In this document: positions 1 through 64,000 of the stretch, piece after piece | Position numbering within the stretch: position 1 is the first letter of the stretch | Layout: the number at the start of each line of letters is the position of its first letter | NCBI GenBank assembly: GCA_017547885.1 | Contig: JAFYOP010000005.1 | Location: forward strand, 1-64,000 | Source: Clostridia bacterium | GTDB taxonomy: Bacteria; Bacillota; Clostridia; Christensenellales; CAG-138 | Reading direction: 5' to 3' | DNA: 64,000 nucleotides | Program-made: the position numbers and the translations under genes | The notes under the pieces: model-generated | Databases searched by the model: none | What the model was told of the DNA's origin: nothing | The model's input: the letters and a program-made list of their open reading frames with translations, nothing else

Positions 1-62
1 GCTTCATGCAGTTCTTTGATATTTTCATAGTGTTGTTTAATCCTTGTGTATTTCCTCTTCAT
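1..62 (-). CDS. Transposase-like protein, N-terminal stub cut by window edge
   Basis: Reads leftward out of the window. The ATG is at 62-60, preceded by an AGGAGGTG ribosome site (71-78). Only about 20 residues are visible; they start MKRKYTRIKQHYENIKEL. This short, basic, helical beginning resembles the N-terminus of IS3-type orfA helix-turn-helix proteins, but the family call is an inference from very little sequence. A TCCG/CGGA inverted repeat near 119-134 could belong to an element end. The upstream hairpin is described separately. Confidence 0.4.
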   Translation of the reverse strand, partial: MKRKYTRIKQHYENIKELHE

Positions 63-64
63 AC

Positions 65-111
65 AAAAATCACCTCCTGTTGCAGTTATCCTACATTAGG
101 AGGTGGTTTTT
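65..111 (-). promoter_or_regulatory. Hairpin sequestering the transposase ribosome site
   Basis: Positions 65-78 and 98-111 form 14-bp inverted repeats with one G-U-compatible mismatch. In the leftward transcript the first arm holds an anti-Shine-Dalgarno (CCACCTCCT) and the second arm holds the AGGAGGTG of the gene starting at 62. Folding would hide the ribosome site. Several transposons use such hairpins to stop read-through transcription from driving transposase synthesis; applying that here is inference. Confidence 0.55.
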
Positions 112-300
112 CTCAATGTCCGTTTTTTGCGGAACAGTTCAATTAACTGGTGGTTTTGATTTATTACTTTTATGTTGTGGAAAAATGGTAGAGTTGGCAG
201 CACTAAAACTGCAGTAAAGTTTATTTAGGCATACCTGTTTTGAAACAAACCCCTGTGCGTCTTCTCCGTATAAACCAGAGGATTATTCGCAAGAAGGGTA

Positions 301-888
301 CTATGATTTTCTGACTCCGCTGACAACGTATTTCTCGTCATCTGACACAGCACAGTCCACGGTAAACCACGGTGCAAACAGCTCTGACAACTCCTGTGCT
401 TCCGGCAGCTCTCTGGAAACCTGCTTTGCAGGGCCTTGGTGATGCTTCTTCAGCGCCGCGAGGCTCATGCTGTGGGCGACGGTCAGCCTGCCGCCGGGGA
501 TTACCCAGCTTGCAAGGCAGGCGATGAGGGCCTGTGGGTCGGGAAAGTGGGGGAAAGCATTGTACACCACGCAGCAATCGCACCTGCGGTGTACGGGGAG
601 AGCTTCGATATCTGCGCAGATGACCTCCACACGTATATCCCGATTCTTGGAGGCGGCAATGCGGGTCATGTTGGGGGAAATATCCACGCCTATAACACGG
701 GATACGTTCCTGTGAAGATAATAGGGAAATAACACGCCTGTACCGCAGGCCACATCCAATACCGTACAGTTTTCCGTTATACCTGCTTTGTTTAGTATGA
801 AGTTGATTTTTTCGTCATTCACCACAAGGCGGAAATCCCAATCCGGCGCCATCCTGTCGGAAAAGGATATAATCTCTTTCTTGTTCAT
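301..888 (-). CDS. Class I SAM-dependent methyltransferase
   Basis: 195 residues, close to a stand-alone class I methyltransferase domain. The SAM-binding motif I is LDVACGTGVLFPYYL (about residues 43-57). An acidic residue follows at the end of strand 2 (VIGVDIS), and ICADIEALP fits motif II/III. The gene starts 19 nt after hypB on the same strand, so it is probably the last gene of the leftward operon that begins with the GltD-like flavoprotein. The substrate cannot be read from the sequence; UbiE/small-molecule type enzymes and cofactor methylases share this fold. No membrane segment or signal peptide is seen. Confidence 0.75.
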   Translation of the reverse strand: MNKKEIISFSDRMAPDWDFRLVVNDEKINFILNKAGITENCTVLDVACGTGVLFPYYLHRNVSRVIGVDISPNMTRIAASKNRDIRVEVICADIEALPVHRRCDCCVVYNAFPHFPDPQALIACLASWVIPGGRLTVAHSMSLAALKKHHQGPAKQVSRELPEAQELSELFAPWFTVDCAVSDDEKYVVSGVRKS

Positions 889-907
889 TGATTAATGCGG
901 CCGCCTT

Positions 908-1582
908 TCAGTCGTTGCCGTTCCACTCCATGACCTGTGTTTTCAGCCAATCGGTCCATGCTTCCATGCCCTCGCCTGTTTTTGCGGAAATGGGAAATAT
1001 TTCAAGTTTGGGATTGCGCATGTGAGCGTATTCCTTTACTTTATCCAAATCAAAGTCAAAATAGGGAAGCACATCTATCTTGTTGATAATCAGCGCATCG
1101 CAAACGGTGAATATGAGGGGGTACTTCAGGGGCTTGTCGTGTCCCTCGGGAACGGAAAGAATCATCACGTTCTTCACGGCGCCCGTGTCAAATTCCGCAG
1201 GGCAAACAAGATTGCCTACGTTTTCCAGAACCACAAGATCGAAATTCTCGTAGCCGATTTCCTTTAGCCCCTGCTCGGTCATGCCTGCGTCCAGATGACA
1301 CATGCCGCCGGTATGCAGCTGTATGCTTGGTATGCCGGTTTCGGCTATCTTTTCTGCATCCACGGCAGAATCTATATCTGCCTCCATAACGCCTATGCGG
1401 ATGTGATCCTTCAGAGCGTCGATGGTGCGAATGAGGGTGGTGGTTTTACCGCTGCCGGGTGAGGACATGAGGTTCATAAGGAAGGTTTTATCTTTCTTCA
1501 GCGCTTGGCGTATGCGGTTTGCCTCGGCATCGTTATCTGCAAAAATGCTTTCTTTTACTTCGATGATTTTTATTCTATCCAT
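908..1582 (-). CDS. hypB: Hydrogenase nickel-incorporation GTPase HypB
   Basis: 224 residues, normal for HypB without the His-rich nickel-storage N-terminus. HypB is a SIMIBI GTPase that, with HypA, loads nickel into the large subunit of [NiFe] hydrogenases and sometimes urease. Visible motifs: P-loop SSPGSGKTT (about 41-49), MEADIDS (switch I), metal-binding GGMCHLDA (Cys-His), VENVGNLVCP with a second conserved Cys, and the G4 motif NKID. It follows hypA by 60 nt and precedes a methyltransferase. No hydrogenase or other Hyp genes lie in the window, so the nickel client is elsewhere or unconventional. Confidence 0.93.
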   Translation of the reverse strand: MDRIKIIEVKESIFADNDAEANRIRQALKKDKTFLMNLMSSPGSGKTTTLIRTIDALKDHIRIGVMEADIDSAVDAEKIAETGIPSIQLHTGGMCHLDAGMTEQGLKEIGYENFDLVVLENVGNLVCPAEFDTGAVKNVMILSVPEGHDKPLKYPLIFTVCDALIINKIDVLPYFDFDLDKVKEYAHMRNPKLEIFPISAKTGEGMEAWTDWLKTQVMEWNGND

Positions 1583-1604
1583 GGAATACTCCTCGATAAC
1601 TTTT

Positions 1605-1630
1605 CCGCAGCCCTCTGCTGAGAGCTGCGG
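1605..1630. repeat. Short inverted repeat between hypA and hypB
   Basis: CCGCAGC (1605-1611) and GCTGCGG (1624-1630) form a perfect 7-bp stem in the 60-nt hypA-hypB gap. It is followed by A-rich, not U-rich, RNA in the transcribed direction, so it is not an obvious terminator. It may be an mRNA processing or stability stem. Confidence 0.35.
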
Positions 1631-1642
1631 ATGTATTTAATG

Positions 1643-1999
1643 TTACTGCTCTTCAGGGTCAAAGACCTCTATTTCTTTTATGGTCATATCCTTACCTGCG
1701 ATGGGGGTAAGTTTTTCTCCGCTGCAGGCGGGGCAGCGCAGAACATCTCCTGCCGGGCGGAATTCACTGCGGCAGTCCTCGCATCTTGCTAAGCCCGGAA
1801 CAATTTCAAGGGCAAGCTCTGTTCCCTCAAAGGGTGTGCCTGCCGCAACAGCTTCATAGCATTCCTCAAGAAACCTCGGCACGACGCCTGACAGTTCGCC
1901 GACCTCAAGGGTTATCTTGCGCACGGGGCCAAGCTGCTGCTCCCGGCGGATGCGGTCTACCATTCTCAGCACTGCATCCATTAGACCCATTTCATGCAT
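1643..1999 (-). CDS. hypA: Hydrogenase maturation nickel chaperone HypA
   Basis: 118 residues from the ATG at 1999-1997, the usual HypA length. The start is fixed by the MHE N-terminus: His2/Glu3 form the conserved nickel site right after the initiator. A longer frame upstream exists but overlaps the preceding gene. The zinc domain shows two Cys pairs, CEDC (about 76-79) and CPAC (about 91-94). HypA binds nickel and hands it to HypB-assisted metallocentre assembly. The gene starts 4 nt after the stop of the GltD-like flavoprotein, so the two are very likely co-translated. Confidence 0.93.
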   Translation of the reverse strand: MHEMGLMDAVLRMVDRIRREQQLGPVRKITLEVGELSGVVPRFLEECYEAVAAGTPFEGTELALEIVPGLARCEDCRSEFRPAGDVLRCPACSGEKLTPIAGKDMTIKEIEVFDPEEQ

Positions 2000-2003
2000 A
2001 GGC

Positions 2004-4697
2004 TTATTCCTTTGTGAAGGGCTTGGCGGCAGCGCGGCCAACTTTCTTTACCAGATGTTCGGCAACCTTGATGGGCATGGTTTCAAAGGTGCCTGCGTGC
2101 CAATCACGAACCTTGACCAGCTTTATGGCGTCAAACTTACACTTGGTAGTGCATACACCGCAGCCGATGCAAAGGTAACTGTCAACCTTCGTTGCGCCGC
2201 AGCCCAGGCAGCGGGCGGTTTCTTTCCTTACCTGTTCCTCGGTGAAGGTGAGCCTTGCATCGCCGAATGTCCTGCGCTTTGCCTCGTTGTAGCCGGGCAG
2301 CTGCCTGGCTCCGTGGTCAAAGCTGTCCTCGGGCACAAGTGCGTTTTCCTTATCCAGCGCACGGTATACTCTGCGGTCGCGGCCGTAGGTGAGAGTTTGT
2401 CCTTCGTGTACTATTCTGTGGAGGGAGATTGCAGCCTCTTTGCCTGCGGCAATGGCATCGATTACGAACTTCTGTCCGGTGTATGCATCTCCGCCCACGA
2501 AGATATCGGGCTCAGCGGTCTGATAGGTGACGGGGTCTGCCTCCGCAAGGCCGCGGCTGTTAAGCTGTACGCCGGTGCCGGTAAGGAGTGTGCCCCAGTC
2601 TGCCTTCTGACCGATGCAGTACATAACGTAGTCAGCCTTGGCGGTCTCGGTGGTGTTTTCGTCAAATGTGGGGGCAAATCTGCCATCTGCATTCTTGACG
2701 GAAAGGCACTTTCGGAAGTTTACGCCAACGGCTTTGCCGTTTTCGGTGAGGATCTCGGTCTGACCCCAGCCGGCACGGATGACTATGCCGTCATGTTCGC
2801 ACTCGGAGCGGTCTTCTTCGCCGCAGGGCATTTCCTCATAGGATTCAAGGCAGTACATAGTGACGGAATCTGCGCCGCAGCGTACGGCAGTGCGGGCTAC
2901 GTCGCAGGCGATGTTGCCGCCGCCGATGATAATTACGTTGCCGTTAAGCTGCTGGGGGCCTTCAAGGTTTACCTTCTTGGTGAAGTCTATGCCGGCCATT
3001 ACGCCTTCAGCATCATCGCCGGGTATGCCCAGCTTGCCGCCGGACTGGAGGCCGATCGCAAGGTAGAAACCCTTATAGCCTTGCTCACGAAGCTGAGGTA
3101 TGGTGATGTCTTTGCCAACCTCAACGCCGCACCTGAATTCCACGCCCATTTCGGTGAGTATGTCGATTTCGGCCTGTATTACGTCCTTTTCCAGGCGGAA
3201 GTTGGGTATGCCGTTCATCATCATTCCGCCGGGGCGTGCGGCCTTGTCAAATACCGTGGGCTTGTAGCCTTTGGCGGCAAGGAAATATGCGCAGGTCATA
3301 CCCGCGGGACCGGCACCGATGATGGCAATCTTCTCTTCATAGGGACGGCCGATCTGATTGACCATGGGGGGTACGAAGCGGGTTTCCGCGTTCAGATCGT
3401 GATCGGCGATAAAGCGCTTTACTTCGTCTATTGCAACGGCCTCGTCAATGCTGCCGCGAGTACATTCGGTTTCGCAGCGATGGTTGCATATGCGTCCGCA
3501 TACCGCCGGGAAGGGGTTTTCACGCTTGATCAGCTCAAGGGCATCGGTATAACGTCCCTCGGCCGCAAGGCGCAGGTAACCCTGTACTGCAATATGCGCG
3601 GGGCATGCGGTCTTGCAGGGAGCCGTACCGGTGGCAAGGGTGTCCTCCCTGTTTTCGCGGTAATCGGGGTTCCAGTCGCTCTTGCCCCATACAAGGGAGT
3701 TGGACATTTTTCGGTAGGGCTCGGGCTTAGCGAGGGGTACCTTGGTGCAGAGCTTCTGGCCAAGCTTAAGGGCGTTGGCCTGGCAGTTTTCCACGCACAT
3801 ACCGCAGGCTACGCACTTTGTTTCGTCTATACGCGCTTCATAATTGGAACGTATGGCATCGCGGGCGCCGAACATTAAGCCGGCCCTCAGACCGAAGCAG
3901 GAACAGCCGCAGCAGTTGCATATTGCGGCGCTGTCGCCCACCTCTTCGATGTTGGGCAGGTTATGTACAAGTCCGTTGTCCTCGGCACGCTTGAGTATTT
4001 CCAAAGCCTCTTCGCGACTTATTTCCCTTGCGCGGCCTGTGCGGATAAAGTGCTCCGCACCTTTGCCCATCTGTATGCACATTTCCTCTTCCAGATGGCC
4101 ACAGCCCTGATCCAATACGCGGCGGGTGGCGCGGCAGGAGCAGGGAGCAACAGAGAAACGGTCGTATTTATTGAGGTAGTAGCTTATGCGCTCGTCATCG
4201 GTGACGCCCTCAATACCCTCAAGAGCGCTTTCCACAGGAGCAACTCTCATAAGGCCGTAGCCATCGGGCAGCATGGGCGCCAATTTGGCGATCCTTGTGC
4301 GGGTATATTCTTCGAAGGCACGGGCGACTTCGGGATGAGCTTCCAGCAGTTCCTTGTTGTTTACCAGCATCTCCAGTATGCCGGGAGCATAGATCTGCAC
4401 ATAGTAGCAATCCTGTCCGTATTCCTTTTCATAAGTACGGCGGAACACACCTATCCAGGCAAGGCGGTCTGCGATGCGCTGGGTTTCTTCTATGCTCTTG
4501 CCTGTCTTCCTGGCGAGGTATTCGACGGTGCGGTTTTTTCTAAGGCCTGCGGCAATGGCCACGTCCGCCTCTTCGTCGGTCAGTATATCCGAAAGAGAGT
4601 AATACTCGGGGGCGTTTTCGTCGATTTTGTTTACGACGCCGCTAATTCCGCCAACCATCTTGGCCAGCTGCACTATTTTGGGTCTCAGCTTACTCAT
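2004..4697 (-). CDS. Large multi-FeS, GltD-like FAD/NAD(P) oxidoreductase
   Basis: 897 residues, with AAAGGAG before the ATG. Domain order: an N-terminal region with Cys-rich motifs PCSCR (about 183), a further C-G-C spread and ICNCCGCSC (about 260); a 4Fe-4S motif CVACGMCVENC (about 290); a glutamate-synthase-small-subunit-like FeS region (CKTACP, CGRICNHRCETEC); an FAD Rossmann IIGAGPAGMTCAYF (about 455); an NAD(P) Rossmann IIIGGGNIACDVA; and a C-terminal ferredoxin-like CLGCG...CIGCGVCTTKC. GltD-like proteins pass electrons between NAD(P)H and FeS partners. The extra N-terminal clusters and the lack of a glutaminase/GltB partner suggest another electron-transfer job. First gene of an operon with hypA, hypB and a methyltransferase. 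Substrate unknown. Confidence 0.85.
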   Translation of the reverse strand: MSKLRPKIVQLAKMVGGISGVVNKIDENAPEYYSLSDILTDEEADVAIAAGLRKNRTVEYLARKTGKSIEETQRIADRLAWIGVFRRTYEKEYGQDCYYVQIYAPGILEMLVNNKELLEAHPEVARAFEEYTRTRIAKLAPMLPDGYGLMRVAPVESALEGIEGVTDDERISYYLNKYDRFSVAPCSCRATRRVLDQGCGHLEEEMCIQMGKGAEHFIRTGRAREISREEALEILKRAEDNGLVHNLPNIEEVGDSAAICNCCGCSCFGLRAGLMFGARDAIRSNYEARIDETKCVACGMCVENCQANALKLGQKLCTKVPLAKPEPYRKMSNSLVWGKSDWNPDYRENREDTLATGTAPCKTACPAHIAVQGYLRLAAEGRYTDALELIKRENPFPAVCGRICNHRCETECTRGSIDEAVAIDEVKRFIADHDLNAETRFVPPMVNQIGRPYEEKIAIIGAGPAGMTCAYFLAAKGYKPTVFDKAARPGGMMMNGIPNFRLEKDVIQAEIDILTEMGVEFRCGVEVGKDITIPQLREQGYKGFYLAIGLQSGGKLGIPGDDAEGVMAGIDFTKKVNLEGPQQLNGNVIIIGGGNIACDVARTAVRCGADSVTMYCLESYEEMPCGEEDRSECEHDGIVIRAGWGQTEILTENGKAVGVNFRKCLSVKNADGRFAPTFDENTTETAKADYVMYCIGQKADWGTLLTGTGVQLNSRGLAEADPVTYQTAEPDIFVGGDAYTGQKFVIDAIAAGKEAAISLHRIVHEGQTLTYGRDRRVYRALDKENALVPEDSFDHGARQLPGYNEAKRRTFGDARLTFTEEQVRKETARCLGCGATKVDSYLCIGCGVCTTKCKFDAIKLVKVRDWHAGTFETMPIKVAEHLVKKVGRAAAKPFTKE

Positions 4698-4874
4698 AGA
4701 CTTCTCCTTTTGGTTTTGTACTGTAATAACGGAGGCGCATAAGAGATGTTAATGATCAGGCACCGCATCGGATGCATTTAAGCGCACAAAAACAAGGGCG
4801 GCAATCCTTTGGGTTTTAAAGGAATGTCCTCCTTGGGGCAGCTTTTGCACGATCTTTTGCATAATATGGAGATG

Positions 4875-4900
4875 ATAATTCGGAAAATGACCTTGGGGAA
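4875..4900. promoter_or_regulatory. Shared upstream motif, copy 1
   Basis: ATAATTCGGAAA at 4875-4886, followed by a TTGGGGA-like tail near 4893. The same 12 bases and a similar tail recur at 5853-5876, before the rightward membrane-protein gene. Two copies, one in each arm of the redox locus, suggest a common regulator site; this is inference. Confidence 0.35.
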
Positions 4901-4976
4901 AGTCATTTATTGGGGATAGTATATACTCTAAACCGGGATAATGCAATAGAGTAAAGGCCTCAAAGTTGTGAAATAC

Positions 4977-5005
4977 TTGACAAAATGGGAAAAATGTAAT
5001 ATAAT
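4977..5005 (+). promoter_or_regulatory. Consensus sigma-A promoter driving the TetR gene
   Basis: TTGACA at 4977-4982, a 17-bp spacer, and TATAAT at 5000-5005: a perfect match to the housekeeping promoter consensus. Transcription would start near 5012, inside the palindrome, giving a leader of about 105 nt before the TetR ATG at 5117. Such a strong promoter overlapped by a palindrome implies tight repression. Confidence 0.85.
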
Positions 5006-5040
5006 GCAATTGTCAGTCAGACTGACAATTGCATTATATT
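4998..5040. promoter_or_regulatory. Perfect 43-bp palindromic operator (21 + 1 + 21)
   Basis: The arm 4998-5018 is the exact reverse complement of 5020-5040, with one central base at 5019. The core reads TTGTCAGTC/GACTGACAA. It covers the -10 of the rightward promoter and, by symmetry, creates TATAAT on the minus strand at 5038-5033. TetR-family repressors bind such symmetric sites, usually 14-30 bp; this length could hold two dimers. The TetR gene is 77 nt away, so autoregulation is the natural reading. Confidence 0.85.
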
Positions 5041-5061
5041 CACTCACCACATTCCCTTCAG
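5033..5061 (-). promoter_or_regulatory. Possible weak leftward promoter sharing the operator
   Basis: The minus strand has TATAAT at 5038-5033 inside the right palindrome arm. At 17-bp spacing the -35 position reads CTGAAG, matching TTGACA at only three positions. It could drive the flavoprotein-hypAB operon starting at 4697, placing both operons under one operator. The weak -35 makes this uncertain. Confidence 0.4.
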
Positions 5062-5116
5062 CCCCATAAAATATCCTCGCTTTTTTTACTAATATTTTAT
5101 TAAGGACTAAAAAACC

Positions 5117-5752
5117 ATGGAAAACGGTTCATACACAGCCCGCAAAGAAGGAAACATCAGCCGTGTGGTTGCCCATGCCCTTATCTTCTTTGTGGATAAA
5201 GGCATTGATGCCGCCAAGGTTTCGGACATTGCGAAAATGGCCGGACTTACCGAGCGCAGCGTTTTTCGCTATTTTGAAAGCAAGTCCGATCTGGTCTTGG
5301 AAACCGCCCTTTTGTTCTGGCATAAGGTTATGGAGCATACATCTCTTGTCAGTAGGGAGAGAAGGGAAGGCGAGCTGGGAGCAGACCGTATATACGCAGT
5401 ACTGCTGAGCTATGCGGAGATACTTTTCACCAGCAGAAAGGAACTGGTGTTCGTACATGAGGCCGAGGCATACCTGAAGCGCAACGGAAAGGCTTCGCTG
5501 GTAAAAGGCAAGCCCCCCGCACCCTTTAAGGATAAGGTCGGCCCTCTTGCAGAGGCGATTTACATGGGTATCGAGGACGGCAGCGTCAGAGACGATGGAG
5601 ATATTGAGGATCTCTACTACAACACCTACGATTCACTGCTGGGCCTTATGCAGAAGATGGCAATAGACGAAGATCGTTATACCGAGGAAGACATGCGCAG
5701 AAGAGTAACCGGATTCTGCAGAATGCTTGCAGATGCATACCGCAGCAAATAG
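5117..5752 (+). CDS. TetR/AcrR-family transcriptional regulator
   Basis: 211 residues, typical for TetR. The N-terminal helix-turn-helix spans about residues 12-58, with the family pattern IAKMAGLTERSVFRYFESKSD (about 40-60) giving the recognition helix and the conserved RYFxSKxDL turn. The C-terminal half is helical and would form the dimer and ligand pocket. It lies immediately downstream of the 43-bp palindrome and consensus promoter and just upstream of the membrane/redox genes, so it very likely represses itself and that operon. The ligand may be the hydrophobic substrate of the neighbouring enzymes, but nothing in the sequence identifies it. Confidence 0.88.
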   Translation: MENGSYTARKEGNISRVVAHALIFFVDKGIDAAKVSDIAKMAGLTERSVFRYFESKSDLVLETALLFWHKVMEHTSLVSRERREGELGADRIYAVLLSYAEILFTSRKELVFVHEAEAYLKRNGKASLVKGKPPAPFKDKVGPLAEAIYMGIEDGSVRDDGDIEDLYYNTYDSLLGLMQKMAIDEDRYTEEDMRRRVTGFCRMLADAYRSK

Positions 5753-5852
5753 TGAAGCTTTTGGGGAGAAAATCCCCATTTCATAACGGAAAAAGCAGCA
5801 CGGAGGTGAAATAAAGGGGCAGCGGCACAATATGACGGTACAATTGTGGATT

Positions 5853-5876
5853 ATAATTCGGAAATTAGATTTGGGA
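5853..5876. promoter_or_regulatory. Shared upstream motif, copy 2
   Basis: ATAATTCGGAAA at 5853-5864, then TTGGGAGA, about 40 bases before the AAAGGGGAG ribosome site of the membrane-protein gene at 5907. It matches 4875-4886 exactly over 12 bases, with a similar tail. The 154-base gap after the TetR gene holds nothing else clear, so a separate promoter for the redox genes is possible. Confidence 0.35.
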
Positions 5877-5906
5877 GATCTATAAAAATCAAAGGGGAGA
5901 AAAACA

Positions 5907-6767
5907 ATGGAACAGTTACAGATCAAAAACAAAGGTTCGGAAGTGCTCTTTAAGTGGATAATGTTCACCGCAGCCATAACCGGCATGGCGATCATTTCTG
6001 CCTTTTATCCCATTCATGCAAACGTTCCTCTCGTAGTCATTCCTTCCATACTGGTGCTTATCTACGCCAAGCCCGTATTCTTTGAGAAGCTTAAGCTGAT
6101 AACGCTGCTTACAATGCGTATTCTCAACGTATTTGCTGCGATGCTGCTGTTCAATCCTCAGGTATACGTTGATATAGTCATGCTTATGCTCATCGTCAAC
6201 ATTCTTGAGGCCACCTTTACCGACCTTTTCCGCTATAAGAAGATATACAACGGCATTTCCGGCATAGCCCTGGCAATAGGCGTTATCACCCTTAGGGGCA
6301 CATGGCTATTTGATGCTCCCATTGGCGACTACTACCTTGCCAAGGGCGTTCTGCCTGCCATAACCATAATGTATGCCCTTGCTTACACCCTGTGGAACTG
6401 GATTTTTGTTACCAACGAATTCTCTTCCTCCGTGGCCCTTATGCATGTGGGCTTCCTGGGCGCTCCCCTCATCGGCTCTGTCTGCACACTGGGACTGGGC
6501 GAGTTCGGCGGCATCGGCATGTGGCTGCTGCTCAGGGCGATCTCTCTCTCCATCGGCGGCTGGCTGCAGATCGGCGCAAAGGAGTGGTTCGAGCGGGAAT
6601 TCTACTTTGAGAAGTTTGACCGATTTGTTCAGTGGACCAAGAAAAAGAACGTGCAGATCGTATGCATGATAATCAACCTGGCCCTTATCGCCGCCTGCAT
6701 CGTCATAATGATGCAGAACGGCGGAATCAACTTCACCTTTGCACCCCTCACCCTCCCCGCAGCCTAA
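5907..6767 (+). CDS. Polytopic membrane protein of the redox cluster
   Basis: 286 residues with about seven to eight hydrophobic segments and no catalytic motif that I recognise. It resembles the DUF5692-like protein encoded at 9511-10446. Both have an asparagine-(I/M)-LEA segment followed by an acidic/aromatic stretch (NILEATFTDLF here, NILEAIYRDYE there), and both have a Y-x-LWN motif in a later helix (YTLWNWIF versus YDLWNMAY). It starts after a good AAAGGGGAG ribosome site and lies 22 nt before the flavoprotein gene. Membrane partner or lipid-substrate handling is possible; the function is unknown. Confidence 0.8.
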   Translation: MEQLQIKNKGSEVLFKWIMFTAAITGMAIISAFYPIHANVPLVVIPSILVLIYAKPVFFEKLKLITLLTMRILNVFAAMLLFNPQVYVDIVMLMLIVNILEATFTDLFRYKKIYNGISGIALAIGVITLRGTWLFDAPIGDYYLAKGVLPAITIMYALAYTLWNWIFVTNEFSSSVALMHVGFLGAPLIGSVCTLGLGEFGGIGMWLLLRAISLSIGGWLQIGAKEWFEREFYFEKFDRFVQWTKKKNVQIVCMIINLALIAACIVIMMQNGGINFTFAPLTLPAA

Positions 6768-6789
6768 TAACCTGAAAGGAAGCTAAGCA

Positions 6790-8319
6790 ATGGAGCAATA
6801 TGATGTAATCGTAATCGGCGCGGGAAACGGCGGCCTTGCCGCCGCAGCCACCCTTGCCGAAAAGGGTAAGAGCGTTATCCTTTTTGAAAGACATAATATC
6901 CCCGGCGGCTGCGGCAGCAGCTTCAGAAGGGGCCGCTTTGAGTTTGAAATAGCGCTGCATCAGCTGTCCCACATGGGTACCCCGGATAAACCCGGTCCCC
7001 TTAGGGAACAGTTTGCCCGCTACGGCATACTGGATGAAATCGAATGGATCGAGATAAAGGAACTGTTCAGGGTAAACTTCCCCGACGGAACCGGCGTAAG
7101 CCTGCCTGCCGACAGGGAAAAGTGCGTGGAGCATCTTAGCAAAGAATTCCCCGCGGAGGCGGAATCCATTAAGAGGTACTTTAAGGTTGTGTACGCTTTC
7201 TGCGAAGAGTCTAACGCCTTTGCGGCAAAGAGCGCACAGAGCACCGGCGAGCCCGGCGCCCTTAAGAAGCTGATCATGAAGACCGGCTTCCCCCATCTTT
7301 ATCCCACCCTTGCAAAGTATGCCCTCAAGAGCACACAGGAAGTGCTGGATGAATTCTTTAAGGATCCCAAGCTGCAGCTGGCGCTGAGCGCATATTGGTG
7401 CTTCATGGGCATGCCGCCCGAAAGATTCCCCTTTGCAATACTCGCAAAGTGCACCCACTTTTACATTGAAACAAAGCCTCACTATCTGCGCGGCACTTCC
7501 ATGATGATGAATCAGGCCATTATGGAAGCCGTCGGCCGCATGGGCGGCGTTGTGCGGCTTAACTGCGGCGTAAAGCGCATAGTGCTGGAGGACGGCAAGG
7601 CGGTTGGCGTTGTGGATGAAAACGGCGTTGAATACAGGGCAAAGAAGATCATCTCCAACATTTCTCCCCTGGCCACATACGGCGCGCTGCTCTCTCCCGA
7701 GGAGGTGCCCGAAAGCGCAAGGGAGTACCTTAAGCCCTATACCGTGGGTATTTCCGCACTTACCTGCTTTATCGGCCTTGACTGCACCCCCGAGGAAATC
7801 GGCTTCACCACATCCTTTACCCTCAACTATGAGAGCCTGGATGCCAACAAGGACTTCCAGGATGCCTATCAGCTGCTGCCGGATAACGATCCCCTGGTTG
7901 CTACCTGCTATACCGTGGACGATCCCAGCGTATCTCCTCCCGGCACCAGCATAATCACCGCCGGCACCCTCAAGTACAGCGCCGAGTGGGAAAAGCTCAC
8001 TCCGGAACAGTATTACGAGATGAAGTACGAGGCGGGCAGGCGCATTGTTGCAAGGCTGGAAAAGATGTATCCCGGCTTTACAGAGCATATTGAGGAGATG
8101 GAAATCGCCACGCCCCTCACACACATGCGCTACCTCAACCATCCCGGCGGAGCCATTTACGGCTACGAGCAGGACCGTATGCAGTCGGTATTCTTCTTCC
8201 CCGCAGAAAGCAAGATTCCCAATCTGGAATTTGCCAGCGGCTGGGTAACTTCCTGCGGCTTCGGTCCCAACTATCAGTACGCAGACGGCGTGGCTTCAAA
8301 GATCGCTGCGGAGGTGTAA
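6790..8319 (+). CDS. FAD oxidoreductase, phytoene desaturase / retinol saturase-like
   Basis: 509 residues, the usual length for the CrtI/CrtISO/RetSat flavoprotein group. The N-terminal dinucleotide-binding motif is VIGAGNGGLAAA (about 7-18), followed by the acidic strand end and the FERHNIPGGCGSSF block typical of phytoene desaturases and carotenoid isomerases. The C-terminus carries the FAD-contact region around SGWVTSCGFGPNYQYADG. Relatives desaturate, isomerise or saturate double bonds of isoprenoids and retinoids. It is followed by one base and then a ferredoxin-reductase-like gene that could supply electrons, which favours a reductase/saturase role. The substrate is unknown; two membrane proteins flank the pair. 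Confidence 0.85.
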   Translation: MEQYDVIVIGAGNGGLAAAATLAEKGKSVILFERHNIPGGCGSSFRRGRFEFEIALHQLSHMGTPDKPGPLREQFARYGILDEIEWIEIKELFRVNFPDGTGVSLPADREKCVEHLSKEFPAEAESIKRYFKVVYAFCEESNAFAAKSAQSTGEPGALKKLIMKTGFPHLYPTLAKYALKSTQEVLDEFFKDPKLQLALSAYWCFMGMPPERFPFAILAKCTHFYIETKPHYLRGTSMMMNQAIMEAVGRMGGVVRLNCGVKRIVLEDGKAVGVVDENGVEYRAKKIISNISPLATYGALLSPEEVPESAREYLKPYTVGISALTCFIGLDCTPEEIGFTTSFTLNYESLDANKDFQDAYQLLPDNDPLVATCYTVDDPSVSPPGTSIITAGTLKYSAEWEKLTPEQYYEMKYEAGRRIVARLEKMYPGFTEHIEEMEIATPLTHMRYLNHPGGAIYGYEQDRMQSVFFFPAESKIPNLEFASGWVTSCGFGPNYQYADGVASKIAAEV

Positions 8320-8320
8320 T

Positions 8321-9487
8321 ATGGCTAAGACGATTAAAGAAACCCTGCTGGGTACACTGGTTCACGGCGAAGAGATACTGGAGAACATTCGCGTAAACAG
8401 AAGCATCTCACAGGATAAAATCCCCGTGGGCAACATTGCCGACAAGAAGGTTGCCGCCCTGCATCCCGAGACTCTGTCTCTGGTGGTGGCGGACGTTGTG
8501 GATACCGGCAAGAATGCAAGGATCATCCGCTTTGCCGGCGCAAACGGATATCTCCCTCCCTTTGAGGCGGGTCAGTATATCAACATCTTTACCGAGATAG
8601 ACGGCGTGCGCACCAGCCGCCCTTACAGCATTTCCTCCTCTCCCCGTCAGAGAGCTTATTACGAAATAACCGTTGCACGCACCGCAGAGGGATTTGTTTC
8701 GGATTACATGATTGATAAGGTGCAGATAGGTGACCGCTTCAGCGCAAACGGCCCTGCAGGCGTGTTCCGCTATCAGCCCGTATTCCACGGCAGAAAGTCC
8801 CTGTATCTTGCAGGCGGCAGCGGCATTACCCCCTTCATGAGCATGATCCGCGAGGTACTGGAAGCCGCGCTGGATAGGGATATCGTGCTGCTTTACGGCA
8901 GCCGCACCCCCGAGGCCGCTCTGTATCACGAGGAGCTTGCAGCCTATGCGGAAAAGTATCCCAACTTCAAGTATCATCTGGTAATTTCCGAGCCCAAGGA
9001 AGGATGGCAGGGGGAGACAGGCTTTATCAATGCCGCCCTCATTGCCAGGCTGGCGCCAGACTATGCCGAGCGCACCGCATACATTTGCGGGCCTCAGGTG
9101 ATGAACGACTTCTGCAAAAAGGAACTTGAGAGCATGGGCCTCCCTCAGAAGCGCATTCGCAGGGAAATGTTCGGCGCAAGGAAGGATATACAGAACGAGC
9201 CCGGTTGGCCCGAAGGTCTTACCGGAAATGAGGTGTTCCGCCTTACCGTTGGGGACAAGGTAATAGATGCCAAGTCCGGCGAATCCATTCTTACCGCATT
9301 GGAGCGCGCAGGCGTCCGTGTAAACGTATGCTGCCGCAGCGGTGAATGCAGTCTGTGCAGAGTAAAGCTGGTTTCCGGCAATGTGTTCCTGGCAAGGGGC
9401 ATGCTGCGCCGCTATGCCGACGAAAAGTACGGATACATCCACTCCTGCAAGGCATACCCCATTGGCGATGTGGAGATAAAGCTGTAA
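8321..9487 (+). CDS. FAD/NAD(P) reductase with C-terminal 2Fe-2S ferredoxin domain
   Basis: 388 residues. After an N-terminal extension of about 50 residues comes a ferredoxin-NADP reductase fold: FAD motif RPYSISS (about 106-112), NAD(P) motif GGSGITPF, and YICGPQVM near its end. The C-terminal plant-type 2Fe-2S domain has the C-x4-C-x2-C pattern (CRSGECSLC, about 345) and the fourth Cys in HSCKAYP. Such one-chain reductases move electrons from NAD(P)H via FAD and 2Fe-2S to an oxygenase or flavoprotein partner. Its GGAGGTG ribosome site overlaps the end of the preceding flavoprotein gene, so translational coupling and partnership are likely. Confidence 0.88.
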   Translation: MAKTIKETLLGTLVHGEEILENIRVNRSISQDKIPVGNIADKKVAALHPETLSLVVADVVDTGKNARIIRFAGANGYLPPFEAGQYINIFTEIDGVRTSRPYSISSSPRQRAYYEITVARTAEGFVSDYMIDKVQIGDRFSANGPAGVFRYQPVFHGRKSLYLAGGSGITPFMSMIREVLEAALDRDIVLLYGSRTPEAALYHEELAAYAEKYPNFKYHLVISEPKEGWQGETGFINAALIARLAPDYAERTAYICGPQVMNDFCKKELESMGLPQKRIRREMFGARKDIQNEPGWPEGLTGNEVFRLTVGDKVIDAKSGESILTALERAGVRVNVCCRSGECSLCRVKLVSGNVFLARGMLRRYADEKYGYIHSCKAYPIGDVEIKL

Positions 9488-9510
9488 GCTGATTTTGAAA
9501 GGATATAATT

Positions 9511-10446
9511 ATGGGATTTTTCTTTGAAGGCTATACCGTTGTAACCATACTGGGATTTATCATCCTTACGGCTGCGCTGGTGCTGCTTAATGAGGTAACC
9601 CGCCGCAGCAAGCTTCTTTCAATAATTGTATACTGTGTGCTGCCCATAGTGCTGGTGGTTCTTATTGCCATGGACATTGTGGGCAGCCCCTCCAGCAAAA
9701 CATGGTTCGGCGTAATAAAGACCTACTCCGCATTGATAGGCGTCATAGGCTTTATGCTTATCCGCTACACAAAGCTGGGCAGCAAAAAGTTTGCATGGTA
9801 TTTCCCCGTGGCAATTCTTGGAATCAACATACTGGAGGCCATCTATAGGGACTACGAGGTATTTGCAACCTTTAAGACCATGACCACCGATGCCGCAGGC
9901 ATTGTACAGCTGGGCGGCCCCTGGAACCTTATGAATGCCCTTGCAGGCGTATTCCTGCTGCTGACCATGACCGGCTGGGTAGGCATCAAGGTGGCAAACA
10001 CCAAATCCCGGGATATGGTCTGGGCAGACCAGCTGTGGTTCTGGATAGTTGCCTACGATCTGTGGAATATGGCATACTGCTACAACTGTATCTCCACCCG
10101 TGCTATGTATGCGGGCTTTGCGCTGCTGGTTTCCTGCACTTTTGCCGAGTTCTTTATCAAGCGGGGCATATGGCTGCAGCACAGAGCCCAGACCCTTGCG
10201 CTGTTCGGCATGTTCTCGTTGGCAGTGGATTATCAGGCTATGCCCATGTTCTCCATTACCGCCACCTACAATCCCACTGCATGGACTGCGCTGAGCGCCC
10301 TTGCACTCATCTTTAACGCAGCGGTATTTGTATATGAGGTATGCGTCATTGTTAAGACAAAGCGCAATCCCCTCAAGCAGGAAATGTACACTCGCCTGCC
10401 TGCTTACCGCAAGAACCTTGAAGCAAACGGCCTGAGCGCAGAATAG
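9511..10446 (+). CDS. DUF5692-like polytopic membrane protein
   Basis: 311 residues with about eight hydrophobic segments and short loops. I recognise it, with moderate certainty, as the DUF5692 type of Firmicute membrane protein, whose function is not known to me. Conserved-looking polar features within helices include NILEAIYRDYE (about 110), GGPWNLMNALAG (about 133) and YDLWNMAYCYNC (about 180). It is a likely distant paralog of the protein at 5907-6767. Last gene of the rightward operon, 23 nt after the 2Fe-2S reductase, and followed by a strong terminator at 10636. Membrane anchoring or substrate transfer for the redox pair is inference. Confidence 0.78.
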   Translation: MGFFFEGYTVVTILGFIILTAALVLLNEVTRRSKLLSIIVYCVLPIVLVVLIAMDIVGSPSSKTWFGVIKTYSALIGVIGFMLIRYTKLGSKKFAWYFPVAILGINILEAIYRDYEVFATFKTMTTDAAGIVQLGGPWNLMNALAGVFLLLTMTGWVGIKVANTKSRDMVWADQLWFWIVAYDLWNMAYCYNCISTRAMYAGFALLVSCTFAEFFIKRGIWLQHRAQTLALFGMFSLAVDYQAMPMFSITATYNPTAWTALSALALIFNAAVFVYEVCVIVKTKRNPLKQEMYTRLPAYRKNLEANGLSAE

Positions 10447-10635
10447 CATCACGCATTTCAAGGGATGCCGCGCATAAAGCAGGCGATTCCTGCTGCATAC
10501 ACATTACCGTTTTTCAGAAAACCGGCCATTATTGCCTCCCCTGCAAAGGGGAGTAGGCTGGGGTGACTGGCGCGAGGATAACTGAAAACCAAAGAAGAAA
10601 AATAGTATTCTAAATACACGATTACTCCAAGCAGA

Positions 10636-10672
10636 AAGCCACACCATTCTAAAAATTCAGATGGTGTGGCTT
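10636..10672. terminator. Bidirectional terminator between convergent genes
   Basis: AAGCCACACCAT (10636-10647) pairs perfectly with ATGGTGTGGCTT (10661-10672) across a 13-nt loop, with T-rich or A-rich flanks on both sides. It serves the DUF5692-like operon from the left and the aldo/keto reductase gene from the right. Confidence 0.85.
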
Positions 10673-10694
10673 GATTTATCATTACATTTTTATA

Positions 10695-11723
10695 TTAGCT
10701 AAGCTTTATATTCCCCGCAATGATCTCCTTATACTCCTCATAATTCCTGCGCAGCAGCTCGGGACAATTCAATCCGTAAGGGCATCTGCTGGCGCACGCA
10801 TTGCAGCCGATGCAGTTTTCTATCTTCTTCATGTGCTCCTGCCATGTGGGGCTGAGGAAGTTCTGGGTATTTCCTCTTCTGAGGAGAACGGACATTCTTG
10901 CGCACTGGTTGATGGGAATTTCGGCGGGACAGGGAAGACAGTAGCCGCAGCCCCTGCAGAAGTCACCGCTGAGCTCCTTCAGATCCTTTTCAATGATGGC
11001 CTTTACTTCCTCATCCATTACGGGAGGGTTCTTCATGTAGGAGATGAACTCTTCTATCTCGCATTCTCTCTGAATTCCCCAAACAGGCACAACATGGTCA
11101 AATTGGTCAAGGTACGCAAATGCTGCCTTGGCATTATTCAGCACGCCGCCGGCCATGCCCTTCATGGCGATAAAGCCTATGTCTGCCTTTTTACAGCCTT
11201 CTACAATCTCCATATCCTGCTCTGTGGCAAGATAGCAGAAGGGGAACTGGAGAACTTCATACAGGCCAGATGCGATGACCTCACGTGCGATGGGAAGCTT
11301 GTGGGTGGAAATGCCGATATGGCGAATCTTGCCCTGCGCCTTTGCTTCCAGCGCGGCTTCGTAAATGCCGTAGCCGTCACCGGGTCTGGGGCAGAAGGGG
11401 GGATTGTGGAACTGGAAAACATCGATGTAGTCTGTTTGCAGGCGCTGGAGGGACTGGTTCAGATCTGCCCAGAAATCCTCAGGGTTCTTGGCGGGAGACT
11501 TGGTGGCAATATACACCTTATCCCTGACCTTGGAAAGCACTCTGCCCAGCTTCACTTCGCTGTCGGAGTAGGTCTTTCCGGTATCATAATAGTTGATGCC
11601 TGCATTCACAGCCATCCACAGTAGCTTTTCCGCCGCCTCGTCGCTGATGCGCTGTATGGGCAGTCCACCAAAGCCGGTTTTATTTACAACTATTCCGGTT
11701 GAGCCAAGTCTCACGTTCCTCAT
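10695..11723 (-). CDS. Aldo/keto reductase with C-terminal 4Fe-4S domain
   Basis: 342 residues. The N-terminal 250 or so form an AKR barrel: YDTGKTYSDSE carries the catalytic Asp/Tyr, ATKSPAK the Lys, and DVFQFHNPP the His region. The C-terminus adds ferredoxin-like clusters: CRGCGYCLPCP (about 263) and CIGCNACASRCPYGLNC (about 310). This AKR-FeS fusion is common in anaerobic clostridia and is usually annotated only as predicted oxidoreductase. Monocistronic, with its own terminator on the left and a divergent hydrolase gene on the right. The carbonyl substrate is unknown. Confidence 0.88.
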   Translation of the reverse strand: MRNVRLGSTGIVVNKTGFGGLPIQRISDEAAEKLLWMAVNAGINYYDTGKTYSDSEVKLGRVLSKVRDKVYIATKSPAKNPEDFWADLNQSLQRLQTDYIDVFQFHNPPFCPRPGDGYGIYEAALEAKAQGKIRHIGISTHKLPIAREVIASGLYEVLQFPFCYLATEQDMEIVEGCKKADIGFIAMKGMAGGVLNNAKAAFAYLDQFDHVVPVWGIQRECEIEEFISYMKNPPVMDEEVKAIIEKDLKELSGDFCRGCGYCLPCPAEIPINQCARMSVLLRRGNTQNFLSPTWQEHMKKIENCIGCNACASRCPYGLNCPELLRRNYEEYKEIIAGNIKLS

Positions 11724-11871
11724 AGATGTGCCCCTTTGAATTGTTTTCTTTATTGTACCATGACATATAAAATATTAACAAATCATTTATGTGGACATAG
11801 CCTTAAAAATAAAAATGCTGCCAACATTCCGATATCGGCAGTAGAATTCGATAAAGGCACGGGAGAGAATG

Positions 11872-11900
11872 TTGACACGGTACAGGCGCTCTTTTACAAT
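11872..11900 (+). promoter_or_regulatory. Strong promoter for the membrane hydrolase
   Basis: TTGACA (11872-11877), a 17-bp spacer, and TACAAT (11895-11900), one base from consensus. The ATG of the hydrolase lies about 65 nt downstream of the expected start, with GGAGG in front of it. Confidence 0.75.
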
Positions 11901-11971
11901 GGACTTAAGATAAACACGTCAAATGCTGTAAATTTTCATTTCTTGCAATCTAATTTGGAGGACGCTGCAAT

Positions 11972-13975
11972 ATGAAAGCACCATGGAAGAAGTATATGAT
12001 CTGTACTGCCGCGCTGCTCATTGCGGCCTTTATATGCATGGGCATAGCCAACGCTATTCAGACGGGGGGAGGCAGCATTGAACTTAGCGAGGGAGTGCTG
12101 GAATCGGAGTACGGCAGCCTCGCTTTCAAGCTGTACAGGCCGGTGAAAGCTACGGCTGAGCGTCCGGCTCCGGCTGTGCTCCTGCTCCACGGTTACCAAA
12201 ACGACCGTGAGACGGGCAGCGCATATGCAATAGAGCTTGCCCGACGTGGCGCCGTGGTGCTGGCTCTGGATGAATATGGCCATGGAGCCAGTGAACCGGG
12301 CATGAAAGAGCGAGGATATGTCAACCATCAGGTAAAGGTGAACTATGGCCTTGAGAGCGAGGCGGAGGGCACCTACGTGACGATCGGCGGCCCCTCACGC
12401 TTCAGAATAATGATGAACTTCTCAAACCTCTCCTTCTTTGACCCGTATTACAGCACGGATGAGGAAGGGAACAGCATCAGGGACAGCTCCATGGGCGGTA
12501 TTGCCGCCTATGCATATCTTGCGGGGCTGGACTTTGTGGACGAGACCCGCATGGGCGTGAGCGGCCATTCCATGGGCACATGGGCCTCATGGTCGGTGGC
12601 GGCTGCCTATGGGGCAGAGGATGGGGAAGAGAGCATAGCCCCCAAGGCGGTTGTGCTCCAATGCGGCGAACTGTTTACCGACGATGTGTATGACAGCAAC
12701 GCTATAAAGTTCAACAACGTACTGCTCCTGCAGGCAAAGTATGAGGAGTTCAGCTATTTCCGCGACTATAAGAACATGGTGACGGACGAGCTGCTCAGTA
12801 CTCCGCTCAGAAGCGGATTCTTAGGCTGCGACCCCGCTGAGGCGGCCTGGAATACCACCTTTGGCGACTTTAGCGATGGTTCGGCCCGGCGCATAGAGCT
12901 GCTGAACACCAACCACCGGTTGACTACCCATAACTCAAAGGGCATCAGCGTGGCCATGGGATGGTTTATGGATGCGCTGGCAATGGATGGGCTTACTTCA
13001 GATGTTTCGAATGTGTATATGACAAAGGAGCGGCTGGTGTTCGCGGCGATGCTTCTGTGCGTTGCGGCGCTGCTGCCCTTTATGGAGCTGCTGCTCCAGA
13101 CGCCTTTCTTTAGGCCGGTAGCTCAGGAGCTGCCTGTACGGGAAGTCAAGACAGGGAAGGCCTGGTGGAAAGGTGCCGTGATAACCATGCTTACCGCAGG
13201 GCTTACTTATCCTTTCCTGACACAGCTGGGTCACGGGCTGCTGCCGCTTCCTGAGGGTGTGTTCCGCATGACGATAGGCAACGGATTTTTGTGCTGGTAT
13301 TTGTTCCTGATAATCATCATGCTTGTCACCACGATTGTTTCCCGTAAGCGTGCCCGTAAGCGTGGTAAGTCCATAGGATATGCGGAGCTGGGCCTTGCAA
13401 GAAATAACCATGGGGATGGTTTGGATTGGGGGCTGTTGGGCAAGTCCGCACTGCTGTCGCTGTGCATGGCAGGTCTGCTCTACGTATGCACCATACTGTT
13501 TGAGACGCTGTTTATGCTGGATCTGCGCTGCATCTGGCCTTTCTTCAAGGGCTTTACCGGGGATCGGGCGCTGCAGTTCCTGGTATATATCCCTGTATTC
13601 GCCCTTTTCTTCCTGCTCAATAATTCCAAGATATTTGCACAGATGCAGGTGGCGGGAACCGAAACACCGGGCTTAAAGGGCTTTGTAACCTGCTGGTGGA
13701 AATACGCCCTGTGCATGGTGGGCGGTGTGATGCTCATTGCGCTGATAGAGTATATCCCGTTCTTCATGGGAATAGGCCCCGGCGCGGATCTGCTGTTCAG
13801 CTCCACCTTCGGTGGGCCCTTCATGTCCCTTTTGATAGTTTTCATTCCTCAGGTGCTGGTGTTCAGCGTGCTGTGCACCTACTGCTACCGCCGTACGGGC
13901 AGCGTATACACAGGTGCGTTCACCGTGGCCACATTGGCCTGCTGGATAGTTACCGGCGGCTCCGCAATGCTGTAA
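11972..13975 (+). CDS. Membrane-bound alpha/beta-hydrolase
   Basis: 667 residues in two parts. An N-terminal hydrophobic anchor (about 8-26) is followed by an extracytoplasmic alpha/beta-hydrolase domain with oxyanion-hole LLLHGYQND (about 69), nucleophile elbow GVSGHSMGTWAS (Ser at about 196) and a candidate catalytic His in NTNHRLTTH (about 312). The C-terminal half, from about residue 345, has six or more membrane spans. Hydrolase plus polytopic membrane fusions of this size are seen in Firmicutes, but I know no assigned substrate. Monocistronic, with a strong upstream promoter and a terminator at 14014. Confidence 0.82.
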   Translation: MKAPWKKYMICTAALLIAAFICMGIANAIQTGGGSIELSEGVLESEYGSLAFKLYRPVKATAERPAPAVLLLHGYQNDRETGSAYAIELARRGAVVLALDEYGHGASEPGMKERGYVNHQVKVNYGLESEAEGTYVTIGGPSRFRIMMNFSNLSFFDPYYSTDEEGNSIRDSSMGGIAAYAYLAGLDFVDETRMGVSGHSMGTWASWSVAAAYGAEDGEESIAPKAVVLQCGELFTDDVYDSNAIKFNNVLLLQAKYEEFSYFRDYKNMVTDELLSTPLRSGFLGCDPAEAAWNTTFGDFSDGSARRIELLNTNHRLTTHNSKGISVAMGWFMDALAMDGLTSDVSNVYMTKERLVFAAMLLCVAALLPFMELLLQTPFFRPVAQELPVREVKTGKAWWKGAVITMLTAGLTYPFLTQLGHGLLPLPEGVFRMTIGNGFLCWYLFLIIIMLVTTIVSRKRARKRGKSIGYAELGLARNNHGDGLDWGLLGKSALLSLCMAGLLYVCTILFETLFMLDLRCIWPFFKGFTGDRALQFLVYIPVFALFFLLNNSKIFAQMQVAGTETPGLKGFVTCWWKYALCMVGGVMLIALIEYIPFFMGIGPGADLLFSSTFGGPFMSLLIVFIPQVLVFSVLCTYCYRRTGSVYTGAFTVATLACWIVTGGSAML

Positions 13976-14013
13976 GCGGTCAAGGACTGCGCGGAGGATA
14001 CCGACATAATTAC

Positions 14014-14052
14014 AGGCCGGCTCATCTTATGATGGGCCGGCCTGCGTTTTTG
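14014..14052 (+). terminator. Terminator after the membrane hydrolase
   Basis: AGGCCGGC (14014-14021) pairs with GCCGGCCT (14036-14043), with an inner TCAT/ATGA pairing, followed by GCGTTTTT. Confidence 0.8.
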
Positions 14053-14177
14053 GAACGAACTAAAACAGAACCAAAAAGTTTGTCCCGAACGACTTTAATT
14101 ATACGCGCGCATGCAATATAATATAGCGTAATTCCAAACTTATTAAATTCAAGCGGACAGTGGAAAGGAGGCATAAT

Positions 14178-15077
14178 ATGAGTTTCTTTGACAAGCTGTT
14201 TAATCGTAGCCGAAAGGCGGAAGAAATGCCTGGGACGACAAAAAGCGAGCAATGCGAGACCGTACAGCCCTATCTTACGGAAACCGTTGTTTTCGGCATG
14301 CACATGTACCGCACGGCGGGGGAAGATTCCACTGTTTATCTTGTAAACGAAAAATTGGGTATTAGAAAAAAACTGGTGGATTCTTTGGGCAATATACAGA
14401 ATTTTCCCGGAATAATCAAGGAGGATTTCTGGCTCGAAGAGGTTTCTGCAAACAGTTTGAAACCTCAGATTCGCTTCCGCAGCAGCTTTGAACCGCGGGA
14501 AAACGGCTGGATTTTTGAATGGCAGATTCAGCCTGACGGGCGCTATTGGGAGGACGAAGACGGCTTTGGTGCGGAAAAAGATCTTGAAGTCGTTCTTTAT
14601 ACATTTGTAGATCACCGCGGAGAGTTTTCCGGGCCGTTTCGCCTTTATAAACTGGGCAGCGTAGGATATTCCATGGACCGCTTTACGGGAAACCATGCTT
14701 GTTCCCAGAAAGAGATGCTGGAAAATACCAAAGGCGAAGAAACGTACGTGATTTGTCCCGGCGATGTTTTTCCTCAGCTGCTGGGGGCAAAAGTGAATTA
14801 TCAAAGCGACCGTTTTTACCAGCTGCACGGCAAAGAAGAGGCTCTTGCTTACTGGAGCGATCCGATTCTTTCACGGGATTTAAAGATTCTTGCGCAGGCA
14901 CTGCTGGATTCTTCCAAAAGCATGTGGGGTATGGTAGGAAAGGCAAGTGATCGCGTTAAGGGCTGCATGACTCTGTTTTACGTGCTCACGGGCGAACCTG
15001 TTTTTAAACAGGTTCTGGATAAGTTCTTCGCCGGAGAAGTGGATGAATATACCGTAAAGAAACTTAGTGAAAAATAA
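14178..15077 (+). CDS. Unknown protein with DUF1810-like C-terminus
   Basis: 299 residues from the ATG at 14178, which has a perfect AAAGGAGG 8 nt upstream; a GTG at 14160 is in frame but lacks a site. The N-terminal 190 residues are soluble, acidic and unrecognised. The C-terminal 95 or so (EEALAYWSDPILSRDLKIL... then RVKGCMTLFYV and VFKQVLDKFFAGEVDEYTV) follow the DUF1810 pattern of an HP-x-L-x-x-RL helix, an SCMTLF-like motif and an F-x-x-VLDKFF-x-G-x-x-D end. DUF1810 has no secure function that I can state. It lies 74 nt before the RyR-domain gene and is probably co-transcribed with it. Confidence 0.6.
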   Translation: MSFFDKLFNRSRKAEEMPGTTKSEQCETVQPYLTETVVFGMHMYRTAGEDSTVYLVNEKLGIRKKLVDSLGNIQNFPGIIKEDFWLEEVSANSLKPQIRFRSSFEPRENGWIFEWQIQPDGRYWEDEDGFGAEKDLEVVLYTFVDHRGEFSGPFRLYKLGSVGYSMDRFTGNHACSQKEMLENTKGEETYVICPGDVFPQLLGAKVNYQSDRFYQLHGKEEALAYWSDPILSRDLKILAQALLDSSKSMWGMVGKASDRVKGCMTLFYVLTGEPVFKQVLDKFFAGEVDEYTVKKLSEK

Positions 15078-15151
15078 TCGACGATGATTCACGCGGTTTA
15101 GATTTTTGCGTAACTGATACAAATAGAAAAGATGCTAGGAGTGTTCTGTTG

Positions 15152-17035
15152 ATGGCAGAGTACATAAAAACAATAGGTTTCGCCAGCTGCCTTTTTCTGG
15201 TAATTGTTCTGTGCATCGCCGTTCCGCTCAAACATACTAAAAAACTGCTGAGCTGGATAGGTACGGCGGCGGTTATTGCGGCTCTCTGCCTGTATGGATA
15301 CGGATATGGGTACCTGTACTTGCATGATATAGGCAATTACAAAATACCTACATGCATTTTAAGAACGGTTTTCGATTCATGCCGAATCTTTGTCGGTGCC
15401 AACAACTGGAGTGAGGTCAGTGCGGCATATGCAGCATATCCGGGCTGGACTCTTATATACTGGCTGGTGCATTTGCTGGCTATGACCACTTCTGCCAGTG
15501 CGATTATAGTTTCTCTCGGTTCCAATTTATTGAAAAAACTCAGAATGAAGGGGATCCGGGGTCTGTATATGCGGGATATTACCTTGATTTATGGGCTTAG
15601 TGAAGGAACGCTGGCTTTCGGGCAGGAACTGGACGACAGCAGAAAAACCTCCATTCTTTATGTGAGTGACGATCTCAAAAACGGGCTTGATGCTGCTGTT
15701 GACAGTATGGGGGCGCTGCTGCGCTCTGATGCCGATGCGCTGAACGGAACGGAAAAGTTCCTTAAATCTATCGGTATACGCCCCGGAAAGCGAAAACTGT
15801 ATGTTTACGCCTTGGATAGATCCATATATTCAAATCAGCGCTATGCTGAGCAGCTTCTGGCTTCTCTTGAAAAGAGTGGAATACTTCCGGAGCAAACTGC
15901 TTTGACTATTCTCGATGGGGGCGATAATACAGATTCATCTTTACAGGCTCATTCGGGGAAATACGGCTATGGCAGCTTGATATCCATTAACGGTGCGGAT
16001 ATGGTTGCCCGTATACTGATCAGAAAATATCCGCCGTATAAGTCTTTGACATTTGATGAAACGGGGAAGGCCGAAAAAGACTTTCACGCGGTTATAATCG
16101 GATTCGGACAGATCGGTCAAGCGGTTTTGAGGCAGCTGGTTATGAACAGCCAGTTTTGCGGGGGGACGAGCAGAATAACGGTTTTTGCGCCGGATTATGA
16201 GCAACGCATGGGATGGCTTTCACATGAATGCCGCGAAATGCTGAATCATTACAACATCAGGCTGTTCCCTTACGACGGACGCAGCTGCCAGTTGTACGAT
16301 TATCTGGCGGAGCATTCAGCTTCAGTCAACTACGTGGCTATATGTGTAGGAACTGACACTGATAATTCGGAAATCGGCGAAAGACTGCAGTCATTTTTGC
16401 AGAGAAGGGGATGTGACGCGCCTATTTTCATGTGCAACAGGTATGGCGCAGCTCACTTGTCTGCAGATGACCGTATTATTGCTCACCCAATTTACACTCC
16501 CGAGATACTTTGTACGGATAAAATAGACCGCATGGCCATGGTTTTAAACCAAAGCTATTTGGGCGAGGGAGACGCGAAGGAAAACTGGAAGGCCTGCTCT
16601 TATTTCGACCGTATGAGTAGCCGGGCCGCTGCGGATTTTTACGATGCGTTATTGTACTGCGCAGGCATGACACAGGAGCAAGCCCTGAACAGCTGGAATC
16701 CCCAGGGCATTCTTTTAGAAAACCTGGCTGCCAGCGAGCATCTGCGGTGGAACGCGTTCCATTACTGTATGGGATTCCGTCCTATGACAGAGCAGGAATT
16801 CAATGAGCGTTCAGCAGAATACCACAGCGAAAAGTCCAAGGATCCCAATACAAAATATCGAATTACCAAAGATATGGATAAACGCATTCATGCCTGCATG
16901 ATTCCCTGGGAAGAACTGGATGATTACTCCGCAAAGGAAAACGCAGTCACAGGCGGAAGTCAGGATTACGCGGAAAATGACCGCAAAAATGTGCGGGATC
17001 TGAACAAAGTTCTAAAGGCAATGAATAAAGCATAA
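15152..17035 (+). CDS. Membrane protein with NAD-binding (TrkA-N-like) and RyR domains
   Basis: 627 residues from the ATG at 15152, with AGGAG at 15137; a TTG three bases earlier is possible. Two or three hydrophobic segments occupy roughly residues 7-50 and 105-130. Two Rossmann-like segments follow: ITLIYGLSEGTLAFG (about 147) and AVIIGFGQIGQAVLRQL (about 312), the latter a good GxGxxG. The last 110 residues match the ryanodine-receptor (RyR) repeat domain: LAASEHLRWNAFHYCMGF, then HACMIPWEEL and NDRKNV. Stand-alone bacterial RyR domains have been proposed, from comparative genomics, to sense NAD- or nucleotide-derived ligands. The layout suggests a membrane-anchored ligand sensor. Confidence 0.8.
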   Translation: MAEYIKTIGFASCLFLVIVLCIAVPLKHTKKLLSWIGTAAVIAALCLYGYGYGYLYLHDIGNYKIPTCILRTVFDSCRIFVGANNWSEVSAAYAAYPGWTLIYWLVHLLAMTTSASAIIVSLGSNLLKKLRMKGIRGLYMRDITLIYGLSEGTLAFGQELDDSRKTSILYVSDDLKNGLDAAVDSMGALLRSDADALNGTEKFLKSIGIRPGKRKLYVYALDRSIYSNQRYAEQLLASLEKSGILPEQTALTILDGGDNTDSSLQAHSGKYGYGSLISINGADMVARILIRKYPPYKSLTFDETGKAEKDFHAVIIGFGQIGQAVLRQLVMNSQFCGGTSRITVFAPDYEQRMGWLSHECREMLNHYNIRLFPYDGRSCQLYDYLAEHSASVNYVAICVGTDTDNSEIGERLQSFLQRRGCDAPIFMCNRYGAAHLSADDRIIAHPIYTPEILCTDKIDRMAMVLNQSYLGEGDAKENWKACSYFDRMSSRAAADFYDALLYCAGMTQEQALNSWNPQGILLENLAASEHLRWNAFHYCMGFRPMTEQEFNERSAEYHSEKSKDPNTKYRITKDMDKRIHACMIPWEELDDYSAKENAVTGGSQDYAENDRKNVRDLNKVLKAMNKA

Positions 17036-17039
17036 AAAC

Positions 17040-17079
17040 ACCCTGATCGGCATCGGAGCGGATGCTGATCAGGGTATTT
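17040..17079. terminator. Bidirectional terminator between RyR and TIR genes
   Basis: ACCCTGATC...GCATC pairs with GATGC...GATCAGGGT (17040-17075, one bulged or mismatched base per arm), followed by ATTTTATT. It separates the convergent RyR and TIR transcription units. Confidence 0.82.
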
Positions 17080-17103
17080 TATTGGCAGGGCTGAATAAGA
17101 AAA

Positions 17104-18114
17104 TCAGTATTCTCTGCTGTTGGTTAAGTAACGGATGTCTGCTAAACTGCCATTCTCGTCATATTGGAAGGCGCATCTGGAATACTCAGTTTGCTCTCCG
17201 TCCAACGAAAGAAAATAGGGATTTTCGGAATTTGGCAATTGGGAAAAATCAGCAATTTTGCCGTCGGCAAGATAGTTGATGACGAAAAGGATTTTCCCGT
17301 CGGATTCCGTATGTACTGCGGCGTCCGGTGTACCATCGGTATGATAGGAGAAATGGATTACGGGTGTGTCTACTGCGTCATAATACTCCTGCAGGTCGGG
17401 TGTTTTTGCCGCCACTGCCGGAGGATCACCTACACGCCGAATCGACAGCGGCGTGGTGTGATTAACTCTGAAAATATAGTAATTATCACAGTTTCTTCGT
17501 TGGGCAAAATTCAGCCTGTCGATCCCGACGGGGATGCCATAAGAATATGTGTAGGAACGGTAGTATTCTGTGTGGGCGGACGCGGTATATTCAGAATAAG
17601 AGGAATATGCGATGAGTACAGCGATCAGCAGACCGGTGGAAACCCATTGGCGAATGCGCTGCCGCTTGTCGCGCTGTTCAAGTGTGCTCAGCGGAATTCC
17701 GTGAATGGCGGCAATTACCCTGTGAAACGCGGTCCTGTTTCCAAGTTCAATTGAGTTGACCGCAAGAAGTTCGCTGCCGGAAAGTTCAGTAAGTATCCGG
17801 GGGATACATTCGTTTTTTATATCTGCCGCATGGGGCTGTCCGCTTATAACATACGGAATGATATGAGCCATCTGTCCCTTTGCGTAAAAATAGCGGATCG
17901 CTTCCGAAATTTTACCGTCATCCACAGTGTTAAGAGAACAGAGGACTATCAGGAATTCCTTTTCCAAAGGTTCATTTGTATAAGCGGAAGAATTCAGCGT
18001 GATATTTACAGTGCCGTACTGCTTGTGGCGGGTATAATACCATTTCAGTTTGTAATATAACCAACGGCCTGCGTTATAATCATTTTCATGGCAGACGATA
18101 TGGATGTTATACAT
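17104..18114 (-). CDS. TIR-like domain - TM - ectodomain protein (second of pair)
   Basis: 336 residues. Residues 1-135 look like a divergent TIR domain: FLIVLCSLNTVDDGKISEAI carries the conserved strand and the helix Glu position, and HIIPYVISGQP matches the strand after it. The front box is poorly conserved, so NADase activity is doubtful. A single membrane span lies near 160-178, followed by an outside domain of about 155 residues. The outside domain resembles that of the upstream gene (DNYYIFRVN versus DDYYICTYH; KILFVINYL versus NILFVKNFS). It starts 16 nt after that gene with GGGAGG in front. Probably a partner or paralog. Confidence 0.7.
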   Translation of the reverse strand: MYNIHIVCHENDYNAGRWLYYKLKWYYTRHKQYGTVNITLNSSAYTNEPLEKEFLIVLCSLNTVDDGKISEAIRYFYAKGQMAHIIPYVISGQPHAADIKNECIPRILTELSGSELLAVNSIELGNRTAFHRVIAAIHGIPLSTLEQRDKRQRIRQWVSTGLLIAVLIAYSSYSEYTASAHTEYYRSYTYSYGIPVGIDRLNFAQRRNCDNYYIFRVNHTTPLSIRRVGDPPAVAAKTPDLQEYYDAVDTPVIHFSYHTDGTPDAAVHTESDGKILFVINYLADGKIADFSQLPNSENPYFLSLDGEQTEYSRCAFQYDENGSLADIRYLTNSREY

Positions 18115-18130
18115 GCATATTCCTCCCCGA

Positions 18131-19342
18131 TCAATAATGCTCGGCTGCTAAAACAGAACCGTCCAGATCCAGATACTTGACTGAAACAAGCTCACCTGAA
18201 TCGCCGTATTGGAATTCCATGCCGTAATAGCCGTTTATGTCGCAGGCATGATAGTTGAATGTATCGCTTACAAACCAAATTTGCGCAATTTGTCCTGCGT
18301 CGTTATATAGCTGAAAAAGTCGGCAGCTGCCCTGTGCTTCTCCGTTTACCGTTTCGCTTGGAAATGTCATATCTTCGGGCAGATAAAAGGGCTCACCGCT
18401 GTCGGTTGTTTTAGTCAGGTCTATAATATAGTGTTCAAGAGAAAAGTTTTTTACAAAGAGGATATTGTCTTTTTTGTCCTTAAATACTACTTGTGATACT
18501 TGCGCATCACTTCCCCAGTAATTATTGTATTTAAACTCCATGCAATCCGATTCCAAAAGAAACATACCCGGCTTTTGAATTTCGGATGAGCCGGAAGAAA
18601 CTCGCTCTATGCGTATGATACGGTTCAGATGGTATGTGCAGATATAATAATCATCCGCAAACAAGCGCGTGACAGCGTTCAGCGGATCAACCGCTTCGGG
18701 CCAGTCGTAACTGAAGGCGATATCGCGGCAATATTTTGTGATGTCGTGTTTTTCTTTGTATAGCCAGTTAATATCGGTGAATATGAAAACAATTAGAAAA
18801 ACCCACAAAAACAGCTGCAGGAGCCAAAGGATATCTTTTCTTGAAGTATAGCGCCGAAGAAGCTGCGGACTGCAGCAGCCCAGTGTCCTGGCCACGATTT
18901 CAAAACGTGCTTTTTTAAGTCGACCTGAAGTATATGAAACGCAGTTATCCAAAGACCCGTTTAGTCCTGCCAGCGTGCCGAAAAAACCGTTTTGACAGGA
19001 TCGCTTCATGCGGTTGTCTAAAAATACGGGAATGATGCAATCCGGACTGTGGCAATTCAGAAAAAAGTTGATTTCCTGCTCTACCCACGCGGAACAGGCA
19101 CTGTTGGCGGTGCAGATCACAATAAGGTACTCAGACTGGGCCAAAGCTTCTTCTATCATTGGTGTCAGCGTTACGCCGGATAAGTCTGTTTCATCACGAA
19201 AGATAGGGAAAAGATTTCGCGGACAATTGCTTACCTGCTTTCGTATGATTGCAGGAATGGAAAAGCCTTCCAGCTTTTTATGAAATTTGCGTACTGCACT
19301 GATGTCATGATGGCAATAGCTGATAAATGCGTAATATCCCAT
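18131..19342 (-). CDS. TIR domain - TM - ectodomain protein
   Basis: 403 residues. The N-terminal TIR domain (about 1-150) shows box 1 AFISYCHHD, the FRDETDLSG loop, SEYLIVICTANS and ACSAWVEQEINFF, where the Trp and catalytic-type Glu are placed as in NAD-cleaving TIRs. IIPVFLDNRM follows. One strong membrane span (about 181-201) leads to an outside domain of about 200 residues without a family that I recognise, rich in tyrosine and acidic residues. First gene of a two-gene leftward unit. TIR enzymes act in defence or signalling by hydrolysing or cyclising NAD. The ectodomain suggests an external or envelope cue. Confidence 0.8.
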   Translation of the reverse strand: MGYYAFISYCHHDISAVRKFHKKLEGFSIPAIIRKQVSNCPRNLFPIFRDETDLSGVTLTPMIEEALAQSEYLIVICTANSACSAWVEQEINFFLNCHSPDCIIPVFLDNRMKRSCQNGFFGTLAGLNGSLDNCVSYTSGRLKKARFEIVARTLGCCSPQLLRRYTSRKDILWLLQLFLWVFLIVFIFTDINWLYKEKHDITKYCRDIAFSYDWPEAVDPLNAVTRLFADDYYICTYHLNRIIRIERVSSGSSEIQKPGMFLLESDCMEFKYNNYWGSDAQVSQVVFKDKKDNILFVKNFSLEHYIIDLTKTTDSGEPFYLPEDMTFPSETVNGEAQGSCRLFQLYNDAGQIAQIWFVSDTFNYHACDINGYYGMEFQYGDSGELVSVKYLDLDGSVLAAEHY

Positions 19343-19552
19343 GAAACGGCTCCTGCGTATAAGGATTTGTGTGTTGGGGGATTATGGTTAAATTATAAGG
19401 AGGAAATGCAGGCTTTTCAAGATGAAGCATATGACTTGCGGCATTGGTGTCAAAGCGCTTTAAATAAATCCACGGAAAAACGATCTTTAAAATAACTTTT
19501 CTAATAATAAATACACAGAGTACAGTATGAACTGCACCCTGTGTTTGCATAA

Positions 19553-19678
19553 TTAGCTGACTTGGTTTTCAAACCTTTCAAGTACGTCCCGAAGGTCATG
19601 GGGAAGACGCTTTTTACATTCATATTCTGTTTTGAGCTCATCGCTTACTCCGTAGAACCCTTCAGCGATGCCTTCCGG
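19553..19678 (-). pseudogene. 3' remnant of an ADP-ribosylglycohydrolase-like gene, copy A
   Basis: A frame of 41 codons ending at TAA (19555-19553) and starting after an in-frame TAG reads IAEGFYGVSDELK, then KKRL and VLERFEN. This matches the last 40 residues of the complete gene at 40658-41452. The rest of the gene is absent. The DNA has diverged more than in the remnant at 33512, so it probably derives from a different paralog or an older event. Confidence 0.7.
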
Positions 19679-19702
19679 CTATAGCCAGCTTTTTGTATAT
19701 AC

Positions 19703-20509
19703 TCATGCAGTTTTCTGCACTCCGTTTACGTCTATTATTGTATCCCCGCTGAGCCGCAGTTCGCTTACGGTGACGAACTCATATCCTTGACTCTGTGCGG
19801 TTTCTATAAGCGTAGGCAGGTATTCCTTGATTTTAAATCCGTTATTGTGGCAGAGGATTATACAGCCGTCGTGGAGCTTTGGCAGAACAGTGTCCAGTAT
19901 GGTCTGGGCGCTGCGCTCTTCCTTCCAGTCGATGGTGTCTATGTCCCATTGGTAGACTTCATAGCCCATATCCCGCACGGTGGTGATTACCGTATCGTTG
20001 TATTCGCCGTAGGGCGCACGGAATGCGGTGGTGCGCTTTCCGGTGATGCGCTCTATCATGTCGTCAAACTTGTTCAGTTCTTTCTTTATCTCCGCCACAG
20101 ACAGCTGATTCATGTGAGGGTGGGTGGCGGTATGATTGCCCAGCTCATGGCCTGCATCGTGTATTTGCTTTACTTCATCAGGATATTTCTCTGCCCAAAA
20201 GCCGCACAGGAAAAACGTGGCTTTAACATTGTACTTTTCCAGTGTTTCCAGAATAAATGGGGTCTTGTCATCTTCCCAGGCAGCGTCGATAGTCAGCGCA
20301 ATCTTCTTATCATTGCGGTCTACGCTGTAGATGGGCAGCTCCTTTTTTTGCCCGGCTAAGACCTCAAGCTCATATTGCTCGGCAGCCGGGGCGCTGGCGG
20401 CTGCCGCATCGGGAGCAAAGCTGAGCAGCAGAATAATTGCTACGACTATGGCGGCAAGGACAGTTACGGCGATTATGAGTGTGCGCTTACTGATCACCAA
20501 TATACGCAA
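19703..20509 (-). CDS. Polysaccharide deacetylase (NodB family)
   Basis: 268 residues. An N-terminal anchor (about 10-30) puts the enzyme outside the cell. The NodB domain spans about 65-255: motif 1 IALTIDAAWEDDKT with the metal Asp, motif 2 HTATHPHM (H-x3-H metal pair), motif 3 RAPYGEYN, motif 4 around QWDIDTIDW and motif 5 IILCHNN, where the usual LH is present but the context is atypical. This is the PdaA/PdaB style found in spore-forming Firmicutes, deacetylating peptidoglycan sugars. Monocistronic, next to accessory DNA. The exact substrate is unknown. Confidence 0.88.
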   Translation of the reverse strand: MRILVISKRTLIIAVTVLAAIVVAIILLLSFAPDAAAASAPAAEQYELEVLAGQKKELPIYSVDRNDKKIALTIDAAWEDDKTPFILETLEKYNVKATFFLCGFWAEKYPDEVKQIHDAGHELGNHTATHPHMNQLSVAEIKKELNKFDDMIERITGKRTTAFRAPYGEYNDTVITTVRDMGYEVYQWDIDTIDWKEERSAQTILDTVLPKLHDGCIILCHNNGFKIKEYLPTLIETAQSQGYEFVTVSELRLSGDTIIDVNGVQKTA

Positions 20510-20884
20510 AATTTGGACACCTCCGTTGAAGTTGGTATGCTAAATATATGCAGGGAAAGTCAATGTATTTCATAAAATTTGCGATTGTGGAATTGTATGA
20601 TGTGGTGATGGGCGGATGTTGTGCGATGAAGAGGAATCGGTAAAATCGGTGTGTAGAATATTAAACTCCCTGTGTTGCTTGAAACTGAGAGTTGTTTTTA
20701 TTATACAATGTGGTATGGTGTGTATTGGGTTTACTGCTAAAATCTATTAATAGAACTAAAAAATTGCCATTCTAATACTGTGATATATTTGCGCTTAGTT
20801 GAAAAATACTAAAAGAATTGCTATTCTAAAAATATAAAAGATAAAACTATAAATTTCTGTAGAATTCCACATGGATTTACGGCT
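20510..20884. other. AT-rich intergenic region before a putative defence pair
   Basis: 375 bases with no gene. The base composition drops sharply in GC from about 20640, marking the edge of accessory DNA. It contains the direct repeats listed at 20755-20829. Confidence 0.6.
20755..20829. repeat. Near-identical 21/22-bp direct repeats upstream of the 20885 gene
   Basis: ACTAAAAAATTGCCATTCTA (20755-20774, continuing with one more A) and ACTAAAAGAATTGCTATTCT (20808-20827, continuing AA) differ by one insertion and one substitution, 53 bp apart. They could be operator half-sites or recombinase arm sites. Confidence 0.5.
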
Positions 20885-21514
20885 ATGAAATATACTAAAG
20901 ACTACTTTGAACGATATGCATTATTGAGTTTACAAGAATGTTATGATAACAAATTCTCTTTTCAAATTTTTAATAAAGGAGAATCACCTGATTGGTATTC
21001 TTTGGAGTTATCCATTGGATTGGAAGTTACTCGTGCCATGAGTAAATCTGAAGGGGAAGATGAATTTATAACTAATAAGTATTTTGGAAAAGGCTACGGA
21101 GGCAATCTTATTAAGAAAGCAGCTGCAAAGCGATTCCATAAAGACTTATTTAAAGTAATAGACAATGTTGCATATACTGTATGGTTTGGTGATTTTTCCA
21201 AGTATCATATTGAAGCTAAAGATGCCCTTGTCAAAAAAACGAAGAAGCTAAACGGCAACTATAATAAATTTGCAAACAATTATCTTTATATTTTCATAAA
21301 CACAGGAATGTTCGAAGCGGATGACATACAACGGATAATAGACATGGCTCAGGGGGAATTAGCGGATTGTGCGGTACAATTCGACCAGATATTCTTTAAT
21401 ATTATGAATGCGATTTTTGTGTACTCGCCTACAGAACCTATTCAAAAAATATCTATTGAAGATAGCGTGTTAGCTATGCTGAAAAAAACGGCTGCCGATG
21501 ATACAATCAGCTAA
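20885..21514 (+). CDS. Unknown protein, possible nuclease-like, first of a pair
   Basis: 209 residues, strongly AT-rich DNA. No certain family. The segment SPDWYSLELSIGLEVTRA (about 34-51) has the PD...E-x-T spacing seen in some small PD-(D/E)XK-like proteins, and GYGGNLIKKAAAKR supplies a lysine-rich stretch; this is only suggestive. No signal peptide or membrane span. The ribosome site is poor. It lies 48 nt before the DUF4365-type gene on the same strand, and both differ in composition from the chromosome on the left, so the two probably moved together. Confidence 0.6.
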   Translation: MKYTKDYFERYALLSLQECYDNKFSFQIFNKGESPDWYSLELSIGLEVTRAMSKSEGEDEFITNKYFGKGYGGNLIKKAAAKRFHKDLFKVIDNVAYTVWFGDFSKYHIEAKDALVKKTKKLNGNYNKFANNYLYIFINTGMFEADDIQRIIDMAQGELADCAVQFDQIFFNIMNAIFVYSPTEPIQKISIEDSVLAMLKKTAADDTIS

Positions 21515-21562
21515 TATTGTAAAATATAGTACTTAAACATAATTCAGAGGAGGCGAATTCCT

Positions 21563-23353
21563 GTGAAACGTATAGGCATGGCTACACATTCGATATCTTC
21601 ATTTAACGAAAGTGATGCCGTAAGAATACTATCGGACATTTTAGAATCAAAGCAAACTATAAAGACATTTTTTAAAGAGAATGACCGCACACCAAACTAT
21701 GACGGTAGTTTTGAAATAATAGATTCGAACGGAGTACCCCAAAAGCAGTTTATCGTACAAATTAAAAAGGTAGAGAATCTAACTGCGAATATAAAAGGAA
21801 AGAATAAGGGGAAATATGTCTACAGTCTTGATACTTCCTTTTTATATTATGTGAAGGCTAAAGTAACTGAAAGTCCGGCCGTTTATTTTGTTGTGGATGT
21901 AGTCAGCAAAACTGTGTTTTGGATTTATCTATCGGATGAACTTCTTATGAATTTGGAGTTTGAGGGATATTCAGAGATATCTTATCCATTTGTTGAAACA
22001 GATAAACTATCGGATATTGATGAGTTTACACGTATTCTCAAAGGGATATCGTCAAAAAGGAATGCGTTGTTTTTGAATAAGACCCCTGCTGAAATAGCGG
22101 AAATGCAGGATGCTATAGACTATATCAACGGCTTAATGGACAATGATTTGGCCGTGATAAAAAAAGATATGTTTCCTAATTTGTGGCGATTTGGCATTAG
22201 ACATTCTCATACATCATCATTTAGTCTCACAGTAAGAGGCGAAACTCTTACGCCCGATAATACGGCTGCTTATGCGCTGTACCCACAAATTAAAGGTGTC
22301 GCTGATACAGGGATAAAAGAATATAGTTGGGATACATCTGGGCTTTTTAACCATTTTGATTTAGCTGGAAAAACAACACCTATAGAGTATAGCAAACAAA
22401 TTGTAAAAAAAATAATTAAGGCCTATTTTGAAAAAGGCCTTCCTATTGATTGCTTGCCGGATATTGTTTTGGTGGAGAGGGTATATCCATTTTCGGAAAA
22501 GCTTGCTAAAATATATGATTTTAATTACCGCGATGACAGAATTTGTGTAGATGATTTAATGAATGGATTTTTGTTGGTTGCGAAATACATTCAAAATGTG
22601 TTGCTGGGACAGCATGCAGAAGATTGCGAAAAGAGATTGAGAGAATCTTTACTTGAAGGGTGCAAACGCAATCGGCATAATTTTTTTGATATGATTGAAA
22701 TGTGTATTGCATATGATTGCAAAAACTCATTCAAAGCATTTTGCAAAAAATGTTCGGAGATTCCAAGGTTTTCGCCTGATGTATTATTCCCAATTATCAG
22801 TACGGAGTATATTCGTGCACTCATGGCTATAATTGAATTACAAAGAAGAAAAGTCGACTATATCTTTAATGTTTGGGATTATGACTATTGGGGTTTAATT
22901 AATCTAAGCGAACCTGATTTGGTAATGAAAGTTAACGAGATATGCGGAGACTGGTTTTCGAAACTGCCAGAATTATATAATGCGGTCTTTACAAGGCTAT
23001 TTGAGAAAGATCAGTATCGTTTCACCGGCAAATATGAATACAAAAACGAATATTGTGGGGATAGTAAATATGGCCCTCCGTTCAGTTCTATATTATGGAA
23101 GTATTCCGATAGTGATTTTACAATAACTTACAATCCGGAAATAAAAAATGAATTTATAGATGAAGCAAAAACAGCTGGGCTGAAACGCATAACGGAGGGG
23201 AATCTCTTTGATGAATTTTTGAGAAGAAAAACCCTATTCTATGATTCTTTGACTTGTTTACTTTACAACGGATTATGTGATGGCTTACAAATAAAACGAG
23301 AGAACCTCTCTATCAACGGATGGTATACGAGTCGAGGAATTAGCTTGTTTTAA
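21563..23353 (+). CDS. DUF4365-type putative nuclease with long C-terminal extension
   Basis: 596 residues from a GTG with AGAGGAGG 9 nt upstream. Residues 10-150 match the DUF4365 pattern (PD-(D/E)XK-like): PNYDGSFEII, then FIVQIKKV with the Asp...Gln-x-Lys core, and AVYFVVDVVSKTVFWIYLS. DUF4365 domains are often attached to helicases, ATPases or other defence genes. The remaining 440 residues are helical and unrecognised, with no P-loop seen. It ends 27 nt from the convergent recombinase gene. Best reading: the second gene of a small antiphage or restriction module carried on mobile DNA. Confidence 0.7.
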   Translation: MKRIGMATHSISSFNESDAVRILSDILESKQTIKTFFKENDRTPNYDGSFEIIDSNGVPQKQFIVQIKKVENLTANIKGKNKGKYVYSLDTSFLYYVKAKVTESPAVYFVVDVVSKTVFWIYLSDELLMNLEFEGYSEISYPFVETDKLSDIDEFTRILKGISSKRNALFLNKTPAEIAEMQDAIDYINGLMDNDLAVIKKDMFPNLWRFGIRHSHTSSFSLTVRGETLTPDNTAAYALYPQIKGVADTGIKEYSWDTSGLFNHFDLAGKTTPIEYSKQIVKKIIKAYFEKGLPIDCLPDIVLVERVYPFSEKLAKIYDFNYRDDRICVDDLMNGFLLVAKYIQNVLLGQHAEDCEKRLRESLLEGCKRNRHNFFDMIEMCIAYDCKNSFKAFCKKCSEIPRFSPDVLFPIISTEYIRALMAIIELQRRKVDYIFNVWDYDYWGLINLSEPDLVMKVNEICGDWFSKLPELYNAVFTRLFEKDQYRFTGKYEYKNEYCGDSKYGPPFSSILWKYSDSDFTITYNPEIKNEFIDEAKTAGLKRITEGNLFDEFLRRKTLFYDSLTCLLYNGLCDGLQIKRENLSINGWYTSRGISLF

Positions 23354-23380
23354 ACATTTGAAACAAAAAGCGGGGAACCA

Positions 23381-24988
23381 TCACAGTTCCCCGTTGTCGT
23401 TATTCTTTGTTGCTTTGGAACGATAAGATGCAAGTATCATTGACCCCGATGAAAGTTTGATATATTCTCCGTTCTTCAACGATACTTTAATGGTACAGCT
23501 GGCAGGATGACCGTGAACTTCTTTAATCGTTGTACCAGTGGATGAAGGTATATCATTGATGGTAATTTCATCAAGTGGTCCTGAGATAATGCTGCTATCT
23601 CGTAGAGTATACTTATGAAGCAGTAGGATGCCTTCGGCAGAAGAAAAACTACGATAGTGATCGGCTGTTGTATTTCCAGTCATCGAATTACAAAGCATAT
23701 AAGTGTAGGCATCGGGGTCCTGCTCTTCCATACGACATGTTTCGACTAATTTATTACGGTATGTAGCATGGAGGATGGTTATGCCTGCGTCTACTTTGGG
23801 ATTACTTTTACCTGCACTGGAGAGCGATGCGTGAGATACTCCTATAGCGGGCATCACGTTTCGGCAAAGGGCGGTCAGGTCTTTAGGAGTATAGCGAACA
23901 TTGCCGTAACAATCAGCCATGATGGAACACTTGTTTAACTCTTCTCTGGTCATATTAGTTGAGTGAAGCAACCAATCATAGTACTCGCGAAGAATTAACA
24001 CTGCGTAAGGAAAGAGCGGTCGGGAAAAATCATGCGTCGAATGACTAGTGCTCTTATCAATGATTTGGATACAACCAAGTAATGGATCGTTCATATCGAA
24101 GAATATACGTTCCCACGTCGTGGCAAATACATCTTTAGACATCAGATATCCATAGAGAATAAGGCATACACCAATATACAGCGGACTAGTCTTATTAGTT
24201 TCGATTAAACTACGCAATTTTAATTCCTGCGAAGTACTTAGAGAAATGGTATAATTTCTATTGGAGCTCTTTTTGTTAAGATTACTTGAGAGCGGCTGTG
24301 CCATTTTAAAGGGATTTTCTAGCTCCGGGGCTATGAGTTTGTAATCTTGACAATAGCACCAGAAGTCATTTGCCAAATTTTCAGCTTTTCTTATTCTTTT
24401 ATCAAAAGAGTCTCGAGCAGATTCAATAACCTGAGCAGAAATATCGGAAACATATTTTGTGGCAAAAAGCATAAAATATTCCCGAAGCAAGCTGATGGCG
24501 GAATCCAAAGATCTTTGGCTGCCTTTCTTAATGAGCTTACATACCGTGACCCATTTACTCTGATGCGTAGCAAAGAGGAACGGAAGTGTGGTAGCAGTGG
24601 TTGACGCATGCTTATGGGAGGCGTTCATTATTGCATTTGCATGCTTGGCGTATAAAAACTCAACTTTTTTTATAATTTTTGCCTGTATATCGCTTTTCGG
24701 GGTTTTTACAGATTTAATATACAAATCACAGCTGCAGGCTTTTTCTTTATTATTAGCTTGTATCTCAGAGAGGATATAACCGGTATTAGGATTTAAAATC
24801 TTTACAGATCCTCTTAACGCATATCCACTAACTGAAGCACTTTGGTTTATTGAAAACTTAAACTTTATGCCATTATAATCACAAATACCTTTGCAGTGCT
24901 TGAGATCTTCGGAAATTGGATCGCGCTTTTCTTGATAAGTGGAGCTCTTATCATTCCACTTGCTTTGGGTCTTCTTTTTAGGTTTCAT
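23381..24988 (-). CDS. Tyrosine-recombinase-like protein B (lacks Arg I)
   Basis: 535 residues. An SAM-like N-terminal helical region is followed by a degenerate catalytic domain. HATYRNKLVE supplies the His-x-x-Arg of box II, and NTTADHYRSF supplies a tyrosine at the right spacing. The box I position, normally a GLR-x-GE pattern, reads GYLMSKDVF, so the first catalytic Arg appears missing. Its start overlaps the end of recombinase A by 11 nt, implying co-translation. It may be a partner subunit rather than an independent integrase. Confidence 0.72.
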   Translation of the reverse strand: MKPKKKTQSKWNDKSSTYQEKRDPISEDLKHCKGICDYNGIKFKFSINQSASVSGYALRGSVKILNPNTGYILSEIQANNKEKACSCDLYIKSVKTPKSDIQAKIIKKVEFLYAKHANAIMNASHKHASTTATTLPFLFATHQSKWVTVCKLIKKGSQRSLDSAISLLREYFMLFATKYVSDISAQVIESARDSFDKRIRKAENLANDFWCYCQDYKLIAPELENPFKMAQPLSSNLNKKSSNRNYTISLSTSQELKLRSLIETNKTSPLYIGVCLILYGYLMSKDVFATTWERIFFDMNDPLLGCIQIIDKSTSHSTHDFSRPLFPYAVLILREYYDWLLHSTNMTREELNKCSIMADCYGNVRYTPKDLTALCRNVMPAIGVSHASLSSAGKSNPKVDAGITILHATYRNKLVETCRMEEQDPDAYTYMLCNSMTGNTTADHYRSFSSAEGILLLHKYTLRDSSIISGPLDEITINDIPSSTGTTIKEVHGHPASCTIKVSLKNGEYIKLSSGSMILASYRSKATKNNDNGEL

Positions 24989-26657
24989 CGATGATCTCCT
25001 TAACTAGTATTTCTGCCTTTTCGCGACAGCGAAGATATAAATCCATCTCATATGGGGGATGAATTACGGGAGCCGTATTGACAAGGACATCAGGGTCACG
25101 TTTGCTAACTGCTAGGGTAGTGGCACTAGTTTCAATATTGATATTATCTTGCGTTTCTGCACATGTGGCGATGATAGTCAGATCAATGGTTTCGCCGGGG
25201 TTGCATTTTGCAGTGAAGCTGAAAGCAGTATGCTTAGGTGCTTGAGTGCGAGCAATACGTTTGGAGGTTAACTCTATGGGAGCAAATTCCGGATGATAAG
25301 ACACTTCAGGCATAGCTACGAAGCGCTCCAGTGAGTCGCCGATAATCCTCAATTTGTCCAAGTTCATGCTGGAATCATTTATTTTATATTTGGGATTCTC
25401 ATGACCAAGCAGATAGTCGGCCAAGTCGCCCTGTATGCCGCAGATGTTGAAGAGCCGCGAACAAAAATCACGCCTTAAAATATATGCCCGTGCATCCTTA
25501 ATTTTAACGCCGTTCGCATCATACATCGGCTGATATTCCATAGCGAGTTTAAGGGCTGGGGTTTCCACGAATCCACATTTTTTCATAATCTTTTTTATAA
25601 AATCCGAAAGCATTTCGGACCTTGCGTATTTATAGGGATCATCTCTGGAGGCTACAATAGGCATGTTACTAATCGCATCCACGGAAAATCCACAGGTCTT
25701 TAAGTAATCAATACGTGCCGCAAGAAGCTGAACAAAAGCGTAAGGGAGTACGATTGTGCGATATCCGGCATCAGATTTAGGAGGTTTATTGTATGCCTGA
25801 AAGCGAACGCGGTATGAGGCGAATCTGCCGTTATCATGAATTTGGATATCTCCTATGGTGGGGTATACAGCTTCTCCTGGGCGCAGACCCCCATAGTACA
25901 TTAGTGCCATGCCAAGGATAAGGCCTCCTAAATGTGGGGGATATAAGTGCATGACGTATGCCAATATGATCCTAAGAGGCGGTGCAAGAGCCTTAACTTG
26001 CTCATAAGAAATAGATGATTCTGTAGGTGCGATTTCAAAAGAAATATGCGGTATGGTGCCGGGGGGAGAAAAGAAGAAAAGGTTGTCAAGCATGGTCCCG
26101 CAAGCACTCAGATACTTTGCGACGCTATTGGTGGCGGACTCAAGATTCTGATTTCCTCTTTTGCTAGTCATGGCACGGGCAATAAGAGTGGTTTCGATAT
26201 CTTTGATATCGGTGTAGGTTATACTATGCCCGTATTGATCAAGCAGCGGTATCACACTTTTTACCAAGTAAGTATGCATTTGCTGTGCAGTACTATGAGG
26301 CGAGTGACTCCATTCCCTGCCGATTTCCAATAAAGATTTGTCGGGAAAGTTGTGATACGCGTCTGCAAAAGGCGTGGAAGAGTTAGAAGTCTTAGGGGTA
26401 AACACTTTGTAGTATGCTTTAACCAAGCGGCCTACGAGGGCCGGTAACTGGGCTTCGGCGTCTTCATATGTATCGAAGTACTTTATCTCCTTATAGGCCA
26501 CATTATCGATTTTTTCAAACCCCCCATGTTTAGAGCGCTCAACAAGGTATCCATGGATGTAATAGGAACCTGCATTTTTTCCACGTTTTGTCAGCGTAAT
26601 GTGAGCCTGAACTTTAACGCCGGGAATGGTAGTGGTAAGAAGGATAGGTGCGGTCAT
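24978..26657 (-). CDS. Tyrosine-recombinase-like protein A (atypical box II/Tyr)
   Basis: 559 residues. Box I is well kept in YYGGLRPGEAV, and a beta-hairpin Lys is likely in PPKSDAGYRTIVLP. Box II reads ILRRDFCSRLF, with Tyr or Ile where His is usual, then DYLLGHENPKY. A nucleophilic Tyr at normal spacing is not obvious; the Tyr in PKYKIND is closer to the box III His than usual. First gene of the leftward pair. It is divergent from the 420-residue orphan across 171 bases that contain an imperfect TTTCTATG/CATAGGAAA inverted repeat (26669-26694), a possible self-control site. Confidence 0.72.
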   Translation of the reverse strand: MTAPILLTTTIPGVKVQAHITLTKRGKNAGSYYIHGYLVERSKHGGFEKIDNVAYKEIKYFDTYEDAEAQLPALVGRLVKAYYKVFTPKTSNSSTPFADAYHNFPDKSLLEIGREWSHSPHSTAQQMHTYLVKSVIPLLDQYGHSITYTDIKDIETTLIARAMTSKRGNQNLESATNSVAKYLSACGTMLDNLFFFSPPGTIPHISFEIAPTESSISYEQVKALAPPLRIILAYVMHLYPPHLGGLILGMALMYYGGLRPGEAVYPTIGDIQIHDNGRFASYRVRFQAYNKPPKSDAGYRTIVLPYAFVQLLAARIDYLKTCGFSVDAISNMPIVASRDDPYKYARSEMLSDFIKKIMKKCGFVETPALKLAMEYQPMYDANGVKIKDARAYILRRDFCSRLFNICGIQGDLADYLLGHENPKYKINDSSMNLDKLRIIGDSLERFVAMPEVSYHPEFAPIELTSKRIARTQAPKHTAFSFTAKCNPGETIDLTIIATCAETQDNINIETSATTLAVSKRDPDVLVNTAPVIHPPYEMDLYLRCREKAEILVKEIIDET

Positions 26658-26828
26658 TAAGTGCCCCTTTCTATGAATTTATACATAGGAAAATGGTAGC
26701 ATAAATAAAAACAAGAGATGTTTTTTCTGAAAAAAACAAATTTGTAGTTGGTCGTGTTAAGATAGACCGTTGAAAACAGCGATAAGTCGCAAAGCTAAAA
26801 ATCTATATTTCACATAGGAGGATACAAA

Positions 26829-28091
26829 ATGCCTTATAGGATTATCAATGTGGACAATGAAGAAGAAAAAGTTGTAAAAGAGAATTTGCATGTAGTGATC
26901 ACATCGAAGGATAATCGATATGTTCGATTTGGTGATGACTTTATGGAAAATGTTTCAATCCTTGCAAAGGTGAGAGATGAAGGGAAAATATCTTTTGAAC
27001 TTTTAACCGAAGACGAGTGGCCGGAACGTAAAACAGGCGATGAGCTGAATTATAATGATTGCTACAAGAAATACTTTGAAAATGAAATAAATGACAGAAT
27101 AGCAACTGCTTACGAGCTGAAGGATTATCTCCGTAGCGACGAGATGGATGATATTGAAATAGAAGCAAAGATTGAGGCTACAGAGTATTTTATTGATAGG
27201 TTTGATGATATAAGGAAAGCAACTTTGGTATATGAAGATTCCGGAGATGATTTTGATAGGGGTAATCTTCGATTTGACTCGGTTTTGGCTAGTTTGTTGG
27301 AAAGTATAAAATGTTCTGATTATTTACAAGACATAGATGTATATATATATATTACTAACAAAACGAAACCGGACATCCCGCAATGGCTAGAAGAGAAGAT
27401 TGAAGAATGGGACAACCAAAGACAAAATAAAAACCGGTCGAAGACCGGTTGGTGTGGATGTCCATATGCAAAGAGCCGTGATGAGAAAGCTTGTCTTGGA
27501 TGTGAGTGGGCTGATATGAAAGCAATAGCTACAGAATGTCAGCTGAGAGAAAGTAGAGATGCTCTTATGTTATGTATGTCTGGGGTTACTGGTAGCGCAG
27601 GAAGAAAAGGGGACGATTGGAGTGAAGTGAATCGAGTAAAGAATGATCAACTGGATCACATTCAAAGCAAAATAGATCGAAATGCGATAATTAAAAGTAA
27701 TGAGTTGAAAAACTTTGAACAGGAATTGATCGATAATTGGGATAAAACAAAAAACCAGACGGAGATGTTACGCGACTGCAATATTAATTTGGGTACATGG
27801 AGACGAATTTTTGATCTGAATCGGATGGTTGATAAAAAATCCATATATAATATGGCAGTAGGCATGAAACTGCCGTGGGATACAATTGAAGAGCTGGCTA
27901 GTGTAAAAGGATACTTTCTAAACACGGATTATGTAATGATTGATGCTATTATGTGTTGGATAGCTATAATGGAATATAAAATGGAAATAGATGGAAAGAT
28001 TGTTACCATAAACAATATATGGGCTTCAATAATAGCTACTGCATATGGGGCTGAGGGATTCTACCAAATAAAGAATTATAAGGAGAAATAG
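26829..28091 (+). CDS. Orphan protein with central Cys cluster
   Basis: 420 residues, AGGAGG in front. No family recognised. The N-terminal 195 residues are acidic. A central Cys group, GWCGCPYAK then KACLGCEW and TEC (about 212-240), looks metal-binding. The C-terminal part ends in helices with QTEMLRDCNINLGTWRRIFD, which resembles a short helix-turn-helix around residue 320. Divergent from the recombinase pair, so it may be an element regulator or accessory factor. An antisense terminator-like hairpin lies inside it at 27432. Confidence 0.6.
   Translation: MPYRIINVDNEEEKVVKENLHVVITSKDNRYVRFGDDFMENVSILAKVRDEGKISFELLTEDEWPERKTGDELNYNDCYKKYFENEINDRIATAYELKDYLRSDEMDDIEIEAKIEATEYFIDRFDDIRKATLVYEDSGDDFDRGNLRFDSVLASLLESIKCSDYLQDIDVYIYITNKTKPDIPQWLEEKIEEWDNQRQNKNRSKTGWCGCPYAKSRDEKACLGCEWADMKAIATECQLRESRDALMLCMSGVTGSAGRKGDDWSEVNRVKNDQLDHIQSKIDRNAIIKSNELKNFEQELIDNWDKTKNQTEMLRDCNINLGTWRRIFDLNRMVDKKSIYNMAVGMKLPWDTIEELASVKGYFLNTDYVMIDAIMCWIAIMEYKMEIDGKIVTINNIWASIIATAYGAEGFYQIKNYKEK
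27422..27450 (-). terminator. Antisense terminator-like hairpin inside the 26829 gene
   Basis: AACCGGT (27432-27438), loop CGAAG, ACCGGTT (27444-27450). Read on the minus strand, the stem-loop is followed by TTTTATTTTG, a good intrinsic terminator layout. On the plus strand it simply codes part of the protein. It could end an antisense transcript. Confidence 0.45.
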
Positions 28092-28096
28092 AAAGC

Positions 28097-28285
28097 TCAC
28101 TCGCAATCCCTCTCCATAGTTTCATTCACGGCACGGATGATGAAGGAATTAACTGATTCGCCGTGCCGTTTTGCATGCTCTCGAATTATTGCTTTCCGGC
28201 CCATGGGAACCCGGATGCGAATATCTTCTACCTTTTCCTTAAGGTACTTTTCATTGGCTCTGCGGCGGGATTCTGTTATGGGCAT
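28097..28285 (-). CDS. Ribbon-helix-helix (Arc/CopG-type) repressor
   Basis: 62 residues. A basic N-terminus is followed by a beta-strand with alternating residues (DIRIRVPMG) and two helices (RKAIIREHAKRHG, SVNSFIIRAVNETM), the RHH fold. The strand pair contacts the DNA major groove as a dimer. Divergent from the structured-RNA promoter at 28416, whose spacer holds a perfect 18-bp palindrome, so it is the likely repressor of that promoter. Typical of small regulators in conjugative and recombinase elements. Antitoxin of a toxin-antitoxin pair is an alternative, but no toxin gene is adjacent. Confidence 0.78.
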   Translation of the reverse strand: MPITESRRRANEKYLKEKVEDIRIRVPMGRKAIIREHAKRHGESVNSFIIRAVNETMERDCE

Positions 28286-28415
28286 AGCTGACTCCTTATA
28301 TAAAGATATAATTTTCTATCCAATTATACTTTAGAAATAGTGTTGCTGTGAATAGCTTATTTGTTTAGAAGAAAAAGCCGAAATGCAAAGAAAATGTGAA
28401 ATCAGCATAGACATA

Positions 28416-28444
28416 TTGATGTATGTACACATACATGGTATAAT
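28416..28444 (+). promoter_or_regulatory. Promoter with 18-bp palindromic operator in its spacer
   Basis: TTGATG (28416-28421), a 17-bp spacer and TATAAT (28439-28444). The palindrome ATGTATGTACACATACAT (28419-28436) fills the spacer, so a bound repressor would block RNA polymerase. The divergent RHH gene is the natural candidate. Transcription should begin near 28451. Confidence 0.75.
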
Positions 28445-28450
28445 AATATC

Positions 28451-28674
28451 ATAGAAAATAAAATAAACGGCAGCGCATGGGAGCGCCAACTCCCATACGC
28501 CTGCGCAGGTGGAACAGCACCTACACAACGGACCAAGTCCGCACCGCAGGGATAGTATATCTTGAAACGGCGATTTTGACAAGATAAGTATTCTCGGGTT
28601 GACTATGGGTTCTGTTAATCGTCATATGAATTTTGACACCGTGTAGGAGTATCCCTGCACGGTGTTTTGTTTTC
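28451..28674 (+). ncRNA. Structured leader RNA with three-way junction and terminator
   Basis: Between the promoter and a terminator lies a multi-helix RNA: hairpin ATGGGAG/CTCCCAT (28477-28496); an outer stem CCTGCG (28500-28505)/CGCAGG (28545-28550); and, enclosed in it, AGGTG/CACCT (28507-28522) and CGGAC/GTCCG (28529-28541). All stems are perfect. A 36-codon frame (ATG 28477, TAA 28585) overlaps the structure and starts MGAPTPIRLRRWNS, without a good ribosome site. It may be a regulatory leader or an attenuator for the downstream small genes, a leader-peptide system, or an element-encoded small RNA. Confidence 0.55.
28638..28674 (+). terminator. Terminator ending the structured leader
   Basis: An 11-bp stem (CACCGTG-TAGG, 28638-28648, with CC-TGCACGGTG, 28655-28665; one G-U pair) is followed by TTTTGTTTT. 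It lies 30 nt before the ATG at 28704, so it could act as an attenuator. Confidence 0.82.
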
Positions 28675-28703
28675 TAAAACTACATTTTTTAAGGAGTAGC
28701 TTT

Positions 28704-28976
28704 ATGAAAAAGGAATTGTCTATGGAAGACAGCAGGACGGTAAAAAACGTTGTGGTGAAAATTCTCAGGAGGGTCGTAATGCGCGGCTACAGTAATCTCA
28801 CTATATGGGATCTGTGTCAGGTTTATATGCGTGCTAAAGGGAAAATGGATGGCTTTGTCAGGGAGCTGTGGAATGCGGAACAAAGCGGTTACGTGTTGAT
28901 ACAGGATGGTAGGGTATACCTTGCCGATGCGGAGAATGTGCGCTGCGCTCCTACCGGTAATGCAGCGACAAACTAA
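28704..28976 (+). CDS. Small unknown protein, element accessory
   Basis: 90 residues from the ATG at 28704 with AAGGAG 7 nt upstream; a longer in-frame start at 28662 lies in the terminator and is rejected. It has helical segments (NVVVKILRRVVMRGYSNLTIWDL) and a C-terminal small beta unit (GYVLIQDGRVYLADAE). This may be a winged-helix-like DNA-binding fold, but no family is recognised. Immediately downstream of the structured leader and its terminator, so probably controlled by read-through. Confidence 0.6.
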   Translation: MKKELSMEDSRTVKNVVVKILRRVVMRGYSNLTIWDLCQVYMRAKGKMDGFVRELWNAEQSGYVLIQDGRVYLADAENVRCAPTGNAATN

Positions 28977-29000
28977 GTTGGCAAAAAGGAGAATGACGAT

Positions 29001-29282
29001 ATGTTTCTTAGCTGGGAGACACTGGAGTGCCTTGAAAAACTGCAAATTCTGGGACATACAACGGTGTATGATCATGCTTATGAAAGTGCGCTTGAGAAAG
29101 AAGAAGCAGACATATATGGAGAAGCCTTTATAAAGGCGTATGTAGAAACCTATATAAAATGGTTTTTAAAAGGTGTTTTGGATGTGGGTCGTGAAATCAT
29201 AGCCCGTATGAGACAAGCGGGAAAAACAGATGAAGAGATTGAAAACTTGCTGGGTATTCAGATAAGCGTAATTGAAGAATGA
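29001..29282 (+). CDS. Small helical protein, element accessory
   Basis: 93 residues, with AAAAGGAG in front. Nearly all helical and highly charged; the C-terminus (ARMRQAGKTDEEIENLLGI) resembles the short C-terminal helices of Rpn/PD-(D/E)XK transposase-like proteins, but the catalytic domain is absent. It could be a remnant or a genuine small accessory protein. It lies between the 28704 gene and the CAP lipoprotein in one co-directional string. Confidence 0.55.
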   Translation: MFLSWETLECLEKLQILGHTTVYDHAYESALEKEEADIYGEAFIKAYVETYIKWFLKGVLDVGREIIARMRQAGKTDEEIENLLGIQISVIEE

Positions 29283-29291
29283 GGTAATGAT

Positions 29292-29918
29292 ATGTATAAG
29301 TTTTTTGTAATCGTATTTGTTCTGGTAATTGCAATGACAGGTTGCTCGGCCGAATCCAAAGGATTACTGTTCAACCGTCAGGAATGCATTGAATCTCTTG
29401 TGGATAAGAAATCCGCGGCTGCATATGATGCCCCCGTTGCTAAGGATGTTGCCGCAAATGAAAACACAGTTGAGGCATCCATGACTTCCGGCGGCAATGT
29501 GGAAAAAAAGGCTGTGAAGCCCACTTATACCAATACTATCCGGAAAAACCTCATCACAAACTTCGTTCTGATGGGTGGCTTGAATGCAATTCGCGCTGAA
29601 CACGGCCTCTCCCAGTTAAAGAGTAATCAAGAGCTGGAGAGGTGTGCGCACATCCGCGCTAAGGAGGCATCTTATCAGTTCTGCCACTACCGCCCCGATG
29701 GAAGTCCTTGCACCTCTGTCAGCGAGCTGGCTGATGGTGAAATACTTGTAACCGGGCCCTGGTCCAGCTCTCTGGATGATCTTCTCGCCAGCTGGATGAA
29801 TTCTCCTCCTCACAGGGCATCTATTCTAAAGGCGTGTGATATGGAGGCCGGCGCCGGGGTTTACTACAACTATGACGAGCAAACCGTATGCTGGGCTGTG
29901 CTGTTTCACATAGTTTAA
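29292..29918 (+). CDS. CAP/SCP-domain lipoprotein
   Basis: 208 residues. A signal peptide ends in a lipobox MTGC (Cys about 17), so it is membrane-anchored outside. The CAP domain spans about 95-208: LNAIRAEHGLSQL, then CAHIRAKEASYQFCHYRPDG with one conserved His-Glu type pair, and LLASWMNSPPHRASIL, the classic CAP motif. It ends with the VCWAVLFH strand. Bacterial CAP proteins are common in Firmicutes; their activity is mostly unknown. It lies 9 nt after the preceding small gene and before the recombinase genes, so it is cargo of, or at least linked to, the mobile unit. Confidence 0.85.
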   Translation: MYKFFVIVFVLVIAMTGCSAESKGLLFNRQECIESLVDKKSAAAYDAPVAKDVAANENTVEASMTSGGNVEKKAVKPTYTNTIRKNLITNFVLMGGLNAIRAEHGLSQLKSNQELERCAHIRAKEASYQFCHYRPDGSPCTSVSELADGEILVTGPWSSSLDDLLASWMNSPPHRASILKACDMEAGAGVYYNYDEQTVCWAVLFHIV

Positions 29919-29966
29919 TTCCAGCGATATTCATTGATTCTTATGAGTAAAAGGAGAAAGTGAATT

Positions 29967-30104
29967 ATGGAAGCTAAGAGCAACAGCAAAAAGAAGAACA
30001 AGCGTGAATTTACCGTAATAAGGAACTTTTCCGGAGAAAGGAGCCCTGAGCAGGTACTCGCAGAGCTTATCAAGGCCCATTCGGAAAAGGGAACTAAAGT
30101 ATAG
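29967..30104 (+). CDS. Small basic protein preceding the recombinase
   Basis: 45 residues, with AAGGAG 10 nt before the ATG at 29967. The sequence starts MEAKSNSKKKNKREFTVIRN and ends AELIKAHSEKGTKV. A lysine-rich head and an amphipathic helix suggest nucleic acid or protein binding. It stops 24 nt before the recombinase start. Such tiny genes commonly precede clostridial serine recombinases; I do not know a function. Confidence 0.65.
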   Translation: MEAKSNSKKKNKREFTVIRNFSGERSPEQVLAELIKAHSEKGTKV

Positions 30105-30128
30105 GCATAGCCGGGGAGGTAAAAAAAG

Positions 30129-31682
30129 TTGGCACAAAAGGTGTATAAGTGCGCATTGTACGCAAGGCTGTCCCGTGATGACGGAGATAAGACCGAAAGC
30201 GACAGCATTACCAATCAAATAAACCTGTTGGAAAGCTATTGCAGCAGGGCGGATGATATGGAAATAGCCCATCATTACATCGATGACGGCTATACCGGCA
30301 CCAATTTTAACCGTCCTGCCTTTATCCGCATGATGGAAGATGTGGACAGTGGAAAGGTGAACTGCATCATAGTCAAGGATCTGAGCCGCTTTGGCCGTGA
30401 TTATATAGATGCAGGCAAGTACCTGGAACGGATACTGCCCATGAAGGGCGTGCGCTTCATTGCCATCAATGACAATATAGACAGCAACAAGGGCGCATAT
30501 GACATGCTGCTGCCTATAAAGAACATATTCAATTCCCAGTACGCTCGCGATATTTCCGGGAAAGTAAGGAGCTCTTTCGACACCAAGCGCAAGCAGGGGG
30601 AGTTCATTGGGGCGTTCTGCAGCTATGGTTACTGTAAGGATCCCCATGACCGTAACCATCTGGTGATCGACGAGGGAGCTGCCAAAGTGGTGCAAAGGAT
30701 ATTTGATATGTTTGAGTCCGGCATTGGCAAGGATTCCATAGCCCGTAAGCTCAATCATGAGGGCATACCCTGCCCCAGCGAATATAAGCGGCTGCTTGGG
30801 GAGAACTACAAAAACGGGCTTAAGATGGACAGCACCACCTACTGGACATATTCCACCGTCCATCGTATGCTCCGCAATCGCATGTATGCGGGGGACATGG
30901 TGCAGGGAAAGTATCGCCGCCCCATTATGCACGGCAAAGCCTGCCTGCAGGAAAAGGAAAAGTGGCTGATAAAGGAGAAAACCCACGAGCCCATCATATC
31001 CTGTGAACAGTGGGAGCGGGTGCAGAGGCTGCTTGAAGTGAAGGCCAAGAAGGTGGACTTTGCCTCGGAAGAACCCCTGAAGGGCTTTATCAAGTGCGGT
31101 AAGTGCGGACGGAACATGGCCATAAGGGGCGATGGGGAATTGACCAGGTACAGCTGTGTAAGCTATGAAAGGTACGGACCTTCCGCATGTCCCAAGAATA
31201 ATATAAAGCGCAACTTCATAACCCGGATAGTACTGGATGACCTGAACAAAATGCTTGGGGAAATAGTGAATATCCGTGGGACTGATGTTCCTGAAAGCGC
31301 ACCTAAATACATGCGCATAACTGAGGAAGAGCAGCTTGAAAAGGCACTTGAACGCATTAATAGGCTGCGCATAGGTGTATACGAGGACTATAAGGACGGC
31401 ATTCTCTCAAAAGAGGAGTACCTGACCTACAAGGCAGACTATGAAGCTAAGGAAAAACAGCTGAGGCTTCAGTTTGACAAGGGAGATATACTGCCGAAGC
31501 CGGGCAGTACAAGGAGCAAGCTCTGGGTAACCAAACTCTTTGAGCAGGGCCGCATAGACGAGCTGGACAGGGTCACCGCGGCGGAGATATTGGATGGCAT
31601 ATACGTATACCCTGACGGCCGAATTGAGATAAATTACCGTTTCGGCAATACGGCTGAAAGTCGCTTGGAACATGAAGCGTAA
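30129..31682 (+). CDS. Large serine recombinase
   Basis: 517 residues from a TTG start with GGGGAGG 8 nt upstream. The N-terminal resolvase domain (about 1-150) has the catalytic serine in LYARLSRDDG (about 14), the ESYCSRADD helix and VKDLSRFGRDYI with active-site arginines. The recombinase domain follows (GYCKDP through NRMYAGD), then a zinc-ribbon-like IKCGKCGRNMA...YSC...CP and a coiled-coil-like C-terminal stretch. Enzymes of this type integrate and excise transposons such as Tn4451 relatives and phages. It is the mobility gene for the 28.1-33.5 kb region; element ends were not identified. Confidence 0.92.
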   Translation: MAQKVYKCALYARLSRDDGDKTESDSITNQINLLESYCSRADDMEIAHHYIDDGYTGTNFNRPAFIRMMEDVDSGKVNCIIVKDLSRFGRDYIDAGKYLERILPMKGVRFIAINDNIDSNKGAYDMLLPIKNIFNSQYARDISGKVRSSFDTKRKQGEFIGAFCSYGYCKDPHDRNHLVIDEGAAKVVQRIFDMFESGIGKDSIARKLNHEGIPCPSEYKRLLGENYKNGLKMDSTTYWTYSTVHRMLRNRMYAGDMVQGKYRRPIMHGKACLQEKEKWLIKEKTHEPIISCEQWERVQRLLEVKAKKVDFASEEPLKGFIKCGKCGRNMAIRGDGELTRYSCVSYERYGPSACPKNNIKRNFITRIVLDDLNKMLGEIVNIRGTDVPESAPKYMRITEEEQLEKALERINRLRIGVYEDYKDGILSKEEYLTYKADYEAKEKQLRLQFDKGDILPKPGSTRSKLWVTKLFEQGRIDELDRVTAAEILDGIYVYPDGRIEINYRFGNTAESRLEHEA

Positions 31683-31757
31683 AACAAGTAAAGGGTGCGA
31701 ACGGCACATATGAACATGGCGGACAAGCTGAATAAACTATGAAAGGATAAAAAGAAT

Positions 31758-32021
31758 ATGCTGAAGATCAGGCTGGTAACGGATTTGGATAACTATATGG
31801 AAGTGCTTGAGGATGTGGACAATGGTTCCCCCGTGGTGCTGGTGGAGGATGGGATATTCCGCTACATCATAATGGACCTTAAGGATTATCTGAGCATTGG
31901 AGCAAGGCTGCGCCTGCTTAATTACTTTGACAGCATATGGCCCGACGCAGCTGCGGCATGGGAGGACTGGGCTACCATGCAGGAGATAGCCACAATGGAC
32001 ATGCAGGAGCAGATGAACTGA
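31758..32021 (+). CDS. Phd/YefM-like antitoxin-type protein
   Basis: 87 residues, with GAAAGG in front. It begins with the LKIRLVTDLDNYMEVLEDV helix and the NGSPVVLVEDGIFRYIIMDL hairpin typical of Phd/YefM proteins, which bind DNA as dimers and neutralise a toxin through the C-terminus. No toxin gene follows; a terminator lies 28 nt downstream. Small Phd-like genes are frequent passengers behind serine recombinases. It may act as a regulator rather than an antitoxin. Confidence 0.65.
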   Translation: MLKIRLVTDLDNYMEVLEDVDNGSPVVLVEDGIFRYIIMDLKDYLSIGARLRLLNYFDSIWPDAAAAWEDWATMQEIATMDMQEQMN

Positions 32022-32049
32022 TGGATGAACGTGAAACAGTAGAAAGACG

Positions 32050-32080
32050 GGGGGACAGTATAATGGGCTGTCCCCCTTTT
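32050..32080 (+). terminator. Terminator after the recombinase operon
   Basis: GGGGGACAG (32050-32058) pairs with CTGTCCCCC (32068-32076), followed by TTTT. It closes the recombinase/Phd-like unit. Confidence 0.85.
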
Positions 32081-32262
32081 GCGTATTGTATAGTACATAA
32101 GGATTACTAGAATATAGAACGTTTATACTGAGGTAATAAATTGACAATATCACAAGTGGTGGTAAAATAATTAATATAATACAAGTCAAATAAACAACAA
32201 AAGTTATCAGAGAAGCAATTCGATTCAAATGTCATGTCTGAGAAAGGAGCGCAACAGAGGGT

Positions 32263-32619
32263 ATGGATATTGAACGGGCAAAAAGTATCTTAAATATTCT
32301 TGCAGATGGTATTAATCCTGTTACTGGGGAAGTGCTGTCATCTGAGGATAGCTGCAATCAGGTTGAAGTAGTTCGCGCGTTAAATACGATTTTAAGAACA
32401 GTTGAAATACAACAGATTAGTTTAGCTAAGCAAAAACGTCAAAACGCCGGAAAACCATGGACAGAAAAAGAAGAATTCGAACTGTGCAAGATGTTTGACG
32501 AAGGCCGTACACGCAAAGAAATATGCGAATATTTTAAACGTACAGACGGAGCAATTGCAGCAAGGCTTGTGAAGCTTGGTAGAATTAGCGAAAGGGATGA
32601 ATTCAGAGTAAGGACATAA
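32263..32619 (+). CDS. Small protein with Myb/SANT-like HTH, helicase-tail type
   Basis: 118 residues, with AGAAAGGAG upstream. The C-terminal half (GKPWTEKEEFELCKMFDEG, then EICEYFKRTDGAIAARLVKLG) is the HTH tail often found at the end of, or beside, DNA helicases and in small mobile-element proteins. The N-terminal half begins with DIERAKSILNILADGINPVTGE, also typical of the family. It probably binds DNA. It lies at the left of a run of broken genes. Confidence 0.65.
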   Translation: MDIERAKSILNILADGINPVTGEVLSSEDSCNQVEVVRALNTILRTVEIQQISLAKQKRQNAGKPWTEKEEFELCKMFDEGRTRKEICEYFKRTDGAIAARLVKLGRISERDEFRVRT

Positions 32620-32623
32620 GGAT

Positions 32624-32728
32624 ATGAGCGCGCAGCGGCGCAGGGAAGGGATCGCTTTAACCGAAGAAATTGAAGTCAAATATCGCCGCGAGGGAAAGTT
32701 CTTTGAAGAGATTTTAATAGGTGAATGA
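32624..32728 (+). pseudogene. Possible C-terminal scrap of a lost gene
   Basis: A 34-codon frame starting MSAQRRREG and ending EGKFFEEILIGE, 4 nt after the HTH gene and overlapping nothing. It has no ribosome site and reads like the tail of a longer protein. It precedes a gene broken by a stop codon, so a damaged operon is likely. The identity is unknown. Confidence 0.3.
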
Positions 32729-32729
32729 A

Positions 32730-33161
32730 ATGAGCAAATCATTACAGCTTACTTTATGTGATACACAAGGACAGCTTTTTCAACTCGCAGCAGAACATGG
32801 TTATAGCAGTGAAAGCTTTATCAGAGCATTTATGACTTCTCAAGTTGCTGCTGATATGGATAAAGAGTTTCATCATGTGCAATAGGCCGGCAAAGCGTAT
32901 ATCCTTTCCCGCATGGAAGATGAACTTGCAGAGCAGCTTACAAAAGACGGTGACATTTTCGATAAGGAAACACTATACTGGATCGGGTATATTTATCGCT
33001 ATTGGAGCTTTTATACCGAAGAAAGTAGTAAGGAAATATTCAAGCAAGCGAACGCCAGAACCATGAACGTCGTTTATTTGATGTATCACACCATGAGCCC
33101 GGAAGTGGCGATCGACAGACTAAAAGAAAGCGGCAAATCTTCTGCTTGGCACAAGCCATGA
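32730..33161 (+). pseudogene. Unknown gene interrupted by in-frame TAG
   Basis: The frame from the ATG at 32730 (MSKSLQLTLCDTQGQLF...) meets TAG at 32883-32885, then continues in the same frame through AGKAYILSRMEDEL to 33161 (143 codons plus one stop). The two parts join smoothly into one helical protein, so a single nonsense change, probably from TGG, broke the gene. Proteins of this kind occur beside DUF3990-type genes in gut Firmicutes as far as I recall; no function is known. Read-through or sequencing error cannot be excluded. Confidence 0.6.
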
Positions 33162-33177
33162 ACTGAAGAATCGCTAT

Positions 33178-33447
33178 ATGCACGTTGATTTTGTGGATGA
33201 AAACACTTCCCAAAGTATCAACCCTAAAGTCCCAAAGTATCAATTTGATACTTTAGACTGTACTTTAGAGGAACTTGCGATTTTAGAATTGGTTGCGAAG
33301 AACCCGGCAATAAAGCAGCAAGAGCTTGCAGACGCTACAGGAAAATCTATTGCAACTATCAAGCGTATTATGAAGTCGCTGCAGGATAAAAACTATATCC
33401 GCCGTGAAAGCGGCAAACGCTATGGTAAATGGGAGATATTGGTTTGA
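33178..33447 (+). pseudogene. Winged-helix C-terminal fragment (AAA-4/AlbA_2 transcription-factor type)
   Basis: 89 codons. The segment NPAIKQQELADATGKSIATIKRIMKSLQDKNYIRRE is a winged helix like the C-terminus of the large 'ATP-binding/RecG-like' (AlbA_2, formerly AAA_4) regulators. The N-terminal enzyme-like part is missing, so this is a truncated remnant even though the frame is open. It lies 16 nt from the broken gene before it and just before the duplicated terminator. Confidence 0.55.
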
Positions 33448-33476
33448 CTTTATTTTAAAAGTTGCGTTTATTTAGT

Positions 33477-33508
33477 AAAGGGCACATCCTGCGATGTGCC
33501 CTTTTAAT
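33477..33508. terminator. Terminator, duplicated copy 1
   Basis: AAAGGGCACATC (33477-33488), loop CTGC, GATGTGCCCTTT (33493-33504): a perfect 12-bp stem, usable in both directions. An identical stem-loop occurs at 40623-40650, as part of a longer direct repeat. Confidence 0.85.
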
Positions 33509-33511
33509 ACC

Positions 33512-33624
33512 TTATCTTATTCTATTTTGAAACCGCTCAACCACACTCAGCAGCCTGCTATCCAGCCGCTTTTTACACTCAGCCCTAAGCCTGTCGCTCA
33601 CACCATAAAACCATTCGGCAATGC
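33512..33624 (-). pseudogene. 3' remnant of an ADP-ribosylglycohydrolase gene, copy B
   Basis: Reads GIAEWFYGVSDRLRAECKKR, then LLSVVERFQNRIR and a stop (33514-33512). This closely matches the end of the complete gene at 40658-41452 at both protein and DNA level, including the terminator 3' of it. Similarity ends abruptly near 33624. No upstream part of the gene remains. Confidence 0.8.
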
Positions 33625-33770
33625 CAGGAGATTGGGGCTATGAGCGTACAGTAAAGGTTCAACTGACAGATAGGCATAAAATAAGAGGAAGACAGAATAA
33701 GAGGGGAGAAGAGCAAGAGAAAAGGACACAACAAGGGTGCGGTTCAACAAAACAGTATAATAATGTTTTC

Positions 33771-33803
33771 GGAAAGCGGCATGAGTAATCATGCCGCTTT
33801 TCC
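33771..33803. terminator. Terminator downstream of phoR
   Basis: GGAAAGCGGCATGA (33771-33784), loop GTAA, TCATGCCGCTTTTCC (33789-33803). It is strong in both directions and probably ends the leftward pst-pho transcript. Confidence 0.75.
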
Positions 33804-33950
33804 GTTCATAACGTCATAGGGTAAATTTGCGGGGAGTAGGCCGATATAGTTGCAGCTGATCGTCACATACTGCACTCGGTGTCTGCTGAGTTTCTTTTTG
33901 TTCTTGTATGACTGCTTGCTCGGTATGTAGCCGTAGTGCGTTGCATAGCG
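33789..33950 (-). pseudogene. Possible gene-tail remnant after phoR
   Basis: A leftward frame without a start codon, open from 33950 to TGA at 33791-33789, contains SRHRVQYVTISCNYIGLL and ends PYDVMNGKAA. Its composition looks protein-like rather than random. An upstream in-frame TGA at 33953-33951 separates it from phoR. I do not recognise it. Confidence 0.25.
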
Positions 33951-33963
33951 TCATATCCAGCTT

Positions 33964-35622
33964 TTATGCCCTTGTATCAAACAGAACGGTAATTGTAGTT
34001 CCCTTGTTCAGTTCGCTTTCCACAGTAATTTTGCCGTGGTGATACTGCACGGCGTGCTTTACAATAGATAGGCCAAGGCCGGTGCCGCCGGATTGCTTGG
34101 AATGACTCTTATCCACACGATAGAAACGCTCAAACACCTTGTCTTGATGTTCGGGAGAGATACCGATACCGGTATCCTGCACGCTCAGCATCACTTCGCT
34201 GGATTTCTGTGCAACGGTCACTTTTACGCTGCCGCCGGGGTTGTTGTATTTAATGGCATTGTCGCAGAGATTGTAAACGACATCGTACAGCAATCTGCGG
34301 ACACCATTGACAACACCATCATCGCCGGTCACTTCCAGAGAAACATCTTTCAGCTTTGCAGCATCTGCAAGTGTTTCACAGATTTCCTCAGAAAGAACTT
34401 TGAGAGAAACATTTTCATGGGGCATTTCTGCTCCTTCGTCCAACGCTGACAGGCGAATAATATCGTCGATCAGAAAGACCAGTCTGGATGCTTCCTTGCG
34501 GATATGACCCACAAAGCGGGGAACGTCCTCGGCTTTCACGATGCCATTTTCCATCAGTTCCGCAGAGCCGATGATGGACTGCAGCGGCGTTTTCAATTCG
34601 TGGGATACATTGGCTGTGAATTCCTGACGGTGCTTTTCGGCGTTCACCTGCTCGGTCACATCAAAGGCGAGGATCACCATACCGTGACTGTTGCCGTCAG
34701 AATCAATACGGCTCAGATCAAATTGATACTCTCTGCTATTTTCCTTGGCACGGAAATCAGCATGTCCTTGTGTCTTTGCATGCTCCAGAGCAAGCCGCAT
34801 ATTCTGCTTTCGGTCAATGGTCAGAAAATCCTCTCCGATACAAGAAGCACTGGCGCCAAACAACGTTCTTGCCGCAGGATTGATGCTGATAATTCTGCCC
34901 CTGTTATCCAGAAGCACGAGAGCTTCTTTCATGTTGCCGGTGATCTGTTCAAACTCATCCTGTTTACGCTTCAGGGTCTGCATCTGCGCTTTGATTTCCT
35001 TATGTTGTGCGTTAATACGGCGCAGCAAGGGAGCCAGTTCTTCGTAGGCTTCATTTTCCATGGGCTTTTCAAGATTAAGTTTATTCAGCGGTTCTACAAC
35101 CTTATTTGCCATGCGGTGTGCCAGCCATGCGGAAAGTGCAATGGCAATCACAAGGACAATGGCAATCGGCTGAAGCATACCAAGAACCAGAACCAATGCG
35201 GTTGCTCGACTGACAGAAATACGGAGTACACTGCCATCATTCAGTTGGGTTGCTTCATAAATGGTCTGCTCCGTCAGCGTGGAGGACTGACGGGTGCTGC
35301 TGCCGTTGCCGGATACAAGAGCTTCCTTGATTTCTTCACGGTCAGCATGGCTTTCCATGGCAGCAGTATCTGCATGGCTGTCAAAAAGAACTGTGCCATC
35401 TGCATCTACCCATGTCAGACGATAGCGGTCATAATCCAGACCTTGCAGATAACTTTCGCCTAGTTGTTCCGTCGCATCAGCCGCAAGGCTCAGTTCATCT
35501 TTCAGCTGAGACTCCTGCACATTGCCAAAGTATGGATATAAAGCACCGATAATGATGACAAGGCTGGAAAGCAGCACAGCGATGGCGACAGAAAGAATAG
35601 ACTTGAAGATCTTACTTGTCAT
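33964..35622 (-). CDS. phoR: Phosphate-responsive sensor histidine kinase PhoR
   Basis: 552 residues. TM1 (about 8-28), an outside sensor loop, TM2 (about 140-162), HAMP-like linker, PAS domain (about 230-330, MKEALVLLDNRGRIISINPAARTLFG), HisKA with the phospho-His in FTANVSHELKTPLQS (about 342), and HATPase with N box NLCDNAIKYN and G boxes DTGIGIS and GGTGLGLS. It phosphorylates PhoB when external phosphate is low, under control of Pst/PhoU. Overlaps the end of phoB by 11 nt. Last gene of the pst operon. Confidence 0.93.
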   Translation of the reverse strand: MTSKIFKSILSVAIAVLLSSLVIIIGALYPYFGNVQESQLKDELSLAADATEQLGESYLQGLDYDRYRLTWVDADGTVLFDSHADTAAMESHADREEIKEALVSGNGSSTRQSSTLTEQTIYEATQLNDGSVLRISVSRATALVLVLGMLQPIAIVLVIAIALSAWLAHRMANKVVEPLNKLNLEKPMENEAYEELAPLLRRINAQHKEIKAQMQTLKRKQDEFEQITGNMKEALVLLDNRGRIISINPAARTLFGASASCIGEDFLTIDRKQNMRLALEHAKTQGHADFRAKENSREYQFDLSRIDSDGNSHGMVILAFDVTEQVNAEKHRQEFTANVSHELKTPLQSIIGSAELMENGIVKAEDVPRFVGHIRKEASRLVFLIDDIIRLSALDEGAEMPHENVSLKVLSEEICETLADAAKLKDVSLEVTGDDGVVNGVRRLLYDVVYNLCDNAIKYNNPGGSVKVTVAQKSSEVMLSVQDTGIGISPEHQDKVFERFYRVDKSHSKQSGGTGLGLSIVKHAVQYHHGKITVESELNKGTTITVLFDTRA

Positions 35623-36292
35623 AGCCTACCTCCCAGCGATAGCCTACATTACGCACGGTTTCGATCATCTTGCCGTAGCCATCCAGTTTCTGACGCAATG
35701 TGCGGATATGGGAATCCAGAGTTCGGGAATCACCCATGTAATCCAGATTCCACACCTGAGAGAACAACTGCTCTCTGGTATATACCATTCCGGGATGGGA
35801 AAGAAATATACGAAGCAGCTCAAATTCCTTGTAAGTAAGCTGAACTCGGTTACCATCCACAACAACAGTATGCTCGTCCAGATTAACAACCAGACCGCCT
35901 GCCTTCAACAGCTTGGATACCTGCCGAGGCTGGCTGCGGCGCAGCACCGCTTTCACTCTGGATACCATCTCCATCATACTGAAAGGCTTTACAATATAAT
36001 CATCAGCGCCCAGATCCAGGCCACGGATACGGTCATATTCCTGTCCTTTTGCAGTAGCCATGATCACAGGAATTGTGCTGAATTCCATAGACTCCTTCAT
36101 CTTGGACAGAAGTTCAATTCCATCCATACCGGGGAGCATCACATCCAGAACGATCAGTTCAGGTTTCTCTTTTTTCAGCGCTTCCCAAAAGGAAAGGCCA
36201 TCTTCAAAGCCTTTTGTTTCAAATCCGGCAGAGTTCAGTGCATAGATTGCGATATCACGGATGCTTGCATCATCCTCAACATACCAAATCAA
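35612..36292 (-). CDS. phoB: Phosphate regulon response regulator PhoB/PhoP
   Basis: 226 residues, OmpR/PhoB class. The receiver domain has an acidic pair in VEDDAS, the phospho-Asp in ELIVLDVMLPGMDG (about 52), Thr/Ser around IPVIMATAKG and Lys in DYIVKPFS. The C-terminal winged helix (about 130-225) includes the typical LTYKEFELLRIF and RTLDSHIRTLRQKL. It activates pho genes, probably including this operon. It starts 2 nt from the phoU end. Confidence 0.95.
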   Translation of the reverse strand: MIWYVEDDASIRDIAIYALNSAGFETKGFEDGLSFWEALKKEKPELIVLDVMLPGMDGIELLSKMKESMEFSTIPVIMATAKGQEYDRIRGLDLGADDYIVKPFSMMEMVSRVKAVLRRSQPRQVSKLLKAGGLVVNLDEHTVVVDGNRVQLTYKEFELLRIFLSHPGMVYTREQLFSQVWNLDYMGDSRTLDSHIRTLRQKLDGYGKMIETVRNVGYRWEVGYDK

Positions 36293-36294
36293 CG

Positions 36295-36939
36295 TTACAC
36301 CTCCTTATGCTTTCCGGTTACGGAGTAAATTACCCACTCGGCAATATTGGTCGCATGATCGCCGATACGTTCAAAATACTTGGCAATCATCAAAAGGTCA
36401 AGAGCAAACTCGCCATCAGTGTGATTTTCTGCAATTAACGTAATAATACCACGCTTTACCTTGGAAAAATAGTCATCAACGATGTCGTCCTGATCAATTA
36501 CCTTTTGTGCCAGTGCAACATCCTTTTTGACAAAGGCATCTACGCTTTCCGTCACCATCTCGATGGTCTCACGAGCCATTTCCTCAATCAGCTCCATACC
36601 CTCCATGGTGTGTCCCTCCAGAAAGGTGACGATCTCGGCAATGTCTTCTGCCTGATCTCCAATGCGCTCCATGTCGGTAATCATCTTCAATGCAGCAGAA
36701 ATCAGACGGAGATCACGGGCAACGGGCTGCTGGTGAAGCAGGAGCTTCATACAGCGCCCTTCAATGTCACGCTCCATCTGGTCGATTGCACCACCGCTTG
36801 CCTTTACTTTTTCTGCCAATGCGATATCGCCGGAAGAAAGGGCTTTCACAGCGGCCGCAATGGCTTCCTCGCACATAGCGCCCATTTCAATAATTTCACG
36901 GTTCAGCTCAAAGAGCTGTGCATCAAACCTGTTTCTCAT
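36295..36939 (-). CDS. phoU: Phosphate signalling regulator PhoU
   Basis: 214 residues from the ATG at 36939-36937, which has GGAGGAG upstream; a longer frame exists but extends into pstB. Two PhoU repeats of three helices are seen, with the metal-site type motifs ERIGDQAEDIAE (first repeat) and ERIGDHATNIAE (second repeat). PhoU links PstB transport state to PhoR kinase activity. It lies 10 nt after pstB. Confidence 0.95.
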   Translation of the reverse strand: MRNRFDAQLFELNREIIEMGAMCEEAIAAAVKALSSGDIALAEKVKASGGAIDQMERDIEGRCMKLLLHQQPVARDLRLISAALKMITDMERIGDQAEDIAEIVTFLEGHTMEGMELIEEMARETIEMVTESVDAFVKKDVALAQKVIDQDDIVDDYFSKVKRGIITLIAENHTDGEFALDLLMIAKYFERIGDHATNIAEWVIYSVTGKHKEV

Positions 36940-36949
36940 ATTCTCCTCC

Positions 36950-37702
36950 TTAACCAAATCTGCCGGTGATATAATCTTCGGTGCGCTGATCCTTAGGCTG
37001 AGAGAAGATGTCATCGGTCTTGCCGAACTCTACCAGTTCTCCCAACAGGAAGAAAGCGGTGTGGTCCGATACACGGACGGCCTGCTGCATGTTATGTGTT
37101 ACCATTACGATGGTGTACTTTCCCTTCAGTTCCATAACCAGTTCCTCGATGCGGGAAGTGGAAATGGGGTCAAGGGCCGAGGTAGGCTCATCCATTAAAA
37201 GGACTTTGGGTTGAACAGCCAGTGCTCTTGCGATGCACAGACGCTGCTGTTGACCGCCGGACATACCGAGTGCGTTCTTCTTCAGCCTGTCCTTTGCCTC
37301 ATCCCAGATAGCCGCATCACGCAAGGCACGCTCTACGATATCATCCAGTTCCACCTTGTTGGTAATGCCATGAGTTCTGGGGCCATAAGCCACGTTGTCA
37401 TAAATGCTCATAGGGAAAGGATTGGGCTTCTGGAATACCATGCCGATCTCTTTACGGAGGTTGTTCACATCCACTTCCTTGGAGAAAATGTCCGTTCCCT
37501 CGTAGCGAATGTCGCCGGTGATCTTCACGCCTGGAATCAGATCATTCATGCGATTCAAAGTTTTGAGAAAAGTAGACTTACCACAACCGGAAGGGCCGAT
37601 AAACGCAGTGATGCTCTTTTCAGGGATTTCAATATCCACATTGCGGAGTGCCTGATGGTCACCGTACCACAGGCACAGTTCTTTTACAGAGATAATACTC
37701 AT
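36950..37702 (-). CDS. pstB: Phosphate ABC transporter ATPase PstB
   Basis: 250 residues, the standard PstB length. Walker [20 protein letters not shown] (about 33), Q-loop [14 protein letters not shown], signature [15 protein letters not shown], Walker [15 protein letters not shown] and the H-loop VTHNMQQA. It powers phosphate uptake through PstA/PstC. The start overlaps the pstA stop (37699-37702), implying coupled translation. Confidence 0.97.
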
Positions 37703-38556
37703 ATACTTCTCCTTTTTGCGAAATGTTTCTGCACCAATGCAGCCGCAAAGTTAATCATAACGGTCAGAACCATCAGGATGGCGGCAATGGCAAAGGCCAC
37801 CCCGAACTCACCCTGTTCTTTTGCATATACGTAGAGGGCAACAGTCAGCGTTGCGCCGGGAGCTGCAAGACCGTCAATCAAGCCGTTAACTGCATGGGCA
37901 AAGCCTGCGGTAAAGAGCAACGCTGCGGACTCACCCAGAATACGACCAACGGATAGAATTCCTCCGGTGATGACACCATCCACACAGCCGGGAAGGACTA
38001 CAGTGCGAACAACTCTCCATTTACCGGCTCCCAGACCAAATGCGCCCTCACGGTAGGACTGGGGAACGGTTTTTAAACTTTCTTGTGTGGTTCGCATGAT
38101 TGTGGGCAGGTTCATGATCACCAGAGTCAGCGCACCTGCCATCAGGCAAGTTCCCATACTGTTGGAAAACAGCAGCATACCCACCAGACCATAGATGATG
38201 GAGGGAATACCGGAAAGGGTCTCGGCGGCATACTCGATGATGCCCACTACCTTCTTGTTGGATGCGTACTCAGTCAGATAAATGGCTGCACCTACGCCTA
38301 AAGGCAGGACGATGAGTAGCGTTGCCAGCACGATATATACCGTGTTCAAAATGTCAGGCAGGATACCGATGCGCTCAGTCAGGTAACTGGGTTTGGTGGA
38401 TAGCAGCTCCCACGTGATGTTGGGAATACCCTGTCCCAGCACATAGATTAGCAGGAACAGCACCAGAGCGGCGGTCAGACCGACAGACAGCAGCATCAGC
38501 GCTTTCACCAACGCTTCGAAGCCTTTTCTCTTTTTGGATAATGCTTGATTCAACAT
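37699..38556 (-). CDS. pstA: Phosphate ABC transporter permease PstA
   Basis: 285 residues with six membrane spans. It has the binding-protein-dependent transport EAA-like loop ([21 protein letters not shown], about 170-190) and the PstA-type [20 protein letters not shown] beginning of the permease domain. It forms the membrane channel with PstC. It starts 3 nt after the end of pstC. Confidence 0.95.
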
Positions 38557-38559
38557 AGG

Positions 38560-39426
38560 TTACTCCGTTTCTCGCTTGAGGAAGAAGTTCAGTGTGGCAT
38601 TGATCAGCATGATAAACAGGAACAACACCAGTGCGATGGAGAACAGCGCCTGTCTCTGCAAGCCGCTGGAATAGGCCATCTCGCTGGACACGGCAGTGGT
38701 CAGGAAGCGAACGCTCTGGAACAGAGAGTCGGGCATATTAGGCACATTACCGGCAACCATCATAACCGCCATAGCTTCACCGATGGCACGGCCTACGCCC
38801 AGCACAACAGCTGCTGCAATACCGCTTTTTGCGGCAGGGACGGAAACCTTGAAGTAGGTCTCGATAGGCGTAGCACCAAGAGCAAGAGAAGCATCCTCGT
38901 ATTCCTTGGGAACTGCGTCAAGTGCGGTAATGGACATCTTGATGATGGAAGGCAGGATCATAATTGCCAGAACGACAATTGCGGCAAGCAAACTTGCGCC
39001 ATCAGGCACATTGAAAATCTTTCTAATGCCCGGAACCAGTACCAGCATACCCACCAGACCATAAACCACAGAAGGAATACCGGCAAGCAGGCTGACCGCA
39101 GACTGCATCACGGATTTTACTTTCGGGGATGCAAGTTTTGACAGATATACGGCGGTCATAAAACCAACCGGAACACCGATCAAGATAGCGCCAGCAGTGC
39201 CGTAAACGCTGGTCAGGATAAAGGACAGGATGCCGTATTTCGGCTCGGCTGCGGTAGATGCCCATTCCTTGCCAAATAGGAAGTCAATAAGACCGATCTC
39301 ACGAATTGCGGGAATACCGGAGATGACAAGATAGATGGTGATCAGCAAAACGCAGCCAACTGTAATCAGGCCCAGCACCAGAAATATGCCGTGGATCACC
39401 TTTTCCATCAATTGATTCTTCTTCAT
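38560..39426 (-). CDS. pstC: Phosphate ABC transporter permease PstC
   Basis: 288 residues, six membrane spans. PstC features include FLFGKEW near the first loop, YGILSFILTSVYGT at the start of the permease core and the EAA-like loop YEDASLALGATPIETYFKV (about 178-196). It pairs with PstA. It lies 61 nt downstream of pstS, with TGAGGAACT upstream of the ATG. Confidence 0.95.
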   Translation of the reverse strand: MKKNQLMEKVIHGIFLVLGLITVGCVLLITIYLVISGIPAIREIGLIDFLFGKEWASTAAEPKYGILSFILTSVYGTAGAILIGVPVGFMTAVYLSKLASPKVKSVMQSAVSLLAGIPSVVYGLVGMLVLVPGIRKIFNVPDGASLLAAIVVLAIMILPSIIKMSITALDAVPKEYEDASLALGATPIETYFKVSVPAAKSGIAAAVVLGVGRAIGEAMAVMMVAGNVPNMPDSLFQSVRFLTTAVSSEMAYSSGLQRQALFSIALVLFLFIMLINATLNFFLKRETE

Positions 39427-39487
39427 AGTTAGTTCCTCATAGCAGAGTAGCGGCGGTCAGTAGCACAACCGCCGCATCTGCGTTTTT

Positions 39488-40294
39488 TTAGTTTGCGGAA
39501 ACCACACCGGCTGCACCGATGATCTCATTTGCATCAGAAGAAGTGATGTAGTCAAAGAACTTCTGGGCAGCTTCGCTCAGCTCAGCATCGCTCTTGGTGA
39601 CCAGAACAAAAGGACGCTGTACTACATAGCTGCCGTCCTTGATGGTAGCCTCGGTAGGGGCAACACCATCCACAGTCAGAGCCTTCACGGTATCCTTCAC
39701 AGAGGCCACAGAAGCGTAGCCGATAGCACCGGGGTTCTGGGAAACGGTGGTTATAACGTCACCGGTGGAGGTCAGTTCCTGGCGATACTTGCAGGCATCC
39801 TCTGTATTAGTGATGGACTCGAAGCCGTCACGAGTACCGGAACCGGCTTCACGACCTATCAGAACGATCTCCACATCATTGCCGCCAACCTCAGACCAGT
39901 TGGTGATATCACCGGTGTAGATCTTGGCAATGGTTTCTACGCTCAGGTCAGCAACGGGGTTTTCGGGATTTACAATAATTGCGATGCCGTCATAGGCCAG
40001 AACAGTGCCGGTCAGACCGGCGGATTTTTCCTCATCTTTCAGATCACGGGAAGAAAGACCGATGTCGCAGCGGCCTTCCTGAACGGCCTTGATGCCGCTG
40101 CCGGAGCCGGTAGGATTATAAGTAAAGCTGATGCCGGTGTCGTTCTGGAAAGCTTCGCCCAGAGCACCGATCACCTTCTCCATAGAGGTGGAACCATCGG
40201 TGGCAACAGAGCCGGTGGTCTTTGCACTGCCGCAGCCTGCAAGCATAGAAATAGCCAGAACGGCAACCATCATCATCGTAATCATCTTTTTCAT
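39488..40294 (-). CDS. pstS: Phosphate-binding lipoprotein PstS
   Basis: 268 residues from the ATG at 40294-40292, with AAGGAG 7 nt upstream; another ATG 18 nt earlier is weaker. The signal peptide ends in the lipobox MLAGC. Phosphate-loop motifs: DGSTSMEKV near the N-terminus, NPTGSGSGIKAVQEG, GLSSRDLKD, and GREAGSGTRDGFE, all typical of PstS. It captures phosphate outside the cell for PstCAB. First gene of the seven-gene operon. Confidence 0.96.
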   Translation of the reverse strand: MKKMITMMMVAVLAISMLAGCGSAKTTGSVATDGSTSMEKVIGALGEAFQNDTGISFTYNPTGSGSGIKAVQEGRCDIGLSSRDLKDEEKSAGLTGTVLAYDGIAIIVNPENPVADLSVETIAKIYTGDITNWSEVGGNDVEIVLIGREAGSGTRDGFESITNTEDACKYRQELTSTGDVITTVSQNPGAIGYASVASVKDTVKALTVDGVAPTEATIKDGSYVVQRPFVLVTKSDAELSEAAQKFFDYITSSDANEIIGAAGVVSAN

Positions 40295-40364
40295 TGTAGT
40301 TTCTCCTTTCATACAACTGTTTGCGTTTGGATTTCCTTGGTACAGTTATGATTTTAGGATTGCC

Positions 40365-40397
40365 ATGTGAAATCAAAAATACAAGGAATGTGAAATC
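40365..40397 (-). promoter_or_regulatory. Candidate PhoB-binding direct repeats
   Basis: ATGTGAAATC occurs at 40365-40374 and 40388-40397, i.e. GATTTCACAT twice on the operon strand with 23-bp periodicity, about two helical turns. It lies 71-103 bp upstream of the pstS start. PhoB/PhoP sites are direct repeats of about 11 bp upstream of pst promoters; the match to any defined consensus is not tested. Confidence 0.35.
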
Positions 40398-40622
40398 CAA
40401 GTCAAATCGCAAAAAGAAGGTCTTTTTCATTTGCCGGTCTGTATTCAGGCACAAACAAAATTACTTGCTCGAACTACACCCTTTTGAAGAATGGAAGGTG
40501 ATCGCAGGTGAGAAATAGAAGATGTTAATCAATGTTTCACATACATATATAAAAAATTCTGTGTGATTATGTGGTAGGGTAATTCATCTTATGATAATGG
40601 TGACAAAGAGGAAGGATGAGTA

Positions 40623-40650
40623 AAAGGGCACATCCTGCGATGTGCCCTTT
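40623..40650. terminator. Terminator of the ADP-ribosylglycohydrolase gene (copy 2)
   Basis: AAAGGGCACATC (40623-40634), loop CTGC, GATGTGCCCTTT (40639-40650), identical to 33477-33504. It lies 8 nt past the gene's stop codon. Confidence 0.88.
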
Positions 40651-40657
40651 TAATACC

Positions 40658-41452
40658 TTATCTTATTCTATTTTCAAACCTTTCAACCACACCCAGCAGC
40701 CTGCCATCCAGCCGCTTTCTGCACTCTGCTTTAAGCTCATCACTTACCCCATAAAACCCCTCGGCAATGCTGCCGGCGATGGCGGTGAGAGTGTCGCAGT
40801 CGCCGCCTAAGGACACGGCGGTGCGTATCACGTCCTCGAAGTCATTGCCCTCAAGGAAGGCTGTGATGGCCTCAGGAAACGTCTCCTGACAGCTTTCCAC
40901 ATGGAAGTATGTTGGACGAATTTCGTCGCAGGTGCGGTTAAGGTTATAGCCGAATTCCTGCTCCATGTAGGCCTTTATATCGGCTTTGCTGTGGCCTGTG
41001 CGGGCGAGGAATATGGCGGAGGCTGTGGCCTCTGCGCCCTTGATGCCCTCGGGATGGTTGTGGGTAACGTCGGCGGACAAACGTGCCATGCGGCGTACGG
41101 TTTCCATGTCGTTGTACAGCCATGCCGCAGAGGATACACGCATAGCAGAGCCGTTGCCGTAGCTATTGTAGGGCTTGGGGTCAAGGTTAAGCCAAACCAT
41201 GAAGCGACCGCCGTAGCCCGCATCGGGGTACAGCTTGCCGTACTTGCGCATGGAATCCACCAGCTTCTGTCGTATCTCATCATCTGTGCTATCAGAGGCG
41301 CAGTCCATAAGGGCCTCTGCCACGGCAATGGTCATCACGGTATCGTCGGTAAAGTGAGATTCTGAGGAGAACAGGGGAAACTCCTTGCTCTTATTGCCAC
41401 GGTCAAACTCATAGGGGCTGCCGATTATATCTCCAAGTATTGCTCCAAACAT
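40658..41452 (-). CDS. ADP-ribosylglycohydrolase (DraG family)
   Basis: 264 residues. DraG hallmarks: GAILGDIIGSPYEF at the N-terminus, HFTDDTVMTIAVAEALM with the metal-binding Thr-Asp-Asp, GNGSAMRVSSAAWLY, SADVTHNHPEGIKGA, and SLGGDCDTLTAIAGSIAEGFYG with the second metal site (Asp-x-Asp-Thr). These enzymes remove ADP-ribose from proteins or small molecules. Two 3' remnants of similar genes lie at 19553 and 33512. Monocistronic, with a terminator 8 nt after the stop. Confidence 0.93.
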   Translation of the reverse strand: MFGAILGDIIGSPYEFDRGNKSKEFPLFSSESHFTDDTVMTIAVAEALMDCASDSTDDEIRQKLVDSMRKYGKLYPDAGYGGRFMVWLNLDPKPYNSYGNGSAMRVSSAAWLYNDMETVRRMARLSADVTHNHPEGIKGAEATASAIFLARTGHSKADIKAYMEQEFGYNLNRTCDEIRPTYFHVESCQETFPEAITAFLEGNDFEDVIRTAVSLGGDCDTLTAIAGSIAEGFYGVSDELKAECRKRLDGRLLGVVERFENRIR

Positions 41453-41543
41453 GATTAATTACCTCCTCGTTCATTGTACCTTAATTATAATGAACAGGGT
41501 AGGGGAAGTGGTCGCACGGAGGGCGACAAAAAGCAGGGGTGAC

Positions 41544-42233
41544 CTACGCCCCTGCCAGCAGCTGCTCCATTATATCGTCCAGAGCTTTGTTTGGCCTGCC
41601 GGTGATCTCAAGGTTACTTCGCTTTTGCGCACCGTGGTTTTCATAGTACTCGGCAAAGGTTTTGCGGAAGGCTTTGTCGAATTGCTCGAGGGTATGGGTT
41701 ATTTCCTTATCTGCGTGATACTCGGGAGCGTTTTTTACGTACATCTTTGCGAAATACCGTACCTGAGAGTACAGCAGATCCCGCAGGAATATGTTGCCGT
41801 CAAAGACCACGGACAGCTCACCGTCGTAGTCGGTGCCGGTGCAGAGGGCGTGGATGGCGCCTGTGCTGCCCATGGGCACCATATCCACCAGCTTGGAGCG
41901 GGTATCACTGTAATCAAGGCCGTCATACAGGCGTGAGGCCTCAAGGAGCAGGACACGCAGGTCTTCCGGGGAGATGGCGTTTTCAATGTCGATTGGCTCT
42001 GCGTCCAGAGCTTTCATATAATTATATGGCCCGGTGATATCCACGGTTTTCACATCCAGAGGGGCATCCATGGTGCAGTAATATAGCAGGCACACCGGCT
42101 GACCGTCACGGAGGGTTTCACTGTATTCGTAATACAGTATGTCCCGGAAGGAATACTGGGGATAAATGGACAGATCCACATATTCGCCTTTGCGTAACAT
42201 ATCAAGGTTCCAGAAGAATTGGAATATCTGCAT
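41544..42233 (-). CDS. Unknown soluble protein
   Basis: 229 residues from the ATG at 42233-42231, with AGGAGG 8 nt upstream; a start 18 nt earlier is less likely. No family that I recognise. The sequence is acidic and aromatic, starts MQIFQFFWNLDMLRKGEYVD, and lacks signal peptide, membrane spans or catalytic motifs. The leftward neighbour is the ADP-ribosylglycohydrolase, 91 nt away, so the two may be co-expressed, but no function follows from that. Confidence 0.7.
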   Translation of the reverse strand: MQIFQFFWNLDMLRKGEYVDLSIYPQYSFRDILYYEYSETLRDGQPVCLLYYCTMDAPLDVKTVDITGPYNYMKALDAEPIDIENAISPEDLRVLLLEASRLYDGLDYSDTRSKLVDMVPMGSTGAIHALCTGTDYDGELSVVFDGNIFLRDLLYSQVRYFAKMYVKNAPEYHADKEITHTLEQFDKAFRKTFAEYYENHGAQKRSNLEITGRPNKALDDIMEQLLAGA

Positions 42234-42380
42234 AAAAGGCCTCCTATGCACAAATATAACCTTATACGGTTATATTATAGGGATATAGTCAGCCTGTCAA
42301 CCGCATGAGGTTAATATGGGCAAGAATAAAATGCTACCATAATCACATCTTAACCATAGACGGTGAAACGAGGTGATGAT

Positions 42381-42623
42381 GTGACTTATGCAGAAGCAAT
42401 AGCTATTCGCATGGCGGCAATATGCAAGGAAAAGAACATCACCTTGAATAAGTTAGCTACACTATCTGGGTTGCGTCAATCTACACTGGATAATATAGCG
42501 AAAGGGAATACCAAGAATCCAACTTTGCGTACATTGCATTGTATTGCGGTTGGATTAGGAATAACGGTATCGGAACTGCTGGATTTTGCAGAATTAAACG
42601 AAGCCGTTTTTGATGGAGATTAG
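42381..42623 (+). CDS. XRE-family helix-turn-helix regulator
   Basis: 80 residues from a GTG with GAGGTGAT upstream; a GTG 18 nt earlier is in frame. HTH: ITLNKLATLSGLRQSTLDNIAKG (about 20-42), then the family tail NPTLRTLHCIAVGLGITVSELL. Single-domain XRE proteins repress nearby genes or act genome-wide. It stands alone between divergent genes, with a strong terminator right after it. Confidence 0.88.
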   Translation: MTYAEAIAIRMAAICKEKNITLNKLATLSGLRQSTLDNIAKGNTKNPTLRTLHCIAVGLGITVSELLDFAELNEAVFDGD

Positions 42624-42637
42624 GAATAGAGTACATT

Positions 42638-42665
42638 GAAAGCCGGGACATCCCGGCTTTCTTTA
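42638..42665 (+). terminator. Terminator after the XRE gene
   Basis: GAAAGCCGGGA (42638-42648), loop CA, TCCCGGCTTTC (42651-42661), then TTTAT. Confidence 0.85.
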
Positions 42666-42736
42666 TGCTTTTCTGTTGATTTGTTCCCCACGGCGGGGTA
42701 ATATCATGTTATCAAAAGAATTGGAGAGCATAACGC

Positions 42737-43501
42737 ATGAAAAAGATAGCAGTCATCACCGGCGCGTCCTCCGGCATGGGCAGAGAGTTCGTATACGCTG
42801 TGGATAAGGAATTTCAGCTGGATGAGATATGGGTAATCGCCCGCCGCAAGGAACGCCTTGAGGAGCTGCAGGCAGAGTGCAAGACCCCTGTGCGGCCCAT
42901 ACCCATGGACCTTAGCGACAACGCAAGCTACGCCGCATACAAGGATATGCTGGAGGCGGAAAAGCCTCAGGTGCATCTGCTGATAAACGCCGCAGGCTAC
43001 GGCCTTTTCGGCACATTTGACGAAATGGAGCTGGACAATCAGCTGGGCATAATCGACCTGAACGACAAGGCCCTCACCGCCATGTGCCTGCTGAGCCTAC
43101 CATATATGCACAAGGGGGATTCCATCATCAACCTTGGCTCCAATTCCAGTTGGCAGCCTGTGCCGTATCTTTCTGTTTACGGCGCAACCAAGGCGTATGT
43201 TCTCAGCTTCAGCCGTGCCATCGGCCGTGAGCTCAAGAGCAGGGGAATATTCGTAATGTGTGTATGCCCCGGCTGGATCAAGACCGAGTTTATGGATCGT
43301 GCCGTCCATGACGATACCATCAAATACTACGACCGCTGGTACACCGCAAAGCAGGTCATCGACAAGGCCATGAAGGACTTCCGCAAGAAAAAGAAGGTGT
43401 CCATTCTGGGCTTCCCTGTGCGGATGCAGGTACGCATGGTAAAGCTGCTGCCGGTGGACTGGATAATGAACATCTGGTGCAGGCAGCAGGGGAAGAAGTA
43501 G
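42737..43501 (+). CDS. Short-chain dehydrogenase/reductase
   Basis: 254 residues, classical SDR. Cofactor motif ITGASSGMGREF (TGxxxGxG, about 7-18), an Arg-Arg pair after strand 2 (IARRKERLEEL) favouring NADP(H), NAAGYGLFG (NAAG motif), the catalytic Ser in LGSNSSWQP and Tyr-x3-Lys in YGATKAYVLSFSRA. VCPGWIKTEF matches the PG motif. The substrate cannot be predicted. Ribosome site GGAGAG upstream; apparently monocistronic. Confidence 0.92.
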   Translation: MKKIAVITGASSGMGREFVYAVDKEFQLDEIWVIARRKERLEELQAECKTPVRPIPMDLSDNASYAAYKDMLEAEKPQVHLLINAAGYGLFGTFDEMELDNQLGIIDLNDKALTAMCLLSLPYMHKGDSIINLGSNSSWQPVPYLSVYGATKAYVLSFSRAIGRELKSRGIFVMCVCPGWIKTEFMDRAVHDDTIKYYDRWYTAKQVIDKAMKDFRKKKKVSILGFPVRMQVRMVKLLPVDWIMNIWCRQQGKK

Positions 43502-43598
43502 AAAAATTCAGATTCATTTGTTAAATTGTGACCATATCACGGAAGACCTCCATTAATTAATGTATATTACGTACATTAAGCAATGGAGGTTTTTTATT

Positions 43599-43754
43599 GT
43601 GGAAAAGGCAAAGAGGATGAAAAGAAAGGCCTTTGTGGCACAGGAGCTGTGCGTGGCCTGCGGCTGCTGCGTAAAGGTATGCCCCATGGGCGCCATACAG
43701 ATAATGAAGGGCATTATGGCGGCTGTGGTTTTGCAAAAGACCATTTCCATGTGA
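43599..43754 (+). CDS. Short 4Fe-4S ferredoxin-like protein, possibly truncated
   Basis: 51 residues from a GTG at 43599 with GGAGG upstream. It holds one complete 4Fe-4S motif, CVACGCCVKVCPMGAI, in the context of a two-cluster ferredoxin start (KAFVAQELCVACGCC). The second cluster is missing: after IMKGI the sequence shifts to MAAVVLQKTISM and stops. In the +1 frame a Cys-Gly-x-x-x-Asp-His tail is readable, so a frameshift or deletion in a two-cluster ferredoxin is likely. Its last codons overlap the terminator stem. Confidence 0.6.
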   Translation: MEKAKRMKRKAFVAQELCVACGCCVKVCPMGAIQIMKGIMAAVVLQKTISM

Positions 43755-43790
43755 ACTGATAACTCAGTACATTTGGAGATGGTCTTTTCT
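43735..43790 (+). terminator. Long-stem terminator overlapping the ferredoxin end
   Basis: AAAAGACCATTTCC (43735-43748) pairs with GGAGATGGTCTTTT (43775-43788), one G-U pair, across a 26-nt loop. Confidence 0.7.
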
Positions 43791-43954
43791 ATCTAAAAAG
43801 AATTTAACAAGATTGAGAATTATTCTTAATTTGGTGATTTTGTCACAGAAGTATGGTTATGGAATCGCTATAATAAGGCCATAAAAGAAAACAGAAACAA
43901 AAAACCACTGAAAAAACTAAAATTTAAATACTAAAACATCAGGAGGAGAAAAAC

Positions 43955-44818
43955 ATGAATTACAGCGCATTGATACAGAATCGTAAGTCCGTAAGGGCCT
44001 TTATTGAAAAAGCAGTTTGCACTTCCGAACTGGAGAGCATCAAGGAATACTACAGCAAGTCCGTAAAGAGACTGTTCCCCGAATACAAGACCGAACTGCT
44101 GGTGCTGGGCACCGAGGCAAGGGAAGCTCTTGAAGGAGCAGCCGGATACAGCAGCTACCTGGTAGGCGCACCCCATTATCTGGTACTTCTCTCCGAGAAG
44201 GCAGAGTACGCAGTAGAGAACGCCGGCTACATCATGGAAGACCTGGTAATCAAACTGGCCGACCTGAACCTTGACAGCTGCTGGCTCACCTTCACCGAAA
44301 GCGAGAAGGTAAAGAAGGCCATCGGTGTAGAGAGCGAACTGGAAGTAGCCGCCATCGTAGCATTCGGCTACGGCGTAAAGACCACCAAGCGTCTCAGGCT
44401 CAATATCCAGAGCATGTCCAATGTGGACATCACCGCCCAGCGCCACTACGTAGACCCCAAGCTCGGTATCAACGACATGGTCTTCATGAACTCCTGGGGC
44501 AACAGCGAAGGCGTTGAAGAGTACATCGGATTCTTCGATGACATGCTGTGGGAAGCCTTCTACGCAGCCACCCTGGCTCCCAGCTATCTGAACCGCCAGG
44601 CCTACGGCTTCGTAATCAGCAACGGCCGCATCACCCTCATCAGCAAGCCCGACGAGTACAACACCGAACTTGACAGCAAGCTGAACTTCGGCATCGTGCT
44701 CCTGCACTTCACCGCCATCGCCCAGGGCTGGGCACCCACCATCAAGTGGGAGTTCGGCGGAGAACCCAGCTTCCAGCTCCCCGAAGGATACAAAGTGGTT
44801 GCCAGCTGCAGCCTGTAA
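43955..44818 (+). CDS. Nitroreductase-like flavoprotein (TM1586 type)
   Basis: 287 residues, AGGAGGAG upstream. It starts YSALIQNRKSVRAFIEKAV, the RxSxRxF flavin-contact motif of nitroreductases, and continues as a double half-domain, as in the putative TM1586 nitroreductase family (about 250-290 residues in one chain). ADLNLDSCWL and FGYGVKTTKR fit the flavin-binding regions of the first half; YAATLAPSYLNRQAYGF fits the second. FMN-dependent reduction of an unknown substrate is likely. Monocistronic with a terminator at 44904. Confidence 0.82.
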   Translation: MNYSALIQNRKSVRAFIEKAVCTSELESIKEYYSKSVKRLFPEYKTELLVLGTEAREALEGAAGYSSYLVGAPHYLVLLSEKAEYAVENAGYIMEDLVIKLADLNLDSCWLTFTESEKVKKAIGVESELEVAAIVAFGYGVKTTKRLRLNIQSMSNVDITAQRHYVDPKLGINDMVFMNSWGNSEGVEEYIGFFDDMLWEAFYAATLAPSYLNRQAYGFVISNGRITLISKPDEYNTELDSKLNFGIVLLHFTAIAQGWAPTIKWEFGGEPSFQLPEGYKVVASCSL

Positions 44819-44903
44819 GATAAGTTTAAAAACACAGAAAGGAGGTACTCGAGCAGAAACAACACCGAAAAAATACACCAACAATAATATAAGCGCCATA
44901 TAC

Positions 44904-44942
44904 ACCCGGCCCCCTGTCGAAAGATAGGGGGCTGGGTATTTG
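44904..44942 (+). terminator. Terminator after the nitroreductase gene
   Basis: ACCCGGCCCCCT (44904-44915) pairs with AGGGGGCTGGGT (44926-44937; one G-U), then ATTTGT. Confidence 0.85.
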
Positions 44943-44960
44943 TATGCATAGTGCAAAAAG

Positions 44961-44988
44961 AGACTTTCGCAGTCGGGTGCGAGAGTCT
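44961..44988. promoter_or_regulatory. Inverted repeat just upstream of the defence promoter
   Basis: AGACTTTCGC (44961-44970) and GCGAGAGTCT (44979-44988) are near-perfect inverted repeats (one mismatch), with centre-to-centre spacing of 18 bp, ending one base before the -35 of the XRE/methylase promoter. A likely operator for the XRE protein encoded 64 nt downstream; no T-tract follows, so it is not a terminator. Confidence 0.5.
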
Positions 44989-44989
44989 A

Positions 44990-45018
44990 TTGTTATGTGA
45001 TCAGGTTAGGAGTATAAT
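44990..45018 (+). promoter_or_regulatory. Promoter of the XRE/DISARM-like operon
   Basis: TTGTTA (44990-44995), 17-bp spacer, TATAAT (45013-45018). The expected start is near 45025, about 27 nt before the XRE GTG codon. Confidence 0.75.
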
Positions 45019-45051
45019 AATGTTAATATTTGTCCTTGGAGGTCGAAACAA

Positions 45052-45264
45052 GTGGCAATTTCTTATAACAAGCTTTGGAAGCTCCTTGTGGATAAAAAGA
45101 TGAGCAAGGCTGACCTGCGCAAAGCGGCAGGAATTGCTCCGAATACCATGACGCGCTTGCGCCGTGATGAGGAAGTGACACTTGCGGTGTTGCATAAAAT
45201 ATGTTCAACATTGGATGTGGATATTGGGGATATTATGTCTTTTCTTCCAGATGAGGAAGAATGA
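45052..45264 (+). CDS. XRE-family regulator at the head of the defence operon
   Basis: 70 residues from a GTG with GGAGG 10 nt upstream. It is the compact Cro/CI-type HTH: SKADLRKAAGIAPNTMTRLRRDEEVTLAVLHKICSTLDVDIGDI. Small XRE proteins of this kind often control restriction-modification and phage-defence operons so that the methylase is made first. It is followed within 81 nt by the C5 methylase and preceded by an inverted repeat next to its promoter, which supports autoregulation of the whole operon. Confidence 0.88.
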   Translation: MAISYNKLWKLLVDKKMSKADLRKAAGIAPNTMTRLRRDEEVTLAVLHKICSTLDVDIGDIMSFLPDEEE

Positions 45265-45345
45265 GTTCTCGTATGCACAGTATTCCATTTAAGCGGATTG
45301 ATTTAGACGCGCGATCAAGAGTAATTTAGAATGGTGGAGCGGATT

Positions 45346-46620
45346 ATGCCAAAATATCTTGACTTGTTTGCTGGCGCGGGTGGCCTATCAGAAGGATTTG
45401 TCCGTGCCGGATATGAGCCTGTTGCTCACGTGGAAATGGATGTGGCTGCATGCTATAGCCTTAGGACCCGTGCAGCATATCATTGGCTTAAAAAGGAGAA
45501 CAAAATAAGTATATATCACAAGTATCTCAACAACGAAATCTCTCGTAGTGAGTTTTATGAGCACGTTCCCAAGCCAGTTTTGGAATCGGTATTAAACTAC
45601 GAGATATCGGAGGAAACACTGCCTCCTATTTTCTCGAAGATTGATGCCATACTAGATGGAAAACAGTTGGATCTGATAGTTGGTGGTCCACCTTGCCAAG
45701 CGTACTCTATTGCGGGGCGATCCCGCTCTGAGAACAAGATGGTTGGAGACAAGAGAAACTATCTCTATAAACTGTATGCAGAGTTTTTGAAGCACTACCA
45801 GCCTAAATACTTTGTGTTTGAAAATGTGGTCGGGCTATTGTCTGCAAAAGACGAAGACGGTACGATGCATCTGGACAATATGCGTAAACTATTTAATGAT
45901 TACGGTTATTCTACGGAATTCCGCACATTAAATGCATTAGATTACGGTGTTCTCCAAAATAGAAGAAGAATTATTCTGATTGGAAAACGAGGAGAGCATG
46001 AAGGATTTTATCCTAAGATTCCTACGGTTGAAAATGCTTTTAAGGTAGATGAGCTGTTTTCTGATTTGCCTTCAATCCAATCTGGAGAAGGCGTTATTAC
46101 GCCAGTAAAAACCAATCCATATCTGGGTAAGTATCTTTACAATTCAGGGATCAAAGAGTATGACCAAGAACCGGTTACATTCCATCAAGCTCGTCCTCAC
46201 ACAAAACAGGATTTGGAAATCTATCGTATTATTGTAGAGTCTTGGAATGAAAAGAATGTGCGAATTTCCTATACCGATCTGCCAGAAAGACTCCGTACCC
46301 ACAACAACACGAAGTGCTTCTTGGACCGTTTTAAAGTAGTTGCAGGGAATCTTTCATACGCGCAGACTGTAGTGGCGCATATTTGTCGTGATGGACACTA
46401 CTACATTCATCCCGATATCAAACAAAACAGATCTCTGACACCCAGAGAAGCTGCGAGAATCCAGACCTTCCCGGACAATTATTATTTCGAATCTGTTACC
46501 GTAAAACCATCACGAACTCTGGCTTATAAGCAGATAGGAAATGCAGTTCCGGTTTGCTTGGCCCACAGTGTAGCAAAAGCATTATTGGATCGATTTGTAA
46601 AGGATGAGAACAATGACTAA
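45346..46620 (+). CDS. DNA (cytosine-5) methyltransferase, DrmMII-like
   Basis: 424 residues from the ATG at 45346 (GGAG upstream); an ATG 15 nt earlier is possible. All C5-methylase motifs are visible: I DLFAGAGGLSEGF, IV GGPPCQAYSIAGR with the catalytic Pro-Cys, VI FENV, VIII LQNRRRI, and X KQIGNAVPV. The target recognition domain lies between VIII and X. It would mark host DNA as self for the DISARM-like system downstream. The matching Vsr gene near the operon end supports 5-methylcytosine chemistry. Confidence 0.92.
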   Translation: MPKYLDLFAGAGGLSEGFVRAGYEPVAHVEMDVAACYSLRTRAAYHWLKKENKISIYHKYLNNEISRSEFYEHVPKPVLESVLNYEISEETLPPIFSKIDAILDGKQLDLIVGGPPCQAYSIAGRSRSENKMVGDKRNYLYKLYAEFLKHYQPKYFVFENVVGLLSAKDEDGTMHLDNMRKLFNDYGYSTEFRTLNALDYGVLQNRRRIILIGKRGEHEGFYPKIPTVENAFKVDELFSDLPSIQSGEGVITPVKTNPYLGKYLYNSGIKEYDQEPVTFHQARPHTKQDLEIYRIIVESWNEKNVRISYTDLPERLRTHNNTKCFLDRFKVVAGNLSYAQTVVAHICRDGHYYIHPDIKQNRSLTPREAARIQTFPDNYYFESVTVKPSRTLAYKQIGNAVPVCLAHSVAKALLDRFVKDENND

Positions 46621-48652
46621 TAATCAGACAATGGCAATGTTCTATCAAAACTTCATGGAAGAAGTTTTGTTTGCTGCGGATAAAGAAACAAGTGGCTGGA
46701 CAACAGAAGATTTTCTCACATCTGTTATGCTGGAATATCTCGAAGAGGCCGGAGAGGTAACCGACCCTATTATTTGTCCGTTCAGAGGCCGTGGACTGCA
46801 GTTAAATGCGTACGCATTCTCGGAGGACTGCGAAAATATTGATATCTTTGTAAGTATCTTTTCGGATAATGATGTTCCACGTTCTGTCTCGCAAACGGAT
46901 GTTGATGCCTCAATAAAGAGAGCTATAGAGCTTTATCACAGGGCAACTAATGATCTGTATACCGCATTTCAAAAAGATAACGATACCTACGAGTTCGCAA
47001 TCTCTATTTTTCAGAATAGAAGCAATATTAAAACGGTTCGAATCTGTGCATTGACCAATGGATTGGTAAAACCGATCCCGTTCAAGAATATTACAATTGG
47101 TGGAGCGGAAGTGTCCTTTAATATCTGGGATATCGACCGTCTATATCGTTGTGTTTCTTCAGGAAAAATGCGTGAAACTATCGAGATTGATTTTGAAGAA
47201 AAATTCCAGAAGACAATTCCCTGTATTGAGAACAGCACAAGTGACAAGTACAGTGTTTACCTTGCCATTATCAATGGCGAGCTTTTGGCAGCGCTTTATG
47301 ATGAATTCCGGGACAGGCTTCTTGAGAAGAATGTGCGCTCTTTTCTACAGGTGAAGGGCGGCGTCAACAAGGGAATTCGTGATACGCTGAGAGATGAACC
47401 GGACATGTTCCTGGCATACAACAATGGTATTTCTGTTACTGCAGAAAGTGTAGAGATTGTTCGCGACGAAAATGGCAAGCCGTCCATTAAAAGCATCAGA
47501 GATATGCAAATTGTTAACGGCGGCCAGACAACGGCATCCATTTTCAATGCTCGGAATGATAAGAAAATTGCGGCCGACCTGTCGAAAGTGTTCGTTCAGA
47601 TGAAGTTGTCTGTCATCCAATCGACGGAGGCGATGGACGAGATTGTGCCCAGAATTTCTACTTTTGCAAATACGCAGAACAAAATTCAGGTTGCTGACTT
47701 CTCTGCAAATGATCCTTTCCACAGACGAATTGAAGAACTGTCCAGAACAGTATGGGCTCCCGCTCAGAGCGGTATGAAGCCTCAAAACTGGTTCTATGAG
47801 CGTGCCCGTGGCCAGTACGCAGACATGCTGTCCAGAGAGTCTACTCCCAAACGCAAGAAAGAATACAAGGAAACTCACCCGCTGTTTACAAAGACTGATT
47901 TGGCGAAATACGAAAACACATGGGATCAGCTTCCTTATCAGGTCAGTGAAGGCGCGCAGAAAAACTTCCACAAGTTTATGCTGCGGTTGAAAGATTACAA
48001 GGGTTTTGTTCCTGATGAAGCTTATTACCATAATCTGATTGCCAAAGCAATCCTGTTCCGTCAGACAGAAAAGCTTGTTCAAAAGCAACAGTACGGCGGC
48101 TACAGGGCCAATATTGTTACATACACGCTCGCTTTCCTGTCCTACAAGACTGCACAGCGTATTGACCTTGAGCGGATATGGAAGGAACAGACTCTCACAC
48201 CGGCTCTTGAATGGGAGATTATTGAAGTTTCCAAGTTTGTTCAAAAGTTGATTGTAAATCCTCCTGGCGGAGCAAACGTTGGAGAATGGTGTAAAAAAGA
48301 AAAGTGCTGGCAGGCAATTCGTGACTACGAATATGTGATCAGTGACGCGCTGCAGGGAGAATTGATTTCCGTAGCACGGCCTACTGCGGGTCCGCAACCG
48401 GCAACCAGCAGCATTGCATCGCTTACAGAGGAAGACCAGAAATTGATTGATACTGTTGCAGCCATTCCTGCTGAGACTTGGTTTGCGTTGTCCAGATGGG
48501 CAAAAGAAACCAAGAACTTCCAGCCGTGGCAAAGAAGCTTGCTGTTCTCTGTTGGTGGAGTTGTCGGAAGAGGCCAAAAACCGAGTATTAAACAAGCCGG
48601 TCATGCGATGAAAGCTTATAACGAAGCGCTTACTAAGGGATTTAGCATCTGA
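46613..48652 (+). CDS. AIPR-family abortive-infection protein
   Basis: 679 residues from the ATG at 46613, overlapping the methylase stop and preceded by AAGGATGAG; an ATG 9 nt earlier is in frame. The AIPR domain is clear in the middle: FLQVKGGVNKGIRDTL, then MFLAYNNGISVTAE and the hallmark MQIVNGGQTTASIFNA (about 300). The C-terminal 300 residues are helical. AIPR proteins are linked by gene context and early plasmid studies to abortive infection and restriction-like loci; the chemistry is not settled. AIPR as an integral gene of a DISARM-like operon is unusual. Confidence 0.85.
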   Translation: MTNNQTMAMFYQNFMEEVLFAADKETSGWTTEDFLTSVMLEYLEEAGEVTDPIICPFRGRGLQLNAYAFSEDCENIDIFVSIFSDNDVPRSVSQTDVDASIKRAIELYHRATNDLYTAFQKDNDTYEFAISIFQNRSNIKTVRICALTNGLVKPIPFKNITIGGAEVSFNIWDIDRLYRCVSSGKMRETIEIDFEEKFQKTIPCIENSTSDKYSVYLAIINGELLAALYDEFRDRLLEKNVRSFLQVKGGVNKGIRDTLRDEPDMFLAYNNGISVTAESVEIVRDENGKPSIKSIRDMQIVNGGQTTASIFNARNDKKIAADLSKVFVQMKLSVIQSTEAMDEIVPRISTFANTQNKIQVADFSANDPFHRRIEELSRTVWAPAQSGMKPQNWFYERARGQYADMLSRESTPKRKKEYKETHPLFTKTDLAKYENTWDQLPYQVSEGAQKNFHKFMLRLKDYKGFVPDEAYYHNLIAKAILFRQTEKLVQKQQYGGYRANIVTYTLAFLSYKTAQRIDLERIWKEQTLTPALEWEIIEVSKFVQKLIVNPPGGANVGEWCKKEKCWQAIRDYEYVISDALQGELISVARPTAGPQPATSSIASLTEEDQKLIDTVAAIPAETWFALSRWAKETKNFQPWQRSLLFSVGGVVGRGQKPSIKQAGHAMKAYNEALTKGFSI

Positions 48653-48672
48653 TTGTGTGAGGAGGGACTCGT

Positions 48673-51291
48673 ATGTTGGAATGGCAGGATTATGTGTCTC
48701 AATTGCTTAGTGATTCAAGCAGTTTTGATGGGATCAGTCTGTCTTTTGAAGGCTCGCAAGAAGAACTGGCTATTCCGCTTCTTAACACAAAGAAGGCAGT
48801 TGATGTTCCTCCCATTATCAAAACCAGCATTCTTATGCTGGATAAAATGCAGATGCATCAGGGAAAGTTGAATATTCTTGTTTTTCCGGAAAGAATTCAG
48901 TCCATCTTTATTTTCACACTTGTAAAACTCCTCTATAACATATCGGAAGGTAAGATAGACCATGCCTATGATCCTGCGTCCTTTAAAAAGGGGGACAAGC
49001 TTAGATTTGAAAGTGCGGTCGTTGAATTCGATTCTGTAGAGGAAAAGAATGGCGAAAAACGCATGAAAATCCGACTTGCAGATGGACTTACCATAAGTGC
49101 ATCCGTTGAGTATTTTCCGTTGTTTCAACGTACGAACACCAAGAAAAAACTGAGCACAAATAAGCAGTACGTTGAAGCAAAGAAAGAAACTGCCAAAAAG
49201 ATTGTCCAGATGTCTGCTGATCAGAAATATCTGAAGCTGCTTGCAGATCATAAGACACACATGGAGAATTCCATTGTAAATATGACCTCAATCATAAACA
49301 CCAAGCAGATGATAAGCAGCTGCAAACTGTGTGGACAGAATATCAAAGATGCAATCCTTGTCGGACAAGCTGATTACACCGGCAGTGTCAAAAACATAGG
49401 ATCTGGACAATTAGGCGGAATACCCGCTATTGTTCTTGCTTCAGACTTGTATGCAATTTCAGCGATGGCCCAGAATAGACACCCAATTCAATCCATCATC
49501 ATTGACGGATCCAACGCTAATGCATTGCTGTCTCAGCTACCGGCGCTCGATGAGCTGATTCGACTTGGAGTGCCAATTACATGTGTGACAGATGTTGTAA
49601 ATTCTTTTGATCTACAAGCGTTCCAAGAACGAGGATTTAACTTGTGGCGCTGGGATGAAACCAGTCTGACAGAAAAACTATATGATGCTACACCCTTGTC
49701 GTTGGACAAAAAAACAAAGCATTGTGCAAAAAGGAAAATCAATTATGTGGTAACTGATGGCAATGAAATCAGCACTGCAATTCGTCTTTTGTATGCACAT
49801 CGAAAAGAGTCCCAAACAGCTTCTGCGCAAATGTTGAAACTGTTTGATAAGTTGTTTTCTTTTGCATTTACTGCACTTCGTGAAACTGTGCCATTTGCGT
49901 CAAGTCAATGCATTCAGATGCAATCGGTCCTGGACGAATGCTCACACTTACTTGCTGGAGAAAAAGCGTTCCTTCCAGAGAAAACATATGATGCTTATTC
50001 TACAATCATCGATTGCATGAAAAAGGTGTTTACATACGGATACCATCTGCCAAAACATGAGGCCTTGTCTTCACAATTGCGTTCGAACCATTCTCGGAGA
50101 ATTGCACTTCTTGTTCCGGAAAGGACGGACAAAAACAGAGTGCAGCAATATTGGGAAAACTGGTGCACCACCAATAGTATTTCCACAGAGGTTGAGGTCC
50201 TTTATCCTGCGGAGTATTATTTGCTCCCGTGCGGGAAGTGTGATGCAACTGTGGTTGTCGGTTGGTTAAAACGTGCTATTATGCGCAAAGCACTGTATGG
50301 CTTCAACACGCAATTCTATACTGTTCTGCTCTATGACTACGAAAAACGTTGGAAGAACTACGATACTACCAAATGGAATGCTGCCCTTGATAGCAACGAA
50401 AACCGCAAAACCATCGAAAAATCTTTTGCAACAGATAAAATCAAAGTGTCCACCAGCAGATTTGTCCCCAAACAGCTCCCTGTAGCTGAAACGCCAAAGA
50501 CAGATGAACTTACTGAAATTGAGACTGTACTGAAGGAGAATAAATTCCGTCAGTATGTTGCAAGCGGCGGCCAGAAGGCTGCCAATGAAACGACAGAAGC
50601 CATCCCTGTAAACTACGTCGGTGGTTTCCTTGCCTTTTACAGAACTGGACATAAGGTTATCTCTGCAAGCAGCATCATCGAGCAGGATGCAGATAAGATT
50701 GAAATGAAGCTTCCCGCGGAGTTGAAAATGGGAGACTTTGTTGTAGTTCGCGAAACAGATCATGACCTTGTAAAAGAAATTGCAGATGTTATTCTGGCAC
50801 GCACTGGGAAAACCGGTCTCAGAGAGTTGTCTTCCAAGTGGAAGGAAGCTCTTACCATCGAGACACTGTTCTATTCCACAGAAGAAATCTACGAAAAGCT
50901 CCAGAAAGCCGGATGTACCAGAGGTTATCAGGCTGTGTGTTCCTGGATTACAGACGATGATATGATTGCCCCGCAAAGCAAACAGGATCTGGAGCACATT
51001 GCAGTAGTTACCGGAAGTGGCGTGCTGAAAGAAAAGCTGAATCTGGTATATGAAGCTGCGCAGGCAGTTAAAGCGGCACATGTTCAGGCAGGCAGAGTAT
51101 TGTCTCTACAGCTAAGAAAGCGTGTTGCTTCTGCACTGAAAGAGTATGGAGATATTGATCCGTTCAACATCTGGGACCCTATTGAGATGCAGGTTGACGA
51201 TGTTGGTTTGGTCCGCATCTTGAAAATAATTGATATTGGTGCCCCTGTGATTGTTGACATCGCAGATACTAACCGCCTTATTGACGAGTAA
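48673..51291 (+). CDS. Large defence protein, possible DrmE-like degenerate helicase
   Basis: 872 residues, GAGGAGG upstream of a TTG/ATG start region. No P-loop is found. The middle reads like a decayed helicase core: HPIQSIIIDGSNANALLSQL in the motif II position, then GVPITCVTDVVNSFD. The second half resembles a RecA-2 lobe, with RIALLVPER and DATVVVGWLKRAIMRKAL. A CKLCGQNI Cys motif lies near 216. Class 2 DISARM systems carry a large protein, DrmE, of similar size next to a C5 methylase; I propose equivalence from position and size only. Confidence 0.55.
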   Translation: MLEWQDYVSQLLSDSSSFDGISLSFEGSQEELAIPLLNTKKAVDVPPIIKTSILMLDKMQMHQGKLNILVFPERIQSIFIFTLVKLLYNISEGKIDHAYDPASFKKGDKLRFESAVVEFDSVEEKNGEKRMKIRLADGLTISASVEYFPLFQRTNTKKKLSTNKQYVEAKKETAKKIVQMSADQKYLKLLADHKTHMENSIVNMTSIINTKQMISSCKLCGQNIKDAILVGQADYTGSVKNIGSGQLGGIPAIVLASDLYAISAMAQNRHPIQSIIIDGSNANALLSQLPALDELIRLGVPITCVTDVVNSFDLQAFQERGFNLWRWDETSLTEKLYDATPLSLDKKTKHCAKRKINYVVTDGNEISTAIRLLYAHRKESQTASAQMLKLFDKLFSFAFTALRETVPFASSQCIQMQSVLDECSHLLAGEKAFLPEKTYDAYSTIIDCMKKVFTYGYHLPKHEALSSQLRSNHSRRIALLVPERTDKNRVQQYWENWCTTNSISTEVEVLYPAEYYLLPCGKCDATVVVGWLKRAIMRKALYGFNTQFYTVLLYDYEKRWKNYDTTKWNAALDSNENRKTIEKSFATDKIKVSTSRFVPKQLPVAETPKTDELTEIETVLKENKFRQYVASGGQKAANETTEAIPVNYVGGFLAFYRTGHKVISASSIIEQDADKIEMKLPAELKMGDFVVVRETDHDLVKEIADVILARTGKTGLRELSSKWKEALTIETLFYSTEEIYEKLQKAGCTRGYQAVCSWITDDDMIAPQSKQDLEHIAVVTGSGVLKEKLNLVYEAAQAVKAAHVQAGRVLSLQLRKRVASALKEYGDIDPFNIWDPIEMQVDDVGLVRILKIIDIGAPVIVDIADTNRLIDE

Positions 51292-51304
51292 GGAGAGAAC
51301 ATCT

Positions 51305-53044
51305 ATGGCTATTATGATTCCGTCCGTTATTTCCCCGGAGATCAAATCCAATGCCGAACGCAAAATTTTTGAGTGGTTTCAGTCTGCGCCGGGCACAGAC
51401 AAGTGGATTGTTCTGCATTCTTTGGGAATTACAACACACAACAAGGTTATATATGGTGAAACAGATTTCCTTGTTTTAGCACCGCAGCTTGGCATCTTTG
51501 CGCTTGAGGTCAAGGGTGGTCGTGTAAAGCGGGAAAACGGAATCTGGTACTTTACCAACAGATACGGCAAAACCAACAGCAAAGTCCGTGGACCCTTTGA
51601 GCAAGCAAAAGACGGTATCTTCAGCATTGTGGAAGCTATGAAGAAACGTGTGGATATAGACCATCGTCACATTCCCAATGTTTTGTTTGGCTATGGAGTC
51701 TTGTTCCCGGATATTGAATACACATCTTCCGGTATTGACGAAGAGCAGTGGCAAGTCTTTGATTCCCGCGATGGAGCCGATGTTAAACAATTCATTAAGC
51801 GTCTGGCAGATGGAGCAAAGGGTAAATGGGAAGCTTTGTATGGCCCGCTGAATAAATCAAAATTACCCGACGCGGCAGATGTTCGATATATGGCCTCTAT
51901 TCTGCGTGGTGATTTTGACTGTGCTGTTGCCATGAGTGTACAGCTGCGTAATGCCAACGAAGCTCTGATTGCGTTGACGAAGGAACAGTATCGCTGCCTG
52001 GATCAGCTTGACGATAATCCCAGATATCTGATACAAGGACCGGCAGGCACGGGAAAGACACTTCTGGCAATAGAGGAAGTTAAGAAGTTTGCTGCCAGAG
52101 GAGACAAGGTTGCGCTGTTTTGTTTTAACTCCAATCTTGCGGATTGGATGAGTAATTATTTTGATGACATGCCCGAGTCCGTACGGCCGCAGTATGTAGG
52201 AACATTTCATAAGTACATGACGCAGGTGGCCAAAGACGCTGATCTTCTTCCTGTATACCCGCATGATCCTGAAAAGGTGCAGCAGTACTACCAGGAAGAT
52301 CTGCCGGAAGCAGCTGCACTTGCACTACTTGAAAGTGGTGAGTTGTACGACATTGTTGTGGTCGATGAAGCGCAGGATCTGATTCGCGACAGCTACCTGG
52401 AAGTTTTGAGCGCTAGCATTAAAAAGGGCTTGGCGAGAGGACGTTGGACCATGTTTGGCGACTTTTCGATGCAGGCTATTTATGCTGCGGGAATGTCTGG
52501 CGCTGACATGATTGAGAAGCTTGAGGATCAAACCTCTTTTATTCGCTTCAAGCTTACGGTAAATTGCAGAAACACAAAGCCGATTTGTAAAGAGATTGAG
52601 ACCGTAACTGGCTTCAAAGCTCCACACGATCTTTGGACCAAAGTGGACGGGCCGCCCGTGCAGTATATTACTTGGTCTACAATGGAAGGCCAGTGCAAAA
52701 AGTTGAAAGATGTACTGAAACAACTTGAAAATGCACATATCAATCCTGAGCAAATCACAATTTTGTCTCCGCGCAAAAAAGAGGATTCTGTTGTGTCAAT
52801 GCTTGATGGATACGTGATTAAAGATTTCAGGTTACCACCCGGAACGAACACAACATTCTGTACGATTCAAGGATACAAAGGACTTGAAAATACGGTTATC
52901 ATTCTTACAGACATTGAGGCTTTCTCGGAAGAAAAACTGATGTATGTTGGCTTGAGCAGAGCCTGCTCTGGACTCTTTGTTTTGGAATCCGATGCTGCAA
53001 AGAAGGAGTATGATGACCTTTGGGTCAGGAGGTTGCTGAAATGA
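51305..53044 (+). CDS. NERD nuclease - superfamily I helicase
   Basis: 579 residues from the ATG at 51305 with AAGGAGAG upstream; the in-frame ATG 54 nt earlier lies in the preceding gene. The N-terminal NERD domain (about 8-130) has the PD-(D/E)XK-like core YGETDFLVLAPQLGIFALEV followed by K-G-G. The helicase part has Walker A QGPAGTGKTLLA (about 260), Walker B DIVVVDEAQDL and SF1 motifs near TVNCRNTKPI, with the C-terminal VGLSRA motif VI. NERD-helicase fusions are typical of defence islands and DNA processing. Its stop overlaps the DrmA-like start as ATGA. Confidence 0.87.
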   Translation: MAIMIPSVISPEIKSNAERKIFEWFQSAPGTDKWIVLHSLGITTHNKVIYGETDFLVLAPQLGIFALEVKGGRVKRENGIWYFTNRYGKTNSKVRGPFEQAKDGIFSIVEAMKKRVDIDHRHIPNVLFGYGVLFPDIEYTSSGIDEEQWQVFDSRDGADVKQFIKRLADGAKGKWEALYGPLNKSKLPDAADVRYMASILRGDFDCAVAMSVQLRNANEALIALTKEQYRCLDQLDDNPRYLIQGPAGTGKTLLAIEEVKKFAARGDKVALFCFNSNLADWMSNYFDDMPESVRPQYVGTFHKYMTQVAKDADLLPVYPHDPEKVQQYYQEDLPEAAALALLESGELYDIVVVDEAQDLIRDSYLEVLSASIKKGLARGRWTMFGDFSMQAIYAAGMSGADMIEKLEDQTSFIRFKLTVNCRNTKPICKEIETVTGFKAPHDLWTKVDGPPVQYITWSTMEGQCKKLKDVLKQLENAHINPEQITILSPRKKEDSVVSMLDGYVIKDFRLPPGTNTTFCTIQGYKGLENTVIILTDIEAFSEEKLMYVGLSRACSGLFVLESDAAKKEYDDLWVRRLLK

Positions 53045-56000
53045 GCGATAGAAGACGTGACCAATTAATTGATTTTGTTGAAAAAGAATTCATCGGCCCG
53101 GATCCTATTGATTGGCCGGAAATGACGCAGGCAAATGGAGAGGAAATCCTCAAAACAGACCCGCCGCGCACAAGATACATTGCAGGTATTCTCTATCCGA
53201 GAGCCACAATGGATGGGCATGTTGATGTCCGTGACGGCGAGATTGAGCCTCTGGGCGAAGATGAGGGAAGTGAACGGGAACCCGAACCCGCAAGGCATGG
53301 AGGTTCGTCTCCTGAGTTTCTGGAAAATGCGGAGGAACTGATCAATCTGTCCAATGCATATCGCCAGTCTGCGGTCAGTATTACTGCCGCTGTTAAACCG
53401 GATGATGTGATCCGGGTAGAAGTATCTGCAGGTACTTATGTCACTTTAACTGTTACAGATCCCAAGACAGAGAAAAAGATCACCTCTTATCCGCGTACAG
53501 CCCTTTTATGGAACAATGACGGTGCACCGGTTCAGCTTCCTGATGCGGCGAATGGACTGGTAAAGATTCCGGTTCGAGCTACCGGACTGCAGTTCGATAT
53601 TACATATCGATACCATTTGGACGGAAGCAACATTTATACCTTTACTCTGGAAAACACAAAGCAGAGCAATGGGTCCTCTGTCAAAGATGATGATTGCTTC
53701 TTCCAGACGAAGTTTAAAATCTTCTCTGAAAAGGGTTTCTCTCCGTTGGCTGACGGACAGAGAATTACAAAGGATGAAGACTATCTGTCCAATCAGTTGC
53801 TCTATCGTGATGTACACAATTATGCCATTGGCCACGGTACTGCTGCAGATTGGGATGATGGCGAAACCGTAACCTGGATTTCTACTGCGACATTCCCTAA
53901 ATATGATATTAAGCCAATTGTGCCGAGTGCCATTGACGGTGTTTCGCTGGAAATGCTGAAGATGAGTCCGTATGGAAACTTTGGTGATACTGTTGCCGAG
54001 TTGCGCCAGATGTGCGAAAAATATCGGGAATGGATCAATGGACTTCGCGTTTTGAAAAGAACTCTGAACTCCAAGTATGATGAGACTGCAGAACGGCATA
54101 TCAAGAATTGCGAAGAGTGCCTTTCCCGCATGGAAAAAGGTGTGGATTTGCTGGAACAGAATGAGACAGTCAGAACCGCGTTCCAGTACATGAACCTTGC
54201 CATGTTGTTGCAGCAGCTGCATTATAATCTTCCGTTGCAGCGCTGGGAAGATGATGGAAATAACGATATTAAGCTTGCAGCGCCTGTGCAGATCCCTGTT
54301 GTAAACGATCGCGAGACTTGGTATGGCAATAAGGATAGATACGGCAAATGGCGTCCTTTCCAGCTTGCCTTTGTTTTGATGAATTTGCGGTCTATGTATG
54401 ACCGGGATTGCAACGAAAGAGAAATTGTTGATCTGATATGGTTTCCCACCGGCGGCGGCAAAACGGAAGCGTACCTCGGCCTGTCTGCATATACCATCTT
54501 TATCCGTCGTCTGCTGAATAAGGATGATAAAGGCACTGCAATTCTTATGAGATACACGCTGCGACTTCTTACTGCTCAGCAGTATGAACGTGCGTCTGCA
54601 ATGATCTGTGCATGTGATTTGATTCGAAAAGAACATGAGGATCTGTTTGGTAAAAACAGGATTACTATTGGACTTTGGGTGGGTGTAGATAATACGCCTA
54701 ATAAAGTAAAGCAAGCTGTAGAGGCCTATGATAAACTCTACCGTGATGGCAGAGATAACCCCTTTGTGATGCTGAAATGCCCTTGGTGTGGAGCGCAAAT
54801 GGGACCTGTTATGAAGGGAAATAATCTCTGGGATTTGCCGGGATATAGAAAGGTACCTGGTCCAAGACGTTCCTTTGGTTTTGCTTTCCGCTGTAAGAAC
54901 CATGTATGTGATTATTCGCGTGAGGATTTACCACTGTATGTTATCGACGAGTACATTTACGAGAAAACCCCGACTTTGCTGCTTGGAACGGTAGACAAAT
55001 TTGCTATGTTGCCATTTAAGCCAGAAGCACAGCGTATTTTTGGTTTTGAAAACGGGGAAAAGAAAACTTCTCCGGATTTGATTATCCAAGATGAGCTACA
55101 TCTGATTTCGGGACCTTTGGGTTCTATGGTTGGCCACTATGAAACCCTAATTCACGAGCTTTGTGCCACCAGAACCCCCAGTGCTGAAATCTATCCAAAG
55201 ATTATTGCATCTACTGCAACAATCAGCCGCGCGAAAGAGCAGTGCCATGCATTGTACGGGTGTTCCAGAGATAAAGTTTTCCAGTTCCCGCCCTCAGGTT
55301 TGGATGCTGGTAACTCGTTCTTTGCAAAAGAGGATAAAACTCAGAATGGTCGCAGATATGTTGGTATTCTTGCAACAGGTTCTTCTTCTGATGCAACAAC
55401 AGCTATCCGCCTGTTTGCTTCCCTTTTGTACGGTGCGAAAGCCATGAAAGTTGGAAAAGAAGGAGACAGAGACCCGTACTGGACCAACATGGGATACTAT
55501 AACAGCATCCGTGAATTGGGACAGGCTGCGACTTGGATCAGGGCAGATATCGACCAGCACTTAGATGTCATGTACAAGCGACGCCATGATGATGAACGTT
55601 ATCCAACCAGAGAAGAATATCGTAAGAGCAGACGATATATCTGGAGAGATGAAGAACTTACCAGTCGTATTGCAGGAAGTGAAGTAACAGCCAGTTTGGC
55701 TAACCTTGGCATTTCGTACCCAGCTGCAGTAGACGAGGAAGGGAAAAATAAAGAACATCCGATTGATATTTGCCTTGCCACGAATATGATTTCGGTTGGC
55801 CTTGATGTGCTAAGACTCGGTCTGATGACGGTTGCAGGTCAGCCCAAAACCACTTCCGAGTATATTCAGGCGACCAGCCGTGTAGGCCGTAACGCAAAGG
55901 ATGCTCCGGGTGTGGTGTTTGTGTTATATCGCCCTGGCAGACCGCGTGATAAGTCACATTATGAGCATTTCCGGTCTTATCACTCCAGAGTATACTGTAA

Positions 56001-56448
56001 TGTTGAACCCACGAGCGTTACTCCGTTTTCTGCGCCAGTACGTGAACGAGCGCTCCATGCTATTATGATCGGTATGATGCGACTTGAAAGTGATAATGTG
56101 TATAATAGTGATCCTCCGAAGCTTCCGGATGATGCTCTCTGCGAGAAAATCTGTAACATTATTGAACGACGTGTCGAAGATGTTGATAGCGATGAGGTAG
56201 AGGCAACACAGATTGCTATGCAAACTTTTATGGAAGAGTGGGAGGCATGGAATCCTAAGCGATGGGAGCCGGCTAAAAATCCCGATTGGTCTTATGCAGA
56301 TCCGGTTCCTCTGATGTACTCTGCTGGCAGTCATCCGAACGAGCTGTGGAGAGGACAAGGTGTTGAGACACCTACATCTATGCGAACAGTAGATTCTTCA
56401 TGCGAAGCGGAAGTGCTTGCAAACCGTTATGTTCCAAAGGAGGTCTAA
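53041..56448 (+). CDS. drmA: DrmA-like SF2 helicase
   Basis: 1135 residues, starting at the ATGA overlap. A long N-terminal part is followed by the helicase core: Walker A WFPTGGGKTEAYLGLSAY (about 480), a zinc-binding insert CPWCGAQM...CKNHVCDYS, the DEAH-type box IIQDELHLISGPLGS, motif III ASTATISRA, and the C-lobe ATNMISVGLDVLRLGLM...YIQATSRVGRN (motifs V-VI). This pattern fits DrmA of DISARM. With DrmB it forms the complex that blocks incoming DNA. The zinc insert and the adjacent DUF1998 gene make the assignment strong. Confidence 0.85.
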   Translation: MSDRRRDQLIDFVEKEFIGPDPIDWPEMTQANGEEILKTDPPRTRYIAGILYPRATMDGHVDVRDGEIEPLGEDEGSEREPEPARHGGSSPEFLENAEELINLSNAYRQSAVSITAAVKPDDVIRVEVSAGTYVTLTVTDPKTEKKITSYPRTALLWNNDGAPVQLPDAANGLVKIPVRATGLQFDITYRYHLDGSNIYTFTLENTKQSNGSSVKDDDCFFQTKFKIFSEKGFSPLADGQRITKDEDYLSNQLLYRDVHNYAIGHGTAADWDDGETVTWISTATFPKYDIKPIVPSAIDGVSLEMLKMSPYGNFGDTVAELRQMCEKYREWINGLRVLKRTLNSKYDETAERHIKNCEECLSRMEKGVDLLEQNETVRTAFQYMNLAMLLQQLHYNLPLQRWEDDGNNDIKLAAPVQIPVVNDRETWYGNKDRYGKWRPFQLAFVLMNLRSMYDRDCNEREIVDLIWFPTGGGKTEAYLGLSAYTIFIRRLLNKDDKGTAILMRYTLRLLTAQQYERASAMICACDLIRKEHEDLFGKNRITIGLWVGVDNTPNKVKQAVEAYDKLYRDGRDNPFVMLKCPWCGAQMGPVMKGNNLWDLPGYRKVPGPRRSFGFAFRCKNHVCDYSREDLPLYVIDEYIYEKTPTLLLGTVDKFAMLPFKPEAQRIFGFENGEKKTSPDLIIQDELHLISGPLGSMVGHYETLIHELCATRTPSAEIYPKIIASTATISRAKEQCHALYGCSRDKVFQFPPSGLDAGNSFFAKEDKTQNGRRYVGILATGSSSDATTAIRLFASLLYGAKAMKVGKEGDRDPYWTNMGYYNSIRELGQAATWIRADIDQHLDVMYKRRHDDERYPTREEYRKSRRYIWRDEELTSRIAGSEVTASLANLGISYPAAVDEEGKNKEHPIDICLATNMISVGLDVLRLGLMTVAGQPKTTSEYIQATSRVGRNAKDAPGVVFVLYRPGRPRDKSHYEHFRSYHSRVYCNVEPTSVTPFSAPVRERALHAIMIGMMRLESDNVYNSDPPKLPDDALCEKICNIIERRVEDVDSDEVEATQIAMQTFMEEWEAWNPKRWEPAKNPDWSYADPVPLMYSAGSHPNELWRGQGVETPTSMRTVDSSCEAEVLANRYVPKEV

Positions 56449-56451
56449 ATA

Positions 56452-58293
56452 ATGTCATTTAACAATAGACCTATGCGCAGGAGTGCACTAATTGGTCCTT
56501 GGGGAGTAGGCGCAGTAGTTCCCTTTCCTAATGATGAGTCTTTGATGATTGCAGGCTTAGATATGTGGCGCTATAGTGATGCCACCCCTTTTGTAATCGA
56601 GGACGAGCGGTTACTACGTCGTTTAGGCGTGAAAGAACTTCGATGGCCTCCTGACTATAGGGAGAAAAATGAAGATAGAAACAATTGTTATTTGACAATT
56701 CCAACCGTCCGATTTCCAACTTGGCATTATTGCCCTTTCTGTGGCACTATGGAAAAGACGACATTATACCAACAGCAGCCTGTTTGTGAGTGTTATCCGT
56801 GGCCGAATGGTAGAAAATGTAATCCGTCTTTTCGCCATAAACGCCGACTGATACCTGAGCGATTTATTATTATATGCCCGGATGGACATGTTGATGATTT
56901 TCCGGTAGCTGAATGGTTACACCAGAAACCAGGTTACAAGTATAATCCCGCTACATGCAAAATAAGACGAAGTACTGGCGGTTCATCGGCATCCTTAAGT
57001 GGTGTTTATTATGAATGCTCATGTGGTGCAAAAGAGAGCATAGCTGGGGCAACAAAACCAGGTGCATTATCAAGGATTGGGTATAAATGCAGAGCTTCGA
57101 AACCATGGTTAGGTATGGAGTCAGATGATGATCATCCGTGTGAAAATTCTGATGTTCGAGTTGTTCTGCGGGGTGCTACAAATGTATGGTATGCAGATAC
57201 GCGGAGTTCGATCTTCATACCTACAGATGATGATCATACACAAAAGAAAATTCTCGCAATTTTAGATGAGTATTATGATGTGCTAAGTGCCGCCAGAATA
57301 GATGGGGAATGGAACCGTGTACCAATTGATCGGCTTGCTGAACGTAATCATGTTGACCCAAATGAACTGTATCAGGCTTTTCTGCGCCGCGAGCAAGGAA
57401 TGGATGTTATCTTAACAGTTTCCGAAGAAATGACGGAAGACGAATACAGATTAGCTGAGTACAAGGTCTTAGTGAAGAGCTGCGGGAATGATGGACAACC
57501 CTTTCATTCGAAAAATTACCCGATTTCTTGGTATGACCCAGTAATCAGCAAATACTTTAAAAGTGTTTCACTTGTGCACAAGCTTCAGGAAACCAGAGCA
57601 TTTATTGGTTTTTCTCGCGTAGAACCAAAAGAATTGCCAATTTCTGAACGCAAGAAGATGTTGCGGCTTGGTAATGAAAACTGGCTGCCTGCCATCCAGG
57701 TCAAGGGAGAGGGAATCTTCTTCGAATTCAATAAAGATGCTTTGGAGGAGTGGGCGAAACGGCCTGCTGTTCTGAGACGTATAAAAACCTTGCAGGATTC
57801 CTACAAAAACTCCAAATTTGGCGCAAATGCAGGCGGTGAACTGCGGCCTGAGTTTTTGCTGATCCATACATTTGCTCATTTGTTGATTAATCAGCTCAGT
57901 TTTGAGTGTGGTTATGGTAGTTCCTCTATCCGGGAACGTATATACTGTGAAAAGGCTACAAATGAGCATGGTATGTATGGTGTTCTGATTTACACTGCAT
58001 CTGGCGATTCGGAAGGATCTCTTGGTGGTCTGGTGCGTCAGGGTGAAAGAAAGCGCATTGAGGACACTATTCGCGATGCGGTAAGAAATGCTACCTGGTG
58101 TTCTGCGGATCCTGTGTGTATTCAGTCCTTGGGACAAGGTCCTGAGTCGTGTAATCTGGCTGCATGCCATAACTGCGCTTTGTTACCTGAAACCTGCTGC
58201 GAATGTGGCAACCGGCTTCTGGACAGAGGTGTTGTGGTTGGCGATCTCGAAGATAAGACCATAGGTTTCTTCTCAGAGCTTTGCAATCAGTGA
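56452..58293 (+). CDS. drmB: DrmB-like DUF1998 protein
   Basis: 613 residues, perfect AAAGGAGG upstream, 3 nt after drmA. Zinc-type Cys pairs near the N-terminus (HYCPFCGTM, CECYPW) and repeated later (YYECSCGAKE). The DUF1998 domain at the C-terminus is marked by LLIHTFAHLLINQLSFECGY, GVLIYTASGDSEGSLGGLV and a final Cys cluster CHNCALLPETCCECGNRLLD. DUF1998 proteins act with DrmA in DISARM; the pair is the conserved core of all classes. Confidence 0.88.
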   Translation: MSFNNRPMRRSALIGPWGVGAVVPFPNDESLMIAGLDMWRYSDATPFVIEDERLLRRLGVKELRWPPDYREKNEDRNNCYLTIPTVRFPTWHYCPFCGTMEKTTLYQQQPVCECYPWPNGRKCNPSFRHKRRLIPERFIIICPDGHVDDFPVAEWLHQKPGYKYNPATCKIRRSTGGSSASLSGVYYECSCGAKESIAGATKPGALSRIGYKCRASKPWLGMESDDDHPCENSDVRVVLRGATNVWYADTRSSIFIPTDDDHTQKKILAILDEYYDVLSAARIDGEWNRVPIDRLAERNHVDPNELYQAFLRREQGMDVILTVSEEMTEDEYRLAEYKVLVKSCGNDGQPFHSKNYPISWYDPVISKYFKSVSLVHKLQETRAFIGFSRVEPKELPISERKKMLRLGNENWLPAIQVKGEGIFFEFNKDALEEWAKRPAVLRRIKTLQDSYKNSKFGANAGGELRPEFLLIHTFAHLLINQLSFECGYGSSSIRERIYCEKATNEHGMYGVLIYTASGDSEGSLGGLVRQGERKRIEDTIRDAVRNATWCSADPVCIQSLGQGPESCNLAACHNCALLPETCCECGNRLLDRGVVVGDLEDKTIGFFSELCNQ

Positions 58294-58304
58294 GGTGAGA
58301 AAAT

Positions 58305-59324
58305 ATGCTTGTAATTCTGTCACAAAAAGTGGACAGTGAATCTATATATGCAGATGAATTGTTCAACTCATATCACTATCCAGCCAAGTACAAAAACCAG
58401 CTTCACAAGGGCGATATCTTTATCTACTACCAAGGAAACCGCTTTGATAAAAGTCAGCGGTACTACTTTGGTGTTGGTACAGTCGGTGAGATTTTAACAA
58501 CGGACGGTGAGAACTATTACGCCAAATTGTTGGATTGCCAACAGTTTGAGAAAAAGGTTCCAATATATCTTCCGGATGGCGGATATATTGAGCAGTTGGG
58601 ATATGAATCGGTCAGAAAGAGTATAAATCCGCCTTGGCAAAGCTCTGTCAGACCACTGTCGCAAGAAGCTTTCGACTACATTTTGAATGCGGCGGGTGTG
58701 CAAACTGCGCCAACTACCACGGCTGCTGCCTCTGTGGACGAGCTGAAAGAAAAGCTTATGAATGCGGTTCGGGAGTTTTTCAGAGAAAACGATGTTTCCG
58801 CAATCTATCGGATTGAAAGCATTTCTGCCGCAATTGGAAGAGCAGTTTCTGCGAATGACAATTTGGATCCCGCTTCGGCAGAGACCGTTTATCAACCGGC
58901 GATATCCGCACAGGACAGGCTTAAAGACCTTCTGGAATATTGCAGAACAATGAAAATGTCGTATTCCTACAAGCCTGTGCTGATTTTGGCACTGCTGCAT
59001 GCTGCTGATAAAAATGGAGTTTTGACGGTAAGTAAGGCGGCGCAGTATTTCAGAGCTTACTATAATGACCGTCGAGCAAACGGACTTCAGGCAGAAAAGA
59101 AAAAGTGTATTTACCAAAGAGTTGATATTACCGATCAACAAATTGCCGGGAATATTATTTCTAATCCTGTGAAGGTATTGGTGGAAAGCGGCTTCTTTTT
59201 CTATAACGAGGAAGATGAAGCGTTTTTGATGTCTCCTGAGATCTGGAATGCACTTGACAGAAAGAATAAAGCGGCGCTGACTAGGATTTGCAACCAAAAG
59301 CTAAAAGACTATTTCAAAGATTGA
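58305..59324 (+). CDS. PUA/EVE-like domain protein of the defence operon
   Basis: 339 residues, GAGGTGAG upstream, 11 nt after drmB. The N-terminal 125 residues (YKNQLHKGDIFIYYQGNR, then YYFGVGTVGEI and YYAKLLDC) look like a PUA/EVE/ASCH-type beta barrel, a fold that reads modified bases or RNA in several type IV restriction systems. The C-terminal 120 residues (SYKPVLILALLHAADKNG, through SGFFFYNEEDEAFLMSPEIW) form a helical/winged unit found near other restriction genes. It could recognise modified phage DNA. It replaces the position where DrmC might be expected; no phospholipase-D HKD motif is seen. Confidence 0.6.
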   Translation: MLVILSQKVDSESIYADELFNSYHYPAKYKNQLHKGDIFIYYQGNRFDKSQRYYFGVGTVGEILTTDGENYYAKLLDCQQFEKKVPIYLPDGGYIEQLGYESVRKSINPPWQSSVRPLSQEAFDYILNAAGVQTAPTTTAAASVDELKEKLMNAVREFFRENDVSAIYRIESISAAIGRAVSANDNLDPASAETVYQPAISAQDRLKDLLEYCRTMKMSYSYKPVLILALLHAADKNGVLTVSKAAQYFRAYYNDRRANGLQAEKKKCIYQRVDITDQQIAGNIISNPVKVLVESGFFFYNEEDEAFLMSPEIWNALDRKNKAALTRICNQKLKDYFKD

Positions 59325-59344
59325 TGTGTGAAGGAGGGACTGTT

Positions 59345-59770
59345 GTGGCAGACGTACACACACCGGAACAGCGGAGCTACAACATGTCCCGCATCCGTGG
59401 CAAAGACACAAAGCCAGAGGAACTGGTCCGGAAGTATCTGTTCTCCCAAGGCTTTCGGTACAGAAAGAATGATGTCCGGCTTCCAGGGAAACCGGACATC
59501 GTTCTGCCGAAATATAAGACCGTAATTTTTGTGAATGGGTGCTTTTGGCATGCACATGAAGGCTGTAAATATTTTGTGTGGCCGAAGAATCACAAGGAGT
59601 TTTGGGAAAACAAGATACAAGGAAATGTACAGCGTGATATTAAAAATCAAAAGGTACTTGAGGATTTAGGGTGGCACATTATAATTGTTTGGGAATGCGA
59701 GCTAAAACCAACTATCCGTGAGCACACACTTGCAAAATTGGCAGAAGCAATTCGAAAAATTGGTGACTAA
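59345..59770 (+). CDS. vsr: Very short patch repair endonuclease Vsr
   Basis: 141 residues from a GTG with AAGGAGGG 6 nt upstream, the normal Vsr length. Motifs: MSRIRGKDTKPEELVRK at the start, the active-site Asp in GKPDIVLPKYK, NGCFWHAHEGCKY with zinc and intercalation residues, WENKIQGNVQRD, and ending in VWECEL. Vsr nicks T:G mismatches made when 5-methylcytosine deaminates, protecting the host from methylase-driven mutation. Its inclusion fits the C5 methylase at the operon head. Confidence 0.92.
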   Translation: MADVHTPEQRSYNMSRIRGKDTKPEELVRKYLFSQGFRYRKNDVRLPGKPDIVLPKYKTVIFVNGCFWHAHEGCKYFVWPKNHKEFWENKIQGNVQRDIKNQKVLEDLGWHIIIVWECELKPTIREHTLAKLAEAIRKIGD

Positions 59771-59866
59771 ATGATTCACGATATGATCGATTTTTACAGA
59801 ACTATGAAACCGACATATGAAAATCGTGGTTCGATTTCTCACTTTGACTAAGGAGGTGTAGTAATT

Positions 59867-60823
59867 TTGGAAATCCCTATTACATTGCTTTCGGATGAAA
59901 AAGGATATTTCGACCGAGAATGTCCTAACGAAAACTGCCTGTACACCTTCAAAATCTATATGGAGGACTGGAAAGAAAAAGTATCTGACGAGGAAATCCA
60001 TTGCCCTATGTGCGGTCATATTGATACTTCAGAGAAATGGTGGACACAAAAGCAGTTGGAAGGAATGCAAAATCTCGCAGCTGACTATGCTATGTCTCTG
60101 ATTTCTGCAAAACTTGATGAAGCCTTTGGCGGCTTGGCTCGTTCTACGCGTCGTAACAAGTTTGTGAAAATTACATATAAGCCCGGACATAGGATTACAT
60201 TCCAAAACAACCCTATTGGTCAGAGCGAAGAATGGGAAACTGACATTACTTGTGAAGAGTGTGGAACAAGATATAGTGTAATTGGTTCTGCATATTTCTG
60301 CCCTTGCTGTGGTCATAACTCTGCAGTGAATGCGTTTGACGAATCAATGGATAGCGTTGAAAAAATGTTGGCTTCTCTTCCGGAAATGAAGCAAATGCTA
60401 ACTGCTTCCTATGGCAGAGACAAGGCAGAAACTATGTGCCGTGGCCTATTAGAAAGCTCTATTGGTGACATAGTATCTGCATTCCAGAAATTTGCAGCCT
60501 GCCACTATGATAAGCTGACCGGAAAGTCATCCAGGGTAAACGACTTCCAAATCGTTGAAAAGGGAAGTCGGCTGTACAAAGATGCAACCGGAAAGGGTTA
60601 CGAAGAATGGTTGTCTGATAAAGAACTGAGTGAAATGAATATGCTGTTTCAACGCAGGCACTTGATTGAGCATAACAACGGTATGGTTGATCAGAAATAT
60701 ATTGATAAATCCGGTGATGATTCCTATATTATAGGGCAAAGATTAGTTGTAAAGGAAAGCGATGCACTGACTTTACTGGCGATCATCAAGAAGCTCGGCA
60801 CAGGCTTATCATCAATAAAATAG
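59867..60823 (+). CDS. Zinc-ribbon protein, last gene of the defence operon
   Basis: 318 residues from a TTG with AAGGAGGT upstream. It has two zinc-binding regions: RECPNENC...HCPMCGHID at the N-terminus (about 18-60) and CEECGTRY...FCPCCGHNS (about 128-155). The C-terminal half is helical, with a QRRHLIEHNNGMVDQKYI stretch around 260-277; RR-x2-E-H/RxxxxH-like motifs of this kind occur in HEPN-type helices, so a HEPN-like end is possible but unproven. It starts 97 nt after vsr and is followed by a terminator. Confidence 0.6.
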   Translation: MEIPITLLSDEKGYFDRECPNENCLYTFKIYMEDWKEKVSDEEIHCPMCGHIDTSEKWWTQKQLEGMQNLAADYAMSLISAKLDEAFGGLARSTRRNKFVKITYKPGHRITFQNNPIGQSEEWETDITCEECGTRYSVIGSAYFCPCCGHNSAVNAFDESMDSVEKMLASLPEMKQMLTASYGRDKAETMCRGLLESSIGDIVSAFQKFAACHYDKLTGKSSRVNDFQIVEKGSRLYKDATGKGYEEWLSDKELSEMNMLFQRRHLIEHNNGMVDQKYIDKSGDDSYIIGQRLVVKESDALTLLAIIKKLGTGLSSIK

Positions 60824-60867
60824 TGCAGTAATGTTGACAGTGCGTGTTAGTTCAAATGATACGGAAA

Positions 60868-60908
60868 TCCCGAGAGTGGCAAATTGGAAGTTGCTCTCGG
60901 GATTTATT
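60868..60908. terminator. Terminator at the end of the defence operon
   Basis: TCCCGAGAG (60868-60876) pairs with CTCTCGGGA (60894-60902), then TTTATT. It also serves the broken DUF1273 gene from the other side. Confidence 0.85.
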
Positions 60909-61034
60909 ATGCCAAGTTGATTGCTATCTTCTTTTGGCGTTCTGCCATTTCTGCAAACTGCGCTGCACCGCCCCAAGAGTGGGTGATGTAGGTCACTACA
61001 TAGTCGGACTGCTTGAGCATCCACTTGTTACGCC
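60907..61034 (-). pseudogene. DUF1273/SLOG-type gene, C-terminal part cut by IS21
   Basis: The minus-strand frame reads WRNKWMLKQSDYVVTYITHS, then WGGAAQFAEMAERQ and ends INLA with TAA at 60909-60907. This matches the C-terminal SLOG/DUF1273 (YpsA-like) pattern, in which RN-x-W/YM...SD...Y and WGGA are conserved. Its N-terminal half is at 63422-63723, beyond the IS. Rejoining across the target duplication gives PRFAISWRNKWM without frame change. Confidence 0.85.
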
Positions 61035-61042
61035 ATGAGATT
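61035..61042. repeat. IS21 target-site duplication, left copy
   Basis: ATGAGATT, repeated at 63414-63421. The last T may belong to the element, so the duplication is 7 or 8 bp, within the IS21-family range. Confidence 0.85.
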
Positions 61043-61165
61043 ATAAACGCTAATATAAAAGTGATCCGTAACAGCGTAAAACGCTCATGAATAATTGAGC
61101 CACTAATAAGAGTGCTCCATAATAGTCCTGGACTATGTAGGGGGCAAGAAAAGGTGGTTATTACA

Positions 61166-62566
61166 GTGGAAGTATATGGGCAGATTCGCAAAATGCGGTT
61201 AGAGGGAATGAGCCAGCGGCAAATCGCCGCAGAACTGCATATCTCTCGTAACACCGTCAAGAAGTATTGGGATGGTGACAAGGTTCCCTGGGAGCGGAAG
61301 GATTATAGCCGGGAAGCATCTGTTGTTACAAACGAAGTGATAGCGTTTGTGCGACAGTGTCTGAATGAGGATGAACATAGTCCTCGGAAACAGCATCACA
61401 CCGCAAGGCGTATTTACGAGCGTCTGGTATCCGAATGCAGCTTTTCAGGAGGTGAAACGACCATCAGGAGATTAGTGCGTGAACTCAGGGAGAAGCAGCA
61501 GGAGGCCTTTGTGCCATTGGCATTTCCCCCAGGAGATGCGCTGCAAATCGACTGGGGTGAGGCCACAATTTATCTGAATGGTGTGAAAACTACAGTCAAT
61601 CTATTCTGTGCCCGTCTTTGCTACAGCGGCGCTCCCATGGTACTTGCTTATCGTCGTCAGAATGAAGAAAGCTTCCTGGATGCCCTGGTTCAGGTATTTC
61701 AGTATTTCGGCGGCGTTCCCAAGCGGGTGATATTTGACAATGGCAAGGTTGCCGTTAAGGATGGGTTTGGAGCCAATGCCAGAAAACAAGCCGGATATGC
61801 TGCCTTGTCCGCTCATTACGGCTTTGAAGCAGTGTTCTGCAATCCTGCTTCAGGCAATGAAAAAGGACTGGTAGAGGGCTTGGTAGGCTATATCCGCCGC
61901 AATGTCTGCGTTCCGGTTCCGCGGACAGACGATATGGATGAGCTAAACCAAATGCTTCGGGAAAGGTGCCTGAAATATCTGGATCACCATATCCGCGGAA
62001 AAGAGGCCACCGTTGGAACCATGCTTGCTCAAGAGAAAGACTCATTATATCCATTGCCCGGATATTCCTTTGATCCATGTAAGCGCACTTACGGAAGAGT
62101 AGATCGATTTTGCACTGTCCGCTTTGATACCAACAACTACTCGGTGCCCGCAGCTTATTGCGGCAGAGAAGTATCCATAAAGGCGGGACCAGAAACGGTA
62201 TCGATTCATTTTGAGGGCAAGTGTATTGCTCAGCACTGTCGCTGTCTGGAGAAGAAGAGGAACATCTATGCGCTGGAGCATTACCTTCCGTTGCTGGAAA
62301 AGAAAGGACGGGCAGTCTTTTATGCCAAGCCGGTACAGGAAACTCTTCCGGCACACTTTCTCCAATGGCTAAAGACACAGGATTTATCTCCAAAGGAGTT
62401 AGTTGAGCTTCTCAGTCGCTGCAGAGATGAAGAGTGTGAGACTATTATGATGGAGTCAGCCTGCCATATTCCCCCTGTTCGTATTGAAGATACCGTTGTG
62501 GTACAAACAGTGGATTTGCAAGCCTATGACGCATTTCTGTACGGAAAGGCAGGTACCGCAGTATGA
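61166..62566 (+). CDS. istA: IS21 transposase IstA
   Basis: 466 residues from a GTG at 61166 with AAGGTGG upstream; an in-frame earlier start is less likely. The N-terminal HTH is MSQRQIAAELHISRNTVKKY (about 16-35). The DDE catalytic core shows Asp in ALQIDWGEA (about 131), Asp in VIFDNGK (about 192) and Glu in GNEKGLVEGLVGY (about 230). The C-terminal beta domain follows. It overlaps istB by 4 nt (ATGA), the standard IS21 layout. Confidence 0.95.
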   Translation: MEVYGQIRKMRLEGMSQRQIAAELHISRNTVKKYWDGDKVPWERKDYSREASVVTNEVIAFVRQCLNEDEHSPRKQHHTARRIYERLVSECSFSGGETTIRRLVRELREKQQEAFVPLAFPPGDALQIDWGEATIYLNGVKTTVNLFCARLCYSGAPMVLAYRRQNEESFLDALVQVFQYFGGVPKRVIFDNGKVAVKDGFGANARKQAGYAALSAHYGFEAVFCNPASGNEKGLVEGLVGYIRRNVCVPVPRTDDMDELNQMLRERCLKYLDHHIRGKEATVGTMLAQEKDSLYPLPGYSFDPCKRTYGRVDRFCTVRFDTNNYSVPAAYCGREVSIKAGPETVSIHFEGKCIAQHCRCLEKKRNIYALEHYLPLLEKKGRAVFYAKPVQETLPAHFLQWLKTQDLSPKELVELLSRCRDEECETIMMESACHIPPVRIEDTVVVQTVDLQAYDAFLYGKAGTAV

Positions 62567-63309
62567 ACACCGTTGATGAACTTATTCGATTCTATGCAAA
62601 GCAGCTTAAGGTACCGTCATTTACAGAATACCCTGATGTTCTGCGGCAGGCAGATCCATCCGCCGGATTTGCCGAACTTCTACTTGAGCTTATGAAAATG
62701 GAGACTGCCTCCAGACAGGAAAACCAAAACAGAAGACGCCTAAAAGCTGCTGGATTTCCCTACATGAAAACCATGGAAGAATTTGACTGCAGTCAGCTCA
62801 ATGAAGCAATTTCTCCTCTGTTTCTGCAAGAACTTTCCAGCTGTCAGTTTATTCAGAACAGGCAGAATGTGATCATGATCGGCAATCCCGGACGGGGTAA
62901 AACTCATCTCGCCATTGCTTTGGGATTGAAAGCTTGTACCTACGGCTACAACGTCCTGTTTAAGAATGCGGCAACGCTGTCAACGGAGCTGTGTGAAGCC
63001 AAGGATAATTACCATCTGGGCAAGCTGGAACGGACATCGGCCAGAGCCGATCTGCTGATTTTAGATGAACTGAGCTATCTCAGCTTTAACCGTCACCAGT
63101 CAGAGCTTCTGTTTAAGGTCATCTCCGACAGAAGTGAGAAAAGCAGTACCATTGTTACAACAAATCTGCCATTCTCAAAATGGACAGAGCTGTTTGAAAA
63201 CACTACTATGGTAGCTGCTCTGATTGACCGGCTGACATTCCGCAGTCATGTTCTGGACATGAATGGCGATTCTTACCGTTTGAAGGCTACCATGCAGAAT
63301 AAGGCTTAG
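62563..63309 (+). CDS. istB: IS21 helper ATPase IstB
   Basis: 248 residues, DnaC/DnaA-like AAA+ ATPase. Walker A IGNPGRGKTHLAIALG (about 106-121), Walker B LLILDELSYLSF, sensor I ATIVTTNLPF-like segment (STIVTTNLPFSKW) and a C-terminal Arg region. IstB shapes target DNA and activates IstA. Start overlaps the istA stop. Confidence 0.96.
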   Translation: MNTVDELIRFYAKQLKVPSFTEYPDVLRQADPSAGFAELLLELMKMETASRQENQNRRRLKAAGFPYMKTMEEFDCSQLNEAISPLFLQELSSCQFIQNRQNVIMIGNPGRGKTHLAIALGLKACTYGYNVLFKNAATLSTELCEAKDNYHLGKLERTSARADLLILDELSYLSFNRHQSELLFKVISDRSEKSSTIVTTNLPFSKWTELFENTTMVAALIDRLTFRSHVLDMNGDSYRLKATMQNKA

Positions 63310-63413
63310 CAAGGTGGCTCAAATATTCGTGAGCGCAGTGGCTCACTTTTTCGTGGCCGTTAGTGGCTCATTTATTCATGAGCGCATGGCTCAATTATTC
63401 GTTGACTTTTACA

Positions 63414-63421
63414 ATGAGATT
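63414..63421. repeat. IS21 target-site duplication, right copy
   Basis: ATGAGATT, matching 61035-61042. Confidence 0.85.
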
Positions 63422-63723
63422 GCGAAGCGAGGGTGGACGGTTTCGATGCCCTCCGGGAGCATGGTGTCGGAGTAGTCGCAGGTATCAAACTCGTCTCGCT
63501 TTGGGGGCAAACGCTCCAGAACGACGGCATAACGGATATGGGGGTATACGGATGCCAACTCTTTCAAAACAGAGCGCACAATACCATCAAATGCTCCTTG
63601 CTGGCCAACATAAAACATATCTACGGGATGGTTCTCGATCAGATCAATCAGAACCTCACGCAGTTTAGGTTTAATTGAACTCGGACAATTACGATGACCG
63701 AAGAACGTACATGCTGTCCCCAT
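63422..63723 (-). pseudogene. DUF1273/SLOG-type gene, N-terminal part cut by IS21
   Basis: Starts at 63723 with AAAGGAG upstream and reads MGTACTFFGHRNCPSS, then DMFYVGQQGAFDGIVRSVLK, VVLERLPPKRDEFD and PRFAIS at the IS junction. FFGHR, the FYVGxxGxFD strand-turn and PEGIE-x-V-x-PRFAI are DUF1273 signatures; the SLOG fold binds nucleotides or NAD-like ligands. The start and promoter region are intact, so a truncated product could be made. The C-terminal part is at 60907-61034. Confidence 0.88.
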
Positions 63724-63738
63724 ATATATGCTCCTTTC

Positions 63739-63752
63739 GGCTATGTATAGCC
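63739..63752. promoter_or_regulatory. Palindrome in the divergent DUF1273/XRE promoter region
   Basis: GGCTAT-GT-ATAGCC (63739-63752) lies between the divergent DUF1273 start and the XRE start at 63829. On the minus strand, TTGGAC and TACTAT upstream of it form a weak promoter, so the palindrome would lie near the start of transcription. Possible XRE operator. Confidence 0.35.
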
Positions 63753-63828
63753 TAATAGTAGCACGTGTAGCCCATATTGTCCAACCAGATTGTTTATCCT
63801 AATAACAGGAACAGTTTGGAGGTGGCAT

Positions 63829-64000
63829 ATGGATACATTGTCTGCAGTTAGAAATCGTATCTTGACCCTTTGTGGGGAGCGTGAAATCAGTATTAATAAG
63901 CTGGCGACAATTTGCGCACTGCCACCGTCGAGCATAAAGAACATTTTGTATGGTAAGAGTCAAAATCCCAAGTTGCTTACTATCAAAATGATTTGCGATG
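63829..64000 (+). CDS. XRE-family regulator, cut by window end
   Basis: Begins at the ATG at 63829 with GGAGGT upstream and runs off the right edge (57 codons visible). HTH: ISINKLATICALPPSSIKNILYG, then KSQNPKLLTIKMICD, the same architecture as the XRE gene at 42381. Divergent from the broken DUF1273 gene, which it may have regulated. Confidence 0.85.
   Translation, partial: MDTLSAVRNRILTLCGEREISINKLATICALPPSSIKNILYGKSQNPKLLTIKMICD

Follow-up and report, generated by a model that had tools for sequence, protein, structure and literature searches.

Introduction

The closest described relatives of the operon analyzed here are the DISARM systems, in which, as shown for Serratia, DrmAB engages unmodified phage DNA ends or single-stranded DNA (ssDNA). 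The active nuclease in DISARM is an open question. The PADLOC definition of type II DISARM lists the PLD nuclease DrmC as required (PMC9252829); DrmC has also been described as dispensable and as often missing from DISARM operons, and the recruitment of other PLD nucleases by DISARM has been proposed (PMC9142583). Bell et al. report an N-terminal EVE-like domain for class 1 DrmA only (PMC12458937).

Here, we analyze an operon located in a stretch of 64,000 nucleotides (the whole of which is hereafter called the window), for which a role in defence is suggested by homology. We consider it probable that the operon is a variant of class 2 DISARM that has no DrmC, carries a NERD helicase, and is unnamed in the literature found. 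Judged from its sequence, it would carry out methylation-guarded restriction, with a protein that joins a NERD nuclease to an SF1 helicase (NERD-SF1) both unwinding and cutting. The lineage of the window offers a specific and testable answer to the nuclease question for one branch of DISARM, namely an operon-encoded NERD-SF1 helicase-nuclease.

Organization of the operon

The operon lies on the forward strand at positions 45052-60823 and consists of an XRE regulator and nine co-directional genes; an earlier note on this DNA had given the coordinates, strand, and gene count correctly. Its features are as follows.

44990..45018, + strand: sigma-70-like promoter match, the best one upstream of XRE (TTGTTA-17-TATAAT); consensus match only
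45052..45264, + strand: XRE/Cro-C1 regulator with a GTG start; PF13443, 77.5 bits
45331..46620, + strand: DrmMII, C5 cytosine methyltransferase; PADLOC DrmMII, 550 bits
46604..48652, + strand: AIPR protein, MzaE-related, optional module; PF10592, 339 bits; PF22879, 131 bits
48673..51291, + strand: DrmE, 872 aa; NF038316, 460 bits (cut-off 80); Pfam DrmE_C PF24957, 28.4 bits (cut-off 27)
51305..53044, + strand: NERD nuclease-SF1 helicase; PADLOC RTasNERD-Hel, 142 bits
53041..56448, + strand: DrmA, SF2 helicase, short (class 2-like) form; PADLOC DrmA, 718 bits; NF038325 DrmAS, 900 bits
56452..58293, + strand: DrmB (DUF1998/MZB), a separate gene; NF038324, 451 bits (cut-off 240); PF09369
58305..59324, + strand: gene 8, with a putative EVE/PUA-like N-terminus and a sulfur-binding/winged-helix-like C-terminus, optional; structure matches
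59345..59770, + strand: Vsr mismatch endonuclease, optional; TIGR00632, 150 bits (cut-off 98)
59867..60823, + strand: gene 10, zinc-ribbon protein, probably outside the system; PADLOC PDC-M14A, 68 bits
about 60865..60905, + strand: terminator-like hairpin; folding energy -24.5 kcal/mol, z -5.2

The junctions between the genes were said to be short or overlapping, and this was borne out, with overlaps of 17 nt between DrmMII and AIPR and of 4 nt between NERD and DrmA, and short gaps elsewhere. The closing terminator that had been noticed is, by its energy, real. That the operon has one promoter is not established, as the region contains 43 matches of promoter type and the best one upstream is a guess from consensus.

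The DrmA/DrmB/methylase core recognized in the earlier note is present at the scores listed above, that of DrmB exceeding its cut-off. By its DrmA, DrmB, and operon methylase, the locus is, at the level of sequence, a member of DISARM. Motifs I, IV, VI, and VIII of DrmMII are intact in the alignment, the helicase motifs of DrmA are intact and conserved across the alignment, and the score of DrmA against NF038325 (DrmAS) is slightly under the equivalog cut-off of 950. The catalytic region of Vsr is conserved, and the motifs of both Vsr and DrmMII are kept in the branch of the window (alignment). The 872-aa gene, which had been left unnamed and which matched no PADLOC model, was named as DrmE by profile. 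Because DrmE is present, the core of the operon is of the class 2 type.

Recurrence of the gene order and its core

A DrmE scan of 84,980 species genomes returned three loci. Two of these, in Oscillospiraceae MAGs (L002 and L003), share the window's order DrmMII-AIPR-DrmE-NERD-DrmA-DrmB-gene 8-Vsr, with identities of 61-85%, and the third, in a Lachnospiraceae MAG (L004), has the gene order of the window as far as the contig end. One more locus, L036, is a contig from a viral collection that came from an AIPR scan of viral contigs; there, DrmMII-AIPR-DrmE-NERD-DrmA-DrmB is followed by McrBC, made up of AAA_5 and DUF2357-PDDEXK_7 proteins, which fills the position of gene 8. Protein identity between the window and these four loci is about 57-85% for the matches measured. 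The order is thus not confined to this genome, nor is it a matter of chance. The XRE gene was detected in L002 and not in L003 or L036. Gene 10 has no match in L002 or L003, has no counterpart in the other copies, and probably lies outside the system. All eight genes, from DrmMII to Vsr, are under strong purifying selection, since dN between the window and L002/L003 is 0.10-0.29 with dS saturated (for which reason only dN is quoted).

In the phylum, DrmE scored above the cut-off in six of 398 genomes, including that of the window; NERD adjoins DrmE in four of the other five (L025-L028), but not in L024. Five further DrmE-DrmA-DrmB loci were found in 396 genomes of the order, with NERD in L029 and L030, and without it in L031-L033. 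Searches for DrmE in plasmids and for DrmA in phages gave no match.

In a tree built from the DrmA proteins of 31 loci, the window falls into an eight-row clade (support 100/100) together with L002, L003, L036, L026, L027, L029, and L030. DrmE and NERD are found in every row (8/8), and DrmC in none (0/8). AIPR is found in four of the eight rows, and L026 and L027, which are nested within the clade, are without it; this distribution implies either a gain plus a loss or else two gains. L026 and L027 likewise lack gene 8 and Vsr, leaving DrmMII-DrmE-NERD-DrmA-DrmB only. Directly after DrmB, beside a PLD-SF2 helicase, L026 has a stretch of 27 aa that matches the beginning of gene 8 and is probably a remnant. 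Because these nested loci lack all three genes, the core of the window's branch is DrmMII-DrmE-NERD-DrmA-DrmB, and AIPR, gene 8, and Vsr are plug-in modules. As natural minimal copies, L026 and L027 provide a core of five genes from which the system could be reconstituted.

The proposal in the earlier note that this is a distinct DISARM-related architecture therefore stands in part. The operon is without DrmC and carries AIPR, NERD-SF1, a putatively EVE-like gene, and Vsr. None of the named systems found accounts for all of its genes by itself. The zinc-ribbon gene, which had been counted in, does not recur, and three further genes (AIPR, gene 8, and Vsr) are optional.

Alternatively, the locus could be plain class 2 DISARM that has lost DrmC and lies in a defence island, with NERD, AIPR, gene 8, and Vsr as independent neighbors without a joint function. 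The make-up of L026/L027, the McrBC that follows DrmB in L036 (a contig from a viral collection), and the restriction of gene 10 to the window locus are all consistent with this explanation. We nevertheless regard it as unlikely, given that NERD lies between DrmE and DrmA with short junctions in every member of the clade, that NERD is found beside DrmAB in other phyla too (see below), that AIPR sits between DrmMII and DrmE in 5/5 copies, and that purifying selection is strong on all eight genes.

The NERD helicase and the absence of DrmC

The absence of DrmC was confirmed, as a profile search found none within the operon, which consequently falls outside the PADLOC type II definition (PMC9252829). 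A PLD nuclease acting in trans was considered and rejected; the sole candidate that PLD searches of the window's own genome (1.94 Mb, 86% complete) turned up is a 523-aa double-PLD protein encoded on another contig.

The D..ExK, Walker A, and DEAQD motifs of the NERD protein are intact in 17 of the 18 proteins aligned, the exception being L101, which is without the NERD domain. Across 34 DrmA/DrmB/DrmE loci, NERD was found in 18, DrmC in five, and both in none, where the NERD count leaves out L101 (an SF1 helicase without a NERD domain) and L102, in which the NERD gene of the window found no counterpart at E 1e-6. This mutual exclusion is suggestive only, because all five DrmC loci represent one clade and the sample is without a canonical class 2 DrmC locus. 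There are also DrmE loci with neither NERD nor DrmC (L024, L031-L033, and L094), and NERD is therefore not obligatory.

Members of the NERD-SF1 family are found apart from DISARM as well (L086 and L088-L091). NERD adjoins DrmAB in plasmids of Rhodococcus, Rhizobium, Azospirillum, Deinococcus, and Shinella. In class 1 loci with DrmD, DrmC is present. We infer that the NERD-SF1 protein is likely to serve as the effector in place of DrmC.

AIPR and the link to MZA systems

Against NF041935 (MzaE), the AIPR protein scored 434 bits, which is under the equivalog cut-off of 1050. All five AIPRs of the DISARM loci group in a single clade (support 100/100), which is joined at 92/95 by the AIPR of L065, from an MZA-type locus. 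The five nearest non-DISARM AIPRs are all (5/5) in GHKL/MutL-Z1-type loci, most of them with Dcm and Vsr, and MORC/MutL restriction-modification (RM) operons that contain Dcm, Vsr, and AIPR have been described (PMC2292703). These relationships would suit a chimera of MZA and DISARM, in which AIPR would work together with DrmMII and Vsr, as it does in MZA (Dcm-Vsr-AIPR), and DrmE, NERD, and DrmAB would take the place of MutL and Z1. Such a chimera seems to us rather doubtful: L026/L027 retain DrmMII but have neither AIPR nor Vsr, the DrmMII of the window has its best score against the DISARM methylase model and is only a weak relative of the MZA-locus Dcm, and the MzaE cut-off is not reached. 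Under the DrmC-less class 2 reading that we prefer, the occurrence of AIPR both here and in MZA systems is probably due to transfer, of presumed direction and route.

AIPR/AbiU1 is an abortive-infection family that is often linked to RM systems and that has been suggested to carry an N-terminal HEPN RNase domain (PMC3506569). The operon could accordingly be a two-tier system, in which DISARM restriction is combined with an abortive-infection arm supplied by AIPR, perhaps in the form of a HEPN-type RNase toxin. We judge this improbable, because the only HEPN-like R-x(4-6)-H at the site of that domain is lost in L036 and in 5/5 MZA-locus AIPRs, and because AIPR is dispensable in L026/L027. With the motif conserved among neither the DISARM nor the MZA-locus AIPRs, a HEPN-type AIPR was rejected, and the abortive-infection arm suggested in the earlier note is so far unsupported.

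DrmE and gene 8

Sequence searches of the PDB with DrmE, AIPR, and gene 8 as queries returned nothing credible. In a structure model of DrmE (pLDDT 82), residues about 9-586 match the SF2 helicases RIG-I/MDA5/Dicer/DEAD-box (Foldseek E as low as 2e-6; VIA Z about 12). Where a Walker A and a DExH would be expected, all 15 DrmEs compared lack them, which makes DrmE a predicted pseudo-helicase with an SF2 fold.

Gene 8 had no credible family match in profile searches. In its model, the N-terminus is of low confidence (pLDDT about 45), and within this low-confidence part, residues 2-135 align to residues 13-125 of class 1 DrmA (Z 7.5), with matches also to EVE/ASCH/YTH folds (Z 6.5-7.5 to EVE proteins and the class 1 DrmA N-domain). 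Residues 199-339 align to sulfur-binding domains (SprMcrA, Z 9.8; ScoMcrA, Z 9.1), and also to the winged helices of Orc/Cdc6 (Z 10.5). This C-terminal domain also occurs in SF2 helicases across the phylum, some of which have a PLD domain. A search for relatives of gene 8 in viral contigs gave 18 pattern matches and no relative. Based on these models, gene 8 is predicted to be a DNA reader, which may supply in trans the EVE-like domain of class 1 DrmA. The two predictions, of DrmE as a pseudo-helicase and of gene 8 as an EVE-like reader in trans, suggest testable functions for a gene without an assigned role and for another that has no family match.

Proposed mechanism

In the mechanism that we propose, the formation of a complex and the roles of the effector, of gene 8 as reader, and of AIPR are steps that we infer. 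By its family function, DrmMII would mark host DNA with 5-methylcytosine. DrmAB, by analogy with its Serratia counterpart, would be an SF2 motor acting on unmodified phage DNA ends or ssDNA, and DrmE, being without ATPase motifs, is predicted to be a non-catalytic partner of DrmAB, probably as a scaffold or a DNA clamp. NERD-SF1, with its helicase and its intact PD-(D/E)xK site, probably unwinds and cuts where DrmC acts elsewhere. The optional modules would tune this core. The EVE-like domain of class 1 DrmA may read the state of the bases in cis, and gene 8 probably does so in trans. Vsr would repair T:G mismatches that arise from deaminated methylcytosine, and AIPR may add a second nucleotide- or DNA-dependent activity.

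A wider reading, which we offer tentatively and hold to be less probable than not, is that the operon represents a third class of DISARM, in which NERD replaces DrmC as the effector, DrmE is an ATPase-dead SF2 scaffold, the bases are read by a separate EVE/sulfur-binding-like protein or by McrBC encoded at that position, and AIPR is an add-on module exchanged with MZA. The operon widens the definition of DISARM, and is not a new kind of immunity.

Comparison with known systems

Among the papers found that combine DISARM with AIPR or NERD, three are relevant (PMC12458937, PMC10952713, PMC9523054); no description of the window's gene order was found in them, and the order may already have been named elsewhere. 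With MZA, the operon shares a related AIPR, a C5 methylase, and Vsr; however, profiles revealed no GHKL/MutL, Z1, or DUF4420 gene among the ten genes of the operon. With TALON (an ARMADA-like system of YprA with a NERD nuclease), it shares the linkage of a YprA-family helicase to a NERD nuclease. TALON, however, has a YprA that belongs to another clade and is fused to an inactive RNase H fold, together with TPR-CSD and TBP genes (PMC12458937); by the definitions given there, none of the ten genes is BrxHII- or PglX-like or encodes the TPR-CSD/TBP proteins of ARMADA/TALON.

DISARM-like cassettes with McrBC have been the subject of a brief report (PMC11090510), and L036 has McrBC directly after DrmB, where the window has gene 8. 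Class 1 DISARM (DrmD, DrmMI, DrmA, DrmB, and DrmC) has in common with the operon the DrmA/DrmB core, and the EVE-like domain at the N-terminus of its DrmA weakly resembles gene 8. The operon is nevertheless without DrmD and DrmMI, and its putative EVE-like domain is a separate protein. From class 2 DISARM, the operon differs in having no DrmC, in the NERD-SF1 gene placed between DrmE and DrmA, and in the addition of AIPR, gene 8, and Vsr, but it resembles that class in combining DrmE, DrmMII, the short form of DrmA, and DrmB in one operon.

The C-terminal domain of gene 8 and the operon flanks

The following features bear on the borders and the 3′ genes of the DISARM-related operon:

44961-44988, inverted repeat (AGACTTTCGC...GCGAGAGTCT) adjoining the −35 element of the best promoter match on its upstream side
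58866-59321 (+), C-terminus of gene 8, the predicted reader-like protein
59867-60823, zinc-ribbon gene; over residues 3-151 it matches PADLOC candidate PDC-M14A
61112-63309, IS21-type istA/istB pair directly 3′ of the operon hairpin

The C-terminal domain of gene 8 resembles sulfur-binding/winged-helix domains and was matched in 29 of 299 phylum genomes, with gene 8 itself counted as one match. In these genomes it otherwise lies at the C-terminal end of proteins of ~550-800 amino acids, which were SF2 helicases where checked, and some of which carry a fused PLD domain. Among the operon copies seen, the zinc-ribbon gene is present in the window locus only. Both istA and istB frames are open. 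The upstream inverted repeat is possibly an operator or a terminator.

Related loci

An AIPR-DISARM operon is also carried by an IMG/VR contig classed as viral (IMGVR_UViG_3300021400_005384; L036/L037), in which DrmB is followed by McrBC with nothing between. Upstream are two fragments, one with a PLD domain and one a RecG-like HATPase, whose N-terminal ~60 residues are largely common to both. A different DISARM-like cassette (L085; G544:C159), which includes a C5 methylase, has an Hsp70-like gene and two large unknown ones ahead of DrmA-DrmB-NERD. MZA-type operons (L065-L069), found in 5 of 398 phylum genomes, are of the make-up GHKL, Z1, DUF4420 or other, and AIPR, in most cases with Dcm and Vsr.
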